DNA from: Gymnopilus junonius
Lineage: Eukaryota > Basidiomycota > Agaricomycetes > Agaricales > Galerinaceae
Direction of reading: 5' to 3'
DNA: 64,000 nucleotides
NCBI GenBank assembly: GCA_015501075.1
Contig: JADNYJ010000168.1
Coordinates: 18,029-82,028, forward strand
The notes under the pieces were generated by a model. That model had not been told where the DNA came from. It made no database searches and saw only the letters and a program-made list of their open reading frames with translations. This document shows, piece by piece, positions 1 to 64,000 of this stretch (position 1 is the stretch's first letter; each line of letters begins with the position of its first letter). The position numbers were made by a program, and so were the translations under genes.

Positions 1-192
1 TCTTGAAGCTTCTGTCGGGATACTTTGCAATTCGAGCTATGCAAGCCGCCTCTTCTTGGGATTGGATGTGGCCGAATTTCATCCGCTGCGCCTATTTAAC
101 AGGACAGAAAGCAGGTAAACAGAGGGCTCTTGCATTTCAAGTGTTTCTACCACTCTCTTCAAACATTTCGACTTGAAAAGGTTACCTCAGTT

Positions 193-1290
193 ATGGACGG
201 TCTTACGCTTCGGCAGGCTTTGAGTAAATACTCCGAAGAACTGTGTAATGGTCCCTGAATCATCGCTTTCCTGTCCTGAACAGTAAGTCGCACTTTGCTT
301 GCGTCTCCCTCTAGCTCACCCCACTCAAACCTCCTGAGCAGACACTCATGCTAAATTTCTTCACTAATTAATTGCCAACGAGTTTAAGCGCAGGCTCGCA
401 AATTCTGTAGTCCCTGACGTCCCACCAGGTATGTGTAGCCCTATAGACCTTCTCCTGAGCGAGGAACAATTGAAGCAAATCCAAACCTTCTACGAACAAT
501 TCTATGAACCCATCATCAAATAGATCCCGACACCAATGGCGCAATGATCGACGATGTAGCCGGATACCTGCGCGATGACCGTATATACGATGAGCAGGCT
601 GAGGTGGCACGTAATGGACTACGACTGGGTTCAAGGAAGCAGATTTAATCAACTTGCACCATAGTATTATTATACAGCACTTATATGACGGCCAAGATAT
701 CAATAAACTAAAGGTAAGTCGAATTATCTCTTCGTACTCAGGGACATATGTACTGAATTTTTTTCCACTTCAGCTAAACAGAACATGTCTGGAAATCTAT
801 CGTAGGCATATATAACCACCCAAAATTCATTCAAATGATTGAAGAGACACTCAACAGCCCGCATTACATGTCCCTCGATAACTTCAGTGCATTGGACACT
901 CGCAGACTTGGCTAAAACTCTGAAACAAGCTCAAAATCTCGTCAAGGAGGTCCCCCAAGAATTTAATCTTCAAAAGCCCACTTTTTCTAAGGAAGTGAGT
1001 GTCGCGCAACGACTCTTTTATCATACTAGTTTTTCTTACCAGCCATTCTAGATGGAGTACTAAGCATCCCTATAACGCTGTACCTCGAAGAGCGGAGTGC
1101 AGTCCAAAAAGGATGGATCGAACACAATTCCTTGCACCACCCAAACCCATATGTCAGATTTGTCTTCCGAGAACTGTTCAAAACACGCTTTGCGCAAGGA
1201 AACTGGTACCAGCTCATTGGCCAACTGTGGTTTGAAAATGGCGGCGGAGCTTTTGAGGGCCAACAAGGTCATCATTAGAAGATACGTGGG
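193..1290 (+). pseudogene. Degenerate paralogue of the uncharacterised gene found at 4324-5765 and 48926-50098
   Basis: A third, diverged and broken copy of an uncharacterised family. The ATG at 193 opens a peptide resembling the LHQAVIVQFGEEL start region of the better copies but soon meets a stop. An exon at about 450-714 carries NGAMIDD, GYLRDDR and QAEVARNGLRLG, matching NGVLIDD, GYLREDR and QAEVARNGLRLS in the other copies. It is frameshifted near 520 and again near 634, where one T is missing after LRLG. A third exon (about 807-990) has LVKEVPQEFNLQKPTFSK, matching LVRDIPQEFNLHKAQFF. A fourth (about 1050-1230) has the best-conserved block, KTRFAQGNWYQLIGQLWF. Exon order and introns match the other two copies, so this is an old tandem duplicate that decayed. 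Function unknown. Confidence 0.7.
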
Positions 1291-1451
1291 GTACATAGGT
1301 GATAATGGGATGGAACTTGTTGCGACTTTGTCTGGTATTCGTACTCAAGCAGATAAATGTCCAATTGTTTGAACTAGAAATATTGACCTGCACGTTATCT
1401 GGGGAATTGGTTGAAATTTCTTTACATGAAGGAAAACCATCCTACCACATT

Positions 1452-2264
1452 TTAATCAACGGCAACATATTTATCCAACTCATCCAAAAGCTTCTTCCAT
1501 CATCCACCGTGCCAAATCGTAATATCCTTCCACTGCTGACTGCCTTCCCCAAAGAGTGTCTTCATCCAAACGACATAGCTCACAACAATAAAATCGGCCC
1601 AAGAGGGCGCCTCGCCAAGCAAGAAAAGTCCCTTTCCCCTGCTCTTAGCATACCAGGAATCCACCTTACCCCAAGCCGCCTGCAGCTTTTCCCACTGAGC
1701 GGCGGTCGCTCGGCTGTAGGGAACATCTCTTCCATTGTCTGACTGTACCACTTCTCCCTCGTCCAGCGATAATAATCTGCGCTTGTCGGGTTGAGGTTGG
1801 AACACGTCAACGGGATACCGAAATTAAGCAGTGGAGTGATGACGCCTTCAAAAGCGTCGCTGAAAGCTGCGTGCAATGATTGGGTGCTATTAGGGAACAT
1901 GGACAACGTATTTGTCTCTAGATATGTCTGCTCGAGATATTGAGCAATCTGTAAGGAATCCGAGATGTACGCCCTGTAGAAGGGTCGTATATTGCTGGGA
2001 GTGTGTAATATGGTCCGCTGCGGTCGGCTTTCATCCCAGTTGGAGCGATGCCGACCCTTTTGGACAGTGGTTCGATTTCAGGAAATTCAACCCACTGGAC
2101 TTGGAATGGAATCCTTTTGAAATTTAGTGCAAGCCTGAAAACGGTCATTTTAGTGTGAAATACTAAGAGACAGAGGCAGACCAAACGCACCGGGCCTTCC
2201 ATGTATTAGGAGAGAAAGTGTTTTCCTTGTAAGTGGAGGGACTATCATACAGGACAATCGTCAT
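1452..2264 (-). pseudogene. Glutathione S-transferase (fungal etherase/FuA-like) pseudogene
   Basis: Encodes a two-domain glutathione S-transferase, which conjugates glutathione to electrophiles in the cytosol. The ATG at 2264 gives MTIVLYDSPSTYKENTFSPN, the thioredoxin-fold start. Exon 1 ends at 2191 (donor gtgcgt) and exon 2 begins at 2134 (acceptor ttttcag), giving RLALNFKRIPFQVQWVEFPE and then YYTLPAIYDPSTG. The C-terminal helical domain shows QWEKLQAAWGKVDSWY and SWADFIVVSYVVWMKTLFGE. There are three lesions: one base missing near 1965, between DPSTGRT and SDSLQIAQYLEQTYLE; one base missing near 1705, between PTAER and AAQWEKL; and an in-frame TGA at 1500-1502 inside HGG*WKKLLDELDKY. The original frame would end at TAA 1452-1454. 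The family is assigned from overall similarity pattern. The decay is read directly from the sequence. Confidence 0.8.
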
Positions 2265-3690
2265 GGTGCTGGTGCAGTCTTCCGAAAGGAAAGGGGAGAA
2301 TTAAGAGCTGATTTTCTATCTAGACCAGAGCCGATATATACCAACTCCAGTCATTTAAATGACTAGCATGGGAATGAAGCCCAGTCCAACGGTAATTGTA
2401 ATGACTCAAACAGCGGAGAAAACCGTTCTAAAATCCTCAGTACCAATGATCGCCTTTGTGGCAAACCAAAGAGGAATACCGGTTCGGGATTTTCGCCCAT
2501 CAGGGTGTGGGCGCATAGTCGTCGGTCATAGCCCTGGCCCGGATATAGTACACATGATCATATCTTTCCGCTGCGGTGAGGTATTGACATTCTTCTCCAG
2601 CCAAATGGGACGCAGGATGCAGATCGACAAGCAGTTCGTGCGATTAATTACAAAAGGAAAGTCAAGATATGCGATATCCAAATTGCTTGCTACATAAAAT
2701 CTTCAGATCGTAAGGTTGAAATGAGAGATACATCGAACCTAGGTTATTTGGCAGAAAGAATAGTTTCAAGTTATCAGTAATTTTTTCCCGGAACGCGCTT
2801 AAAGATCAACTGGACGTGGCTGAGATGAACCTCAGAGCATTAGACCGGTGGGATTGCGAGGCCATCATCGCCGCATATCCTCTTGCGACAAGGTGCACGG
2901 ATTTCCATCTCGGTTCTCATGAGGTTTGCCGTTCTCATGATATTTCTTGATGTGGAAGGGTGAGACGGCAGCGGAGTAAAGGAAGGGAATGTCCTCACAG
3001 AAAACGATATTTCCAAGGCGCGAAGCAATAGATAATCTTTTGGTACCTTTGTCGAAGAAGAGATAGAAGGGCAACCTAAGTAAGAATACGGGACATTCAA
3101 CTACTTTTGCCAATGGCCATCGATCTGGCACAACGGCAGGGAAGAGACTCACTGAAGACGCTATCACTTCCTGTAATACACCATCATCGTTGCCTTCTGA
3201 CGGGACCCATATCCACCAATAAGAACGACCGCTCCACCATGAACGAGAGCTAGGTGAGTTTTAAGGCGGACCGGCGGTGGTTGGTTGAAGTCGCCCTGTA
3301 ACGTTGATGGCGTGGAGAATGAACAGAAGAGTTCAGTGGTTGCATGTAACAACTTAAATGGCGACGTAAGTACAAGAGAGGACGGAACAAGAATATGAAC
3401 CTACCTTGTTGAAATGATAAGCAGGATGTGGGTGATGTGTGGATCCGTGATTTTACCTGGGAGGTAGAGTCATTACTAGGAACTTCCAATCGACGCTACA
3501 AATGTAAATTGTCAGAAGATTGCAACCTTCGACATAAAACAAACATACTGACCTGGAACTTGCTTTCAAGAGTGCTCAGCTACGACATAATATGCGATGC
3601 CTTGCTCAATTCAACTTCTGGTACTGAATAAGGTTGTAGACGTCTTGCTGCAATATCTGCGGCCTACAGGCTTGAATGCACTGTCCTTAA
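2265..3690. other. Stretch with weak ORFs only
   Basis: On the plus strand an ATG frame at 2359-2697 (112 aa) has no recognisable motif. On the minus strand, fragments between 3489 and 2840 read like broken exons (for example LKTHLALVHGGAVVLIGGYG and LGNIVFCEDIPFLYSAAV), but I could not join them into one frame or recognise a family. Probably a decayed gene; no function is proposed. Confidence 0.3.
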
Positions 3691-4323
3691 ATATCAAATC
3701 AGGCATTGCCAGAGATTGTGAGCAGTGAACGCGGTGAGGAGGAAGCTTTGTCGACATCACTCATGCAGCTCGGGAGGCAGACAAAAATTTCTCGTCACGT
3801 GAAGTACGGCGCGCTAGCAACGCGACCTTTTGTATCTGAACAATTCTTCGAGTCCGACGATACCTCTCTTATGACCGGCGAGAATAGAATAAGGGAACAA
3901 AATATTCTTTCGATACCAGTTATACGATGCGGCAAAGTCTGTCATGAGAGTTGGAATACCTGCTCAGGGCTGACAGGAATGAAATGTACCTACGTCAATG
4001 ATAATCATGTCGGAATGATTGCGGACAGTAAAAATCAGGCATATATTACTTCTGAAATTTTTGAGTCCTCTCAGACAGTCCAAGTCGAGTTGTCAGAATG
4101 CCTGCTTTATTGTGTCTCCAAATGCTAGATGTCATAAAGGAGTTATCCGTGCCTCCCGATTATCAGGTGGTAGAGCCTCAGCATTATACTCTAGGTACGC
4201 GAAGCAGGCACCAGGGTGCAGGCACAACTTGAGAGAACTCTCGAATGTCCGCAAAGTTTCATTCAACCTTCAGGAATCGGCACACTTCTGATTCCGACAT
4301 TAACGTCGGGATGAAGCCGAGCA

Positions 4324-5765
4324 TTGCCTGGTTCCCTGCATCCTGAACGACTATTTAGAGTCGTGCTTGAGTACTACAGCGAACCAGGAATCACCCCTCT
4401 TTTGGACCTCACTATCTGTCATATTGAAGACAATCCATTAAATATGAACAATCAATCCTTGCAGGAGGTCGCCAACAATTACCAGGAGAAACTTAAGGCT
4501 GGTTTATATGACCGCTTTCCTACCTTAGGCTGTGAGCTGTGCTTCTCAATTAGACGTTTCTCTCTATTTGATTAACTAACGTGCCCATATGAAGCTCCGA
4601 AAAATAAAGAGATTTCAATACTGCACCAGGCGGTTATTGTTCAGTTCGGAGAAGAGTTAGGAGCGCTCATAGGCAGATCAGTTGGTCCGGGCCAGAAAGT
4701 CTCGAAAGGTATGTCGATTTATTGCATTGTCAATTCCACAGCGTAATCATAGTTCTATCCATTAGACCTTATCCTCAATCACGGACAAGTTGCAGAGATC
4801 GATAAATTCTTTTCCTCATTCTGCTGGCGCATCTTTGAGATAGATCCTGAAACGAATGGGGTGTTGATCGATGATCCCAATGGTTACCTGCGAGAAGACC
4901 GCGAACACGATTCACAGGCCGAAGTAGCACGGAATGGTCTCAGACTGAGTTTCAAGGCGGAAGATAAAATCGGCTTGCGCTCAAGTGAAGTTTTAACTAC
5001 CTTTGCCTTTGGTAACACTAAGGTCAGTCGTCTATGGTCTTGTCCTATTCAAGGTTTTAAACGGCATCGTTACGTTAATTTCTAGCCCCAAATTGAACAC
5101 GTCTTGGAAGTATCAGTCGTCGCGCATATGATAAACGATCCGAAATTTGTAGAGAAGGTCACGAAGATATACACCAAGTATAATATGAAGTTTGATCCAC
5201 TTTCCTTGCTTGCCGAGCTTGCAGAGACCCTTAAGGAAAAAGAAAATCTCGTCAGAGATATCCCACAGGAATTCAATCTTCACAAGGCGCAGTTTTTCAT
5301 GGGACGTGAGTTAATTATTCTTTCACCCCTTTGTTTTGAATGACTGATACTTTTTCTTATTTGAATAGATGAAGCACTTAGTATACCACTTGCCCTATAT
5401 CTCGAAGAAGGCAGCAAATTCCAAAGGCACTGGATAGAGCGTCATGCGAATACGCACGAAAACGCATACGTTCGATTCATATTTGAGGAATTGTGCAAAA
5501 CGCGCTTCGCGCAAGGGAACTGGTACCAGCTCATCGGGCAAATGTGGTTCATAAAAGGCCCGAAAGAGAAAGTTTACAAAGGTATTAGATGGATATCGAG
5601 AAGGAGTACATAGATACCGATGCGGTAGCTTTGGAAGAATCGGCCAAGCAATACATAGCGAATATTTGATTTTTGAATCTTATCTTATCTGCTCCCTTGA
5701 TTTGATGCTGATCAGGAACAATTTCCCGCGCTCGCGTCTTTGTCCTCAACCACATTGCCACCTAA
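4324..5765 (+). CDS. Uncharacterised family protein, arm A copy
   Basis: Four exons are shared precisely with the arm B copy: 4595-4708, 4766-5022, 5086-5305 and 5369-5581, with consistent phases and GT..AG introns. Motifs in order: LHQAVIVQFGEELGALIGRS, DPETNGVLIDDPNGYLRED, QAEVARNGLRLSFK, LVRDIPQEFNLHKAQFF, ALSIPLALYLEEGSKFQ and KTRFAQGNWYQLIGQMWF. A further upstream exon ending at 4531 (VVLEYYSEPGITPLLDL) joins in frame through a branch-point-bearing intron (ctaac, acceptor aag at 4594). It lies outside the duplicated segment, and its own start was not found. The 3' end is ambiguous: one splice ends at TAA 5763-5765, while unspliced reading gives a coding-looking stretch ending in EESAKQYIANI near 5670. 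No signal peptide or membrane span is evident. I do not recognise the family. Confidence 0.55.
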
Positions 5766-6153
5766 TGGCTCCACCCCAATCCGCCTACGCATCCCGCCAT
5801 GCCACGACTACGATCGCATATGCAGAAATATCAGAGGCACTTCAAAACTTATCAAGACAAGTCGACGACAGCCTCGCCCGAATTCAAGGCCGTCTCGATC
5901 GAATAGACGCATGCTTGCAAATGTTGGGTGGCAGTGTGAGCCCCTCGTTGCTCCATGAAAGTTCGGGAAGTTCGAAACTAGAAGGTGCTAGTTCAAACGT
6001 GAGTTCTTTTTTTTATTGCTAAATCGTACTTGCGTTTGTCACACACATATCTAATGGTCATATTTATTTATTCTGGATATTTTCCAGGGTCCTGGGCATG
6101 ACCTCAAGCAAGCCATTTTTAGCGATGCGGACGCCTCCAAACTGCAATCTTGA
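5765..6153 (+). CDS. Small coiled-coil-like protein (99 aa), or 3' exons of the upstream gene
   Basis: ATG 5765 overlaps the candidate upstream stop by one base (TAATG). Exons 5765-5998 and 6088-6153 (donor gtgagt, acceptor ttccag) give 99 aa. The middle of the protein is amphipathic: ISEALQNLSRQVDDSLARIQ, followed by GRLDRIDACLQML, with a heptad-like spacing. The end is DADASKLQS. It could be a separate short gene or the last exons of the preceding gene through a splice I could not place. In arm B the equivalent splice acceptor is lost (48541-48983 region). Confidence 0.4.
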
Positions 6154-6660
6154 TCGTATCAGCTATACTGTACTTGCACTTAAAGAACGTGTCTATTTCT
6201 GTTAATTCTTGCATCGTGACTACGACAGTCCGGGACTATTGTCCACTTGACCTTTACAATTGAATCAATAAGACCTAATGGGAGTGGCGCACCACCTCAT
6301 CCATTTTTGGTACTTCAGCGCGTACGCTCTGTCATGAAATTTGCTCATTGATAGTCATTTCGGACCCAATCCAGGTATATAGTGGCAATGAATTAGAAAG
6401 ACCTCGACGATTTAGGAAGCCTCTAAATCACGACAAAACATTTCCATCAGATATTGCTATTTACGGCCCACCCGTTACGAAGTGTTATTACTAATACCAA
6501 GCAAGCTAATACGATCTCACTAATTTCCATGACCATATGCATTATCCAAGACTTACGGGTTCCAATTCCGTTTCCGCGTTTACGGAAGGACGCCGTATAC
6601 CTGGGGAAACTCACATATAAAGTGGGAGAGAAGTAAGTCAATGCCCAGCTTCCCCTCACC
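6154..6660 (+). promoter_or_regulatory. Intergenic region with TATA box before SDR copy 1
   Basis: No gene seen. A TATAAA at 6616-6621 lies 46 bases upstream of the ATG at 6667, a usual spacing for a promoter with a short leader. The same element is conserved at 48070-48075 in arm B. A weaker, diverged version of this upstream region precedes SDR copy 2, so the tandem duplication included promoter DNA. Confidence 0.45.
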
Positions 6661-6666
6661 AAAGCA

Positions 6667-7845
6667 ATGTCAACAGCTGACGAGCTCGTGGTACACTATG
6701 CGAACTACATCAAAGGCAAAGCTATCATCATCACTGGTGTATCCCCTGGATCTCTGGGCGCATACTTCGTTCAGGCCATAGCGAAGGGTCGACCAGCATG
6801 GATCATCCTCGCCACTCGCGACGTGAAGAAAGCACAGCAGACCGAAGCAGCCATTGCTGCATCCAACCCTGACGTCAAGACGCGCATTTTACCACTAGAC
6901 CTCGAATCCCTACAGAGTGTCCGCGAGGCAGCTGCTATCGTCAATGGGTGGTCTGATATTCCAGTCGTAGATGTCCTCGTGAATAACGCCGGCAAGTTGG
7001 TCAATGAATACGGTGTTACCGTCGACGGCTTCGAACGCCAACTAGCCACTAACCACCTGGGACATTTCCTATTCACAAATCTAATTATGGACAAAATCCT
7101 CGCTTCCAGCGCACGGCGAATCGTCAACGTCAGCAGCGACGGTCATCGGCTGAGTCCGTTCCGTTTTGAAGGCTACAATTTCGGGGTGAGTCAATTTAAT
7201 ATCATTGGTATCATTATAATTTGATTGTTATTCATCTTCGGCTAGGGCGATAACGACTACGATGTTCTACGTGCCTATGGTCAAACCAAGACGGCGAATA
7301 TCTTGTTTTCAACTTCCTTGGCCAAGAGGCTGGGAGAAAACACGGTCTTCTTGCCTTTAGCCTCCATCCTGGAGTAATCCTCACAAATGCTGTAGACAAT
7401 GTGGATCTTGCCACCTTGCCTGACAGACTCCGTCAGTCCACTTTCTTCATATTTCAAATTATATCAAGGTGGACTAGTTACTCACCAAGCCCCTTCTTTA
7501 AAGGTGCCCTTGATCGCGTGTTGGGAAACGTAGAAGGAAGGGTTGATTATAGTCCTGACATCTTGCCAATCGAGAAAGGAACTGCAACGCATGTTTATGC
7601 TGCATTTGATCCTGACCTCTCTGGTAAGTAAATTCTATTGCCGCAGTCGACTTATGCCCCTCTGGTGCTGCGAACACTAATCGCATTTAACCACTGTGCA
7701 TAGCTCACAACGGTGCCTACCTCCTCGATTGCCGCGTGGCCGATCCGCTCACTGATACGATCAACCATGGGCGACAAGTCCTTTCGAGGCGGAGAAGTTG
7801 TGGAGGTTGAGTGAGGAACTTGTGGGTCAGAAGTTTTCGTACTAG
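6667..7845 (+). pseudogene. SDR-family oxidoreductase, tandem copy 1 (frameshifted)
   Basis: NAD(P)-dependent short-chain dehydrogenase/reductase, Rossmann fold, resembling fungal retinol-dehydrogenase-like SDRs. Exons are 6667-7185, 7246-7623 and 7704-7845. Visible motifs: TGVSPGSLGAYFVQAIAKG (cofactor loop, in place of the classical TGxxxGxG), DVLVNNAG, NVSSDGHRL and the catalytic YGQTK (Tyr-x-x-x-Lys). One A is missing in an A-run near 7340 (GENTVFLPL instead of GEKHGLLAFSLHPG), which stops the frame at once. A further two bases are missing near 7764-7771, which would scramble the C-terminus. Exon 1 is almost identical to the arm B gene, which has neither lesion. Either a recent pseudogene or an assembly homopolymer error. 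Confidence 0.75.
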
Positions 7846-8918
7846 CATTAAGCCTATAGAATGGGCTATATTGTGACATTGATTATTCCAGAACAAATTG
7901 AAACACTTTTCATCACATACCTAGTACCTCTTCGATTGATCAATAATATTTGGACAGTCGATTAGATTCCATACTGTACAGGAAATAGTAAATGGTGCAT
8001 CTCCCATCAACAGATCTTTCTATGCATGCAGGCGCGTCGCCTACGCTGGTGGTCTCTCAGATTTTACCAACTGTAAATCAGAATATGAATTGAAGCTTGA
8101 GCTCGGATCGGCCCTGTGAGTGCAGACTATTTTTGTGCAACTGTCAACTGCATACTCTGGTAAGTAACGAATATCTATTGACTAATTGAGCACTGGGCTC
8201 CTCAATTCCGAAGCCATTTCTTCTGTTTTATATTCGTTAACTCGGAGTCTTGGAGCCTTCAAGTTTGTCATTACTCTTATTCGTGACTCGGACTCGCATT
8301 TATCCACATTCGGTTCCGAGCAATTATGACTTGCCTAACTGCTCTCCAGTGCCTGCTACCGCTCGCCGCTCGGCTCATAAGTCAGGAAAAGAAGTGCTCT
8401 GCCGGATACAATCCTCCAGTGCTCCAACCACGTGCACTTTATCACAAAATTTACTCATCGATAGACATCTCTGACCAAGGAATGAGGAACGGATTAGAAA
8501 GCCCTCTCGACTATACGGGAATTTCGCGAAGCCAATAACACTTTTTTCGATAGAGGATTCAAAAATGCGAGCGCACCAGTCGACTTTAAATTTGAAAAGG
8601 AATTGAAGGGTGCGGCTAGATTTGTGAAATTCAACTTGCAGGCAACTCTGTTACAATTTCAAGGCGGAAAGGATTCCACACGTGACATCATCGCGGTCAA
8701 TATGTTTCTCTCAAATCTATTTACGGACACTTCGTTACGAATACAACTTTGCACTCAGTTGAATGGATCACCAATTTATCGTCGCTTATTTCACTTCCTA
8801 GTCTGCCGAAAGGCGTCGTACGCCTACGGCAACCTCACATAAAAACTTGGAGGGGAATGACCATTGAATCCAGTAACTTAGAAAAAAGTATCCTCTCCTT
8901 ACAACACCACGACACGCA
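7846..8918. other. Spacer between the two SDR copies
   Basis: No gene seen. From about 8150 the sequence is a diverged copy of the 6180-6660 region; for example, ttactcatcgatagacat resembles ttgctcattgatagtcat. It therefore looks like the duplicated upstream region of SDR copy 2. This whole spacer is missing from arm B. Confidence 0.45.
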
Positions 8919-10081
8919 ATGCCAACAGCGACAGCCAACGAACTCGTAGAGCGCTACGCCGATTACATCAAAGACAGAGTCATTATTACGACTGGAGTAT
9001 CCCCTAATTCACTAGGCGCGTATTTCGTTCAGACGATAGCAAAGGCCCGTCCAGCCTGGCTCATCCTCGCCTCTCGCGACGTGAAGAAAGCTGAGAAAAC
9101 CCAGGCAGCCATTGCCGCCTCCCACCCTGACATCAAAACGCGTATAATACAGGTAGACCTCGAATCCCTACAGAGCGTCCGCGACGCCGCTGCGGTCGTC
9201 AACAGTTGGTCTGATATCCCAGTGGTAGATGTCCTTGTCAATAACGCCGGCATGTTGGTCGATGACTACAGCGTCACTGTCGATGGGGTCGAACGACAGC
9301 TCGCGGCTAACCACCTCGGGCATTTTCTGTTCACCAACTTGATCATGGACAAGATCCTTGCGTCCAAGGCACCGCGCGTCGTCAATGTTAGCAGTGAGGG
9401 TCATCGACTAAATCAATTCCGCTTCGACGACTACAATTTCGAGGTGAGTCGTTGCGTCCGAGTCTTCGTCGCTATTAGAATATTTTTACATTTATTCTTG
9501 GGTAGGACGGTAAGACGTACGACATCCTACGCGCGTATGGTCAAGCCAAGACAGCGAATATCTTGATGGCCACCTCTTTGGCTCAAAAATTGGGACAAAA
9601 AAGGGGTCTTCTGGCATTCAGCCTCCATCCCCCACCCTGACGAACGCCGTAGCCAACTTGGATTTTAGTACCCTGCCCGACAGAATCCGTCAGTCCACTT
9701 TTTTTCTTTTTTTCAAACTACATTACAACACATCACTAACCAAGCTCCTCAAAGGTGCCATTGATCGCGTGTTGGGAAACAAAGAAGGGAGGCCCGACTA
9801 CATTCCTCAGATGCTACCGATCGAAAAAGGGACAGCAACGCACGTATACGCTGCTTTTGACCCCGGCCTTTCTGGTATATCAATTTCAGTCTTATTCGGG
9901 TCCCTGGGCAAATGTTGATTGCGTTTTATTTCTCGCAGCCCACAATGGTTCTTACTTGCTCGACTGCCACGTTGCCGATCCACTGGTCGATACGATCAAG
10001 CCATGGGCCACCAGTCCTTTCGAGGCGGAGAAGTTGTGGAGGTTGAGCGAGAAACTAGTGGGTCAGAAGTTCTCGTACTAA
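8919..10081 (+). pseudogene. SDR-family oxidoreductase, tandem copy 2 (frameshifted)
   Basis: Diverged tandem partner of copy 1. Exons are 8919-9443, 9506-9874 and 9939-10081. Motifs: TGVSPNSLGAYFVQTIAKA, DVLVNNAG, NVSSEGHRL, YGQAKTANIL, and a C-terminus ending EKLVGQKFSY. Around 9632 four bases are missing relative to copy 1: the codons for GV in FSLHPGV are replaced by two C bases, giving an immediate stop after LHPPP. Downstream, VLGNKEGRPDY and GTATHVYAAFDPGLS remain open. Its last exon is the donor of the 3' end of the fused arm B gene. Copies 1 and 2 differ at many residues, so the tandem duplication is older than the A/B duplication. Confidence 0.75.
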
Positions 10082-10104
10082 CAGGAATATACTATAATTA
10101 TGCG

Positions 10105-10420
10105 CAAAGGCAGTAATGGAGCCTAGAAATAAATTCATCCCATTATATATTTGCCTCACTCACCTTGAGTGAAATTTGCGTCGTGACAATGATATCAGGA
10201 AGTCAGCCGTCAAGAAAAAAGGAACAGACAGTGCCAGAAGTGCATTCCAATCCCGCCCGAATGTAGCACATACTCTAAACTCTAATCCGCAATGGCCCGT
10301 TAGACTCGAGCATGACGCCCTACTTCTACTCATAGTTCCCTCCTGCCAATCGCCTTGATAATCTGCTCGCACACCGTAAAGACGATTCCACCGCTTTGCC
10401 TGTTGATGCCAATGCCATTG
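10105..10420. repeat. Copy of the citrate-carrier 3' end, direct repeat of 12115-12460
   Basis: This segment repeats the last exon and downstream flank of the citrate carrier gene at 12361-12429. On the minus strand it reads SGGIVFTVCEQIIKAIG followed by a stop, against SGGIVFTVYEQIIKAIGGREA in the intact gene. Flanks also match (gattatgcgcaa..ggcagtaatgga against gattatgcgcaa..ggcggcaatgga). A third copy sits in arm B near 46500-46800. It is a gene fragment with no upstream exons, so not functional as a carrier. Confidence 0.75.
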
Positions 10421-10448
10421 AAGGAAGCCAATTGTCTCCACAAGATAT

Positions 10449-11588
10449 TCAAAGTAAACACTCCACTGCTGGCTGTCTGGAATTTAGAAAATCATACACC
10501 TGTCGCCTCATCTCACCGAACTCCAAGTCGAACCTCTTAGCCGTAAAGTCTAGATACGGATTCACGTCCACTCCATATCGTGGGGAATTCCTGACGCGTC
10601 TCATGTCCCTAAGGCGACTTTTTGGATCGATCGACATCTTGAACGTCTTCAACCGAGGTAGCCAAGTCGAGTCGGCTGCTGACTCGATCCAGTCATAAAA
10701 TTCGCGAAGGAATGGAAGTGAACGAGAAAATTCCAGCGTTAATTTCTCGACAGAGTCTGGAATATACTCCGTGAGCCGGACGTCCAGACCATTTTGTGCA
10801 TCGGCAGCGTAAGTTAACTCGCGCAGGTTCGTGCATTTCTTGAGACGCAGCCTGAACCCTCTGGGGGTATATGGGCCTTGTAAATCGCACCCATTCGTGG
10901 TGTCGATCTCGAGAACCTTCAGCTGCTTTGCCAAGCCTGCGTTCCGCTTGTTGTCCACAGCATGGCAGAACATATCGCAAGCGTTGTTCTTTACAATGTG
11001 CAGTTCTTTCAATCGCGTGGCGTGTGGTGGGGCAAGGTTCTGAGTAAAACAATAATCCAACGAGAGGGAAGTGATCCTGGATAACACCTTCGGGGCCCCT
11101 TTGAGGAACTCATCGTTCGTTTCGTTGCTCAAGGTCAGTGTCTCCAACCTGGTCCACTGGTGTTTGAGGGCGCCAAGAGGTGCGATGGTAGACTCCTCCG
11201 CGAACCCCGCGAGCATGTGTAAATGCTTGGGGGAGAGCCCATCCAAGGCCTGCCACATTTCTGCGGTAGGTTCCGAGCTAAATTCGACCAGCCACGCGAC
11301 AGAGTCAATGCGCTCAGCATCGGGTTTTTCGGTATCTTCTTTCACGATTTCCTTGATCTTCTTCGCCCATTCCTCCTCCCTCTTCTCCCAGGCAACATTC
11401 TGGAGGGTATAAAACTCTCCGGTGCCGTATATTCCCCAAGCCATTTTAGATTCTAACCAAAGAATACGTTGCCCTTTAGTTCCTAGTCCATTGAGGTCAG
11501 GAGGCCGAGAGAATGTGTGATAGGGCTTAGGTGATCGAGCGCGGAAAACGTCGAGAGAAACTGGCGAAGAGTCGTCCTGGAATGCCAT
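10449..11588 (-). CDS. Leucine-rich-repeat-like protein, arm A copy (379 aa)
   Basis: Single uninterrupted exon from the ATG at 11588. From about residue 150 the protein shows irregular repeats of the LxxLxL type: LETLTLSNETNDEF, ITSLSLDYCF, LKVLEIDTTNG, LRELTYAAD, VEKLTLEFSRSLPF and LKTFKMSIDP. These resemble F-box/LRR-type proteins common in agarics, but I see no F-box at the N-terminus, which instead has PYHTFSRPPDLNGLGTKGQR. No signal peptide or membrane span. A near-identical 380-aa copy is at 45334-46476. Both being open over 1.1 kb suggests recent duplication or selection. Its 3' end abuts the duplicated carrier fragment. Confidence 0.75.
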   Translation of the reverse strand: MAFQDDSSPVSLDVFRARSPKPYHTFSRPPDLNGLGTKGQRILWLESKMAWGIYGTGEFYTLQNVAWEKREEEWAKKIKEIVKEDTEKPDAERIDSVAWLVEFSSEPTAEMWQALDGLSPKHLHMLAGFAEESTIAPLGALKHQWTRLETLTLSNETNDEFLKGAPKVLSRITSLSLDYCFTQNLAPPHATRLKELHIVKNNACDMFCHAVDNKRNAGLAKQLKVLEIDTTNGCDLQGPYTPRGFRLRLKKCTNLRELTYAADAQNGLDVRLTEYIPDSVEKLTLEFSRSLPFLREFYDWIESAADSTWLPRLKTFKMSIDPKSRLRDMRRVRNSPRYGVDVNPYLDFTAKRFDLEFGEMRRQVYDFLNSRQPAVECLL

Positions 11589-12360
11589 GGCAAATTCTGA
11601 ATTGGCTGGTACTGTTCAACTGCGCCCGTGGCTTTGAGAAATGCGAGCGCGAGGTTGAAGGCGTGGGAAGTCGATTGTGGGAAGGAATATGCTTGACAAC
11701 AATGGGTTTTACCTGTTGGTGACCAGGAAGAGACGACACGAAGGCAATTGCCGCTTTCCTAGGGGACAGAGAACCCAGGAAGGAGGCTGGCGGGCGGCAA
11801 CATAGCCTCAAGGCGAAACACTGCAAAGAGTTCGTTGCTAGCAGTTTTACGTACTTTAAGGCAGTGCTATTTGGGGGATTGGAACCCCCCCTGAAATGCG
11901 GCCGCAGGTTCGATCCGGGCACCTCCTGATTCCTAAAGTTTTCACCTTGAGTTGAAGATTACTGCTTTGCTTCTAAAGAAGATCCAAAAAATCTGAGCTA
12001 ACCAGTCGACTCCAGATCTGAAGAGAAATGAACCGGTGCAGCTAAATTTTCGAGATCCGACTTCCAGATGACGGTTAGAGTTTCAGTAATTTCAGTACTA
12101 GTAGCAGTGATTATGCGCAAGGGCGGCAATGGATATTAGAAATAGACCCACTCCGACTTTGCTCGCCTTGGCTTACCTCGAATGGGATTTGCACATTGTA
12201 TCATGGGTAATTATTCATCATTTCAAGCCCAAGACAATCGGAACGAATAGTAAGTATCAGAAGTGCATTCCAATCCCCGCCCGAATGTAGCACATACTCT
12301 AGAACTCTAATCCGCAATTTCCTAATACTATTAGACTTGAGTACACCGCCCTACTTTTAC

Positions 12361-15300
12361 TTATGCTTCCCTCCCGCCAATCGCCTTGATGATCTGCTCG
12401 TACACTGTGAAGACGATTCCACCGCTTAGCTGTTGATGTCAATGCCAATGTCAACGTTAATGTCAAGGCCAAGGAAATTAGGGCGATGAGGAAAAGGAAG
12501 TGAAAAAAAAGGAAGAATAAATCAATCAGCAATGTCACTTTGTCAATCAGGAGAGGAGATGGAAAAGAAGAAGAGAAAGAGGAGTGAGGTAACTAGCGAA
12601 CAGCAAAACGGTCAAACGGTCAAACAGCAAAACAGCAAAAGAAGTAAACAGCAAAAAAAAAAAAAAACAGCAAACAGCGAAATATAAAAACAGGGAAACA
12701 GCGAAAATAACAGCAAAAGCAACAGCAACAGCAACAGAAAAGCCACAGTTACAGCCATGGCGACTGCAGAAACAGCGATTGGAAAACAAGAAAAACAGCA
12801 AAAAAAACAGCGGTTGAAAAACAGCAAAACAGCAAACAGCAAAAAAGAAACATCACCACCACCACCACCACCACAAGCAGCAAAACCAGCAAAACCAGCA
12901 CCACCCAAAACCGAAAAAGCAAAAAAATAAAAAATAATCAACACCCAAACCCGAAAAATACCACTCACCACGAGCCTAGCCAACCTAGGCGTCGTCCCCG
13001 TCCAGAACCTCAACAGTCCCTCCTCCGTGAAGATCCGATAGGCGCAGTGGAATGAGTTGCGGTATAGGGAGCGCGCTTCGAGGGTTTGCATGCGTGTTTT
13101 GATGACACTATCAAAAATAAAATAAAAATAGAAAGAAAAATAGAGAAAGAGGGCGTTAGTTGGTGTTGGTTTCAGGAGAGGGGGAGAGGAAGATGAGAAA
13201 AATGGAAGAGGAAGAAAAATGGAAGAGGAAGAAAATGGAACGAATTGAACTGAAAAAAAGGAAAATAAGAAATAGGAAAGGACGAAAGAATAAGTGCTTG
13301 TCGAAATTGAAGTGGCGAGCAAGTAAGTGAGAAATAAAGATACGACAAAAAATGAAAGACAGGATGATAAAGGCAGCAAATGAATAAAAAAGAAGCAATA
13401 GAGGAATAAGAAAAAGAACGCAAACACTAAAAAAAAGACGCGGATGGACCAACCCAACGAGACGGCCAGACCAAGACAAATAGTGGAACAAAGGTAAAAG
13501 TAGAATATAAAAAAAGAAATAAGAAGAAATAAACCATACACAGAACATAAAACGTAAAAGCAACAACCAGAGGGGAATAACTAGAATAAAGGACGTACGG
13601 AAGGATACAAATAAAGAAGTAAGAAGGGCGCCAAGAAGCGAAGAGGAATAACAAAGAAATCAAAAAGGAAGGAAGTGAAGCAAGGTATACAAAGAAAAGA
13701 AAAGCACGAGCCAGCGAGTGGCCAGACCTGGATTGCTTGGCATAACTTATGAAGGGGCAGCGGAACGTAAGTCCGAACTAGAAACCCCCAACGTAATTGT
13801 GAAAGTAAAATTAAAATTAAAATAAAAGAAAAGAAAAGAACGGGGTCAACGCGGATCTGCCGCGCAGACCCGAAAAAGCAAAGCAAAAGAATAAAAAAAA
13901 AAAAAAAAAACAGCGTCCGGGACTTTGGGGCCGCCTCCTCCTCCCCACCCTCCGTCCTAAAAATCAGAAAAGAAAGACAAAAGAACGGAAACAATTTGTC
14001 CAACAAAGGGTCCACACAGCCCGCCTCTTTCAACCAACACAGAAGACATAAGATCAAAAACAAAGATAAAAACCCAAGACAAAAAACGAAAACCCCGCGA
14101 AAGGGAAAAAAAAAGGAAAAGGAAAGAGATGAAGGAAATGAATGATATGCAACCAGGCAACCAGGCAACTGCCCCTTCCCTTCCCTTCCAAAAAAGAACG
14201 CCCAACCGCATACTCCAAAACACCCAAACACCCCAACACCCCCCCAAAAAACCATCTGTCCAAACCACCCCCTCCCCCCCCAAAAAAAAGAGAAAAAAAA
14301 AGAAAAAAAAGAACAAAAAAAAACTCACTCAAGCGGCATAGTCGTATACACCGTGACCAACCCCGCGATCGCGCCTATCCCAAAGGTGATCGCGCCGGGC
14401 AGGGGTTGGCCCGGTCGGGCGGCGCCCTGCACGAATTGTTTGAGGGTGGAGTAGGTCGTGAAGCGGACGGCGGAGTTGGCGCCTTGGCGCATCATCTGTT
14501 GGTTGAAAGGGGGGGGAGGGGGTGAGTGTTGGTTTGGTTTGAATTTAGAGGGAGGCAAAGGCAGAAAGGCGGAGGGAAGAGGGAAGGGGAAGGGAGAAGG
14601 AGGGAGGAGGGGAAGGGAAGGGGAAAAAAGAGAGAAAGAGACAGACGCACGACAGGAAAAAGACCCCTATATACCCCTGCGATACCTTCCTGGCGGACTA
14701 TGGAGATGGTACCGTGTACGAGGCCTTTATATTGCGGGTTGGGGCGTTTAGAGTCGTCGATGAGTTTTGTTCTGTTGGGTGGGTGAGTATGGCGAAGGGC
14801 GAGGGGAGACAGGGAAGGGAGCGAGGACAGGGAAGGGAGAGAGGAAGGGAGAGAAACGCACTTGATTGTTTCTGAAGGCGTCACAGCAAAGATAGCTTCC
14901 ATCATCCCCGCTCCTAGACCAGCTACTAGACTCCTGGGCGCGCTGACTTTACCCTGTACGATAAACAAGACACTATAAGGAACATTCCATAACGCGAGAA
15001 GAAGGAAGAGAGCAAAAAACCCACCTGAGGATCGGCCAACATACTCTTAAAATGGTCGTAGCTCACAAAGCGCACGCCGGCCTTGAGCGAGTTGCCCACC
15101 ACCAGCGCTGTGCATCCCGAATAAAGCCCCGAGAAGCCTTTGGTGCGGAGCGTGTCTTTGAGGATTTTGATAGGGCTTTCTCTCTGTATTAGTATGGGTT
15201 ATCAGCACAAGCACCAAAAACAAGCAATTGAGGTGGGGGAATGGGTTGCTAGAGAGAAAGGAAAGCCAAAACGCACCTGACCACCAAACTGCGACCGGGT

Positions 15301-15548
15301 CTTGACAAACTCGGTAGGGTACGTCACGAATCTGGGTTCTTGTAATCCTTAAGCTGAACCTACGACGACAAGGCAGTAGAGAGAAGACCCAGGGCTTACG
15401 CTTCGATGGCTCCGGCTGTTGACCCGGCGATCCTTAGAGCGAATTGGATCAGTTTTCGAAGGAAATGCTGTATGACAAAAGACAGAGGACAGAGACAGAC
15501 GTACAGAGAGTGGATGGGCTTTTCTTTCTTCGGTGGTGCAGCTACCAT
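12361..15548 (-). CDS. CTP1: Mitochondrial tricarboxylate (citrate) carrier, SLC25 family
   Basis: Exchanges citrate for malate or other acids across the mitochondrial inner membrane. Nine exons assemble in frame into 292 aa: 15505-15548, 15400-15432, 15277-15331, 15025-15183, 14862-14953, 14651-14771, 14329-14495, 12969-13107 and 12361-12429. Three carrier signature motifs are visible: YPTEFVKTRSQ (about residue 29), TPSETIKTKLIDDSK (about 121) and MPLDVIKTRMQ (about 221). Other typical blocks are AGSTAGAIEAF, LVAGLGAGMMEAIFAVTP, MRQGANSAVRFTTYSTLKQF and LSGGIVFTVYEQIIKAIGG. Length fits the family. The two introns before the last two exons are unusually long (1221 and 539 bases) and purine-rich on the plus strand; the others are about 70-155 bases. 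Gene symbol is by homology to yeast CTP1. Confidence 0.9.
13108..14328. repeat. Long low-complexity purine-rich intron of the citrate carrier
   Basis: The plus strand is almost entirely A/G-rich for over a kilobase, with short runs such as gaaaaagaa, aagaaaggaagg and cccccaaaa near 14270. The opposite (transcribed) strand is therefore pyrimidine-rich. No coding content: reading frames give only Phe/Leu/Ser runs. A second such intron lies at 12430-12968, with (cac)n at about 12853-12873 and many aacagcaaa units. Likely expanded simple sequence. Confidence 0.7.
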
Positions 15549-15788
15549 GATAAGACCAGCAGGAGGAGGAGGAGGATGGAATATGATATTCAGGAGAAAA
15601 TTCAATGACGCGATCGGCCGAAGCTTTGCCTGCAATATCCAATATTTGACCCCGTCACCCTTCAGCCAAATACCCGGCCCACCGGAAACGGTGTCTCCGG
15701 AGCGTTCTACCAAATTTAGCCCGCCCCGGAGCGGTCGACAACTCCGAGTCCGAGACCAGCTCCTCTCACTCCTCTCACTCCCTCTTCC

Positions 15789-17209
15789 ATGTCCCCCCTC
15801 CTCACCATGCCCAACGTCCTCCTCCTACGCGAACCCACTGTAAACTTCACTACGCCCAATGTAGACCGATACGAAGCCGCCTTCCGTTCTGCGGGTACAC
15901 CCCTTTATCCATCCCCGTGCTGGAGACTGTGCACGTCAATATCCCTGAATTGCGGGATGTTATTGTACGAGGGCCTAGGGATAACATACCGCGGGGAGTA
16001 GAAGAAATGGGGGAATGTGGATGGGGTGATTGTGACCAGTAAGAGGAGCTGTGAGGCGTGGGGGGAGGCGTTGAGTTTCGCGTTGAGCGGTTTGCATTCT
16101 GGTTATAGATCTAGTTCTGATGCAAACACAAATGCAAGCGAAAGCGCAGCGGTGGATGCATCTCATACCGGAGTAGGTCGGCCTCTTCTCTCATTTCCAC
16201 TATTCATCCTTTACTGACCCTTTCCTTCTCTCTTTCTCTCTCTTTCCTCTTTCCCTTTTTTCCGCGTTCACAGCCCAGTGGTCCAAATCCCTTCTACGTC
16301 GTCGGCCCCACAACCTCCCTAACCCTCCAAAGCACCTTTACCTCCCTACACCTCCCTATCCCCCCATCCGCGGGGAAAACTCCGGGAGCGCGGCGGCTTT
16401 GGCACCTCTCATCCTTCAGGATATTAGAGACCAAGGCCACTCTCGAGCTAACGCTGATGCCAGCCCTAGGTTATTATACTTAACAGGCGACAAGAACCGG
16501 GATACGCTCCCTCAGGTGTTGGGAGAAGGTGGGGTTGAGCTGGAGGAGGTACAGGTATATGTGACCCAGGGGTCTGTTGCGTTTGAGGGAGGTTGGAGGC
16601 TGCGCTCGCCTCTCCGTCTTTCTCCTCCTCTTCTGCTGGGTCTTCTCCTGCCGGCCATCCCCTTCCTCCACCTCATTCTGAGGCGCCCTTCTCCATCTTC
16701 GACTACAGGAGGTTCGTCAATCTCTTTCCTTCTATCTTTCTTTCTTTCTATCTTTTTTGCTTCCCTTCTCTCTCTCTCTTTCAGCAGAACAAATTCACTG
16801 ACGAGCTTCCTCCCTCCCTTTTTTTCTTTTTCACATTCTTTCTAGAAACAACTCCGAGTTCAAATACATGGTGGATAACCTACTTTGCACCCTCCGCAGC
16901 TTCATTCGTCACCCCCATCCTCCAAAAACATTTCTTATTACCCTCTTCCTCCTCGTCCTCTTCTGTCCCCCCCAACCCCCCTCCCTCCTCCTCCTCTTCC
17001 TCCACCACCCCAACCCCCTCTATCACCCTCGACCTCAACCCCAAATCCTACGCCAAGCAAAGATAGCCTCCATCGGACCGACCACACACGCCTTCCTCAC
17101 GCAAGAGCTCCGGCTCAAGGTGCACGCGATGGCGGGGAAGCCGACGCCCGAGGATATCGTGCGAGTGATTCAGCAATACGATTCGGATTCGGATTCGGAT
17201 TTGAAGTGA
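15789..17209 (+). pseudogene. HEM4: Uroporphyrinogen-III synthase, with several apparent frameshifts
   Basis: Cyclises hydroxymethylbilane to uroporphyrinogen III in haem synthesis. Recognisable blocks in order: MPNVLLLREPT (ATG 15789 or 15807), DRYEAAFRSAG, then in another frame TPLSIPVLETVHVNIPELRD, then DGVIVTSKRSCEAWGEALSF, PFYVVGPTTSL, LLYLTGDKNRDTLPQVL and VELEEVQVYVTQGS. After an intron come WWITYFAPSAASFVTPILQ, KIASIGPTTHAFLTQE and GKPTPEDIVRVIQQ. Frame changes are needed near 15893, 16008, 16385 and 17056. The first three are next to G or A runs and each is a one-base change. Since haem synthesis is essential, either another copy exists or these are assembly errors. Divergently transcribed from the citrate carrier with about 240 bases between. 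Confidence 0.75.
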
Positions 17210-17316
17210 TGAATGAGATGATCTTCATGCTTATGTACTTGCATACTTGTACTTGCCGCTTGTCGGGACGTACGCATCGTTATTCACTCTGCGTTTAGGA
17301 GTAAACGTCGTCGTAA

Positions 17317-17393
17317 ATATGGATATGGATATGGATATGGATATGGATATGGATACGGATATGGATATGGATATGGATACGGATATGGATTTT
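17317..17393. repeat. (GGATAT/GGATAC)n microsatellite
   Basis: About thirteen tandem hexamers of the type atggat, with occasional acggat units, just downstream of the uroporphyrinogen synthase gene. The Met-Asp reading frame through it is a by-product of the repeat. Confidence 0.9.
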
Positions 17394-17621
17394 GATAAGG
17401 AAGAAATGGATGCCGAAGAAATACTCGATCGCGAGCTCGGAATATTCAGATGACGTACTCTATGTATTCTAGTTGAATTTGAATCCCAGCAACACTAGCA
17501 TAGAACAACCGACAAGTGCAATTTGAGATGCGTACGTTGATATAAAAAATGATTCAAAGAATTTAACTGACGTTCACAGCATTCCTTGCTATTGGTAAAT
17601 GGAATGGCCAATGAGGCTTTG

Positions 17622-17710
17622 GCAACGGTGTAGTCTACGTATGTAGCGTTTAATAAAACCCTTTAACTTCCTTTTGAGGAAGGTAGAGATTCGGGTACAA
17701 GATCAGTTAA
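17622..17710. mobile_element. Orphan fragment of the Copia 5' leader
   Basis: Matches 43947-44033 of the Copia element in the same orientation, including gtagtctac, taataaaacccttt, gaggaaggtaga and gggtacaagatcagtta. No other part of the element is recognisable here, so this is a detached relic. Confidence 0.6.
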
Positions 17711-18378
17711 GGACGTTCCGTATTTCGAGAGTCCGCCCCTCCGCACAGTCCGCACGTCCGCACGTCCGCACTTGGTTGCTTACACAACAATCATGCCTGC
17801 CGCGCCACACTCATAATTTCATTGCTCTCAGAGTCTCTCGTCCTCCCTATTTACTATCCAAGACAGCTTTAAGTAATATGTAAATGGCATATATATACTT
17901 ATGCCGACGGATTTACGGGGGCTTGGGCAGGCGCCGAGCGTGCCGAAAGTCACGTGCTCGTGACCTGCAGTCGACGCGTCGCGTTCAGTCCTCCAAGTCG
18001 AGAAAGCTCACAGGAAGTGCCTTCCCAACTCGCTCGGGATGGGCACCGAGGGTGGAGTGATGGGACTGATGCGCTAGGTGGTTAAAAATAGCCTGCTTCT
18101 CAGCCCATCACTTTGCACGACGCATCTTCGGCGGCCGTCTCCGGTCTCGCATGTTGCATCTTTGACCTTTTGCGAACCTGTTTCCTCCCTCCCCTTGAAA
18201 ATGTGTTTTATACTATATGGTTTACATAGCAGTGCAGATATATATATTAGAATAAGTTATCATGAAAATAAACTGCTGTAATGGCCTTCTTATGCAGTTA
18301 AACAAGCTATTGATTCTTTAGACTGCAATTCAAACTGGTTCAAGTCAATAAGTAGCTGCCTTTGGCATACATAAGTTC
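17711..18378. other. Intergenic sequence
   Basis: No supported gene. Contains a short ccgcac(gt) repeat cluster at about 17730-17770 and duplicated sequence (ataagttcaataagtagct and caataagtagctgcc) leading into the TIR element. Confidence 0.4.
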
Positions 18379-18834
18379 AATAAGTAGCTTATTTTGAGGG
18401 ATTTACTGTAAATCCAGCTCGCTTTACGCTGGATTTACACGAAATGAGCCAGTTCATTTCCGCTGTAAAGCCAGGGCTTCGGAGTGATCGGTGGCTCAGG
18501 CTGCCGGGGCACACCCTAGGACATGCCTTCCATACCTCACAGATTCAAAGAAGATTCAGAGAACTTTGCTGCCTCTCAAACAAATGCTGAATTGTAATAT
18601 TTTATTTCCTTCTCACTAATTTTTTTTCCCCCAAACTCCCTACTGTACAAGACTCTAAAAAGAGTTGAATGACCTCCTTCCGGAAGCCCGGCTACCTTTC
18701 TGTGCAATCACATCATGCCTTGCCCAGAACTGGATGCGTTCTGATGCGTTCTGGGGCACCATCCTCAGGTCCGTGCTAAAAATATCTGGCTTTACAGGCT
18801 TTACAGTAAATCTATCCAAATAACCCTACTTATT
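18379..18834. mobile_element. Small non-autonomous element with terminal inverted repeats
   Basis: The left end AATAAGTAG then GATTTACTGTAAATCC is inverted at the right end as GGCTTTACAGTAAATC then CTACTTATT, so the terminal repeats are about 30 bases with a few mismatches and a one-base slip. The interior repeats subterminal GTAAA/TTTAC motifs (for example tttacgctggatttacacg, tttacaggctttacag). No coding capacity. Superfamily uncertain. Confidence 0.6.
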
Positions 18835-19549
18835 ATAATTTATCTGTTCCTATAAATTGGAAATCAAAATGAAAACTGAAGTGTGAATGTTAATGCAGTG
18901 TGCACATTTGAGAAAAAAAGGTCTTATACTGATAATTTCAAGGTGATACATGTATTATTTGTGGGTGATGGGGCAGAAAAATTTGCATAAAATGCATTTT
19001 GTTTCGCCATCCCACCCTGACACTCCATACAGATGCATCTCTCACTGCTGGCAATAGGTTATTTAAGTTGACCAAAATGATTAATAAAATAAATTAAACA
19101 TGTTTGCATTTTTTCGACCATGTTGCCCAATCGTAAAACATATCTAAAACCCTTTATTGTTGATGTCAACAAATACCTGAAAGAGGAAACATTTGTGTTC
19201 AAATTTTAGCAACTAACAAACTTCACATTTAAGTACGATTTTAACTCTGTACGGAATTGACTGACATGTTCAGTTTTTTTCATTGTCTCGTGCAACAATT
19301 AAAGAATTTTTTTGAGTGAAAAATTTCTTAATATATCTTAGATTTTATGAAAGATTTATCAAACATTGGAAATGATTTATTTCAGAAGATTTTATAAAGC
19401 AAATAATTGAACAAAAACGAAGGATTGACAAGAAGCAACAATAAATCGCGCACTGAGGTCCTCACTGATGGGAGCGATAAGCAGGTATGGGTGCACATCA
19501 GCAGCAGGTTAACAAGAAAACATACAGACCTGGAGATATATACAATTAT

Positions 19550-22228
19550 GTCATGTGAAAAGAGCAGCTGAGTCCACATTGAGATGAGTGATTGCTTTTC
19601 GCCAGGAGGATGCACCCCTAAGACTGTTTTGCCAGAACTCTGGGGTCTCAGGCTGAGCATTACCTTTTTCAAGCTCAGACAGATGGCTTTGATACCAAAC
19701 TTCATCCCATTCTGTCCAGTGTCCAAAATTGTAGCCATTTGCTTTCTGATTTTTCCATTGAGCAGGCTTCGGCCACCAAGACTTGTGAACTACTTGGTTA
19801 GGCGCACTTCCTGAAGATCATGTGGGAATCAATTAAATTATCAGAATAGGAATAACAAACCTGTATAGCACATATGAAACCCACAAATGACATCCATCTC
19901 TTCCTCGGTAAGCATATCATCCCAATAGACTGTTTTATCATCAGCCATGAAGTGGCAACCAAGGTGATGTTCAGTGACTGCAGATGATGGGCCAAAGCAG
20001 GCAGAATCAATACCAATGTGTTCCTTCGCAAGGTGGCTAAGGAGACCACCAGTAAGCAGTGCAGCTCGCCCACGTGAAGATGACAGGAGTCAGTGGCAGT
20101 GCTGTATATAGACATCATAGTCGCTCTTGTTGAAAATATACCCCGAAGCATGGATGGGCACAAGATTTCAGTGTGCTTGGAGTCTGATGGAAGGTTGATG
20201 TTGAAGTGGTAGTAATGTAAAGAATGTCATGCCCATTTCCAAGAGGCAGTGGGTGAGTGACATTGAAGAATGTTTTCCAGGACTGACCACAAGGCGGAAC
20301 ACCTTAACTGCGTCTGTAGCAGTTGTCAAAGCAATCGTCCATGGAGCCTGAGGATCAAGTGCAAGGCAGCTTTCCTGAAGAAGGAAAAGGTTGCCAACCT
20401 TCTGGAAGAGAAGCCTCAGAGCTGCAATGTTGAGAGCAATGGGACACTGATGTTTGAGGTCATATATAACAGGCGGTGGACCATTGGTCATTTGGAGACC
20501 CTGAAGAAAGTCAAAACATGACAGGCCAAAGTCTACCAGTGGAGGGTTAGAATCCTTGGCACAAGCCCTACAGTCTTGACAAGATCATTCCACCTTGCCT
20601 TGTCAGGCATAGAGGGGTTTGGAGGAATGGCTATGGGGGGTCGGTAGCCATAGTGAGTGGAAAGATATGCAACAATGTCCACCACTTGGGAAGGAATAAG
20701 GTTCAGTCCATTTTCGTTGTCGCTCAACAGAGGCGCAGGTAATGGAATGACACCTGCATACACTTCGACATGTCGAGCAACAAATTCCTCAGCTTTTTTC
20801 TGCTGAGAATCGGGAGAGTCATCACAAGAATGGGAGGTAGACGAATAGTTTCCGAAGTCAGGGCCAAAGTTGCCATCACTGTCATCATCATCGTTGCTGA
20901 TGCAATCTGGGTCTCCAGGAGTCGCAAAGTATTCACAGAGGTCCCATTCATTCTGGAAAGAGTCATAGCGGGCTTGGGACCCCCTATAAAAAGCAAGATT
21001 GTCTTCGCGTTCCTTTTTGTGCACTCTAGTGGTACAAGGCACATGTCCTCTTCGATGCTCCAATCCCAAACAAAAACTTCTGCAGAAATGGTAGGGTTTT
21101 TCCTTTCTCAACTCAGAGCGCTTCCCTATCCTGCGGCATCTCATTCGCAAGCATTCAATCATTAATGATTTTTCGAGCAGTGAAAAAGGGTTCCCATGGC
21201 TTGGAGGCAATATATGCTTCCCAGGCCTTCTCAAACTCCAATTCTGGAAGAATACTGGACTCAGAGTGGTGAGGAAGGTTGGGTGAAGACAGCAGTTGCT
21301 GCTCTAAGGTGGTAGGGGGCATTGATGGTGGAGATGGGGACCTGTAAATTAAGGTCGTCACATTCTGAAGGTGCTCTGGAGGGGGTTGGATATATGTGAA
21401 AGCGCGGCACCAAGTCTGGCCTTGCTCGACTTCTGACCAGTGGTACCACACAGGTACGTTCTAAACACATAGCCATTTCACTAGGTCAGCACCTTCACCA
21501 CCTTTGTTGGTGAGATCAATGAAGGACCCAGTGTGATGGGTCTGTCTCCAAAATGTGCTCATTATGATATCATAAAGTCTGCTGAGCCACAACTGATCTA
21601 CCTCCTTTTCAGAAGCAAGGAAATTGAACCAGTCTGGGACCTGTAGGGGATCGGGTTCTCCTTCAATGCAGGCAATATAGAACGATAGTAGGCCGATCCA
21701 CACAATGAACCAATCGTGTGCATGGCCAATTCGATAGCGTGCACCACGAGCACTAAAAAACACTTGGTCGAAACCAAGGAGAGAGGGGGGAGGGGGGAGG
21801 AAATATGGTTTGAGCCGAAGAAAGAATTTTTCCCTCAAGATGTGGAGGATAACAATTAAGATGTCTTCCAGATAGCACCATGCTGAGGACTTTGATTGTT
21901 GGAGCTGGTACCCCGTGCCCCAAGGTGTGTCAACTTCGTCAATATTGTTAAGGTAGTCGCAGAGATGGCCAAATGCATATCCTTCGAATGAGGGGACACT
22001 GGGGGTAAAGCTCAGGAATCCAAATGCATCAGTCCACCATTCAGGAGTTTGATGCCACCTGAGAGATGCGGCTCCAACAGCAAATGGATATGAGGGATTC
22101 TGGTTTGGGACAGCAACAGAGCGTGAACAGTTGGGCGAGTAATAGATATCGCCATCACTGATGAAGGCCCTGCCTCGAGAATGGTCTAGAGGTGGGGTTT
22201 GTTGAGGCATATGGTCTTCAATATTCAA
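19550..22228 (-). pseudogene. Decayed member of an agaric multicopy gene family, function unknown
   Basis: A long coding relic read in several frames. Early part: FDQVFFSARGARYRIGHAHD and DWFNFLASEKEVDQLWLSRL. Then, after an in-frame TAG at 21461-21463 (LCV*NVPVWYHWSEVEQGQ), IQPPPEHLQNVTTL and FEKAWEAYIASKPWEPFF. Later SQARYDSFQNEWDLCEYF followed by an acidic patch, VVDIVAYLSTHYGYRP, PPPVIYDLKHQCP and, near 19680-19750, the coding-looking stretch WWPKPAQWKNQKANGY and NFGHWTEWDEVWYQSHL. The overall pattern matches large hypothetical proteins repeated many times in agaric genomes. That is recall of a pattern, not a search result. Frameshifts near 21160 and 21050 also interrupt it. Confidence 0.55.
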
Positions 22229-22384
22229 GATCAGGTTTGGTATGGGGGCCTATTTCAAAAAGTACTCACAAAGTTGACGTTAGGCCATCTTCAAGCTTGA
22301 TGCAATCAAGCGCCGCTGGGCAAGTCACGAACTGAGGGACAAATCACTGCCTAAGGAATGTTAATGAGTTGAAGTTAAGTAGCA

Positions 22385-22473
22385 TGATCTGGACACCCAG
22401 ATCACAACCAAAAGTTTAAAGAGGGTAGATAAGTTCAACTGAGATAGTGTGTTCTGGACACCCAGAACACACT
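22385..22473. repeat. Covarying hairpins H1 and H2 (loop ACAC)
   Basis: H1 (22385-22404): arm TGATCTGG, loop ACAC, arm CCAGATCA, 8 perfect pairs. H2 (22446-22473): arm AGTGTGTTCTGG, loop ACAC, arm CCAGAACACACT, 12 perfect pairs. The two share only the inner CTGG/CCAG and the loop. They lie upstream of the decayed minus-strand gene. Confidence 0.85.
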
Positions 22474-22642
22474 TTGATGATGGAGGTAGGAGTTTGAGAG
22501 AAAACAATAAACAACACATTCATTCGGCTTGGAGCCCCTAACCAAACAATAAACAATGCATTCATTTGGCTTGGAGCCCCTAACCAAACAATCATGTGCT
22601 CAATGATGATAACCACTTTCAGCATCTCCCTCAATCTCTTCT

Positions 22643-22930
22643 AGAGTGTCCTGGGTGTCCAGGACACTCTGCCACATCTTCAGCCCTTCAACTCAAGCAT
22701 GACTTTTCTCAGAGTGTCCTGGGTGCCCAGGACACGCTGCCTCAGATGGTCTCTGCCGTTCAATTCATGTCATTGCCATTGTGGTTGCAACATGCTCTTC
22801 AATTGACTGCTAGGTATGTACTCTTTCCTCAGCCTATTGTCACCCTCTAATTGTCTTTAATGACGGTTGGTAGGTGCTTCTACTCAAACACGGCCTTCTT
22901 CACGGCGTCTTTGGCATCCAGGATACTCTG
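22643..22930. repeat. Covarying hairpins H3, H4 and decayed H5 (loop GTGT/GTGC)
   Basis: H3 (22643-22670): arm AGAGTGTCCTGG, loop GTGT, arm CCAGGACACTCT, 12 perfect pairs. H4 (22710-22739): same arms with one mismatch (CCAGGACACGCT) plus one extra outer pair, loop GTGC. H5 (about 22903-22930) is a worn relative around TTGGCATCCAGG. The loop GTGT is the reverse complement of ACAC in H1/H2, so these lie in the opposite orientation. Confidence 0.8.
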
Positions 22931-23043
22931 CCTCAGTCCATAGTATCTGGCCTTGGCCCTTTACTCCTTGCTGTTACTATCATGGTCGATCAACAATTCA
23001 AATTTTCTCTAGGTATATACATTTTTTCTGCCTACATCACTAT

Positions 23044-26025
23044 CTAATTGTCTGTCATGATGGTTGGTAAAGTTATTGCGGGTTTCACTTGAAGATCGAC
23101 TTTAGTGCTGTCGCTCAGGCCAGCATACCAAGTAGCATCATAGAAGTTCGCAGGCAATCCTGGGATCGCCCTCGAATGGCTAATGAGCCCCCCCATCCTC
23201 ATATGCTGCCTAGCTGGATTCCCTGGTATAGGGTTGCCAAGCCCATTCTTCTTGTTCGTATCATGGTCGATAATTTCCAGGTATGGAATCAATGCAGCAC
23301 TGCACCATTGTCAGATCCTGATTGTGTATTTGCGTTCTTCAAGTCCACTCTCATTGGAAGACATCCCCTCCGGGGTCAGCATGCTAGCCACTTGGTACAA
23401 GGACTCCCAAGCAGGGTCCTTTCCCCCCTTCTGATTGTCCTTGGCAGTATTGACTCGATCATTCACCAACTACGATTGCATAAGTCCTCTGAAATGTAGA
23501 AGATCAAAAAGTAAACCCACCCCACGGTGTCATGTGTCTTGGCGCGTCATCTTGTTCTTGCTTGCATCCTTCTTTTCCACCCATTCGCGAGTTTGCACCT
23601 CATCTTCTCCCTCTTTCAGTTTCGCTTCCTTCACCAGTGCCTTGAGGGTCATGAAATGTTGTTTAACAGTGGAGTAAGCGATTAGTCTGTTCTCAGGCTG
23701 AATGTTATGCATCAACAAGAAGGACTGCATGAACTGGTTGGCCAACTCCTCATTCCACAGATGGCTGTACTTGACTTCAAAGCAGAAACTCATTGGAGCC
23801 AGGCTTGGACGAATGACTGGATTGTCGTCAATTGCATATTTTTCGATGACACTGAGAAGCGGCAATTCGACACCTCAGATCATCTTATCCTTCTTGATTC
23901 CAATAAGTGGATTCATGTGGAGCCAAACTGCTTTCTAAATGAATGTTTATGGTGCATTAGCCCACGTTAAGTTTCAAATAAGCCCATGAACTTACTCCAA
24001 TTATCTTAGATTGAGCATTACATGTTTTTGAAGCTGGTTGCTTCACAAGTGCTGAAGTGTGTCTCCATAGTTTGGCTGGTGTGCTTGGCAATGCACCTGT
24101 GTTCACTAAGACAGAAAGTACTGTCTTCATAATTGCCTCAACTTGCGCAATGTTGACATTCCTGCTAGGAATCTGTCCTCCAAGACCGTTGAGGGTAGAC
24201 TGGGTGGCAGGCTGCTTATTGTTGTCATATACTACTTTCAGCTGAGGGCCAGCCCCACCCCATGGACGTTTGAAATGATATGGTGGTGGGACACGAGAAG
24301 ACCCTTTGTTGTCCTTTCAAAGCATCAGTATGGTTATGGGGTTAGGAGTGGCAAGCCTCACCTCATCGTCGGAGTCGTTGGATATGACACTGTCGAAGTC
24401 TTCCCCTGAGCTTTCATCGGCAACAGGAGCACAAACTTTGGCTTTGCCTTTAAGAAGGCCACGTGGACTATTGTCCATCACTACATCGTCATTGACCTGC
24501 TGATGCTGGTCAGATGCTAGAAGGGGTTGTGGTGCCACTGTGATATCTTTGGTGCTAGGAGTGGAAGGCAGGCCATTATCTCTAGGAAGGCCCTGTGGGT
24601 TATTGCTCATCTCCACACTCATAGTGTTTTGTTGGTCAATCAATGGGGTGGCAGTAGATACAGCTTGTAGTACCGCGGTGGTGTGCTCTATAACAGGAGC
24701 AGAAGGCCGGTCTTGTGGATGATTGTTCATCTCTATGTCACCCCCTTTCCGCTGATCATGGCTGAATACCTGAGGATAATGTCTGCCACTTGATGGGATG
24801 ACACCCTCTGTAGTAGGAATGGGAGATGGCAGTTCTAGATTGGTCAATGTGAGAGTTTGAGTCTTAAATATCTTGGAATATGAATTCTCAAATACCTGGT
24901 GGTCCATTTACAGCAGTGCACACAGGTTCTTCAAGCTGTCTCTGTTGCCCTTCTAACACGTTCAGCTTCTCCTGGTATTCGTGATTTCGCTTCTCTTGTA
25001 ATCCTTGGCATTCCAGATGTTCCCTCTCGAGCTGTGCTTCTGTCACTTTCAACCTGTTGACATTTTCCTCGTTTACCCGATGTTCATGAATTCGCTTCTC
25101 CTCTATCTCCTTGCATTCCTTGCGTTCCCTATCGAGCTGTACTTCTGTCATTTTCAACTTAGCGGCATGATCTTGGTTTGTCACCTCCAAGGCTAATAAT
25201 CGCTCCAAGACCGCATTGACCTTGTCCTGATGTTTGTTCATCTGTCATATGGTAAGTCTGGTATAGTCATTGAGCAATAGTTTAACTACTCACTTGCTCC
25301 TTCATCTGCTCAATTTGTTTGTCCTTCATCTCCAGCATCTGTCTCATGGTAAAATCACTTTGCTCAATGACTCGTGTTTTGGCCTATCACAGAGGTGAGC
25401 TTCATTAATCCAACAAGAATGGTCGACTTACGTATTCCATGTCTTGTAGATCAATCATAGATTTGTTGTGGTGCCGCTTGGTTAGCGTGTCCACTGGAAC
25501 TTCCTTGTCAGGTCTGAGCTGCCTTCAGATTGATATCACTTGCTTTGTCGCTTTTGGTTTAAACGTGAATCCAAATGGCTTAGGTAGCTGAGCTTCCTGG
25601 TCAGGTAGCCCTTGTGGCTCGGTGTTTTCATGAGGGCTGTCATCCAGTTGCTGTTGTGGAAGCGGCAGGTGCATATTGGAATTTTGCGAAACAGTTTCGA
25701 TATCCAGGAGAGGGTCTAGTTGACTCGGGGTTACATCGAGGTTCATGTCATTCAGATGCTGTAACACCTGTTGTTGCTCACTTCATGATGCGATGAATGC
25801 CTCCTGATCTAGCATAGACTGGTTTGGGTTGGTGGCCATACTTTCATTGACGGCCATGGCAGTTTCCATAGGCTCTCCAAGTGGAAACACGCCTGTGATA
25901 GCCTGGCTTATTCCAGTGCTGGAGGGTCCTGATGGCCTTGGATCCATGACAAAGGGAATGGCACTTGAAACAGCTCTAAAGGATGGGTAGTCACAGGTAT
26001 ACTTTGGAGCTTTGTTGCATGGCAC
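23044..26025 (-). pseudogene. Coiled-coil protein of an agaric multicopy family, interrupted
   Basis: Minus-strand exons join well. 26025-25783 is followed in the same frame, across a TGA at 25783-25785, by SEQQQVLQHLNDMNLD and FTFKPKATKQ. Then come VPVDTLTKRHHNKSMIDLQD and (donor gtaagt, acceptor gatag) AKTRVIEQSDFTMRQMLEM, KDKQIEQMKEQ and a long charged coiled coil from 25241 to 24890 built on two similar units (LKMTEVQLDRERKECKEIEE and LKVTEAQLEREHLECQGLQE). Downstream: KRPWGGAGPQLKVVYDN, IAQVEAIMKTVLSVLVNTG and SFCFEVKYSHLWNEELANQF. Near 23100 the terminal block is GLPANFYDATWYAGL. The first exon was not found. The pattern resembles hypothetical proteins common in agaric repeat islands. 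Function unknown. Confidence 0.5.
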
Positions 26026-26638
26026 CGGGCCGGTTCAAATAACTAGACAAATGATGAATATGCACTGTGTCAAATTCATCCATTGGAATGTCTGTGTTGG
26101 GTTGAGATTGCATATTGAAGTCGAGAAAGTTAAACATGGCGAATCGCTTGTGGGGTCCTTTTAGGTCAAAGAATTTATTGAAAGTTGTTGATTATTGTCC
26201 AGGGAGTCGATGCGATGCCCATGCAGGTATATACTTATTGAGGATTTTGGAATGTACCTAGTTCACTTCAAACGTGCAGGTATAATAACTAACCTCCATT
26301 CTACTTCATTCGCCAAATTCTGATTTCTATTGACTCAATTATTGTGGCAATTATATTGTGGAGCAGCTCAAAATTTAATACATTGCAATCCCTTTTCTTG
26401 AGCTTTGAAAACTGGCATGCACAATAGCTGAGCTCCATTCACCGGTATTTTCAAACAGGGTCCTCTGCTATGGGTCTCTACTATGGCAACTTTATTGTCA
26501 AGGGCTAGCAATCTAATAAACCCATTTCATTCAAATACAGGCTCACGATGAAACTTCTAAGAGATCTCAAACTCGAAGGTCCAATAACAACTCTTAACAT
26601 CATAACATCTACTCCCTGAAACAGTGACTCATGCTGTC

Positions 26639-27218
26639 ATGCCACACAAGAAGCCTATCCACCAGTCTCCAAAAGTAAGTACAACAACAGAGTGTCAATA
26701 CCATCATAACTCACAGTTATTAGGCAAAACATTATGCCTATACCGGCTGCCTTTTCTGTTACGACATTGAAAAACCATTTTTCTCTCCTTTCATTGCTTG
26801 GGATGACAACAGGACCTCACTGCTTCGACAAACACATCAGATTTTCAAAGATCGAGTTGTAAATGCCAAGATCTACAACTTCACCATCTATCTCTGGGAA
26901 GGCTGCAAATCTCATCCCTTCCAGATATCATGTAAGAAACCAGTGATCGGGTTGGAGAGGAATGCAGTGCTGAGAAAGCTAGGGGTGCAGTGGAGGGGCA
27001 ACCTCTATGTCTTGCGGATTGGAAAGCGTAATCCTCTGTATCCTGTTGACATGCGAGGTAAGGATGCCAAATGGGTATCTCATGCAGTTAAAAAGTAAGC
27101 ACTGGCATTATTTACTACATTTTTGAAGGCTTACCAGCTGCGGTCCAGGTTTCTTGCAGAGGTTGAACAAGCTTTGCTTGAAGATGCACCAACAGAATTC
27201 CATTTCCGCAGATGGTGA
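26639..27218 (+). CDS. Uncharacterised small protein, intact three-exon gene (158 aa)
   Basis: ATG 26639 and exons 26639-26674, 26724-27094 and 27149-27218 (introns gtaagt..ttag and gtaagc..ccag) give an open frame of 158 aa ending at TGA 27216-27218. Visible pieces: MPHKKPIHQSPK, HYAYTGCLFCYDI, AWDDNRTSLLRQTHQIFKD, FTIYLWEGCKSHPFQISC, WRGNLYVLRIGKRNP, YPVDMRGKDAKWVSHAVKKF and APTEFHFRRW. No signal peptide or obvious fold signature. The pattern fits a lineage-specific agaric family often found near transposons, which is recall and not a search. It is unusual here because every neighbour is broken while this gene splices cleanly. Confidence 0.6.
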
Positions 27219-27368
27219 TGGATGGGATGTTTCGATGACTTGCAGACCTTGATGGTCACTTTAGTAGCTTTCTTATATCAATATCCTAGCATGCAATCAG
27301 AGTTTGAGAAAAAAGACAATAATTCAAGCAATAGGAAGCAGACAGAGGACTTGAATCCGAGAGATCGA

Positions 27369-27616
27369 TCCTCTGGACACCCAGAGGACAAGCGTAGAAA
27401 CCAATGCCTGCATTTGAGTCTTGAGAATGTCTGGACGGTGAGCGTGTTGGTATTTGGTTATGAAGAGAGAACCAAACATGCACAACGACATGAGTCGAAC
27501 TGATCGATCACTGACAACTACTTGTTATCTCTTGCTCACCACATCAGGTGTGTTCTGGGTGTCCAGACCACACTATTGGTGCTGGGGTTGTACTGTGGGT
27601 GTCCAGGGCACAACCC
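27369..27616. repeat. Covarying hairpins H6, H7 and H8
   Basis: H6 (27369-27388): arm TCCTCTGG, loop ACAC, arm CCAGAGGA, 8 perfect pairs. H7 (27548-27573): arm GTGTGTTCTGG, loop GTGT, arm CCAGACCACAC, 10 of 11 pairs. H8 (27585-27616): outer pairs GGGTTGT/ACAACCC intact and the inner left arm partly decayed (ACTGTGG against CCAGGGC), loop GTGT. H7 and H8 are only 11 bases apart. Confidence 0.75.
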
Positions 27617-27829
27617 AGAGCATGATATTGCAGCTCAACTAATCAGATTTATTATTTCCTCTGCGATCAATGTAGATCTTTGACCCGCATGTCTGTATGC
27701 TAGGTACTCTGGTCCTTGCTTATAGAGGTATGTACCATTATGTAGTGATTATAAATGTGCTAAGATGTTCTATAGAACATATCTGACAGCTATATGTCCT
27801 GGGTATCACTACTTGGAACCTGAAGCCAC

Positions 27830-28616
27830 CTTTATAATCTTTAAAAGTGAGTACCGAAACAATGACTTTACAGTTAAACTTACTTTGTCTATTTTCTTTG
27901 TAGCTGATGCAGTTTTTGCACGACGGGCAGCCTCTGAGGTGTACTTGAGGTGGAGCTTCAACATGTCATGCACCGGCCAGTAATTCTTGTAGTTGTCTAA
28001 GATATGGTACTCCTTCCTGACTTCCTCACAGATTTCCTTCACAAGTTTCTTGTCCTGTTTGCTATAGCTTTTCGATAGGTCCAGGCACTTTTTCTTGGCC
28101 TTTTCGTGTACAAAGTCCTTGTACAATTCAATAAGTAAGTTACGAGATGCATGATCAAACAGGTACTCACTACCACTGTTTCATAGGTTTTTTCACTCCA
28201 TGCCAGCACTTCTTGCAAACTGTAGCCCCCTGACCCAGGATGCCCAGCCTCGCCTTTAGGCTTGGGGATTAGTTTAATGATTTCACCCTCAGATTCTTCG
28301 TCTTCCTCATCTTCAGATTGAGAGTCAGTGGAGTTGACATCCATCTCTTCACTGAATGAAACACTTTTTGGTGTAGGAGCCCTTCCTTGCATTGCATTGT
28401 GCTGGATGGTTTCCGGAGTTGCAAACGATCGCAATGCTGATAAGTGCAAGGAGTCTGGGGTTTCAGAGTGCTCATGAATTGCGGATCACCTCCTTGGCTT
28501 GACAATAAGGGAGGAGAAGTCCATTCTTCATGTGATCTTTGGCCGGTGAGGGAATGACCTTGGTGAGAAGACTGTTCTGCAGGTGATGAGCAGCTTATGT
28601 CGTGCGATGTGTGCAT
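27830..28616 (-). pseudogene. Uncharacterised agaric-type gene with frameshift
   Basis: Two main coding blocks on the minus strand. The first (from about 28616) runs to GGDPQFMST, then needs a one-base shift near 28455 to continue as SLHLSALRSFATPETIQHN, a Ser/Asp/Glu-rich linker (DSQSEDEEDEESEGEI) and KLIPKPKGEAGHPGSGGYSL with EVLAWSEKTYETVV. After an intron at about 28180-28130 comes KKCLDLSKSYSKQDKKLVKE, ICEEVRKEYHILDNYKNYWP and VHDMLKLHLKYTSEAARRAK. Basic, helix-rich C-terminus. Function unknown; possibly a transposon passenger or a lineage-specific gene family. Confidence 0.5.
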
Positions 28617-29079
28617 CCATGGTATGTAGTTTTGGGTTGAGTATCACTTGATTTGTCCCTCATTTATATTTTTCCTAGGCATATTCCATACCTTGTATCC
28701 TTTTTTTTACCCTTACTACCTTGTGGTTCCTAATGACTACATAATCACAGCTTTGCATTCTTCCTTTGCCCCGTTGGTAACTCAATATTACCATTCCCAA
28801 ATGGGGTATGTGTCTAAGCGGGTTAAAGCATTTCAAGCAGTCTGATCGATTGTGTCATCATGGTCATCCAGACAATTAGCTTTACTTTCACAAAAGGCGC
28901 TCCTCACATAAGTATGTTGCATATCAGCATGAACCTCCCAAAATCACTCTCCACCACCTCACATTACTCATGCTCATCACTCTATTGCTCAAAGGCTTCA
29001 AATATTTCTTAAAGGCCACCCCATAGCAATGTGAGTAAATACACCTCTTCTCTTCAAGTGCTATATAACCGAAAATGTA

Positions 29080-30345
29080 GGTTTATGTGAAATATGCAAG
29101 GTTTTCGGGCCTTAAAGGGCCTATAAACTGCTTGTCATTCAATCGTGATGGAGCGCTGCTGGCCAGTGGTGGTAAGATGCCCTCGATCAGATATTGTGAC
29201 ATGTAGACTAATGTAAAGTCCATAGGCGATGACAAAACTGTTCATATTTGGGATGTTTCAACTAAAAAGTGCAAGGAGGTTCTTGAGGACCCTGGTCAAT
29301 GATGGGCCAGGTTACCTGTTTGGTCTGGCTTGGGGGTAAAGTCAAGGAAGATATGCAGCAACTTGCTTTTGGGACAGGGCGCAGCTTCCTTATTATCTTC
29401 TGCCAGAACTGTACTAATGTAAGCAATTATTTTCCATGCTTTGGAAAATGTACTGACCTCCGACACAGACTGCAATGGTAGAGATTGCTACTATGCAAGT
29501 ATTCGCCCCCAGTGATCCTGTTGAGGCAGTAGACTATGATATCCAGACATCACATTTGGCTGTCAGTAGTCACCATGGCAATGTTACCCTCTAAGAGGTG
29601 GGAAGAAATGGTGAGATATTTTCACAGATAATGTGGCAGCAACTTACAAGGACATAGGGACAATGCTACGGTTTTGGGCCTCCAATGTGGAGAGCGACGG
29701 AAATGCCTACATAGCCAGTTCCATCTGCTTTTATGACTCGGGATGTAAACTTTTGATTTTCATCCTCAAAACTGGCGAAATGTGAGAGGACACTTTGAAT
29801 GAAGTGACATTGATACTTATTATTTTTTCAACTTTGGCAGGATTTGTCAAGATGTCAAATCTGGGAAGGAGGACTGGCATAAGGTCTTAAAGTCTGGAGT
29901 GTAAGTATGACCTTCTGAGATCATATTCCAATACCGACCCTCTTATGAAGTGGGCATGCCAGCATCAGCCTGGATGGGCAATTGCTTCTCATAGAAAACC
30001 TTGCGAGGGGATTTGATCTCTACCACCTACCATGCTCATCGCCATCGCATAGCTTTTCCATCCTTACAAACAAAAGATGCATCAAGGACGGTGTTTTTGC
30101 TGAGGGATCATCGGTTGTGGTCTGTGGTAGCAACCACGGTGAAATTTACACATTTTCCTTATCCTCTCTTGAACCGAAACAGGTATTGAAGCAGGGCGGT
30201 AAGAATACTGAAGTACAAACTGTATGCATAAGTGACTGTTTAATCAAAAGGCCTGATATTGACTTGTATTAGACAATATCCAACAAGGATTGCCATCTCA
30301 TAGCCAGCAGTAGTTCACTTGAATGTTCCGATATCATTATATGGG
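29080..30345 (+). pseudogene. Decayed WD40-repeat protein gene
   Basis: Fragments in successive exons show WD40 features: KGPINCLSFNRDGALLASGG, DDKTVHIWDVSTKKCKEVLE (typical GD..VxIWD), GQVTCLVWLGGKVKED, then SISLDGQLLLIENLARGFDL, RCIKDGVFAEGSSVVVCGSN and HGEIYTFSLSSLEPKQVLKQ. Stops and frame changes occur between them (for example TAA at about 29594), so no full product is possible. The arrangement matches the WD40 family that is highly repeated in agaric repeat islands (recall). A separate WD40 scrap lies at 51285-51400. Confidence 0.55.
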
Positions 30346-30838
30346 AAAAGCTGTGAGCTTGCTCTTTAGTATGGAGAACTGTCCTCACATTCACCAGTCT
30401 ATGCGTTCCAGGAAGCAGGCCGACAATGACAAAGGCCACGGAACAATCATTATGGTTCTGAACTTCCTTACGATTCTTACCATTGCATATTGGTCCTCAG
30501 GAGTCTGGCTACCACATACATTGAAGGTCCATACCATAAAATGAGAGCTTTTTTTGGCTAAATATTGAACAAGATGGCCAAAGTGCCTAATCGCTATGAA
30601 TGCCACTGCGATCAGCACAACACACTGCAGGTTCACATCAGCAATGCTGGATATTCAACATGGGATCCAAGCAGTACACAGGTTCATGTTGGCATTACTG
30701 ATGAGGATGATGAAGACGAAGAGATGGATGAGGATGGGGAGTGGAACAGTTGGATAGTTTGGATACACTTTGAAAACTTATGTCAACCAATCATGAATGC
30801 AAATAAATATTGATCTGAGGAAACTAATTGAAGCCAGG

Positions 30839-31295
30839 ATATTATCTGGACACCCAGATAACATTAGTGTACAAAGCGGCTTATATCAAAATGCTGAGAA
30901 GTCGAGAGATCTAGAGCGGGTATGATTACATGCGCTAAATGTGACCAGTAATACAAGCTTTGATCAAGTGATCTGGACTTCGATGTGACATCAAATCTTC
31001 ACTCACAACTGCTCCAACCCACTCCTCGCTCAAGTGCTCAATGTTGTTCTGGGCACCCAGAACAACATTGTACTTTGTGTTGCCTTTGAAACATTGTATG
31101 GGAAGCCTGGGTGTCCAGGCTTCCTTTTTTGTCCCTATTTGTTGAGTGAACTAGGGTTACAAGTATGACAAGGTCTCCATGGTAAGTGTATTATTTATTG
31201 TTCGAGTCAGCGTGATGCTTACTTTAAGAGGCTACAGGACTTCAATATACTTCCCACCTTTCTCTGCCATCCCTTACATGCTCTGGGTGTCCAGA
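30839..31295. repeat. Covarying hairpins H9, H10, H11 and decayed H12
   Basis: H9 (30839-30864): arm ATATTATCTGG, loop ACAC, arm CCAGATAACAT, 10 of 11 pairs, the mismatch being A opposite C. H10 (31039-31070): arm CAATGTTGTTCTGG, loop GCAC, arm CCAGAACAACATTG, 14 perfect pairs. H11 (31101-31124): arm GGAAGCCTGG, loop GTGT, arm CCAGGCTTCC, 10 perfect pairs. H12 (31282-31295): only TCTGG/CCAGA remain, loop GTGT. Confidence 0.8.
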
Positions 31296-31350
31296 ACACA
31301 TTGTGATCCCTCTTGTCCATAGAATGCTTTCTAACTGTCTTGGTTTCTTG

Positions 31351-32650
31351 TCAGTCCTTCAAACACTCAGCTATTGGTGTTTTTTTTGACTGATGATATA
31401 ATCCAGGAAATGCCCACTTGAACATGCACATGTCACCAGCAAAGGCGGGCTTGTTGAAGGTGGAGTAGAGCTGGACATCTGCACTTACAAAATCATCTCT
31501 GCAAGGATCGAGAATTTTTTGCTGCAAAACTTGCCGAAGACTCAAGCGAGTTCTCGACGATGAAATTGAGAAAGTTGGGCAACATTTTGCCTCCCTGGCC
31601 ATCTCTGATTCCATTCCAATCCATCATCAGCTTCAGGTGAATGACTGTGGTTGCAACCTGGGGACAGGGAAGGCAAAATTTCTCTGTGCCACAGTCTTCC
31701 AATCCATGTTCTTCTCGCAACAATTATTTGCAACCTCTCTCCCATTTTGCCAAAATTGAATCGGCCATTGACGTTCTTTCCGTCGATGTGGCCACTGAAC
31801 TCGAGAAACTTTCCACAATTCCACCTGCAGATGCATTTCCATTGAGGCACACCATGCTGAATGTGTCCGCATCCAGACGGATCTCAGCAAAGTTGTGTAC
31901 ACAGCGTTGTCCATTACTGTCATGAAGCATCAAGTCTCAGACAAAGTGGATGATATTGCGAAAAGTTGGAAGTAGGGTTGCTGAAGTTCAGTTCAGTTCA
32001 GTTCTTTGGCAATTTTCCGAACTGAGAACTGAACTTCCCAGTTCAGTTTCAGTTCTCAGTTCAAACTGGTTCAAACTGTTCTGAACTGGCAATGGCCAGA
32101 ACATAAAATTTCCTTTCATCTGAGGCTTTGAAATAGTAGATATACTATAGATATGTCTATCTTCTATCATTGGAATTGCTATATGTACAAAACAGTATAT
32201 TATTTACTGATTTTTCAAGCATTGGGTAGTGTATGTAATCATGTCCTCACACAATAAATAAAATCATTTTAAGAAATTATTTTATGTCATCTAGTGCTTG
32301 GGATTAGTGCTAAGAAGTTCTCTATACATTATGGGAATCTAATGGTAATTTTTTGATGCCAAAATAATCATTTTGAAGGTCAAAATTTGATAATTTTAAC
32401 CACACCCAAGAAACAGTTCAGTTCAGTTCGAATGACTGGCCATAGGCCGAACTGAGAACCAGAACTGCATCCAAACTGCAGTTCAGTTCAGCCAGTTCAG
32501 GTTCAAACTGTCAGTTTGAACTGAACTTTGGCAACCCTAGTTGGAAGAAGCAAAGCTGTCCTGGACCAGCGAAATGAAAATATCCAATTCACGGCAGGAG
32601 ACGAAAACTCTGATATCAAGGTTTCTACAGGTAAGATGAATCACAATTGC
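31351..32650. pseudogene. Decayed coding stretch interrupted by a MITE
   Basis: Both strands carry open, coding-like fragments (plus: AKIESAIDVLSVDVATELEK; minus: GNASAGGIVESFSSSVATS and VIHLKLMMDWNGIRDGQGGK), so the true strand is undecided. The MITE at 31973-32539 splits it: on the plus strand, VDDIAKSWK before the insertion continues as WKKQSCPGPAK after it if one copy of the target duplication is removed. No family recognised. Confidence 0.35.
31973..32539. mobile_element. hAT-type MITE with 8-bp target-site duplication
   Basis: 567 bases bounded by TAGGGTTGCTGAAGTTCAGT at the left and the inverse of TAGGGTTGCCAAAGTTCAGT at the right (two mismatches in about 23). Flanked on both sides by GTTGGAAG (31965-31972 and 32540-32547), an 8-bp duplication as expected for hAT elements. 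Subterminal regions are packed with GAACTGAA/TTCAGTTC units; the centre is AT-rich and non-coding. Confidence 0.85.
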
Positions 32651-32869
32651 ATATGTTAATTAGAGATTTCAATACCGAATATATAGACATTTCTTCAACC
32701 CACTGCTTGCCCATGTTGATCCTATCCTCCAGTTATCCATATTCATTGCCATTGTGTTTCAGACTCTTTTCAGCATTGGTCGAAATGGTACATCTGCTCT
32801 GATGGAAATGCTGCAATATCTAGTAAACTCTCCTTCATGTGAAGCAACCCCGATCTTTCTGCACAAGAC

Positions 32870-35760
32870 CAAAAGGTGCTATCTGACTTTCCGTCCGACC
32901 CTCACTCATTTAAAAACTTGCTCATTTAAAACTCGCTCAACCTGGAAGCTGATGCCATCATCTATGCGGTTTGCCCAAATGACAAGTGTCAAGCCACATA
33001 TGCTGCGAAGTACAAAGATGGGTCCCCTGTTGCTATATACCTTCCACTGTAAAGCTCATCACATGGGCAGATGATGCAAAGAACAGTCCTATGTCCTCAG
33101 GTGATTGAGAAGCATACAATCTACATACCGATAAAACCTTCGTCTACTTCAATCCCTTCACTTGGGTTGGGCGACTTGTTTCACACCCTGGAGTTGAAGC
33201 AGATGCAGATAAATCATGGGATAGGTCTAAGACCCCGCAGGAGTTGCCTGCACAATGCGCGACATTTTCAATGCTGATATTCTCTGCAATTTCAAAGGGC
33301 TGAATGGTGCTCACTTCAGCATGGGCAATGGTGAGGGATGCTATGTCTTCTCTCTATCTATTGATTTCTTCAACCTGCTGGGCAACAAACAAGCAGGTAA
33401 GAAATCTCAATTGGTCTTATCACCCTTGTCTGCCTCAATCTACCCCCAATATTCGCTACAAGCCTGAGAACATGTTTCTCACTGGCGTAATTCTGGACCA
33501 AATGAACCCTTTGTCAGCGATCAACCACTTCCTCAAGCCATTAGTTGATGACTTTCTCAAGTTCTGGGATCCTGGTGTACATTACAGTCAAACTGATGGC
33601 ATCCGGGTGGGCGACTAGTGCGATGTGCCATAGTGTGCTTCATCTGTGACTTACCTGCTGCCCAAAAACTGCAGGCTTTGCATCTATTGCCCATACTCAT
33701 TTTTGTTCAATCTGTCATTGTAATCTCAAAATGCATGGATACGGGAATCTCGATTATACCTCTTGGCATCAGAGAACAATGAAGACTGTCGAAGAACAGC
33801 CAAGCAATTCAGAAGGGCTGGTTCAAGTCCAACAGCTGACAAAATTGTCGCTAGCACTGGCATTCGCTGGTCGCAATCCTTCGTCTTCCATACTTTGACC
33901 TATCATGCTTTGTTGTTGTTGATGCAATGCCAATCTCTTCCTCGGCCTCATCCATGAACATTTTGATACCATCCTTGGGCTATGAGTCCCAAAGCTGAGA
34001 AGGAGCCACCTGTTTTCAATGTCATATCTCTGATTCATGGAAGCAAATGAGCAAGGGCGAATGCGCATCAATGAGATGGATTATCCACTGGCTGGACCAT
34101 CCTATGTGTCAGGATCTTCGGATGGAGGCAGGGATGTCAATGTGGCAGAAGCGATTCTCTTCGCAACACCTCTCAATTTTGCAAGTGGTAGCACTTGAGC
34201 TTGGCTGTAAGCCGATCACAACTGATATAAGTAAGACAAAGAGCCTACCCATGCAGATTATTCTCATGGCATTCTTCACTGGGGTGGGCTTCTTTTCATT
34301 CCTGCTTTGTTGTCCTATCTGCTCATGACTTCTTATTTCCAGCAAATGCATGAAACTGAAACTGAGTATGATCCAGAGGGTCATTTGGCGTCAGGCACCC
34401 AGTGTGGTCATGTTCTTACACAGAAGGAGCAGCAGAGATACATTCTGACATTGAACACCTGGTTCAACCATCATGGTTGACATCTCTGCCAGCCAAACTT
34501 GGTCTAAGCAGTCATGGAAAGCTCAAGCTGACCAATGGTGTGTCCTTGGACAACCCTCCTACCCATTACTTGACTCGCCTTTGGTCCAATTCTGGTGGAC
34601 CCACTGATGAGCTGAGAGGTGCCATCGTATCCTTGAAATCACCCTCCACCTTGTTTCAGCAGTTGCCACTGCCACCTCTCGAGTTACCTCAGTTGTACAT
34701 GCCAAAACTTACCTTGACCACATGCTCGCATACCTTCATGGCTTGAAGGAGTTGTTCCACAATATGCATTCATTCCTAATCAACACATGGCCATTCACCT
34801 CTATGAATACCTTGTATTTTATGGCCCAGTTCATTCCTGGTGGACCTTTCCATTTGAAAGGGTTATCAGCATGCTCCAACGCATCTCGACAAACTACAAA
34901 CCAAGTAGGTGTTGAGTTTGGTTTGTTTGTAAGTATACTAATGAGTTATAGGTGAATATGAGGAAACAATCTCATGTTCGTTTATGTGAGCAAGTAATTT
35001 ACAAAATCTCTTCCATAGAGTTGGAATGCCCGAGGTCATCCAAAATTGTGAGCCCATGCTCAGAAGCCTTATCAACCCACAAGTCCGAAATACCCTTGTG
35101 ACCGACATTCTCAGCCTGTCTCGACATGAAGTCCATGATGATGAAGAGCAGGTAGAGGATTTTACAGCTCGGACAAAGCATCCAGTGATGCCTCTTCCAG
35201 AAGCGCTTCAGGAATGTCTTCTTGCATCATTTGACCAGCCGTTGGGTGCAACTGTCCTGTCACATGTTGTGATTCATGGGTTAACATATTCATCATCCTG
35301 GAAGCATCTCGGCAACTCATCTATATTACTTCATTCTGGTTCTCCGAACAAGTACTTGCCAGCACGCATTGATTATATCACTCAAGTTGACTTTGAAGAT
35401 CATGATGACCCTTGTAATGCAACTTATATTACTGCCCAGAAGTACAAGCTGGCTAATGTGCACACTGATCCATTTACATCTTTCCCTCTCCTTCAAGGAC
35501 AGCTTTGGAGTCAGAAATTGGGAGAGCTAGAGTTGTTCCACCTGAGTGACATTCATTCCCATTTTGCCTACCTACCTTTACAATGGGAAGAAAAGGATCT
35601 GATGGTTATGATAGGTCTGTCCCATGTAAGTTTGCCACCACTTTTACCTGGGTTTTGCTGTAAGCTGATATGTGGCTGTGTAGGAACTTTTGCTGGAAGA
35701 CTGACTCTATGACGTAGGCAAGTGACTCGCTTTTGTGGACCTTGCAGTGACCCCCACAGC
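32870..35760 (+). mobile_element. Tnp2/Plavaka-type (CACTA-like) transposase relic
   Basis: Ordered fragments of a large agaric transposase. First WADDAKNSPMSSGD and FVYFNPFTWVGRLVSHPGVE (about 33060-33200), then NIRYKPENMFLTGVILDQMN and INHFLKPLVDDFLKFWDPGV (33450-33580). The core YFDLSCFVVVDAM follows near 33890-33930; a one-base loss right after DAM (about 33932) precedes NLFLGLIHEHF in the next frame. The C-terminal part is open over 35026-35712 (228 aa), including EALQECLLASFDQPLGATVL and ATYITAQKYKLANVHTDPFT. DDE-type cut-and-paste transposases of this group move CACTA-like elements. Many stops make this copy inactive. I did not find its terminal repeats. Confidence 0.65.
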
Positions 35761-35764
35761 GTGC

Positions 35765-36195
35765 GATTTATTTTCTTCTGCCTGAAATATATAGTTTTAG
35801 AAATTATTTTGTGTTACCGGGAAACCTAATGTCAATGTTACATTTTATCTCACATTTAAGACTCAATAAACTTAATGAAAAGGCAAGATTTGTGTTGCAT
35901 TTGTGTTTCCCTGAAATGTCTCTTTTTTTATGTCCATAATTTTATTCACAAAGGACACATTTTTCGAATGATTCTGAAGCTTATAAATCCCACTCAAACT
36001 CTTAAATCTTAACTTGAATGAATGCATTAGAAATGAAACCATTGTTAGCAAATTTTTCATATTGAAAATGTTGAATTTAAAATAGGTTTTATATGTCAAT
36101 AAGCAGGTCAAAAATGCAAACATGTTTAATAAATTCTCTCAATCATTTTTTGTTGACTTAAATAACCCTGTGCCAGCAGTGTCTGGAGGCCATTG
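35765..36195. other. AT-rich non-coding sequence
   Basis: No gene seen. AT-rich, with short Leu/Phe/Ile-rich frames only. Probably the 3' flank of the transposase relic. Confidence 0.35.
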
Positions 36196-36673
36196 TGTTG
36201 ACACAACAAGTGTCCATGTGACTACATCACATAACTCACATGACATGCATGATCAGACATGTCTATATGTGACTAGATCCAGTGATGGCAGAGTATCACA
36301 GCCATCTTATATGACTAAAACATGCGATCACTTAGTGAGCATATTACTCATCCTATGAGTAGATATTAGTAATTACATAGTAATTAGCTGAGTAATTGCC
36401 TTATGCATTACTCATACATAGTTAGTCACTGCATGTCCTGTAGGTATATAAGGACGCTCCAAACAGCATCCTAATCTAAGTTATTCACACTTCTAAGTAG
36501 TAGCCTAAGTAGTCACCTTAGCACTAGCCTCTCACAACCCAGGTAAGCCTAGTAGCTACATCGATACTATGCAGAGCACATCATGCATGCAGTGGTTTGC
36601 CACTGTATGTACCTCTTGCTGCTCAATACATTGAGTGGAGTTCTGCTCACTAAGTTGCAACCTGAGATCAACA
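36196..36673 (+). mobile_element. Probable solo LTR
   Basis: Begins TGTTGACACAAC and ends ATCAACA, so the ends TGTTGA/TCAACA are inverted. A TATATAAGG box lies at about 36443-36451, followed by a ctaagtagt-rich leader, as in promoter-bearing LTRs. No 5-bp duplication is clear at the edges (cattg and atgac), so the boundaries are approximate and the call tentative. Confidence 0.4.
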
Positions 36674-36954
36674 ATGACAAACTGTCACAAGCCTTTCAAA
36701 AACTCTTGCTTAATTACTATATTTTTAATATATTTGTATGATACCGGCACCTGCCAAAAAACCATAAAGGCAGGCAAAAGATATCCGCAAAATTTCTTGT
36801 ATTTTGCGGTCAAAATGCAGGCGACGCATCGAGGACAGGGTGAGGCTGATGTGCTAATCACGAGAGGTGATAGCCACGATTGTCACATCCACTTTGGGAT
36901 ATTTGTCAGCCCTATGCAGATGTGCAGATGGGCAGAGGGGTGGACTCTTGAAAT

Positions 36955-37060
36955 TCAGAACCTTCTGTTATATTCCATCCTTCTTAGATGGCTGTTTATA
37001 TACTACAATCTCAATCATACCCAGGCTCCTAAAACCAGCCTCTAGTATTGCTCGCAAGAG
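36955..37060. mobile_element. Copia LTR fragment
   Basis: Carries ctgtttatatactacaatct, as in the 44060-44085 LTR, directly joined to cccaggctcctaaaa.cagcctctagtattgctc, as in the 39414-39450 LTR. It thus preserves a longer LTR structure than the left LTR of the Copia element itself. Confidence 0.55.
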
Positions 37061-37097
37061 CTTCATCTGAGAGCGGGACACATGTGTTTCATCAGAG

Positions 37098-38556
37098 AGG
37101 CACCTGCAGCCATGACCATAGCTGCTGCTGCTGCAGGGACATAGGCAGCAGTGGCAATGGCAGCAGTGATGGCTATGACAATAACTGTCATCTAGTCTTG
37201 CTGCTCACCATGTGGGACCTCCTCACCACCTCCCTCGCTGTGTAGTATAACATAAACATGCCGTATGTACTTTTAGACTATAAAATATATATTTTTCTTA
37301 AGTCTTGCGGTCCGCCATTCCGAACTGCGAACTGACAGAACTGAACTGGAGAACCAGTTTTGAGTTCGGTCCAGTTCCAGTTTGGTTCTGGCAATTTTTC
37401 AGAGTTGTTTCGTTCTCGAAAATTGTGGAGAACTGGACTGAACCGAACTCGGCAATCCTACTGCAAGAGCTCACTGAGAGCGGACAGTGTTCATCAGAGA
37501 AAACAAATATTTTGAATAAAAGTACAAACAAACTAAGGGCTCAAGCTCGGATATAGAGGCTGGCATTTTATAGATTCACGTGATCTGCATGAGCAATGTC
37601 AAGGCTGTTTTTACAGTGTGATATGCAGGCATGTCACCAGGACCATGCCCAATTTGGAACTGCTGAATTTCCCCCCTTGTCCACTACAATTAGGAGGTAA
37701 ACCCCTTTCCTCATGTCGATTTAGCCATGCCGTATGTTCAAACAGTTAAAGATAAATACAATTGGCACAATTAGGAATTATGCCACTTGAATAAGTGAGA
37801 AACATGCAAAAGTAACCTTCCCATGGTGTTATTGTAAATTGTAATGAGTGCAAGTGAATGGGTTCACCTAATTGTATGCAAAAATATGGCTCTCCTGCTC
37901 ATTCACACTAGAATTATGGTAACCAGTAATGGTAGACACATTATTAAAGAAAACTCACACCTAATTTGCATAAATATGGGGGAAGGAACTTAATAAGTAC
38001 TTGAAAGAATTATTGGATTAACAGCCCACAAGATGGTTGCCCATGCAGATCACGTGAATCTATAAAATGCCAGCCTCTATATGCGAACTTGAGCTCTTAG
38101 GTTTGTTTGTACCTTTGTTTGTATGTCAAAATATTTGTATTTCTCTGATGCAACACTGGTCCCACTCTCAGGTGAAGCTCTTGCGAGTAGGGTTGCCGAA
38201 GTTCGGTTCAGTCCAGTTCTCCACCAATTTTCGAGAACCGAGAACTGAACTCTGAAAAAATTGCCAGAACTGAACTGGAACTGGACTGAACCTCAAAGAA
38301 CTGGTTCTCCCAGTTCAGTTCTGTCTAGTTCCAGTTGGACTGGCGACCGCAAGACTTAAGAAAAAATATATATTTTATAGTCTAAAAGTACATACGGCAT
38401 GTTTATGTATACTACACAGTGAGGGAGGTGGTGAGGAGGTCCCACATGGTGAGCAGCAAGACTAGATGACAGTTATATCATAGCCATCACTGCTGCCATT
38501 GCACTGCTGCCTATGTCCCTGCAGCAGCAGCAGCTATGGTCGTGGTGCAGGTGCCT
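37098..38556. repeat. 1.46 kb palindromic element (two inverted arms of about 0.5 kb)
   Basis: The left arm (37098-37591) and right arm (38042-38556) are reverse complements with minor differences. Both carry gcagcagcagcagctatggt (or its inverse), the AT stretch around tatatattt, and gatcacgtgaatctataaaa at the inner ends. The spacer is about 450 bases and non-coding. Each arm contains one end of the hAT-like repeat (GGCAATCCTA near 37453-37462; TAGGGTTGCCGAAGTTCGG from 38188). Confidence 0.75.
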
Positions 38557-38574
38557 GTCATAATAGTTTTCCAT

Positions 38575-38775
38575 GCTGATGTGGGGGCACTGGAGATGCG
38601 GCGATGGTGGTGGCCTCCACAATGATGCTGTGGGTTCCATGTTGATGTGGGGGCATGGCACCCCCTACACTGACAGGGTGGGTTCCACATTGATGTGTGG
38701 GTTGTCTCGTTGTGCACCAGTCACCTCCACACCTATGCAGTGGGTTCCTCGCTGATGTTGGAGGCACCTGGTGCT
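38575..38775. repeat. Degenerate minisatellite
   Basis: Four or five irregular copies of a unit like gtgggttcca..ttgatgtg, separated by variable spacers. Reading frames through it give repeated His/Gly/Thr-rich peptides that I treat as artefacts. Confidence 0.5.
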
Positions 38776-39227
38776 TGATGTGGCAGTTACACCTCTGGCT
38801 CACTCTTGCTGGTGAGGGAGGTGGAATTGGCTAGCCAGACAGCCATTAGAATCTAATAAAGGGAAAAGGATATGATCAGTATGTCATCAAGAAAGAAAAA
38901 AAAAACAAGACAGAACATGCTCATGAAACCATTGCAAGCACATCCTGTGACGTACCTGGTCCGCCTCCCTCTTCAAGGGTCCCGCTTCTGCTGTTACAGC
39001 CCCGATCCTTTACCTATCAGCCCACATCCTCATCTGAGGGAGGGGCAATGCAATGTGGAAAGAGGAAAGACGTGGTGACGATGATTGATGGTTAGTTGAT
39101 AAGCTTGCATGTGGCTGTAAGTGAATTCAAGCTCCGACTTAATTCCAGGCAGTGGCATCAAGTCACAAAATCCTCGATATTTCGACTTCTTGGGGCTCAT
39201 TTGGGGCCCAAAATTTTGAGAAATTCA

Positions 39228-39413
39228 TCCTTAGAAGTTCAGTTCAAACTGGTTCAAACCTGGTCCTCAGAAATTTCAGAATCTGAGAACCAAGAACCGA
39301 ACCTGCTCAGCCTACAGCTGGACTGAACTTGAACAGAACTGAACTTTCAGTTCAGTTCTGCCGGTTCGGGTTCTTTGCAATGGTTCAGAACTGAACTTCA
39401 GCATCCCTACTTG
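39228..39413. mobile_element. hAT-like MITE remnant
   Basis: Dense GAACTGAA/TTCAGTTC units ending in gaacttcagcatccctact, the inverse of TAGGGATGCTGAAGTTC, which matches the terminal repeat of the element at 31973-32539. The left end is not recognisable. It abuts the Copia left LTR. Confidence 0.55.
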
Positions 39414-42400
39414 TGAGCAATACTAGAGGCTAGTTTTAGGAGCCTGGATCATACCTACTATCTAAGGTAAGTATTCAATCTCTGACTGAATGTCAGATAC
39501 TCGGGTTGTCTGCCTACACCCCAACACTCCCCCTCAAGCCAAGGAGTCCGATAATCTGAGTTCGGCAACATGCTGAATGAACTTGGGCCTCTGTAAAGGC
39601 TTAGTAAATATGTCTGCCATTTGTTGAGGATCTCAGCAGTCCTTTATACACACTGATTCTTCTTTGACTCTCTCTCTAACCCAATGCCATCTTATATCTA
39701 TATGTTTACCCCTCTTATGAAACTGGGGATTTTTAGCCATAGCAATAGAACCGTCATTATCTCCCAGAATGAGAGTCAGTTCTTTCTGCTCAAAGCCTAT
39801 TTCTTCATATAAAGCATGGAGCCACATGGCTTCCCTAGATGCTTCAGATAATGCCACATATTCAGCTTCTGTGGAGGAAAGCGCGATCATGGACTGCTTC
39901 TTTGATCCCCATGTAATCCTCCTCCATGAGATAGGAACATGTACCCAGAAATAGATTTCCTGTCATCGGCATTTGCAAAGCCGGTGTCTGAGTACCCAAA
40001 GGCTAGATTGTTCCTCTGAAATTTGTGAGGTTTAGTTGTATAAGTGATACCATAATTCTTGGTCCCAGCTAAGTATCTGAGGACCCTCTTAGCCACCGTA
40101 TAATGAGCCATGCTCAGATTTGCTGTAAAGGCAGCCAATCTATTTATGGCATAAGCTATACCAGGCCTTGTGGCAGTTGCCAGATATTGAAGGGAACTGA
40201 TTAATGATGCATAAGAATTGCTTCTATTTCTGTCTGATCCTTTGGGGTTCAGTTTGAGCACTATATTTGGATCCAATGGTGTAGAAACTGGATTACACTT
40301 CTCCATACCCTTACGGCATAGAATAGTTTCAATATATTGCCTTTGTGAGATGGTAATGGAGTCCGGGGTTTGAGTAATCTCAATACCAACTATCTTTGTT
40401 GGTTCCCCAAGATCTGTAAGGTCCAATATAGAATTCAATTCACTTTTAAGCTTCTTCATGTGCTCGTCAGAGAGGGTGAACACTAATAGATCATTGACCC
40501 AGACTGTGATAATTTCCAAGTCATTAGTATGACCACTCCCCCTGATATAGGTGCACGGATCACTCCATAGCACTTGAAAGCCTATATTCTTTAATCTGTG
40601 ATCTAGCTCATGGTTCCACTCTTGGCCTGACTGCTTCAAACCATAAATGGTTTTAATCAATCAGCAAACTCTATCAGTGCCATCACTGAAACCTTCGGGC
40701 TGGCGCATAATGACCTGCTCCTTCAGTATTCCATTAAGGTAAGCACCCTTTATGTCCAACTGCTGAATTTTAAACTTCATTACAGGAATGAGGCTAATAT
40801 TGCAGGATTGTCTCTAAGCACACAACTGGAGAGAATGTGTCATTGTAGTCTTGTCTGGGTCTCTGTGTGCATCCTTTAGCCACTAGTCTCACTTTGTACT
40901 TAATTAGTTCCCTTAATTTATTATACTTCTTTGTGAGTACCCATTTATTAGCTATTGGGACTGCATCTGCTGGCCAGTCAGTGAGTTCCCAAGTACCCAT
41001 CTTCTTTAATTGATCCAATTTGGCATTTATGGCTGCTTCCCAATGTTCCCACTCTGGGGACCTCTTTGCCTCATGGATCATCTTTGGCTCATCACCTCGA
41101 GGGGAACTTCTGTGATCGCGTTCACAATATCTGATGATGTGAGTATGGCCTCATTCATCTCATCAGGGAACAGATCATGTAATCTTGCATAATCTACTCT
41201 GCTCCATGGTCTTAGCACTCTGGGCTCACTATTCCCAGAATCTTCTTCCAGATCATCCAGCTTCTTTCATTTCCTCTGACTAGGCTCATCAGTTATCTCT
41301 GGTGGCCTATTCTCTGCCAACAGATCTGTGCTCAATTTTGGCATGTTCACCTCCTGCTCCCCCTCAGGCCATACATCGGGCACCTCTATGCCAATTGATT
41401 CCATGGGGGCTGGGTGGTCAGGAAGTGTCAGGAAATGGAAGTTCCTTGATTTCAATATATTTTGACTCTGAGCACTGTAATACAATACCAATTTTGACCC
41501 ATCATTGAATCTGACAAACAAAAACTGTTTTGACTTGGGTCTTAATTTAGATTCTTGATGGGAACCTTGATTGAGTATCCATACAGGCACCCCAAACTCC
41601 TGGAGATAAGAAACATCTGGCCGTTGCCATGTCCACACCTCGAACGGAGTCTTGTTCAGGAGAGCCTTCATATGGGTTTGATTGTGTAAGTATGCTGCAT
41701 GCACCACAGCTAATTCCCAAAGGAATTCCAGGATGCACTGTGCATTCAACATTGCACATGCTAATTCCATGAGCATGCAGTTCATATGTTCTGCAATGCC
41801 ATTCTGCGAGGGGAATATGGTGCTGTCTGCTCAAGGTCTATTCCTTGAGTTCTGCACCAATCTTTAAGATCTGTATTAATAAATTCTCCCCCGCCATCTA
41901 TATGAATAGTGCGGGGTTGCATGCCTTTGACCCTTAATCTTGTAATGTAGTCTTTAATATTTTGCACTGCATCTGACTTTAATTTTAGAAAGCGCACATG
42001 TATGTGCCTGGCATGATTATCCACAAAGCTAATGTAATATTGATTGCCATGGATTGATGCTGTTTGGCACTTGCCCCAGAGATCATATGGGTCAACTCTC
42101 CAGGCCTCATTGTGCGCTGCTGCACCTTCTTCGGAAATGGAGCTATGAATTGCTTTGATTCCATACAAGCTTGGCAGTCCAGCTTTGGTGTTCTATTGTC
42201 CACATGGAAACCATCAACCAGCTGACCTTATATCATATGCTGCAAGCTGCTGTATCCTATGTGGCCAAAACATCTATGCCATACCTCTCAGCTCTGCGCT
42301 GCCTCTACAGCATTATTTACTCATTCTGTAGATGCACATATATTATTTTGCTGTTGTGTGGGTTTTCACATGTGCATCACCATGCGATATAAATGATTAT

Positions 42401-44155
42401 CTATTTTTGTCCCCTTCGCAATCAGCCAGCTGTCCTTGGTAAGCAGGGATAATACTCCATTCCCACCAAGATAACAGCCACTGCCAGCATCCCATCTGCC
42501 AAGTGAGATAAGATTGTTGTGATTATTAGGGATATGAAGGACATCTTCAATCCTCACAATATATTTATGTCCATTGACTGCTGATTCTAACTCAACAGTT
42601 CCTTTCCCTACAGTGCACATAGTCAAGTCTCCTACACCTTGAACTACTGCATTCTTCAGGGGCTTGTATGTAATAAATGTGTCACATTGATTCATGACAT
42701 GAGAAGTTGTTGCTGAGTTGGCAAGCCAATCATAATAGATAACTCACTCATCTATTCTGGCATAATTATGGGGATTGTAGTTGCTAAAATTATAAGCTAC
42801 TGTTCCGTCTTCTTGAATATCTTCCATATTATTAATGAATGCTACCATACTGTCCTTGGATGCCTCATCCTCCTGAGGATCCTGAGTCTCTGTGCACATG
42901 GTCTGATGGGTCTGGCCAACCTTCCACTTCTTCTGCAGTTGTTTGGCTGAGCTACCCTCTGGCTTCCCCTTGCAGCGGCATTTCCCGGTGCCATGGCCAA
43001 ACCATCCACAAAGGGAGCAATGCTCCTGTCCAAGGTATTTGCAATCAACGGTCTTGTGATTATCATGACTGCAGTGCTTGCATTTGTCTTTGTTAGTGCC
43101 CAAATGCATGTCACACTAATGCGGTTCACAAGCTTGTACTTCTGGCCTTGGCCTGGACCACTGACATAATTTATTTGATCCAAGGCTAGACTGCATTCCT
43201 GGTGGCATCAGTATTCCTCCATTAGAATACCAATGAAATCTTGTGACTTTATTTTTAGCTTCAACTTGTTCTCTTCTGGGTCTTTCTGCTTACTAATGTA
43301 TGGATCAGTAAACATGTCCCAGGAAGGAGGCAAGGATGATGCTATGATAATTTTAAATTGATCATCGGGGATCCGACTATTCTCGTCCATAGTATTGGAG
43401 TGCTCCCATAATTTCTTGAGCATTTAAGGTGTGCGACGATGTTGTCACCTTCATTTGCGGAAGTTTTAAATAGATTGCAAAGAATAGAAATCGCAATGTA
43501 ACTGCCCTTGACATCATGGACTGATGTGAGATTATCCCACATCTCCTTGGCAGTCTGGGCACTCTGCATGTGAATAAGCTGATTATCAGATATGTTCATC
43601 TGAATCAGCGACTGAGCATAAGAATCATTAAAGTGCCAGGCATCTAAATCCTCCATAGATGCATCTGTCCCAGGCTTCGAATAGTCCCTTTAGTATATTC
43701 TAGGACACAGCAAACCTTTAGCACTGTAACCATTCTGGTCCTCCAGGCTATCCAGTTGCTGTCTCTGAGCAATTCTGAAGCTTCATGATTGATTGAGCAA
43801 CACTGTGTCGACTTTGGTAATTGCCATCATGAATCTTGATCTTGATAAATATAGACTTGATTGATTTGATGTCACTGTTTGCTTTGAATTCACAAGGGTT
43901 TAAATGCTCTTGAAGTTGTTAAAGCCAGGGCCCATAACCCTTTGGCAATGGTGTAGTCTACATATGTAGCATTTAATAAAACCCTTTGACTTCATTTTGA
44001 GGAAGGTAGAGGATTTGGGTACAAGATCAGTTATATTCTGTCCTTCTCAGACAGCTGTTTATATACTACAATCTCGATCATACCTACTATCTAAGGTAAG
44101 TATTCAATCTCCAACTGAATGTCAGATACTCAGGTTGTCTGCCTATGCCCCAACA
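39414..44155 (-). mobile_element. Degenerate Ty1/Copia retrotransposon
   Basis: Minus-strand element in Copia order. The 5' LTR begins at 44155 (TGTTGGGGCATAGGCAGACA); the 3' LTR piece lies at 39414-39526 (TGTTGGGGTGTAGGCAGACA), preceded by the polypurine tract ttgagggggag (about 39527-39537). Gag (about 43790-43208, frameshifted) shows EDLDAWHFNDSYAQSLIQMN; the zinc knuckle (43109-42744) has CKHCSHDNHKTVDC and CSLCGWFGHGTGKC. Protease is at 42695-42366. Integrase (42168-41267) has YYISFVDNHARHIHVRFLK and IHIDGGGEFIN. Reverse transcriptase (41081-39887) has NKWVLTKKYNKLRELIKYKV and IYGLKQSGQEWNHELDHRL. RNase H (39890-39633) has LSSTEAEYVALSEASREAMW. The RT catalytic YVDD is WVND here. Many stops and shifts: dead. 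Confidence 0.85.
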
Positions 44156-44884
44156 TGAGGTCCTCCCATCCATTCTGCATCAAACTCTTAGTTAAGACCA
44201 GGGGGGTGTGAAGGAGACCTATGGCACAAATAGTGGTCAAAAATGTTCGTGAGAAATAACCTTTGAGATTTCATAGATTTTGTATATTATAACTGATTGA
44301 ATGAACTTGGGAAACTAATTCTGATCTTTCCCTAACATCTATTGACATTTCCCATGGACATTAATATTCCTTCCTGCAATATATATTACAGTTCCCAAAA
44401 ACTAATTTAATTCACTTACCGAACACTAAATTTATGACTTGCCATGAAATTGTTCAGTTCCCAAGAACCATACCTTTATGGCTCCCAAAAGATAGCCTTC
44501 CAAAATGACATCATGCAGTCAGATTCTGATTAAATGCATCTATATTCCCGATAAAAATTTTCCTCACATGCAATACTGAAAATGCCTTGTTGAGTCCAAA
44601 GACATTTCCATCACTTTGAGGGCCTGGAAAATCGGAGCTTGAATGCTGGCTTTGCTGAATGTGAGAGCCAGATAATGCTTGGTGATAGGCGGTTATTGGC
44701 TGACACCCTGCCGTATGGTCTGCTCCTCATGCCTTTCGCAAACTTCAATGCCCAATGAATCATGACTCTGCCAACAGTGATGATGCTCCAGGTGGGAAAT
44801 TTTGCCTGGTTGAATTTAAGTGGATTGGTGGTGGAGAGGAACTCAGATATCAGAATGGATTCATTGTCAGATGCACCGGTGGCC
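44156..44884. other. Spacer between Copia element and arm B
   Basis: AT-rich, no clear gene. A minus-strand open frame (44910-44611, 99 aa) crosses into the arm B edge but has no recognisable motif. Probably repeat-derived. Confidence 0.35.
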
Positions 44885-45333
44885 CCCTGCACCAGTCCAT
44901 TTCTCTTCAAATCTGAAGTCGACTATTTGCTCAGATTTTCCGGATCCTCTCTAGAAGCAAAGCAATAATCCTCAACTCTAGTGAAAACTGTAGAAATCAG
45001 GAGGTGCCCGGATCGAACCTGCGGCCGCATTTCAGGGGGGGTTCCAATCCCCGAAATAGCACTGCTTTAAAGTACGTAAAACTGCTAGCAACAAACTCTT
45101 GCAATGCTTCGCCTTGAGGCCGTGTTGCTGCCTGCCAGCCTCCTTCCTGGGTTCTCTGTCCCCTAGGAAAGCGACAATTGCCTTCGTGGCATCTCTTCCT
45201 GTTCACCGAGAGATAAAACCCATTGTTGTCAAGCATATTCCTTCCCACAATCGACTTGCCACGCTTTCAACCTCGCGCTCGCATTTCTCAAAGCCACGGG
45301 CGCAGTTGAACAGTACCACATTCAGAATTTGCC

Positions 45334-46476
45334 ATGGCTTTACAGGACGACTCTTCGCCAGTTTCTCTCGACGTTTTCCGCCCTCAATCACCTGAGCCCT
45401 ACCACACATTCTCTCGGCCTCCTGACCTCAATGGACTAGGAACTAAAGGGCAACGTATTCTTTGGTTAGAATCTAAAATGGCTTGGGGGATATACGGCAC
45501 CGGAGAGTTTTATACCCTCCAGAATGTTGCCTGGGAGAAGAGGGAGGAGGAATGGACGAAGAAGATCAAGGAAATCGTGAAAGAAGATACCCAAAAACCC
45601 GATGCTGAGCGCATTGACTCTGTCGCGTGGCTGGTCGAATTTAGCTCGGAACCTACCGCAGAGATGTGGCAGGCCTTGGATGGGCTCTCCCCTAAGCATT
45701 TACACATGCTCGCGGGGTTCGCAGAGGAATCTGCCATCGCACCTCTTGGCGCCCTCAAACACCAGTGGACCAGGTTGGAGACACTCACCTTGAGCAACGA
45801 AACCAACGATGAGTTCCTCAAAGGGGCTCCGAAGGTGTTATCCAGGATCACTTCCCTCTCGTTGCAGTATTGTTTCACTCGCTGGAACCTTGTCCCACCA
45901 CACGCCACGCGACTGAAGGACTTGCACATTGTAAAGAACAACGCTTGCCAAATGTTCTGCTACGCTGTGGACAACAAACGGAACCCAGGGTTGGCTGAGC
46001 AGCTGGAGGTTCTCGAGATCAAGACCAAGAGCGGGTTCGATCCACAGGGATCATATACCCCTAGAGGGTTCAGGCGGTGTCTCAAGAAATGCACGAACCT
46101 GCGCGAGTTAACTTACGCCGCCGGTGTGAACTATGGTATGGACGTCCAGCTCACGGAGTATATTCCAGACTCTGTCGAGAAATTAACGCTGGAATTTTCT
46201 CGTTCACTTCCATTCCTTCGCGAATTTTATGCCTGGATCGAGTCAGCCGCCGACTCTACTTGGCTACCTCGGTTGAAGGCGTTCAAGATGTCGATCGATC
46301 CAAAAAGTCGCCTTATGGACACGAGACGCGTCAGGAATTCCCCGCGAATTAGAATGGTCGTGAATTCGCCTCTAGACTTTACGGCTGAGAGGTTCGACTT
46401 GGAGTTCGACGAGATGAGGCGACAAGTATATGATTTTCTAAATTCCAGACAGCCAGCAGTGGAGTGTTTACTTTGA
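45334..46476 (+). CDS. Leucine-rich-repeat-like protein, arm B copy (380 aa)
   Basis: Single exon from the ATG at 45334, collinear with the arm A protein. Shared blocks: SPVSLDVFR, WGIYGTGEFYTLQNVAWEKR, LETLTLSNETNDEFLKGAPK, VEKLTLEFSRSLPFLREFY and the ending FLNSRQPAVECLL. Differences include SLQYCFTRWNLVPPHATRL against SLDYCFTQNLAPPHATRL and a diverged block near residues 330-345. LRR-type repeats suggest a protein-binding role; no enzymatic domain seen. Flanked downstream by the carrier 3' fragment, as in arm A. Confidence 0.75.
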   Translation: MALQDDSSPVSLDVFRPQSPEPYHTFSRPPDLNGLGTKGQRILWLESKMAWGIYGTGEFYTLQNVAWEKREEEWTKKIKEIVKEDTQKPDAERIDSVAWLVEFSSEPTAEMWQALDGLSPKHLHMLAGFAEESAIAPLGALKHQWTRLETLTLSNETNDEFLKGAPKVLSRITSLSLQYCFTRWNLVPPHATRLKDLHIVKNNACQMFCYAVDNKRNPGLAEQLEVLEIKTKSGFDPQGSYTPRGFRRCLKKCTNLRELTYAAGVNYGMDVQLTEYIPDSVEKLTLEFSRSLPFLREFYAWIESAADSTWLPRLKAFKMSIDPKSRLMDTRRVRNSPRIRMVVNSPLDFTAERFDLEFDEMRRQVYDFLNSRQPAVECLL

Positions 46477-46842
46477 ATATATTGTGGAGACAATTGGCTC
46501 CTTGAATGACATTGGCATCAATAGCCCAGTGGTAGAATCGTATTTATGGTGTACGAGCAGATTATCAAGGCGATTGGCAGGAGGCGACTATGAGTAGAAG
46601 TAGGGCGTCATGCTGGAGTCTAACGGGCCATTGCGGATTAGAGTTTAGAGTATGTGCTACATTCGGGCGGGATTGGAATGTACTTCTGGCACTGTCTGTT
46701 CCTTTTTTTCTTGACGGCTCACTTCCTAATATCATTGTCACGACGCAAATTTCACTGAAGGTAAGTGCGGCAAATATATAATGGAATGAATTTATTTCTA
46801 GGCTCCATTACTGCCTTTGCGCATAATCATAGTATATTCCTG

Positions 46843-48024
46843 TTAGTACGAGAACTTCTGACCCACTAGTTTCTCGCTCAACCTCCACAACTTCTCCGCC
46901 TCGAAAGGACTGGTGGCCCATGGCTTGATCGTATCAGTGAGCGGATCGGCCACGCGGCATTCGAGGAGGTAGGCACCGTTGTGAGCTATGCACAGTGGTT
47001 AAATGCGATTAGTGGTCGCAGCACCAGAGGGGCTTAAGTCGACTGCGGCAATAGAATTTACTTACCAGAGAGGTTAGGATCAAATGCAGCATAAACATGT
47101 GTTGCAGTTCCTTTCTCGATTGGCAAGATGTCAGGGCTATAATCAGCCCTTCCTTCTACGTTTCCCAACACGCGATCAAGGGCACCTTTAAAGAAGGGAC
47201 TTGGTAAGTAACTAGTCCACCTTGATATAATTTGAAATATGAAGAAAGTGGACTGACGGAGTCTATCAGGCAAGGTGGCAAGATCCACATTGTCTACAGC
47301 ATTTGTGAGGATTACTCCAGGATGGAGGCTGAAGGCAAGAAGACCGTGTTTTTCTCCCAGCCTCTTGGCCAAGGAAGTTGAAAACAAGATATTCGCCGTC
47401 TTAGTTTGACCATAGGCACGTAGAACATCGTAGTCGTTATCGCCCTAGCCGAAGATGAATAACAATCAGAATTATAATGATACCAATGATATTAAATTGA
47501 CTCACCCCGAAATTGTAGCCTTCAAAACGGAACGGACTCAGCCGATGACCGTCGCTGCTGACGTTGACGATTCGCCGTGCACTGGAAGCGAGGATTTTGT
47601 CCATAATTAGATTTGTGAATAGGAAATGTCCAAGGTGGTTAGTGGCTAGTTGGCGTTCGAAGCCGTCGACGGTAACACCGTATTCATTGACCAACTTGCC
47701 GGCGTTATTCACGAGGACATCTACGACTGGAATATCAGACCACCCATTGATGATAGCAGCTGCTTCGCGGACGCTCTGTAGGGATTCGAGGTCTAGTGGT
47801 AAAATGCGCGTCTTGACGTCGGGGTTGGATGCAGCAATGGCTGCTTCGGTCTGCTGTGCTTTCTTCACGTCGCGAGTGGCGAGGATGATCCATGCTGGTC
47901 GACCCTTCGCTATGGCCTGAACGAAGTATGCGCCCAGAGATCCAGGGGATACACCAGTGATGATGATGGCTTTGCCTTTGATGTAGTTCGCATAGTGTAC
48001 CACGAGCTCGTCAGCTGTTGACAT
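46843..48024 (-). CDS. SDR-family oxidoreductase, intact fused copy (346 aa)
   Basis: The only intact SDR of the three. Exons 47506-48024, 47066-47444 and 46843-46985 sum to 1041 bases (346 aa). NAD(P)-dependent oxidoreductase with TGVSPGSLGAYFVQAIAKG, DVLVNNAG, NVSSDGHRL and catalytic YGQTKTANIL; then GEKHGLLAFSLHPGVILTNA and GTATHVYAAFDPNLS; the C-terminus EAEKLWRLSEKLVGQKFSY. Exons 1-2 and the start of exon 3 match copy 1 of arm A (ctcactgatacgatcaa). From gccatgggccaccag onward, exon 3 and the downstream flank match copy 2. It is therefore a recombinant of the tandem pair. TATA box at 48070-48075. Substrate unknown; retinol-dehydrogenase-like by overall look. Confidence 0.8.
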
Positions 48025-48540
48025 TGCTTTGGTGAGGGGAAGCTGGGCATTGACTTACTTCTCTCCCACTTTATATGCGAGTTTCCCCAGGTATACGGCG
48101 TCCTTCCGTAAACGCGGAAACGGAATTGGAACCCGTAAGTCTTGGATAATGCATATGGTCATGGAAATTAGTGAGATCGTATTAGCTTGCTTGGTATTAG
48201 TAATAACACTTCGTAACGGGTGGGCCGTAAATAGCAATATCTGATGGAAGTGTTTTGTCGTGATTTAGAGGCTTCCTAAATCGTCGAGGTCTTTCTAATT
48301 CATTGCCACTATATACCTGGATTGGGTCCGAAATGACTATCAATGAGCAAATTTCATGACAGAGCGTACGCGCTGAGGTACCAAAAATGGATGAGGCGGT
48401 GCGCCACTCCCATTAGGTCTTATTGATTCAATTGTGAAGGTAAAGTGGACAATAGTCCCGGATTGTCGTAGTCACGATACAAGAGTTAACAGAAATAGAC
48501 ACGTTCTTTAAGTGCAAGTACAGTGTAGCTGATACGATCA

Positions 48541-48926
48541 GGATTGCAGTTTGGAGGCGTCCGCATCGCTAAAAATGGCTTGCTTGAGGTCATGCCCAGG
48601 ACCCCGGAAAATATCCAGAATAAATAAATATGACCATTAGATATGTGTGTGGCAAACGCAAGCACGATTTAGCAATAAAAAAAAGCACTCACGTTTGAAC
48701 TAGCACCTTCTAGTTTCGAACTTCCCGAACTTTCATGGAGCAACGAGGGGCTCACACTGCCACCCAGCATTTGCAAGCATGCGTCTATTCGATCGAGACG
48801 GCCTTGAATTCGGGCGAGGCTGTCGTCGACTTGTCTTGATAAGTTTTGAAGTGCCTCTGATATTTCTGCATATGCGATCGTAGTCGTGGCATGGCGGGAT
48901 GCGTAGGCGGATTGGGGTGGAGCCAT
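48541..48926 (-). pseudogene. Arm B copy of the 99-aa coiled-coil-like ORF, splice acceptor lost
   Basis: ATG at 48926 and ISEALQNLSRQVDDSLARIQ as in arm A. The intron acceptor ttccag of arm A (6087) reads ttccgg here (plus strand ccggaaaa at about 48604-48611), so the final exon ending DADASKLQS cannot be joined by the same splice. Read-through ends shortly in the intron. Confidence 0.45.
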
Positions 48927-50098
48927 TAGGTGGCAATGTGGTTGAGGACAAAGACGCGAGCGCGGGAAATTGTTCCTGATCAAGCATCAAATCAAGGGAG
49001 CAGATAAGATAAGATTCAAAAATCAAATATTCGCTATGTATTGCTTGGCCGATTCTTCCAAAGCTACCGCATCGGTATCTATGTACTCCTTCTCGATATC
49101 CATCTAATAACCTTTGTAAACTTTCTCTTTCGGGCCTTTTATGAACCACATTTGCCCGATGAGCTGGTACCAGTTCCCTTGCGCGAAGCGCGTTTTGCAC
49201 AATTCCTCAAATATGAATCGAACGTATGCGTTTTCGTGCGTATTCGCGTGATGCTCTATCCGGTGTCTTTGGAATTTGCTGCCTTCTTCGAGATATAGGG
49301 CGAGTGGTATACTAAGAGCTTCATCTATTCAAATAAGAAAAGTATTAGTCATTCAAAACAAAGGGGTGAAAGAATAATTAACTCACGTCCCATGAAAAAC
49401 TGCGCCTTGTGAAGATTGAATTCCTGCGGGATATCTCTGACGAGATTTTCTTTTTCCTTAAGGGTCTCTGCAAGCTCGGCAAGCAAGGAAAGTGGATCAA
49501 ACTTCATATTATACTTGGTGTATATCTTCGTGACCTTCTCTACAAATTTCGGATCATTTATCATATGCGCGACGACTGATACTTCCAAGACGTGTTCAAT
49601 TTGGGGCTAGAAATTAACGTAACGATGCCGTTTAAAACATTGAATAGGACAAGACCATAGACGACTGACCTTAGTGTTACCAAAGGCAAAGGTAGCTAAA
49701 ACTTCACTTGAGCGCAAGCCGATTTTATCTTCTGCCTTGAAACTCAGTCTGAGACCATTCCGTGCTACTTCGGCCTGTGAATCGTGTTCGCGGTCTTCTC
49801 GCAGGTAACCATTGGGATCATTGATCAACACCCCATTCGTTTCAGGATCTATCTCAAAGATGCGCCAGCAGAATGAGGAAAAGAATTTATCGATCTCTGC
49901 GACTTGTCCATGATTGAGGATGAGGTCTAATGGATGGAACCATGATCACGCTGCGGAATTGACAATGCAATAAATCGACATACCTTTCAAGACTTTCTGG
50001 CCCGGACCAACTGATCTGCCTATGAGCGCTCCTAACTCTTCTCCGAACTGAACAATAACCGCTTGGTGCAGCAGTTTTGACTGTGCTTGGCTTTCCAT
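48926..50098 (-). CDS. Uncharacterised family protein, arm B copy with new N-terminus
   Basis: Exons 49984-50098, 49670-49926, 49387-49606, 49112-49324 and (tentative) 48926-48975 give 284 aa. The duplication edge falls inside exon 1. Sequence unique to arm B supplies an in-frame ATG at 50098, giving MESQAQSKL joined to LHQAVIVQFGEELGALIGRS. The rest is nearly identical to arm A: NGVLINDPNGYLRED, VLATFAFGNTK, LVRDIPQEFNLHKAQFF and KTRFAQGNWYQLIGQMWF. Past residue 268 the structure is unclear: an unspliced reading reaches TAG just after VYKGY, followed by a coding-like EESAKQYIANI. Function unknown. If expressed, it lacks the upstream exon present in arm A. Confidence 0.5.
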
Positions 50099-50109
50099 TC
50101 TTGTGCACT

Positions 50110-51284
50110 AAGGTCGCTTGGGCAGTACTTCATGGTGTGCCAGCTTGTGTCAGTATTGTTATTCCTACCCTGACTCTCTGTCATTACCAAGTATGACAGT
50201 GTATTTCAAGCGCAACCTCGACTCGTTTCCAGGAGCTGGTCTCTGTTTTCTTTTGATTGCTACCTTTGAATTCTGTTACTTAACTCCTTTTTTTTAGGTT
50301 CTCCTTCTTTCAAGTAATAGGGGATATGCAGGTGGTGGTTTGTCTCTTGTAGATCTGCATGCGACTTGTCGTTATTCCCTTCATGGGCGTTTCCCTCATC
50401 TTTTTGTTTTTAGGGGAATGGTCCCATTGTAAGGGAGATCATGAGCATGAGTACATATCGAAGGTAATTATCCCGGAACGGAGCACCGGATGTATGGAAG
50501 CGCCTGCGATTAGATGACAATGGCGCGCAACAATGGCTATATTTAGCTCGCTGAAGAGAAGACTTATCCGTGCAACGAAATCAACTCGATGGCCCTCGCA
50601 TCCTCCCAGGCTCAATACCTTAAATGGTAAACTTCAATTATCCGACGGTAAACGACCCTATGGACCGAGTTCCGACTGCAAATCGACCCGAAACGACCAC
50701 AGACATCATTCTGCAACCAAACTTCATTGGTTTCCAACTTAAAATTTCTCTAGATTACTTTCTCCTCCCTCGTTTACCACTTATAAAAATTTATTCCTGA
50801 TCTTGGCAGGAAAACTATGAAATGTTCTTTATTTACCAACCATTCCCAGGTTACATCTCGGGTCATGATCAAGCCGCAAATTACGTGCAGGTCAGAAGAT
50901 TCACAACCCTGATCTACTTGTGGACCCGGAGTCGGAGAGAAAACACATCCCCAAAGCTCGCCCACCTAACGGTGCTGCTTCCTTTATGAGACAAACACCC
51001 TAACGACAATGGGAGGTGGGTTGGATTTGATGCCTAGGATCACATTCAAAATATCGTCGACAACTTTATCGTTATGAATAATGTGACCACGTTGGAGCTA
51101 TCATATCGTACAGTAAAGCAAACTGAGTCCATACATCTTGAACGGCAAAGGAATTCATTCTTATTACCCGGACTTCGAGCGCTTTATGAGAAAGTGACCG
51201 AGGCCTTGAAAAAGACTGACCTTCCGGTTGATATCTATCATAACCTTGCAGAACGAGACAATGAGTAAGTAGGAGAGCCTTACC
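50110..51284. other. Stretch without a supported gene
   Basis: Only short frames in both strands (for example 50533-50742 and 51074-51268) with no motif. It directly follows the duplication edge. Confidence 0.35.
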
Positions 51285-51405
51285 AAGGACACGCGGGCAA
51301 AGTCTAAGCTGGTGACCACAGGTTCCAAAGACGAAATTGTTCACATTTGGGACATGGAAACAAGAAAGCCAGTAACGGACCGAGTTGAAGGATACAAGGG
51401 TTAGA
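51285..51405 (+). pseudogene. WD40 repeat scrap
   Basis: Reads AKSKLVTTGSKDEIVHIWDM then ETRKPVTDRVEGYKG: a single WD40 blade with the GS.D..VHIWD signature and no neighbouring blades in frame. Likely a relic of the same type of gene as 29080-30345. Confidence 0.45.
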
Positions 51406-51969
51406 TCTGGTTTGTCGCATTCTTTTCTGCATCATAGCAGATACCTAGTGTCTGTTGCGCACAGCTATTTAGCAAGATATTCAAAGAGAAAATGGAACCA
51501 ACATATTTGTTTAGATGAACAAATGGTGAATTGCGTCAATACATTATTTAAGAAGAGCGGGTACTCTATTATACACAGGTAAACTCGATATGCTACAAAA
51601 AACAAACCAAAAACCGATAGCACAAAGCAGAACGACGTTACAACTAGAGTCCGTGACACACCAAGTATGATTATGAAGATGTTCCAAAAAATTAGAAGGG
51701 GATAGTAAGGTATCGTTGAAATATGTGGCGTGGCATGCAGTGTCAGTGTCAATGAGCGGAGGATTAGGTGAAAGCAGGAAAGCAGGAAAAGCAAGAAAAT
51801 AAGAAAGCGTGCAATGAAAGCAAGAAAAACAAGCAATGCAAGTAATGAAAGCAAATACTGAAGGCTAAAAAGCAATTAAAGGAGACGATCTTGGGGCTCA
51901 ATCGCATATTAGAGGTTAGTCCCCATTGCACATTAGCTCCAGACGCAGAAGCCAAATGCAACCTCAGGC

Positions 51970-53843
51970 TTACTCCATACCGAACATCGCCTGAGTGGGC
52001 GTCGTCATATCCATCATCTTTGAACCAATTGAACCTTCAAAAGGCCGCGCCGACGAAATAGTGGCGTTATCTGCATTAAAGCCATATCCAAACATTCCAT
52101 CATCCTCGTAAAGAGCAGGAGGAGAGGAGAAAGCCGCATCATATGAATACGAGGCATCGAAACATTCCACGTTGAAAAGATTGCTAAAGTCAACGTCAAC
52201 GTCATCCGACGACGAAATGGAGGAGGAGGGGGAAGGTGCAGGGGAGGATGGGAAGCTGGAAGACGGGGTCATCATTGGCGTGGACTGCGATGAAATGGAT
52301 GAGAATGGTTCTGATTCTAAAGAGGAAGAACGGGATAAAGCATGGACGGAGGTGTCGATTGGCGTTAGTCCTGAGAAGGCCGGGAGACGCAAAGCAGCAG
52401 GGTTGATGGTGCCATCAATGCATTGATTGTTGAGAAGAGGCGATAACGAGGCCGAGGCCGAGGGATTCTCGGCTTCTGGAGAATAGTTCTGATCCTCTGG
52501 ATTCAAGCCGTATATATCTTCATTGAATGAGAAGTCGCTAAAGAATTCAAGGTCGACTTCAGGCAAGGACTGATCCTCTTCCACGTTGGCCTGCGCCATA
52601 TCCGAATCAAACAAAGTTGGGCTGAAGCTAGTCGTGGATGCGGACATTGGCATGAGACCATTCTGCTCCATGGTAGGCACCGTCCACGAGCTCGGAGCGA
52701 GGAATGAGTAGTCCTGAGACTGCGAAGAAAGGGAGCGACGATGCTCGCCTAGTCCTAAATTCACCTGATTTGCACCGTAAGCAGCAGGGGTGAAGGCCTT
52801 TGACATGGATTGTCCCGAATACGCAATCGCATGAGGCAACTGCGAGCCATACAAGTGCCCCGCTGGCTCTAGGGATGAACACGCGAGTTGGCCGTGAGCA
52901 TGGTGCTGAGGAGCGTTCAAGAGATTCTTGTGAGACTGTCTGAATCGGGAAATCGAAGGAACGGAGGAGGGCGAGGAAGGTCGTGAAATGATAGCTGGAA
53001 GCGTCGGCAGGGTAATCACACGGCTCTTGGGGTATTCAAACCGTCCACTGGGCTGAGGAGCTGAAGATGAACGTCGGTGGCGGGTTACCATACCCGTATA
53101 CGAGGGATGATGCTGAATGGCCATAGATTGCATTTCCCATGCTCTGGCGCCCTCTAACAAACACCCACCAGCTTCGTCGCTCTTCTGATCGCCTCTCTTA
53201 TTGCTCTTCCTCCCCGCGTCGTCGTCAAAAGTCGCCGCTTGAGACTTCCTGCCTTTGTTGTGTATTGGGCGGAAACGGTACTCCGGGAACCTGATCTTAT
53301 GAGCTGCCTTTTCGTGCTCGGCTTTGATCTCCCAAACATTTTTCTCCTCAGGAGTGAGAGAGCGCCACTTGATGCCTAGCAGAGTGACGTGACGTGTCAG
53401 TAGCAAAATTTCGTAAAAGACGTAGAAACAACATGGTTACCTATTATCTTGGACAAGCTCTGGTTCGTTTCTACACTCCCGGGAATATGCTTCTGCTTGA
53501 TGAAATTGGCACGAAAGAGCATGAACGGGTTCTGCGGTCTAGGGATGTATCCCTGCGACAACCTCTTCCCAAGACGTTTCTTCGCTGGGGCTGGTTTTGA
53601 ACGACCCTCTGATGGAGAAGAAAACAGTGCCTTGACATTCGGACCTGCCGCAGGATCGGCTGCCGATGCTGCAAGAGTGGCGAACTCGATGGCCGGTGAT
53701 GCGTCCAGGTCCTCAGAGCTTGTTGGAGTGGCTTCTAGGTCAAATTTAATCAGAGGCGTGATAACAATGAAACAAGGAAAAAGAAGCAGACCGAGAGCTG
53801 CAGGAGCAGAACCATGACGCCAAAAAAGGTCTCGAGCCGACAT
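51970..53843 (-). CDS. HMG-box transcription factor (583 aa)
   Basis: DNA-binding regulator of the fungal MATA-HMG/SOX-like type, acting in the nucleus. Exons are 53792-53843, 53441-53734 and 51970-53375. The HMG box spans about residues 81-153: YIPRPQNPFMLFRANFIKQK, HIPGSVETNQSLSKIIG, then across an intron (donor gtaacc at 53440, acceptor gctag) IKWRSLTPEEKNVWEIKAE and FPEYRFRPIHNK. A basic run KKGRKSQ-type/KSNKRGDQK follows. The C-terminal 350 residues are Ser/Pro/acidic-rich, as in activation domains (for example SSSISSSDDVDVDF), ending TQAMFGME. The first intron (53735-53791, 57 bases, in frame) is my inference: keeping it would put a hydrophobic LLLFPCFIVITPLI in a nuclear factor. Confidence 0.85.
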
Positions 53844-54150
53844 TGAATGAGCGTTAAAAAGTTGTAATAATAAGTCGTTAAGAAAATGAATGTTGAGCTA
53901 AGAAGTCTATTCGTTTCGCGTTGGAATTTGTCGTTGAAGTAATTCGTATGTTCTCAACGAAAAGGCCAGGAGCAAACAGAAGCGGTGAGAACCCAGATAG
54001 AAAAAAATCGTCGAAGAGGGAGGCAGAGTAGGAAGGACCATCGTTCTTTGTTCTCCCTTTAAGAGTTTTCGGGGGGGGGGGGGGGGGGGGAATTACAAGG
54101 CAAGATCAGCAGGAACGCCGAAGCAAATTGTTTACTTCCGTCATTTCATC
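53844..54150. promoter_or_regulatory. Upstream region of the HMG gene with a poly-G tract
   Basis: No gene. An uninterrupted run of about 20 G (54071-54090) lies roughly 230 bases upstream of the HMG start codon, between two divergently oriented gene candidates. Such runs are prone to length error in assemblies. Confidence 0.4.
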
Positions 54151-55100
54151 ATGGCATCAATTACGGATCGCCGTCCCGGCAATAGCCGGCAACCAACTCC
54201 TGCTTTGTTCCGAACTTCCATCTACGCCCACAGCGAACCTACAACACCGCCATCCTTTATCTCTGCTATGATGGCCTTGTACGTCCCACAACCACTTTGC
54301 TTTCATGCCCGACTCTGTATTTCTCTTCGCGACTGAGCGTCTAGGATTCCAGGACATTAAGGGTGAGCCAAGCTCCAGGGTCCTTCTTTTTCCCACTAAT
54401 CCTATAACGGGACAAGGGCTTTGTACTTGCTCTCCTTCCCCAGTTTTCTACCACGCGTCCGACTCCTTTTCGATGCAAACCCACCTTTTTCCGCGAACCA
54501 AATATGGACACGACTTTGTCGTCGACCTCTCTGAACCTGTCCCTCCCCCTTCTCTTTCGTCTGCCTTTGTTTTCGAATTTCAAAGTTTCTCTGTGGCGTC
54601 AAGTAAGTTCTGTCACTAATTAATTTACTCTGTCACTACTGTCGCTTGACACCCACTCTCCACTTTGAGCACCGAGATACAAATACGGACCATAATCGCT
54701 ATGTGCCGTGATTTAAAGTTCCCGTTGGGGCCTACGTACACTGACGCAGTCTCGTTTTTGATTCCTCAGCCATTTCGTTTAGCCCTCTATATACTTCGCT
54801 TTCGAAGATGCCTTGATCCCGCGTTCGTCCCTTTTTGCTTTTGTTGGATTGCACTGACGACACTAAACCAATCGTCAGCTTTGGAATGGTTCTGCCTCGA
54901 TACGTCTAGGTTTGTCTCTCTTTTTTTGTATCATCATATATGCTTACAAGGAAATTTATGTACAGGGTTCAGAATCCGATTTGGATTGGAGCGTCGACTA
55001 GGAGACCAGAAACAGCTTTTCCGGTTTCAACAAAAGGATCAACGTCTTAGAGAAAAGTTTGAAGGAAGGACGCGCTTACACTCACGCTGACGCCTTGATA
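54151..55100 (+). CDS. Possible multi-exon gene, not recognised
   Basis: An ATG frame at 54151 (MASITDRRPGNSRQPTPALF..) runs toward a donor (gtacgt) at 54279. A later open block has FPRTKYGHDFVVDLSEPVPP ending at a good donor (gtaagt at 54603). A further block at about 54965-55090 has FRIRFGLERRLGDQKQLFRF. I could not join these with consistent phase, and I recognise no family. Gene existence is plausible but unproven. Confidence 0.3.
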
Positions 55101-56065
55101 GGGTGCCGTGGGACGAGTTATGGTCATTTGATTACTGGTGTGTTCTTGCTCTCCCAAGCTGTCCCTTTACATCCACGCCTTTCGTTTCTCTTTTTTCTCT
55201 TTGAAGCGGGTTCTTGCGGATGTTTCTAAGGTCCTGGGAAGATCAATATGTCCACCTTCAAATATCAAGTCTTCCGTATATTCAATGTGAGTTTTTCACT
55301 GTTCCCTGTCTAATTAACAAATAAAGGAAATGATACTCCCGGCCGTATTAAGTTCATGATCTTCATTTGGTTGGATTCTTTTGCGGACCTCGTCGATTCC
55401 AGTCTGTCACAAATGTTATTTAATCCAGAAGGTCTGAACAGTGTAGGATGACGCTTCCTTGGTGCGCACGGTTTCAGATGTAGCTGTGCTGATTATCCGT
55501 TAATCGCGCGCAAGGAACGCGAACAATGAACGACATCGCGTCACTCGATGCATCCACGATAAGGTATAATCAGGGGTTTTACTCGCCAATTCAAGCGTCT
55601 GATTTAGCATTGCAAGTGATGTTGCAATTTGCAATACTTATAATCTCTTCCGTATTCCAAAATATTGAGTTTTAGGTGCATAGTGTATAGATCATCAGCC
55701 TGGTCGACTTACTACCCTATGTAGTATGATTTTGAATCTCTGAGACAGTCCAGTAAAGCAGTCTTGTCCACCGTCGACTCGCAAAGGTTGCTTTTGCCCA
55801 TTATCACTTTCGGATCATTAAGCCGCAATGCCACGGCAACTTCCAGACTTCTTATCTTCCTTCGGATAGCTGCCGTGATCAACTCATCAACACTCATCTT
55901 ATCCCATGAGTCATGACGAGACGAGGACGCAATCTCATCTTCCAGTCACGCAAATCATCACCATCTTCACTCTGTTATGTTTTATATATATATCATACCT
56001 TAAATTTGGACATAGTACTCACCCGTTCTTTTCATTTCCCCTCGAAAGCGTGAACTCTCAACACA
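55101..56065. other. Spacer upstream of the dioxygenase gene
   Basis: No supported gene on the plus strand. On the minus strand an ATG frame at 55897-55712 (MSVDELITAAIRRKIRSLEV..) looks helix-forming and could be a first exon, but no continuation was found. Confidence 0.3.
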
Positions 56066-57593
56066 ATGGCACCTCCATCTTTTCTTGGCTCTCTCAGCTC
56101 TTTCGAGTCTTACGATACCACCCCCCACGTAGGGACAACTTTCCCCGACAAATCTGTCCAACTATCAAAGCTCCTTGCCGCGCCCAACTCTGACCAACTC
56201 ATCAAAGACCTAGCAACCTTGGTGTCCCACCGAGGCGTCGTCTTTTTCACGGACCAGGACCTCGATATCGAACAGCAGAAAGTGCTCGCAACGCGCTTAG
56301 GGGAGCTCTCGGGTAAACCCAAGACTTCGAAACTGCACAAGCATCCCATCTCAGAGGAAACGTCCGAACTGGGCACGGAAGTGTCTATTATCTCTTCGGT
56401 AGGGTGAGTTGCTGCACTTTTTTTTTCTGGTTATTTCTCTCGTGACTGACCGATGCGCGTAGAGGAATTGCAAGACCTGATATTACTGAGAGGAGCACCC
56501 GTGCCAGCACCGGTTGGCATTCTGACATTTCGTTCGAACCTGTTCCTTCCGATTATGCCGTACGTTACGGGGTGTTCTCCAGATTAGCAACCGCTGTTGA
56601 CAACGTTGCCGTTTATTAGATTCTCAAGATCCATACCCTGCCTGAGGGTATGTTGTTTTCCAGTTACCACATTCCTTTTTCTAACATTGGCATTATCAAT
56701 CGTTCTAGTTGGCGGTGACACTTTGGTAAGTCATCAACCTCCTAGCCAATAATTTTTGAATACTCATGACGATTTCACACTTCAAGTGGGCAAGGTACGC
56801 TTTGGGTGCAGGTTATCACGGAACCCCACAACTTATTACTTTCAAAACAGCGGTTACGAAGCATACGACAGACTTTCACCAGTCTATAAGAAATTCCTTG
56901 AAGGCCTGACGGCAGTCCACAATGCGGACGTCTTTACCCGCGTATGTTCTGACGCATTGCATCATAGTAAACCTGTCATCACAATTGCTGTCATTTAGTA
57001 CGCCGAAAGGAAGGGTATCAAGATCCAGGATCCACGAGGGGCGCCCGAAAATACGGGCAGTGATCTGACAACCATCCAGTAAGCATTCCTGGAATTACGT
57101 CCACTATAAGTACTGAACACACGAAAAACAGCCCTGTCGTTCGAACCAACCCTGTTACGGGATTCAAATCACTCTATGTGAACAGAGGGTTCGTCAATCC
57201 ATCTCCATCGCTCATATAATAATCTCTCTTAACAACCCCCCTTCTCACAGGTTTACCAAGCGCATCGTCGAACTCACACTTGACGAATCCACTGACGTAC
57301 TCAACTACTTGGAACACCACGTTTCCGAGAACCACGACCTGCAAGTGCGATACCGCTGGCGAAAGAACGACATCGCAATCTGGGACAACAGAGTCACCTT
57401 GCACACCGCCACGTATGTCCTTTCCTTTCATTATTTGTGATTTCTGAGTAATTGTTTGATATGTTTCGATAGGTTCGATTACGAGGCCCTGCGAACAGGA
57501 AACAGAGTCGTAAGTCTGGGTGAGAAGCCCTACTTTGACCCGAATTCGAAGTCGAGAAGGGAAGTCCTTGGTTTGAAAGTTCCGGTGGCATAA
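56066..57593 (+). CDS. TauD/TfdA-family Fe(II)/2-oxoglutarate dioxygenase (332 aa)
   Basis: Non-haem iron dioxygenase that hydroxylates small substrates such as sulfonates, like yeast Jlp1; the actual substrate is unknown. Ten exons assemble in frame: 56066-56403, 56463-56559, 56620-56647, 56709-56725, 56787-56794, 56851-56941, 56999-57078, 57132-57188, 57251-57412 and 57473-57593. Iron-binding H-x-D is in GWHSDISFEP and the distal His in NRVTLHTATFDY; other family blocks are LPEVGGDTLWASGYEAYDRL, SLYVNRGFTKRIVELT and the C-terminal ALRTGNRVVSLGEKPYF. Exon 5 is only 8 bases (TGGGCAAG). The donor of exon 8 (gttcgt) is weak. Cytosolic: no signal peptide. TAA at 57591-57593. Confidence 0.9.
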
Positions 57594-58185
57594 ATATGGA
57601 TCGCAGAAGGTGGCGTAGACCACTGAAGTGAATGGGTGTATCATATGTATCTTTTTGTGTATGTATAACGACATCCCGGCCTTAAGCAAACTGCATGTAT
57701 GTATATATCAATCAATCCGGCGAGATGTTTTTTCTCCTACACTGCACGTTCCAATATTTCGGTGGCTAAAGTGCTGCGGACTCCAGTTTATAAATATATG
57801 TGGCCGATGTGCCGCTGTGAAAACACGATCATGAACTCGACATTTGTATGAGATTTAACTTTCGTATATCAGGCTCTGCTTTCCACATAACCATAAACGC
57901 TCTCTTCAACATGGAGAAGAGTTATTTAGGAGACCTCTCCGGCGAAGGCTGCTCAAAATGTCAAAGTTCTTCCCGACATCAAAACGTCTTTTGACATCAT
58001 ATTCCTGTCATGGACCTCGAAATAGTTTCACAGAGCGGCTTATTGGTAATCGATAACCTGTTCCTGAAACGAAACAGGGCTTACTTACCGGTCATTGCGC
58101 GGCATCGCATTATCCTTATCTGTTGTTTCTCAGGATCGCTCTACTAGGGAGTCGAAGGTCGTTCTTCCCTCGACCTCCATCACCA
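57594..58185. other. Intergenic region
   Basis: No gene seen. Holds the 3' flank of the dioxygenase and the upstream region of the membrane-protein gene. Confidence 0.4.
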
Positions 58186-59411
58186 ATGGCCCAAGCCCCA
58201 GCGCTGCTCATCGACGACTCGAATCCCCAGATTCGATACATCTGCTTCTCATACAGCGAGCTAGCAGCCAAGTCCTACTACAATAGTACCTGGACGACGT
58301 CAGCGGTGGGTGATTATTGTGGTAATGGATGGTTTTCCTACACGTTCCAAGGTTCGGCTTCCATTGCACTGCCATTGGCTGCTCGAGTTTCCTTGGTTGG
58401 TTGATACCTGATGTATAGGGACTGGAATTCGTGTCGCGGCTTCTGTCTTGGCGCCTAGCACCAATTTCTCTGTGAGACTTGACGACGCGGACTTCGTACC
58501 ACAGACAGGACAAGGCTCATACATTTCGCCCATCCTACCTGATGGAGAACACACCATTACCTATTCACTACCGCAAAATAATTTCACCATTCCATCTCTG
58601 GACTACTTGGCGGTAACACCAGGACCATCTACTCCATTGCAAGGGCAAATGCTTGCCGTAGATGATCTAGACAATTCTATCAGCTACACCGGCAGTTGGA
58701 AAGACGATTTGGTCGTTCCACTCACCTTCATCCAGAGTTCTCCTCTTTACCATGGTACCGCTCATTGGAGTTCAACTGTGGGAGATTCTCTACAGTTCGA
58801 GTTCGAAGGTGCGCTGAACTCCTATCTTCTTTCAACTGTCAAGCGATAATGGTATTGACGATCACGATTCAGGATCGTCCATCTCAGTCTATGGCATAGC
58901 TGTGAACATTTCCGAGGGCAGTATCATTGCCAACTATGCTATTGACAATGGAGCATCCACCCCTTCTGGCCTGCCACCGTTTACCATCGATTCCACCCCC
59001 TTGTCCAGTTATTCCACGCCGACTTGGAACCTGGAACCCACACGCTCGCTCTCAATGTCACTCAGATCCAATCAAACCAAGCGCTTGGTGTTGATTTATT
59101 CACTTACAACGCATCTTTCAGCGATGTTTCATCCTCATCCTCAATCTCTCTAGTAAACCAAAGCTAAACGCGGGATCCAAGCTGGTATCACCGTTGGTGT
59201 GCTGGCCTTCGCTGCCATTGTCGCCTTTCTTCTTCTCTTCCTACGCAGGAGGTACAGCCGGCCAGGAATCCCAAATTCCGACTGTATGATAATTGTGAGT
59301 GCTTCGCAATAATAATTCCTTTTCTTTATTAAAATGTTGTTTATAGTTGAAGCTGGAGACAGAAAGTCGTCGTTCCCTCTGCAGACTGGCAAGCAAACTT
59401 ACCCATTCTAA
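58186..59411 (+). pseudogene. Single-pass membrane protein with extracellular beta-rich domain, frameshifted
   Basis: From the ATG at 58186 (MAQAPALLIDDSNPQIRY), exons join across introns near 58351-58420 and 58809-58873. The ectodomain includes NSTWTTSAVGDYCGNGWFSY, GIRVAASVLAPSTNFSVRLD, QMLAVDDLDNSISYTGSWKD and SSISVYGIAVNISEGSIIAN, with two similar halves rich in Ser/Thr/Asn and N-glycosylation sequons. A one-base loss in a C-run near 58999 separates it from LFHADLEPGTHTLALNVTQI. Another frame change near 59163 prec edes the membrane span ITVGVLAFAAIVAFLLLFLR with its basic RRRYSR stop-transfer. A last short exon ends near 59411. This layout matches type I membrane proteins that are widespread in agarics; ligand unknown. 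Both shifts may be sequencing error. Confidence 0.6.
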
Positions 59412-59809
59412 GTCTCTGCTGCACATATCTTTGTACAGTTTTTTTCCTTTTATCCCGTTATGCTTTCTGTTGTAAGATCGAGTTTCATTCGTATAAACGT
59501 TTTGTTGTCTGTACATATAGTTGTAACCTGTATTATCTGAATATAAGCACATTCTATCATTGTATCAAGTCTGGAATTTTCGTTCATATAAGTATGAACG
59601 TCACTGAGTTGCAAGGCGACCTCTTCACCTCTTGGCGACCTCAAGTATATTTACAGAATGAATATCGCTCGATATTCTCTTCTCTTCTACTACAATTACA
59701 CAAAGTTGCATAGTACAGGAATAACATGTAAAGAAGGAATCATGCAAATTTTCCTAATTAGTAAGGCGCTTACAATAATCTGGGTTGCCTACTGGTTCTG
59801 TGACAGCTG
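59412..59809. other. Convergent intergenic region
   Basis: No gene seen between the 3' ends of the membrane-protein gene and the oligopeptide transporter. AT-rich, with scattered ttgtatca/tataagta motifs only. Confidence 0.4.
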
Positions 59810-62800
59810 TCAGGAAACGAGCATCTCTTGGTTAAATGGGGAAACGAACCAGGCCCATGTAGGGAAAGGTCTAACCGTGCCGCTTCCTCCCCCCACAGCG
59901 AAGGTGTAGACAAATATCATAACCTAAATTGATCATCATGAATCCATTAATATACGGGTGAACGACTTACAGATGTTCCACCATCAAGAGCAGCGCTCAT
60001 GAGGAAACTTGGAATAAGTGGTTAGCCATCGTAGTACTTTGCTAGAAAAGGCAAACATACTTGTATTTACGGAACCAAGTAGCGCGATATCTGCGAAGGC
60101 ACTAAGACTACGTAGAGAAACCAAATCGAGAAAGACGTACTTGCGAAGGTAATACTGAGAAAATATTGCCAGCATAAAGCTCGAAAATATGGATGAATTG
60201 ATTCCAACGCTCAAAAATCCAAGTTCGGCTGATCCACATCATGACAATAATAGCACAAAATACATTCAATAAATCACACTCACCAACAAGGATGGGCGTG
60301 AAAACAAAATTGATCCCACCTTCGGATATTCCTATGAAGCAGCCAGAAAGGAATGGGGAATAACAAGCCGACTAAGAGCATATAAGGCACGAACTTGGGG
60401 ATTCAAGTAAAACAACGATTGCTACCACGTCAGGGAATAAATGACTCACAGCATAAGGTGTCCCTGGTGCATATAGAGGTTTACCCAATGCACCCCACGA
60501 GATAGCGTCGCTATTATATGATTGAACCTAGAGCAAGCTGAAGTCAATTTATTCATTAGGAGAATGGACGTTCTACCTGTTGTCCCGACCAAACATTCGT
60601 CCCCTGTACTTGAAGAAGGATCTCACGCTGGAAGTTAAGACAACCTACGGCAAGAAATGTTAGAATGCAGTCTGAATCGACTGATAGATGCTGACCCTTG
60701 CGATAACAAAGTTGAGTAATCCTCCCTAAGGCAGTAGAATAATGTCACTCTCGTGCCTCTAGGACTGAAATCGAAAGCCACGTACCACGATAGTCCCAAT
60801 AGTTTGGACAGTAAAGGTGACTACAGGGGCAATTTGTATATTGACCCTACAACACGGCATCAGCTAAGTTTGCGAACTATTATCCATGGAGAGGAAACCC
60901 ACTAATTTGAGATCACTGAGAAGATTAAGCGCTTGTGTAACGGGATTCCACCCATACATCGTGAAATACATGTTCGCAACAGGCTTTCCAGGTATGAGAG
61001 CACCTCCCAACATCTATTATACGGAAAATAAATTACGGCGTGTGAAATGATGAATATAAGTGGTTACCTGGACCATATTTCAATGCTGGTGCATAGCCGA
61101 CTGTTGCGTTCAACTAGATGACAGTATCGTCGATTTGCTGAAATGCAGAGCTCAAGCGAAGAAAAGCTCACTGTTCCAATTATTGGCACGAACATCCAAG
61201 CGAAGAGGACGGCAATAATGAAACCCCACCACGGTAACCCAGACTTTGGCAGCATAGCATGTTCCGAGGGAAACAGCGCCGGTCACGAAGAGAATTACAA
61301 CATACCACCAATTCGATATTTCTCTGTATACCTGTTAGGAGTGAGCATGCGAAGGCACTCAATACGAGTTCTCATATATACCTTCATGCGACGATAATGA
61401 GCGTCATCACATTCTTTAGTACGAATGAAGCCCAAGACGGTTTTATAGTGCCAGAGGAGGAAATGGGTGACGGCAGCTAATGAATGTAGCAGGTGGTCAT
61501 CGTTCAAATATCTGAAGTCAACGAGATCTGGCTCTTACCTCCAATATACATCGTCCTGCTGACTTTGAACAAGAGTTTGATGCAGCATACCAGGGAAGAC
61601 CCTTGACAAATATAATAAATTCGCATCTACACACAATTGATGCAGTACTTACTTGCACGGCCAATTTCTCCTTGTTAAGGGTGAAGTCAGGATTAAGGAT
61701 GGCGAGTTGATCGTACTCGGTTCCTGAAATGCGCGTGACGCATCCAAAATTTTAAAAATATAGAAGGCGTACCATTTTTGTAGAACAGCAATTGCGTCAG
61801 GAAGGGGAATTTTGCGTATTCCAAGTATTTGCCGCGAAGCATGCGCAAAAGGAAATTCTGTTCACATGAGTCAGCAACAACACTGACGCAGGTAGTCGAT
61901 GCCTCACATGCATACTAGCACCCTCCATAGAGAGATAGCTGAGTGGAGAGTGGAGTAAACAATGAGCCGATTGTTCCTCCACCAGAACCAACATATGCCC
62001 AATCCAAAGATATCGAAAATAGGCCTAATCCCTCATTACCAGCAGCCACCTGTTGAAATGGACTTAGTACATGAGAATGAATCAGTCCGTCAGACTTCAC
62101 CGAATATGCGCGTAATCCAAGGGCTGTGTTGGTCGGCCAAACAGAAGATACTGATGCCATTAAGCGTTCTGAGAAGAGAATGAGGAGGAAACTGGAAGTA
62201 GGCATTTCAAACTGAACGCACGGTGCAATATATTCCTATATATTCAGCGTAAGCAGAATCGATGGAATGAATGGGAAGACTGCGACGCACGGGAACCATT
62301 CCCAGACAAAAATACCAATGAATAAAATCCAGAAAAACTTCAACCGCTTCTTCTGCATGACGGCAGAATGTCCTCGGTGCAGTGTGTCGAATAATTGGAC
62401 AGTTGGCATAAGCTGCGGGTAACGGCAAATGTAGGGTACACCAAGAAGCTCCTTGCAATGCCTTGCTCCATAGAATTAGCAATTACCCCAAGTGAGTGTG
62501 AAGTAGAAATACCTGCAAGGCCATAACCTATTAATTGGGACCCAATCAATCTATTAATAAGAATGTCAAACGACGACTCTGCAACAAAACGAAAGGAAAG
62601 TACTTACGTGAAGATTCCGACAGCTGCGTTTGGTCGAATGTGGTAATAAAGGTCTTGGGCAGCAAATATGCTTATGGCAAGCGCCGAAGATGAGGCAGTC
62701 GAAGCCATGATGGTTATTGCCACATGTTCTTTCAAGTCTATATAAAAGGAGATAGTAGATTTATATCAAAATGGGTGCCTTTTCTACGTACTGAAAGGGC

Positions 62801-63604
62801 CTGGGTTCATGAATCTGAACGAGAATAAGTCAGCCCTTATAAGTGTTCGTTTCTTTTTACCACATACCTCCAGAAACGCGAATCAGGTGTCCGAATGCGA
62901 GCGTTTTCGCCGGTCCTGGAATTATCTCCTCCAAAATCTATGCATATTGGGGTGAGAATAATTCAAGGACTTGGCTGAATAATACCTTTCCAAGGATATA
63001 TGATACGATCTGGTGAACAATAATTGACGTTCAGGTTAGAGGAGCATTTGAAAACTTTGGACGTACCTGCAGAAATAGCTGACTGACTGAGATCTTCGGG
63101 GCATAGATTAGCTTTCCAATCAGATCGGTGAATGCAACGCTAGCTACCGTTTGAGGTCGAAAGTACTATGTGAAGAATGTGAGACCAAGACCGCGTCGTT
63201 AACTCTAAAGTCAAGGTACGTACGAAAATTTGGCCCAAGACAGCTCCGAAACAGGCCAGGCCCAGCGAAAGAAACCACATGCGAAATGTCCAGATAGGCA
63301 GCGTGGGGTCGTCATCCAACGAAAGAAGCCGAAGTGAGTAATCCAAGTCCGTAGCTGATCAAGCATGGTACTAGTCAATAAACTGATAACCACTCGATGA
63401 GAGAGAACGTAGTACCGATGGGCCTCTCCTTCCCGTCATCTCCAAGGTCAATTAAGCGTGGACCGTCAGTGAAGACTTCGCCAATCTCCGAGCTCGGTAG
63501 AGATAGGTCGTCTACCTTTGGATCGCTCGCCTTATCGTCCAGCAAAGACGGTGGCCGGTTCGCCACGGGTACCTTCTCATCAATGGCGATTTTTTTTCGC
63601 TCAT
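59810..63604 (-). CDS. OPT-family oligopeptide transporter
   Basis: Proton-coupled uptake of small peptides (or related metal-peptide complexes) at the plasma membrane. Many short exons carry, in order: RLLSLDDDPTLPIWTFRMWF (family signature at the first membrane span), FTDLIGKLIYAPKISVSQLF, KALQGASWCTLHLPLPAAYA, KKRLKFFWILFIGIFVWEWF, GNEGLGLFSISLDWAYVGSG then TPLSTQLSLY, THFLLWHYKTVLGFIRTKE, LPWWGFIIAVLFAWMFVPII, MLGGALIPGKPVANMYFTMY and, near the end, RATWFRKYNFLMSAALDGGT and VYTFAVGGGSG. Stop TGA at 59810-59812. The N-terminal acidic tail is in a frame without an ATG; the nearest ATG (63604) would need a length change in an A-run of eight just after it, so the start is unresolved. Confidence 0.8.
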
Positions 63605-64000
63605 TGATGCAGGGTGTGTGTTGTGAGGAACCAGGTTTGAAGTTACTGAGAACTTGAAGGGGAGATACTTGTTTCAAACCTTTCTCTTATTAGATTTTCG
63701 TTAGATTGTTGCACCTGACAGATAAGAGAAAAGGATACCAGATAACATCACTTGACATGAGACGTGAGAGTGCGGTATCTGTAAAGCGCAGGAGAAGCAT
63801 TTCAGGGAGCAGAGGCGACAAAAATACCAGATGTATCGCATGCTTGGGAGAACAGATAATTGACACTATCGCCCAAAGCGGTCTATGGGCGATTTCAGTC
63901 TTCGATAAGACGACACATCATAGTCCAAAAAGAGGCCGGGATTCACCCATGGAATTGAGAGAAAAACTGTGGCCCACAACATCGAGACCTGAGTTACAAA
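63605..64000. other. Upstream region of the transporter gene
   Basis: No other gene seen. Probably promoter and 5' leader of the OPT gene, continuing beyond the window. Confidence 0.35.

Follow-up and report, generated by a model that had tools for sequence, protein, structure and literature searches.

Within a 64-kb stretch of the Gymnopilus junonius genome (the window), a series of short hairpins shares a nearly constant centre, flanked by arms that differ from one hairpin to the next and pair with their own partners. The locus raises the question of what kind of sequence such hairpins belong to, and of what keeps differing arms matched. The original prediction proposed either a constraint on structure or a mechanism that writes an inverted copy of flanking DNA beside a 12-base core.

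The hairpins and the element that carries them

The predicted hairpin family is real, and every arm named earlier is present. The CTGGNNNNCCAG site occurs 13 times across the window, with 10 of the 13 within 22389-31294 as CTGG-N4-CCAG hairpins; an eleventh hairpin, at 27595, has a core changed at one base (GTGG..CCAG). Perfect stems of 8-14 bp are formed by eight of the ten (8, 12, 12, 9, 8, 8, 14 and 10 bp), and hairpins 27555 and 31283 have 5 perfect pairs with mismatches beyond. The loop is ACAC in nine of the eleven hairpins and GCAC in the other two. Read on the ACAC strand, most hairpins of this family (family I) resemble AG.GTGTTCTGGACACCCAGAACACA. A degenerate hairpin trace at 22914 was recognised by eye.

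It had been stated beforehand that the claim would fail if such hairpins were as frequent in shuffled sequence; they lie far above shuffles of both the window and the element described below. When up to 2 mismatches are allowed, the window has 15 copies of the core CTGGGTGTCCAG where 4.37 would be expected, and none of 100 shuffles reaches 15. The 17.1-kb element contains CTGGN4CCAG 11 times, whereas 20 shuffles average 0.45. A hairpin search blind to the core detected 7 strong hairpins in the element (shuffled mean 0.45), of which 5 have the CTGG-N4-CCAG core and 2 lie in a later insertion. Genome-wide (58 Mb, 898 contigs), the exact core is present 34 times compared to 6 for a reversed-pattern control. 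Thirty of the 34 are in copies of the window transposon, on five contigs and at fixed spacings, and the arms of the other four pair over 0-2 bases only. A covariance model built from the window hairpins returned 19 rows in the window, all at the same 11 places on one or both strands and none at a new place. No Rfam model matched in the window at the gathering score, and a scan of IMG/VR for TTCTGGACACCCAGAA gave 33 single hits, judged by a rough estimate to be chance.

All of the hairpins lie in one repeated element (Table 1) which, judged from its sequence, fits a CACTA/EnSpm-type DNA transposon. Its termini are of the CAC..GTG form (CACTGCTGGCA..CAGTG) with inverted repeats. A 3-bp target site duplication is seen in both cases where the two ends can be compared, TCT at the window copy and TTA at a 645-bp derivative on another contig (C92). 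The transposase match is marginal: one exon piece hits DUF4218 in Pfam with E=3e-6 and 27.5 bits against a cut-off of 27, the joined transposase pieces reach 25.3 bits, below that cut-off, and Transposase_21 is also below cut-off (E=0.01). A PDB sequence search with part of the transposase gave no useful match. The approximately 600 bp at each end of the window copy hold no short repeat above shuffles, and subterminal motif arrays, typical of plant elements, are not among the features that classify fungal EnSpm elements in passages of PMC12730594. Four other contigs carry the element, whole or partly, and a fifth carries a right-end piece; the longer blastn pieces between copies are 93-96% identical. 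The original prediction gave no named element; the hairpins prove to be components of a 17-kb CACTA-type transposon.

The 645-bp derivative has nearly the same terminal repeats and contains neither the family I core nor that of the sister family described below, only two unrelated A+T-rich hairpins. Since it evidently moved without either core, the hairpin sites seem dispensable in cis for movement.

Table 1. Features of the hairpin-bearing element, in window coordinates.
Feature	Position	Strand	Evidence and remarks
Family I element, fitting the CACTA/EnSpm type; holds all hairpins	19043..36181		blastn to copies on C235, C238, C490, C54; right-end piece on C5; ends read
Left terminal inverted repeat, starts CACTGCTGGCA	19043..19113	+	self-blast, 83% over 72 columns against right end
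Right terminal inverted repeat, ends CAGTG	36110..36181	-	self-blast and sequence read
Target site duplication TCT, left copy	19040..19042		sequence read
Target site duplication TCT, right copy	36182..36184		sequence read
Gene A, pieces conserved in C114	19551..22210	-	tblastx to C114, draft model; start drafted ~170 bp left of cluster 1; exon borders approximate
Cluster 1	22381..22735		hairpins 22389, 22454 (ACAC strand on +) facing 22651, 22719 (ACAC/GCAC strand on -); degenerate trace 22914
Gene B, 3' end faces cluster 1	23047..26134	-	only C-terminal part and two weak middle pieces match C114; borders approximate
Gene C, 3' end faces cluster 2	26639..27215	+	62.5% identical to C114 over 56 aa; draft model, tblastx; borders approximate
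Cluster 2	27365..27613		hairpin 27373 (+) facing 27555, 27595 (-)
Gene D, 3' end faces cluster 2	27813..28623	-	tblastx; borders approximate
Gene E, WD40/beta-propeller-like, 3' end faces cluster 3	29072..30544	+	tblastx, domain search
Cluster 3	30840..31300		30846 (+), 31049 ambiguous, 31107 and 31283 (-)
Gene G body, tnp2/DUF4218-like transposase	32670..35712	+	tblastx, Pfam; covers the body without the 5' part

Clusters at the gene boundaries

Draft models and tblastx give the order A(-), cluster 1, B(-), C(+), cluster 2, D(-), E(+), cluster 3, G(+), and the hairpins lie outside the recognised coding pieces, as had been predicted. No Pfam family matched the tested pieces of genes A-D above cut-off, the pieces run against Pfam include no recognised TET/JBP gene (a partial test), and a predicted structure of gene C alone was uninformative (pLDDT 43). 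The region at 31.3-32.6 kb, where a hAT-like insertion is located, has no tblastx match on either strand; by eye, its plus strand resembles the start of the transposase on C270, a contig with a sister element. A supposed minus-strand gene at 31.35-31.94 kb has no match in the sister element on C114. In both sister elements gene G starts about 100 bp right of cluster 3. A family I frame beginning MAKVP.. (30574), like the sister transposase start, lies left of the cluster, and cluster 3 of family I may fall inside the 5' part of gene G.

The clusters fill the three internal gene spaces that have a 3' end (A|B, C|D and E|G), 3.3 kb and 4.9 kb inside the element ends. Core hairpins are absent from the divergent gene spaces B|C and D|E and from the ends of the window element. 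Both orientations occur, as first noted, and they are additionally ordered: in all three clusters of the window and of C114, the left hairpins have the ACAC or GCAAC strand on + and the right hairpins have it on -, so that the two groups face inwards regardless of gene direction. Hairpin 31049 is ambiguous in this respect, as its loop reads GCAC in the window but GTGC in C490 and C54. From start to start, the gap between the facing groups is 182-203 bp in the window with 31049 counted in the right group (58 bp in cluster 3 if it is counted in the left group), 151-177 bp in C114 and 161-197 bp in C270. In six of six gaps the left half is purine-rich and the right half pyrimidine-rich, with differences of 0.10-0.25 against a background sd of 0.10 for 170-base windows; the skew is missing from both divergent gene spaces. 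As a signal of composition, the skew looks promoter-like in both outward directions.

The clusters were also considered as independent mobile units. This was rejected: in the searches made, which covered three of the six clusters, clusters 1 and 3 of family I and cluster 1 of family II were found only on contigs with element copies (at least 4, 4 and 5 contigs, respectively).

Arm pairing and a sister family with a different core

Within the single copy of the window, the inner arms of the 11 hairpins pair with their own partners at 67 of 88 positions, compared to 45% with foreign partners (0 of 5000 permutations). The covariation score is 0.38 against 0.13 in shuffles (0 of 500) and is at most 0.19 when the alignment is slid; 10 of 14 pairs have changed on both sides, a number that 6 of 500 shuffles reach. 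It should be mentioned that the 18 rows of this alignment are not independent, 7 of them being copy variants. The sister element on C114 behaves in the same way. Its 13 distinct hairpins (the duplicate 38700 was removed) pair with their own partners at 86 of 104 inner-arm positions versus 40% with foreign ones (0 of 5000 permutations), and the covariation score is 0.66 against 0.20 shuffled (0 of 500) and at most 0.19 slid; double changes are seen in 9 of 11 pairs, a count attained by 8 of 500 shuffles. The common likeness of the family I hairpins to AG.GTGTTCTGGACACCCAGAACACA points to a probable shared ancestor, changed on both sides since.

The C114 element was found through a transposase search and is syntenic to that of the window, with exon pieces approximately 25-70% identical and a transposase C-terminus 41% identical. 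C270 carries another element of this family (family II), and gene and cluster matches reveal further copies on C32, C52 and C782. The hairpin core of family II is TGNGCAACCA, compared to CTGGACACCCAG in family I. All 14 TGNGCAACCA sites in 20 kb of C114 and all 13 in 23 kb of C270 fall inside the same three intergenic clusters. These hairpins were counted with their own core as the search pattern, which makes the constancy of their loop partly a matter of construction; a core-blind search of C114 found 8 hairpins, 6 of them with the core and in the clusters. Clusters 1 and 2 hold 5 and 4 sites in C52, and 4 and 4 in C32, where a fifth is altered; the stretches of both contigs towards cluster 3 have no sites and no alignment, the contig ends coming first. 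Genome-wide, TGNGCAACCA occurs 539 times against 216 for the reversed control, the places being partly listed, but CpG, probably depleted in this genome, is part of the reversed control, and for this reason the counts are not taken as enrichment. Eight stretches from seven contigs with more distant relatives all lack the arrays, so the hairpin feature belongs, as far as these were read, to one clade.

In cluster 3 the hairpins are spaced at 0/203/261/437 in the window and 0/162/227/437 in C114. By order and spacing the counterparts are 30846/35141, 31049/34979, 31107/34914 and 31283/34704, with arms that differ and yet largely pair. Between the families, arms agree on average at 7.9 of 20 bases compared to 5.5 in shuffles (0 of 1000); the best pair, 27555/38877, agrees at 16 of 20, which 12 of 1000 shuffles reach. 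The likeness of arms across families whose loops differ points to arms of common descent beside a family-specific loop, and a common reader would explain this combination.

Own-partner pairing, the covariation counts and the same places in the sister family support the predicted fixed core with covarying arms and, with it, a constraint at the level of structure. The proposed inverted copying of flanking DNA has no direct support: the sole new hairpin among aligned copies, in C114 (38608/38700), is a plain 92-bp tandem duplication of the hairpin unit in which both arms were copied. It had also been allowed that all hairpins might be parts of one larger repeat whose alignment explains the arms. 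They do lie inside a repeated transposon, but its alignment accounts only for the sameness between copies. The arms of a single copy, which differ and yet pair, are not accounted for by copying alone, and chance or the plain copying of one repeat, contradicted as well by the shuffle counts and the positions in the sister family, has a negligible probability.

Between close copies of family I, variable sites number 10 of 176 in arms, 63 of 1236 in flanks and 2 of 131 in cores, after gap columns were dropped, including that of a base lost from the 22651 core in C490. The hairpin arms are thus not conserved above their flanks in close copies. Arms varying as much as flanks, together with the core loss in C490, give no sign of recent selection on the arms, and the close copies may be dead. 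In family II each cluster has just 0-2 variable hairpin sites, a number too small for use. Differences where pairing is lost had been described as often transitions. This agrees with the variable cluster sites among copies, 73 of 75 of which are transitions, but of the 16 mismatches within stems only 10 are of the transition type (on the loop strand, 3 G.T and 7 A.C, with 6 others).

Possible roles of the hairpin sites

The arms mainly need pairing, the loop is nearly fixed in each family and both sides of a boundary carry sites, which fits a factor that reads a folded loop and blocks transcription from either side. Our preferred reading, to which we give not quite an even chance, is that the hairpins are cis-acting stem-loop sites at the internal gene boundaries of the transposon, bound by an element-encoded factor and blocking or insulating transcription. 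The sites would be read in folded form, whether as RNA or DNA, through the fixed loop and the closing TG/CA pairs, and the arms would need little beyond complementarity. The reader would probably be a protein of the element, co-evolving with the loop sequence; none of the pieces of genes A-D run against Pfam was recognised as a candidate. Its most likely job would be a two-sided transcription block or insulator against read-through between neighbouring element genes. The hairpins may also damp the promoters of gene A and of the transposase, by analogy with Spm/En, in which TNPA binds motif arrays and stops the polymerase (PMC2613891).

The same sites could instead be recognised after transcription, as 3'-UTR or 5'-UTR stem-loops serving processing, stability or export, which we regard as unlikely but worth serious attention. 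The ten loop-strand hairpins that were folded (7 of 11 in the window and 3 of 14 in C114) are stable as RNA, at -8.5 to -22.5 kcal/mol with z from -2.6 to -7.1. Genes B, C, D and E end beside hairpins in the sense of their own mRNA, and 31283 folds better on the ACAC strand (-14.0 vs -8.7) because of G.U pairs. However, the hairpins are upstream of the gene and opposite to it in sense where cluster 1 borders gene A (both families) and where cluster 3 borders gene G (C114 and C270). These two sides, together with the supposed gene at 31.35-31.94 kb that lacks a C114 match, are why simple sense hairpins in 3'-UTRs, the explanation initially preferred, were set aside. The excess of A.C over G.T among the loop-strand mismatches does not favour that strand as RNA either, the numbers being too few for a strand bias. 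Quite unlikely, in our estimation, is an origin as functionless palindromes, with one ancestral hairpin duplicated repeatedly and replication slippage copying arm onto arm. The tandem duplication in C114 is an observed case of such multiplication, 22444-22472 and the inverse of 27548-27576 are 96.6% identical over 29 bp, and the arms are no better kept than flanks between close copies. Left unexplained are the near-constant family I loop, the different loop of the sister family, and the agreement between the families in the three places and the inward orientation, with spacing that is also similar.

Integron attC sites lie at gene boundaries and fold, combining arms that vary with parts that are constrained. 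The hairpins are like them in these respects, and arrays with a conserved centre and variable paired arms, with the divergent pairs B/C and D/E between clusters, might permit the exchange of gene modules by recombination. This is very improbable, since family I and C114 have one and the same gene order, the pieces run against Pfam include no recognised recombinase, no integrase match was obtained among the exon pieces tested (some exons only), and the context is that of a eukaryotic CACTA element.

Returning to the proposed transcription block, the best reading of the arrays by analogy is that they may be comparable to the TNPA sites of plant CACTA elements, but internal. The subterminal arrays of Spm/En and soybean Tgmt* likewise hold many copies of a short motif, direct and inverted, in one element, and the motif varies by subfamily; those of Tgmt* form stem-loops with a constant sub-motif (PMC2613891). 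The plant arrays lie within a few hundred bases of the ends, whereas those described here are kilobases inside, at gene boundaries. Moreover, every motif here forms a hairpin of its own, whose arms vary yet pair, and one derivative without either core evidently moved. Fungal EnSpm families have 5'-CAC..GTG-3' ends and 3-bp duplications (Kojima 2025, PMC12730594), with which the CACTG..CAGTG ends, 3-bp duplication and tnp2/DUF4218-like transposase of our element agree. The word "hairpin" does not appear in the main text of that article, and a limited literature search that included parts of PMC12730594, PMC8978399 and PMC2613891 found no internal hairpin arrays in fungal CACTA elements, a weak negative.

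A wider proposal, which we hold as doubtful though well worth stating, is that of a eukaryotic DNA transposon with stem-loop boundary arrays read by shape and loop by its own protein. Loop and reader would have changed together at the family split, giving each family a private code, with the arms drifting while staying paired. If true, it would reveal how the genes of a multi-gene transposon are kept insulated from each other, and it would provide naturally matched sites and readers with which to work out the recognition of a short hairpin by a protein. Hairpin-templated repair is a possible way of keeping the arms matched, and if a function is denied, the arrays would be a good natural case of hairpin-templated sequence correction.

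Variation and insertions among family I copies

Between copies of family I, the CACTA/EnSpm-type transposon carrying CTGG-N4-CCAG hairpins, transitions account for 73 of the 75 variable positions at the hairpin cluster sites. Judged by eye, many of these variable sites resemble CpG decay, as would be expected from cytosine methylation and deamination. The copies on contigs C490 (~233903) and C238 (~35757) are missing the left terminal repeat, and they have a common left flank and different right flanks.

A blastn comparison of the copies found the DNA inserted on the transposase gene's 5' side to be present in the window copy and absent from those on C490, C238 and C54. This insertion is classified as a hAT-like non-autonomous element. 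Left of cluster 3, the hairpin group at the E/G gene boundary, a frame reading MAKVPNRYECHC.. (window 30574-30813) is similar to the transposase start of the sister family (MVKVPCNC..), which sits right of cluster 3 in C114 and C270. It is possible that this frame represents a first exon or a relic.

Coordinates of the insertion, a short derivative and a retrotransposon remnant
Feature	Location	Strand	Details
Inserted DNA, 5' side of transposase gene	window 31975-32537		ends TAGGGTTGC..GCAACCCTA; 8-bp duplication GTTGGAAG
~645-bp derivative, terminal repeats nearly identical to the element's	C92:5440-6095		sequence read
Copia-type retrotransposon polyprotein remnant	window 39887-43207	minus	by eye from ORF list

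Hairpins in relatives and short derivatives

Hairpin units recur with a period of ~90 bp in the sister element on C114 (38600-38720 and 43140-43340), where one 92-bp unit occurs in C114 alone of the four aligned copies. More distant relatives (C353:25918-25939, C86:76637-76658 and C417:1187-1208) have a common hairpin different from the core type, CTCATAAACAATATTTTATGAG on the minus strand, close to the 3' end of the element gene B.

The C92 derivative, the one derivative read, is flanked by a TTA TSD and contains neither hairpin core; within it are two A+T-rich hairpins unrelated to the core hairpins. Paired matches place further ~645-bp derivatives on C129, C57, C35 and C29.

Duplicated genes outside the element

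The ORF list shows duplicated genes at window 6637-11615 and 45310-48054, inverted relative to each other; each place has an ORF that by eye resembles a short-chain dehydrogenase, together with one of 388 aa, and the two places carry them in opposite orientation.
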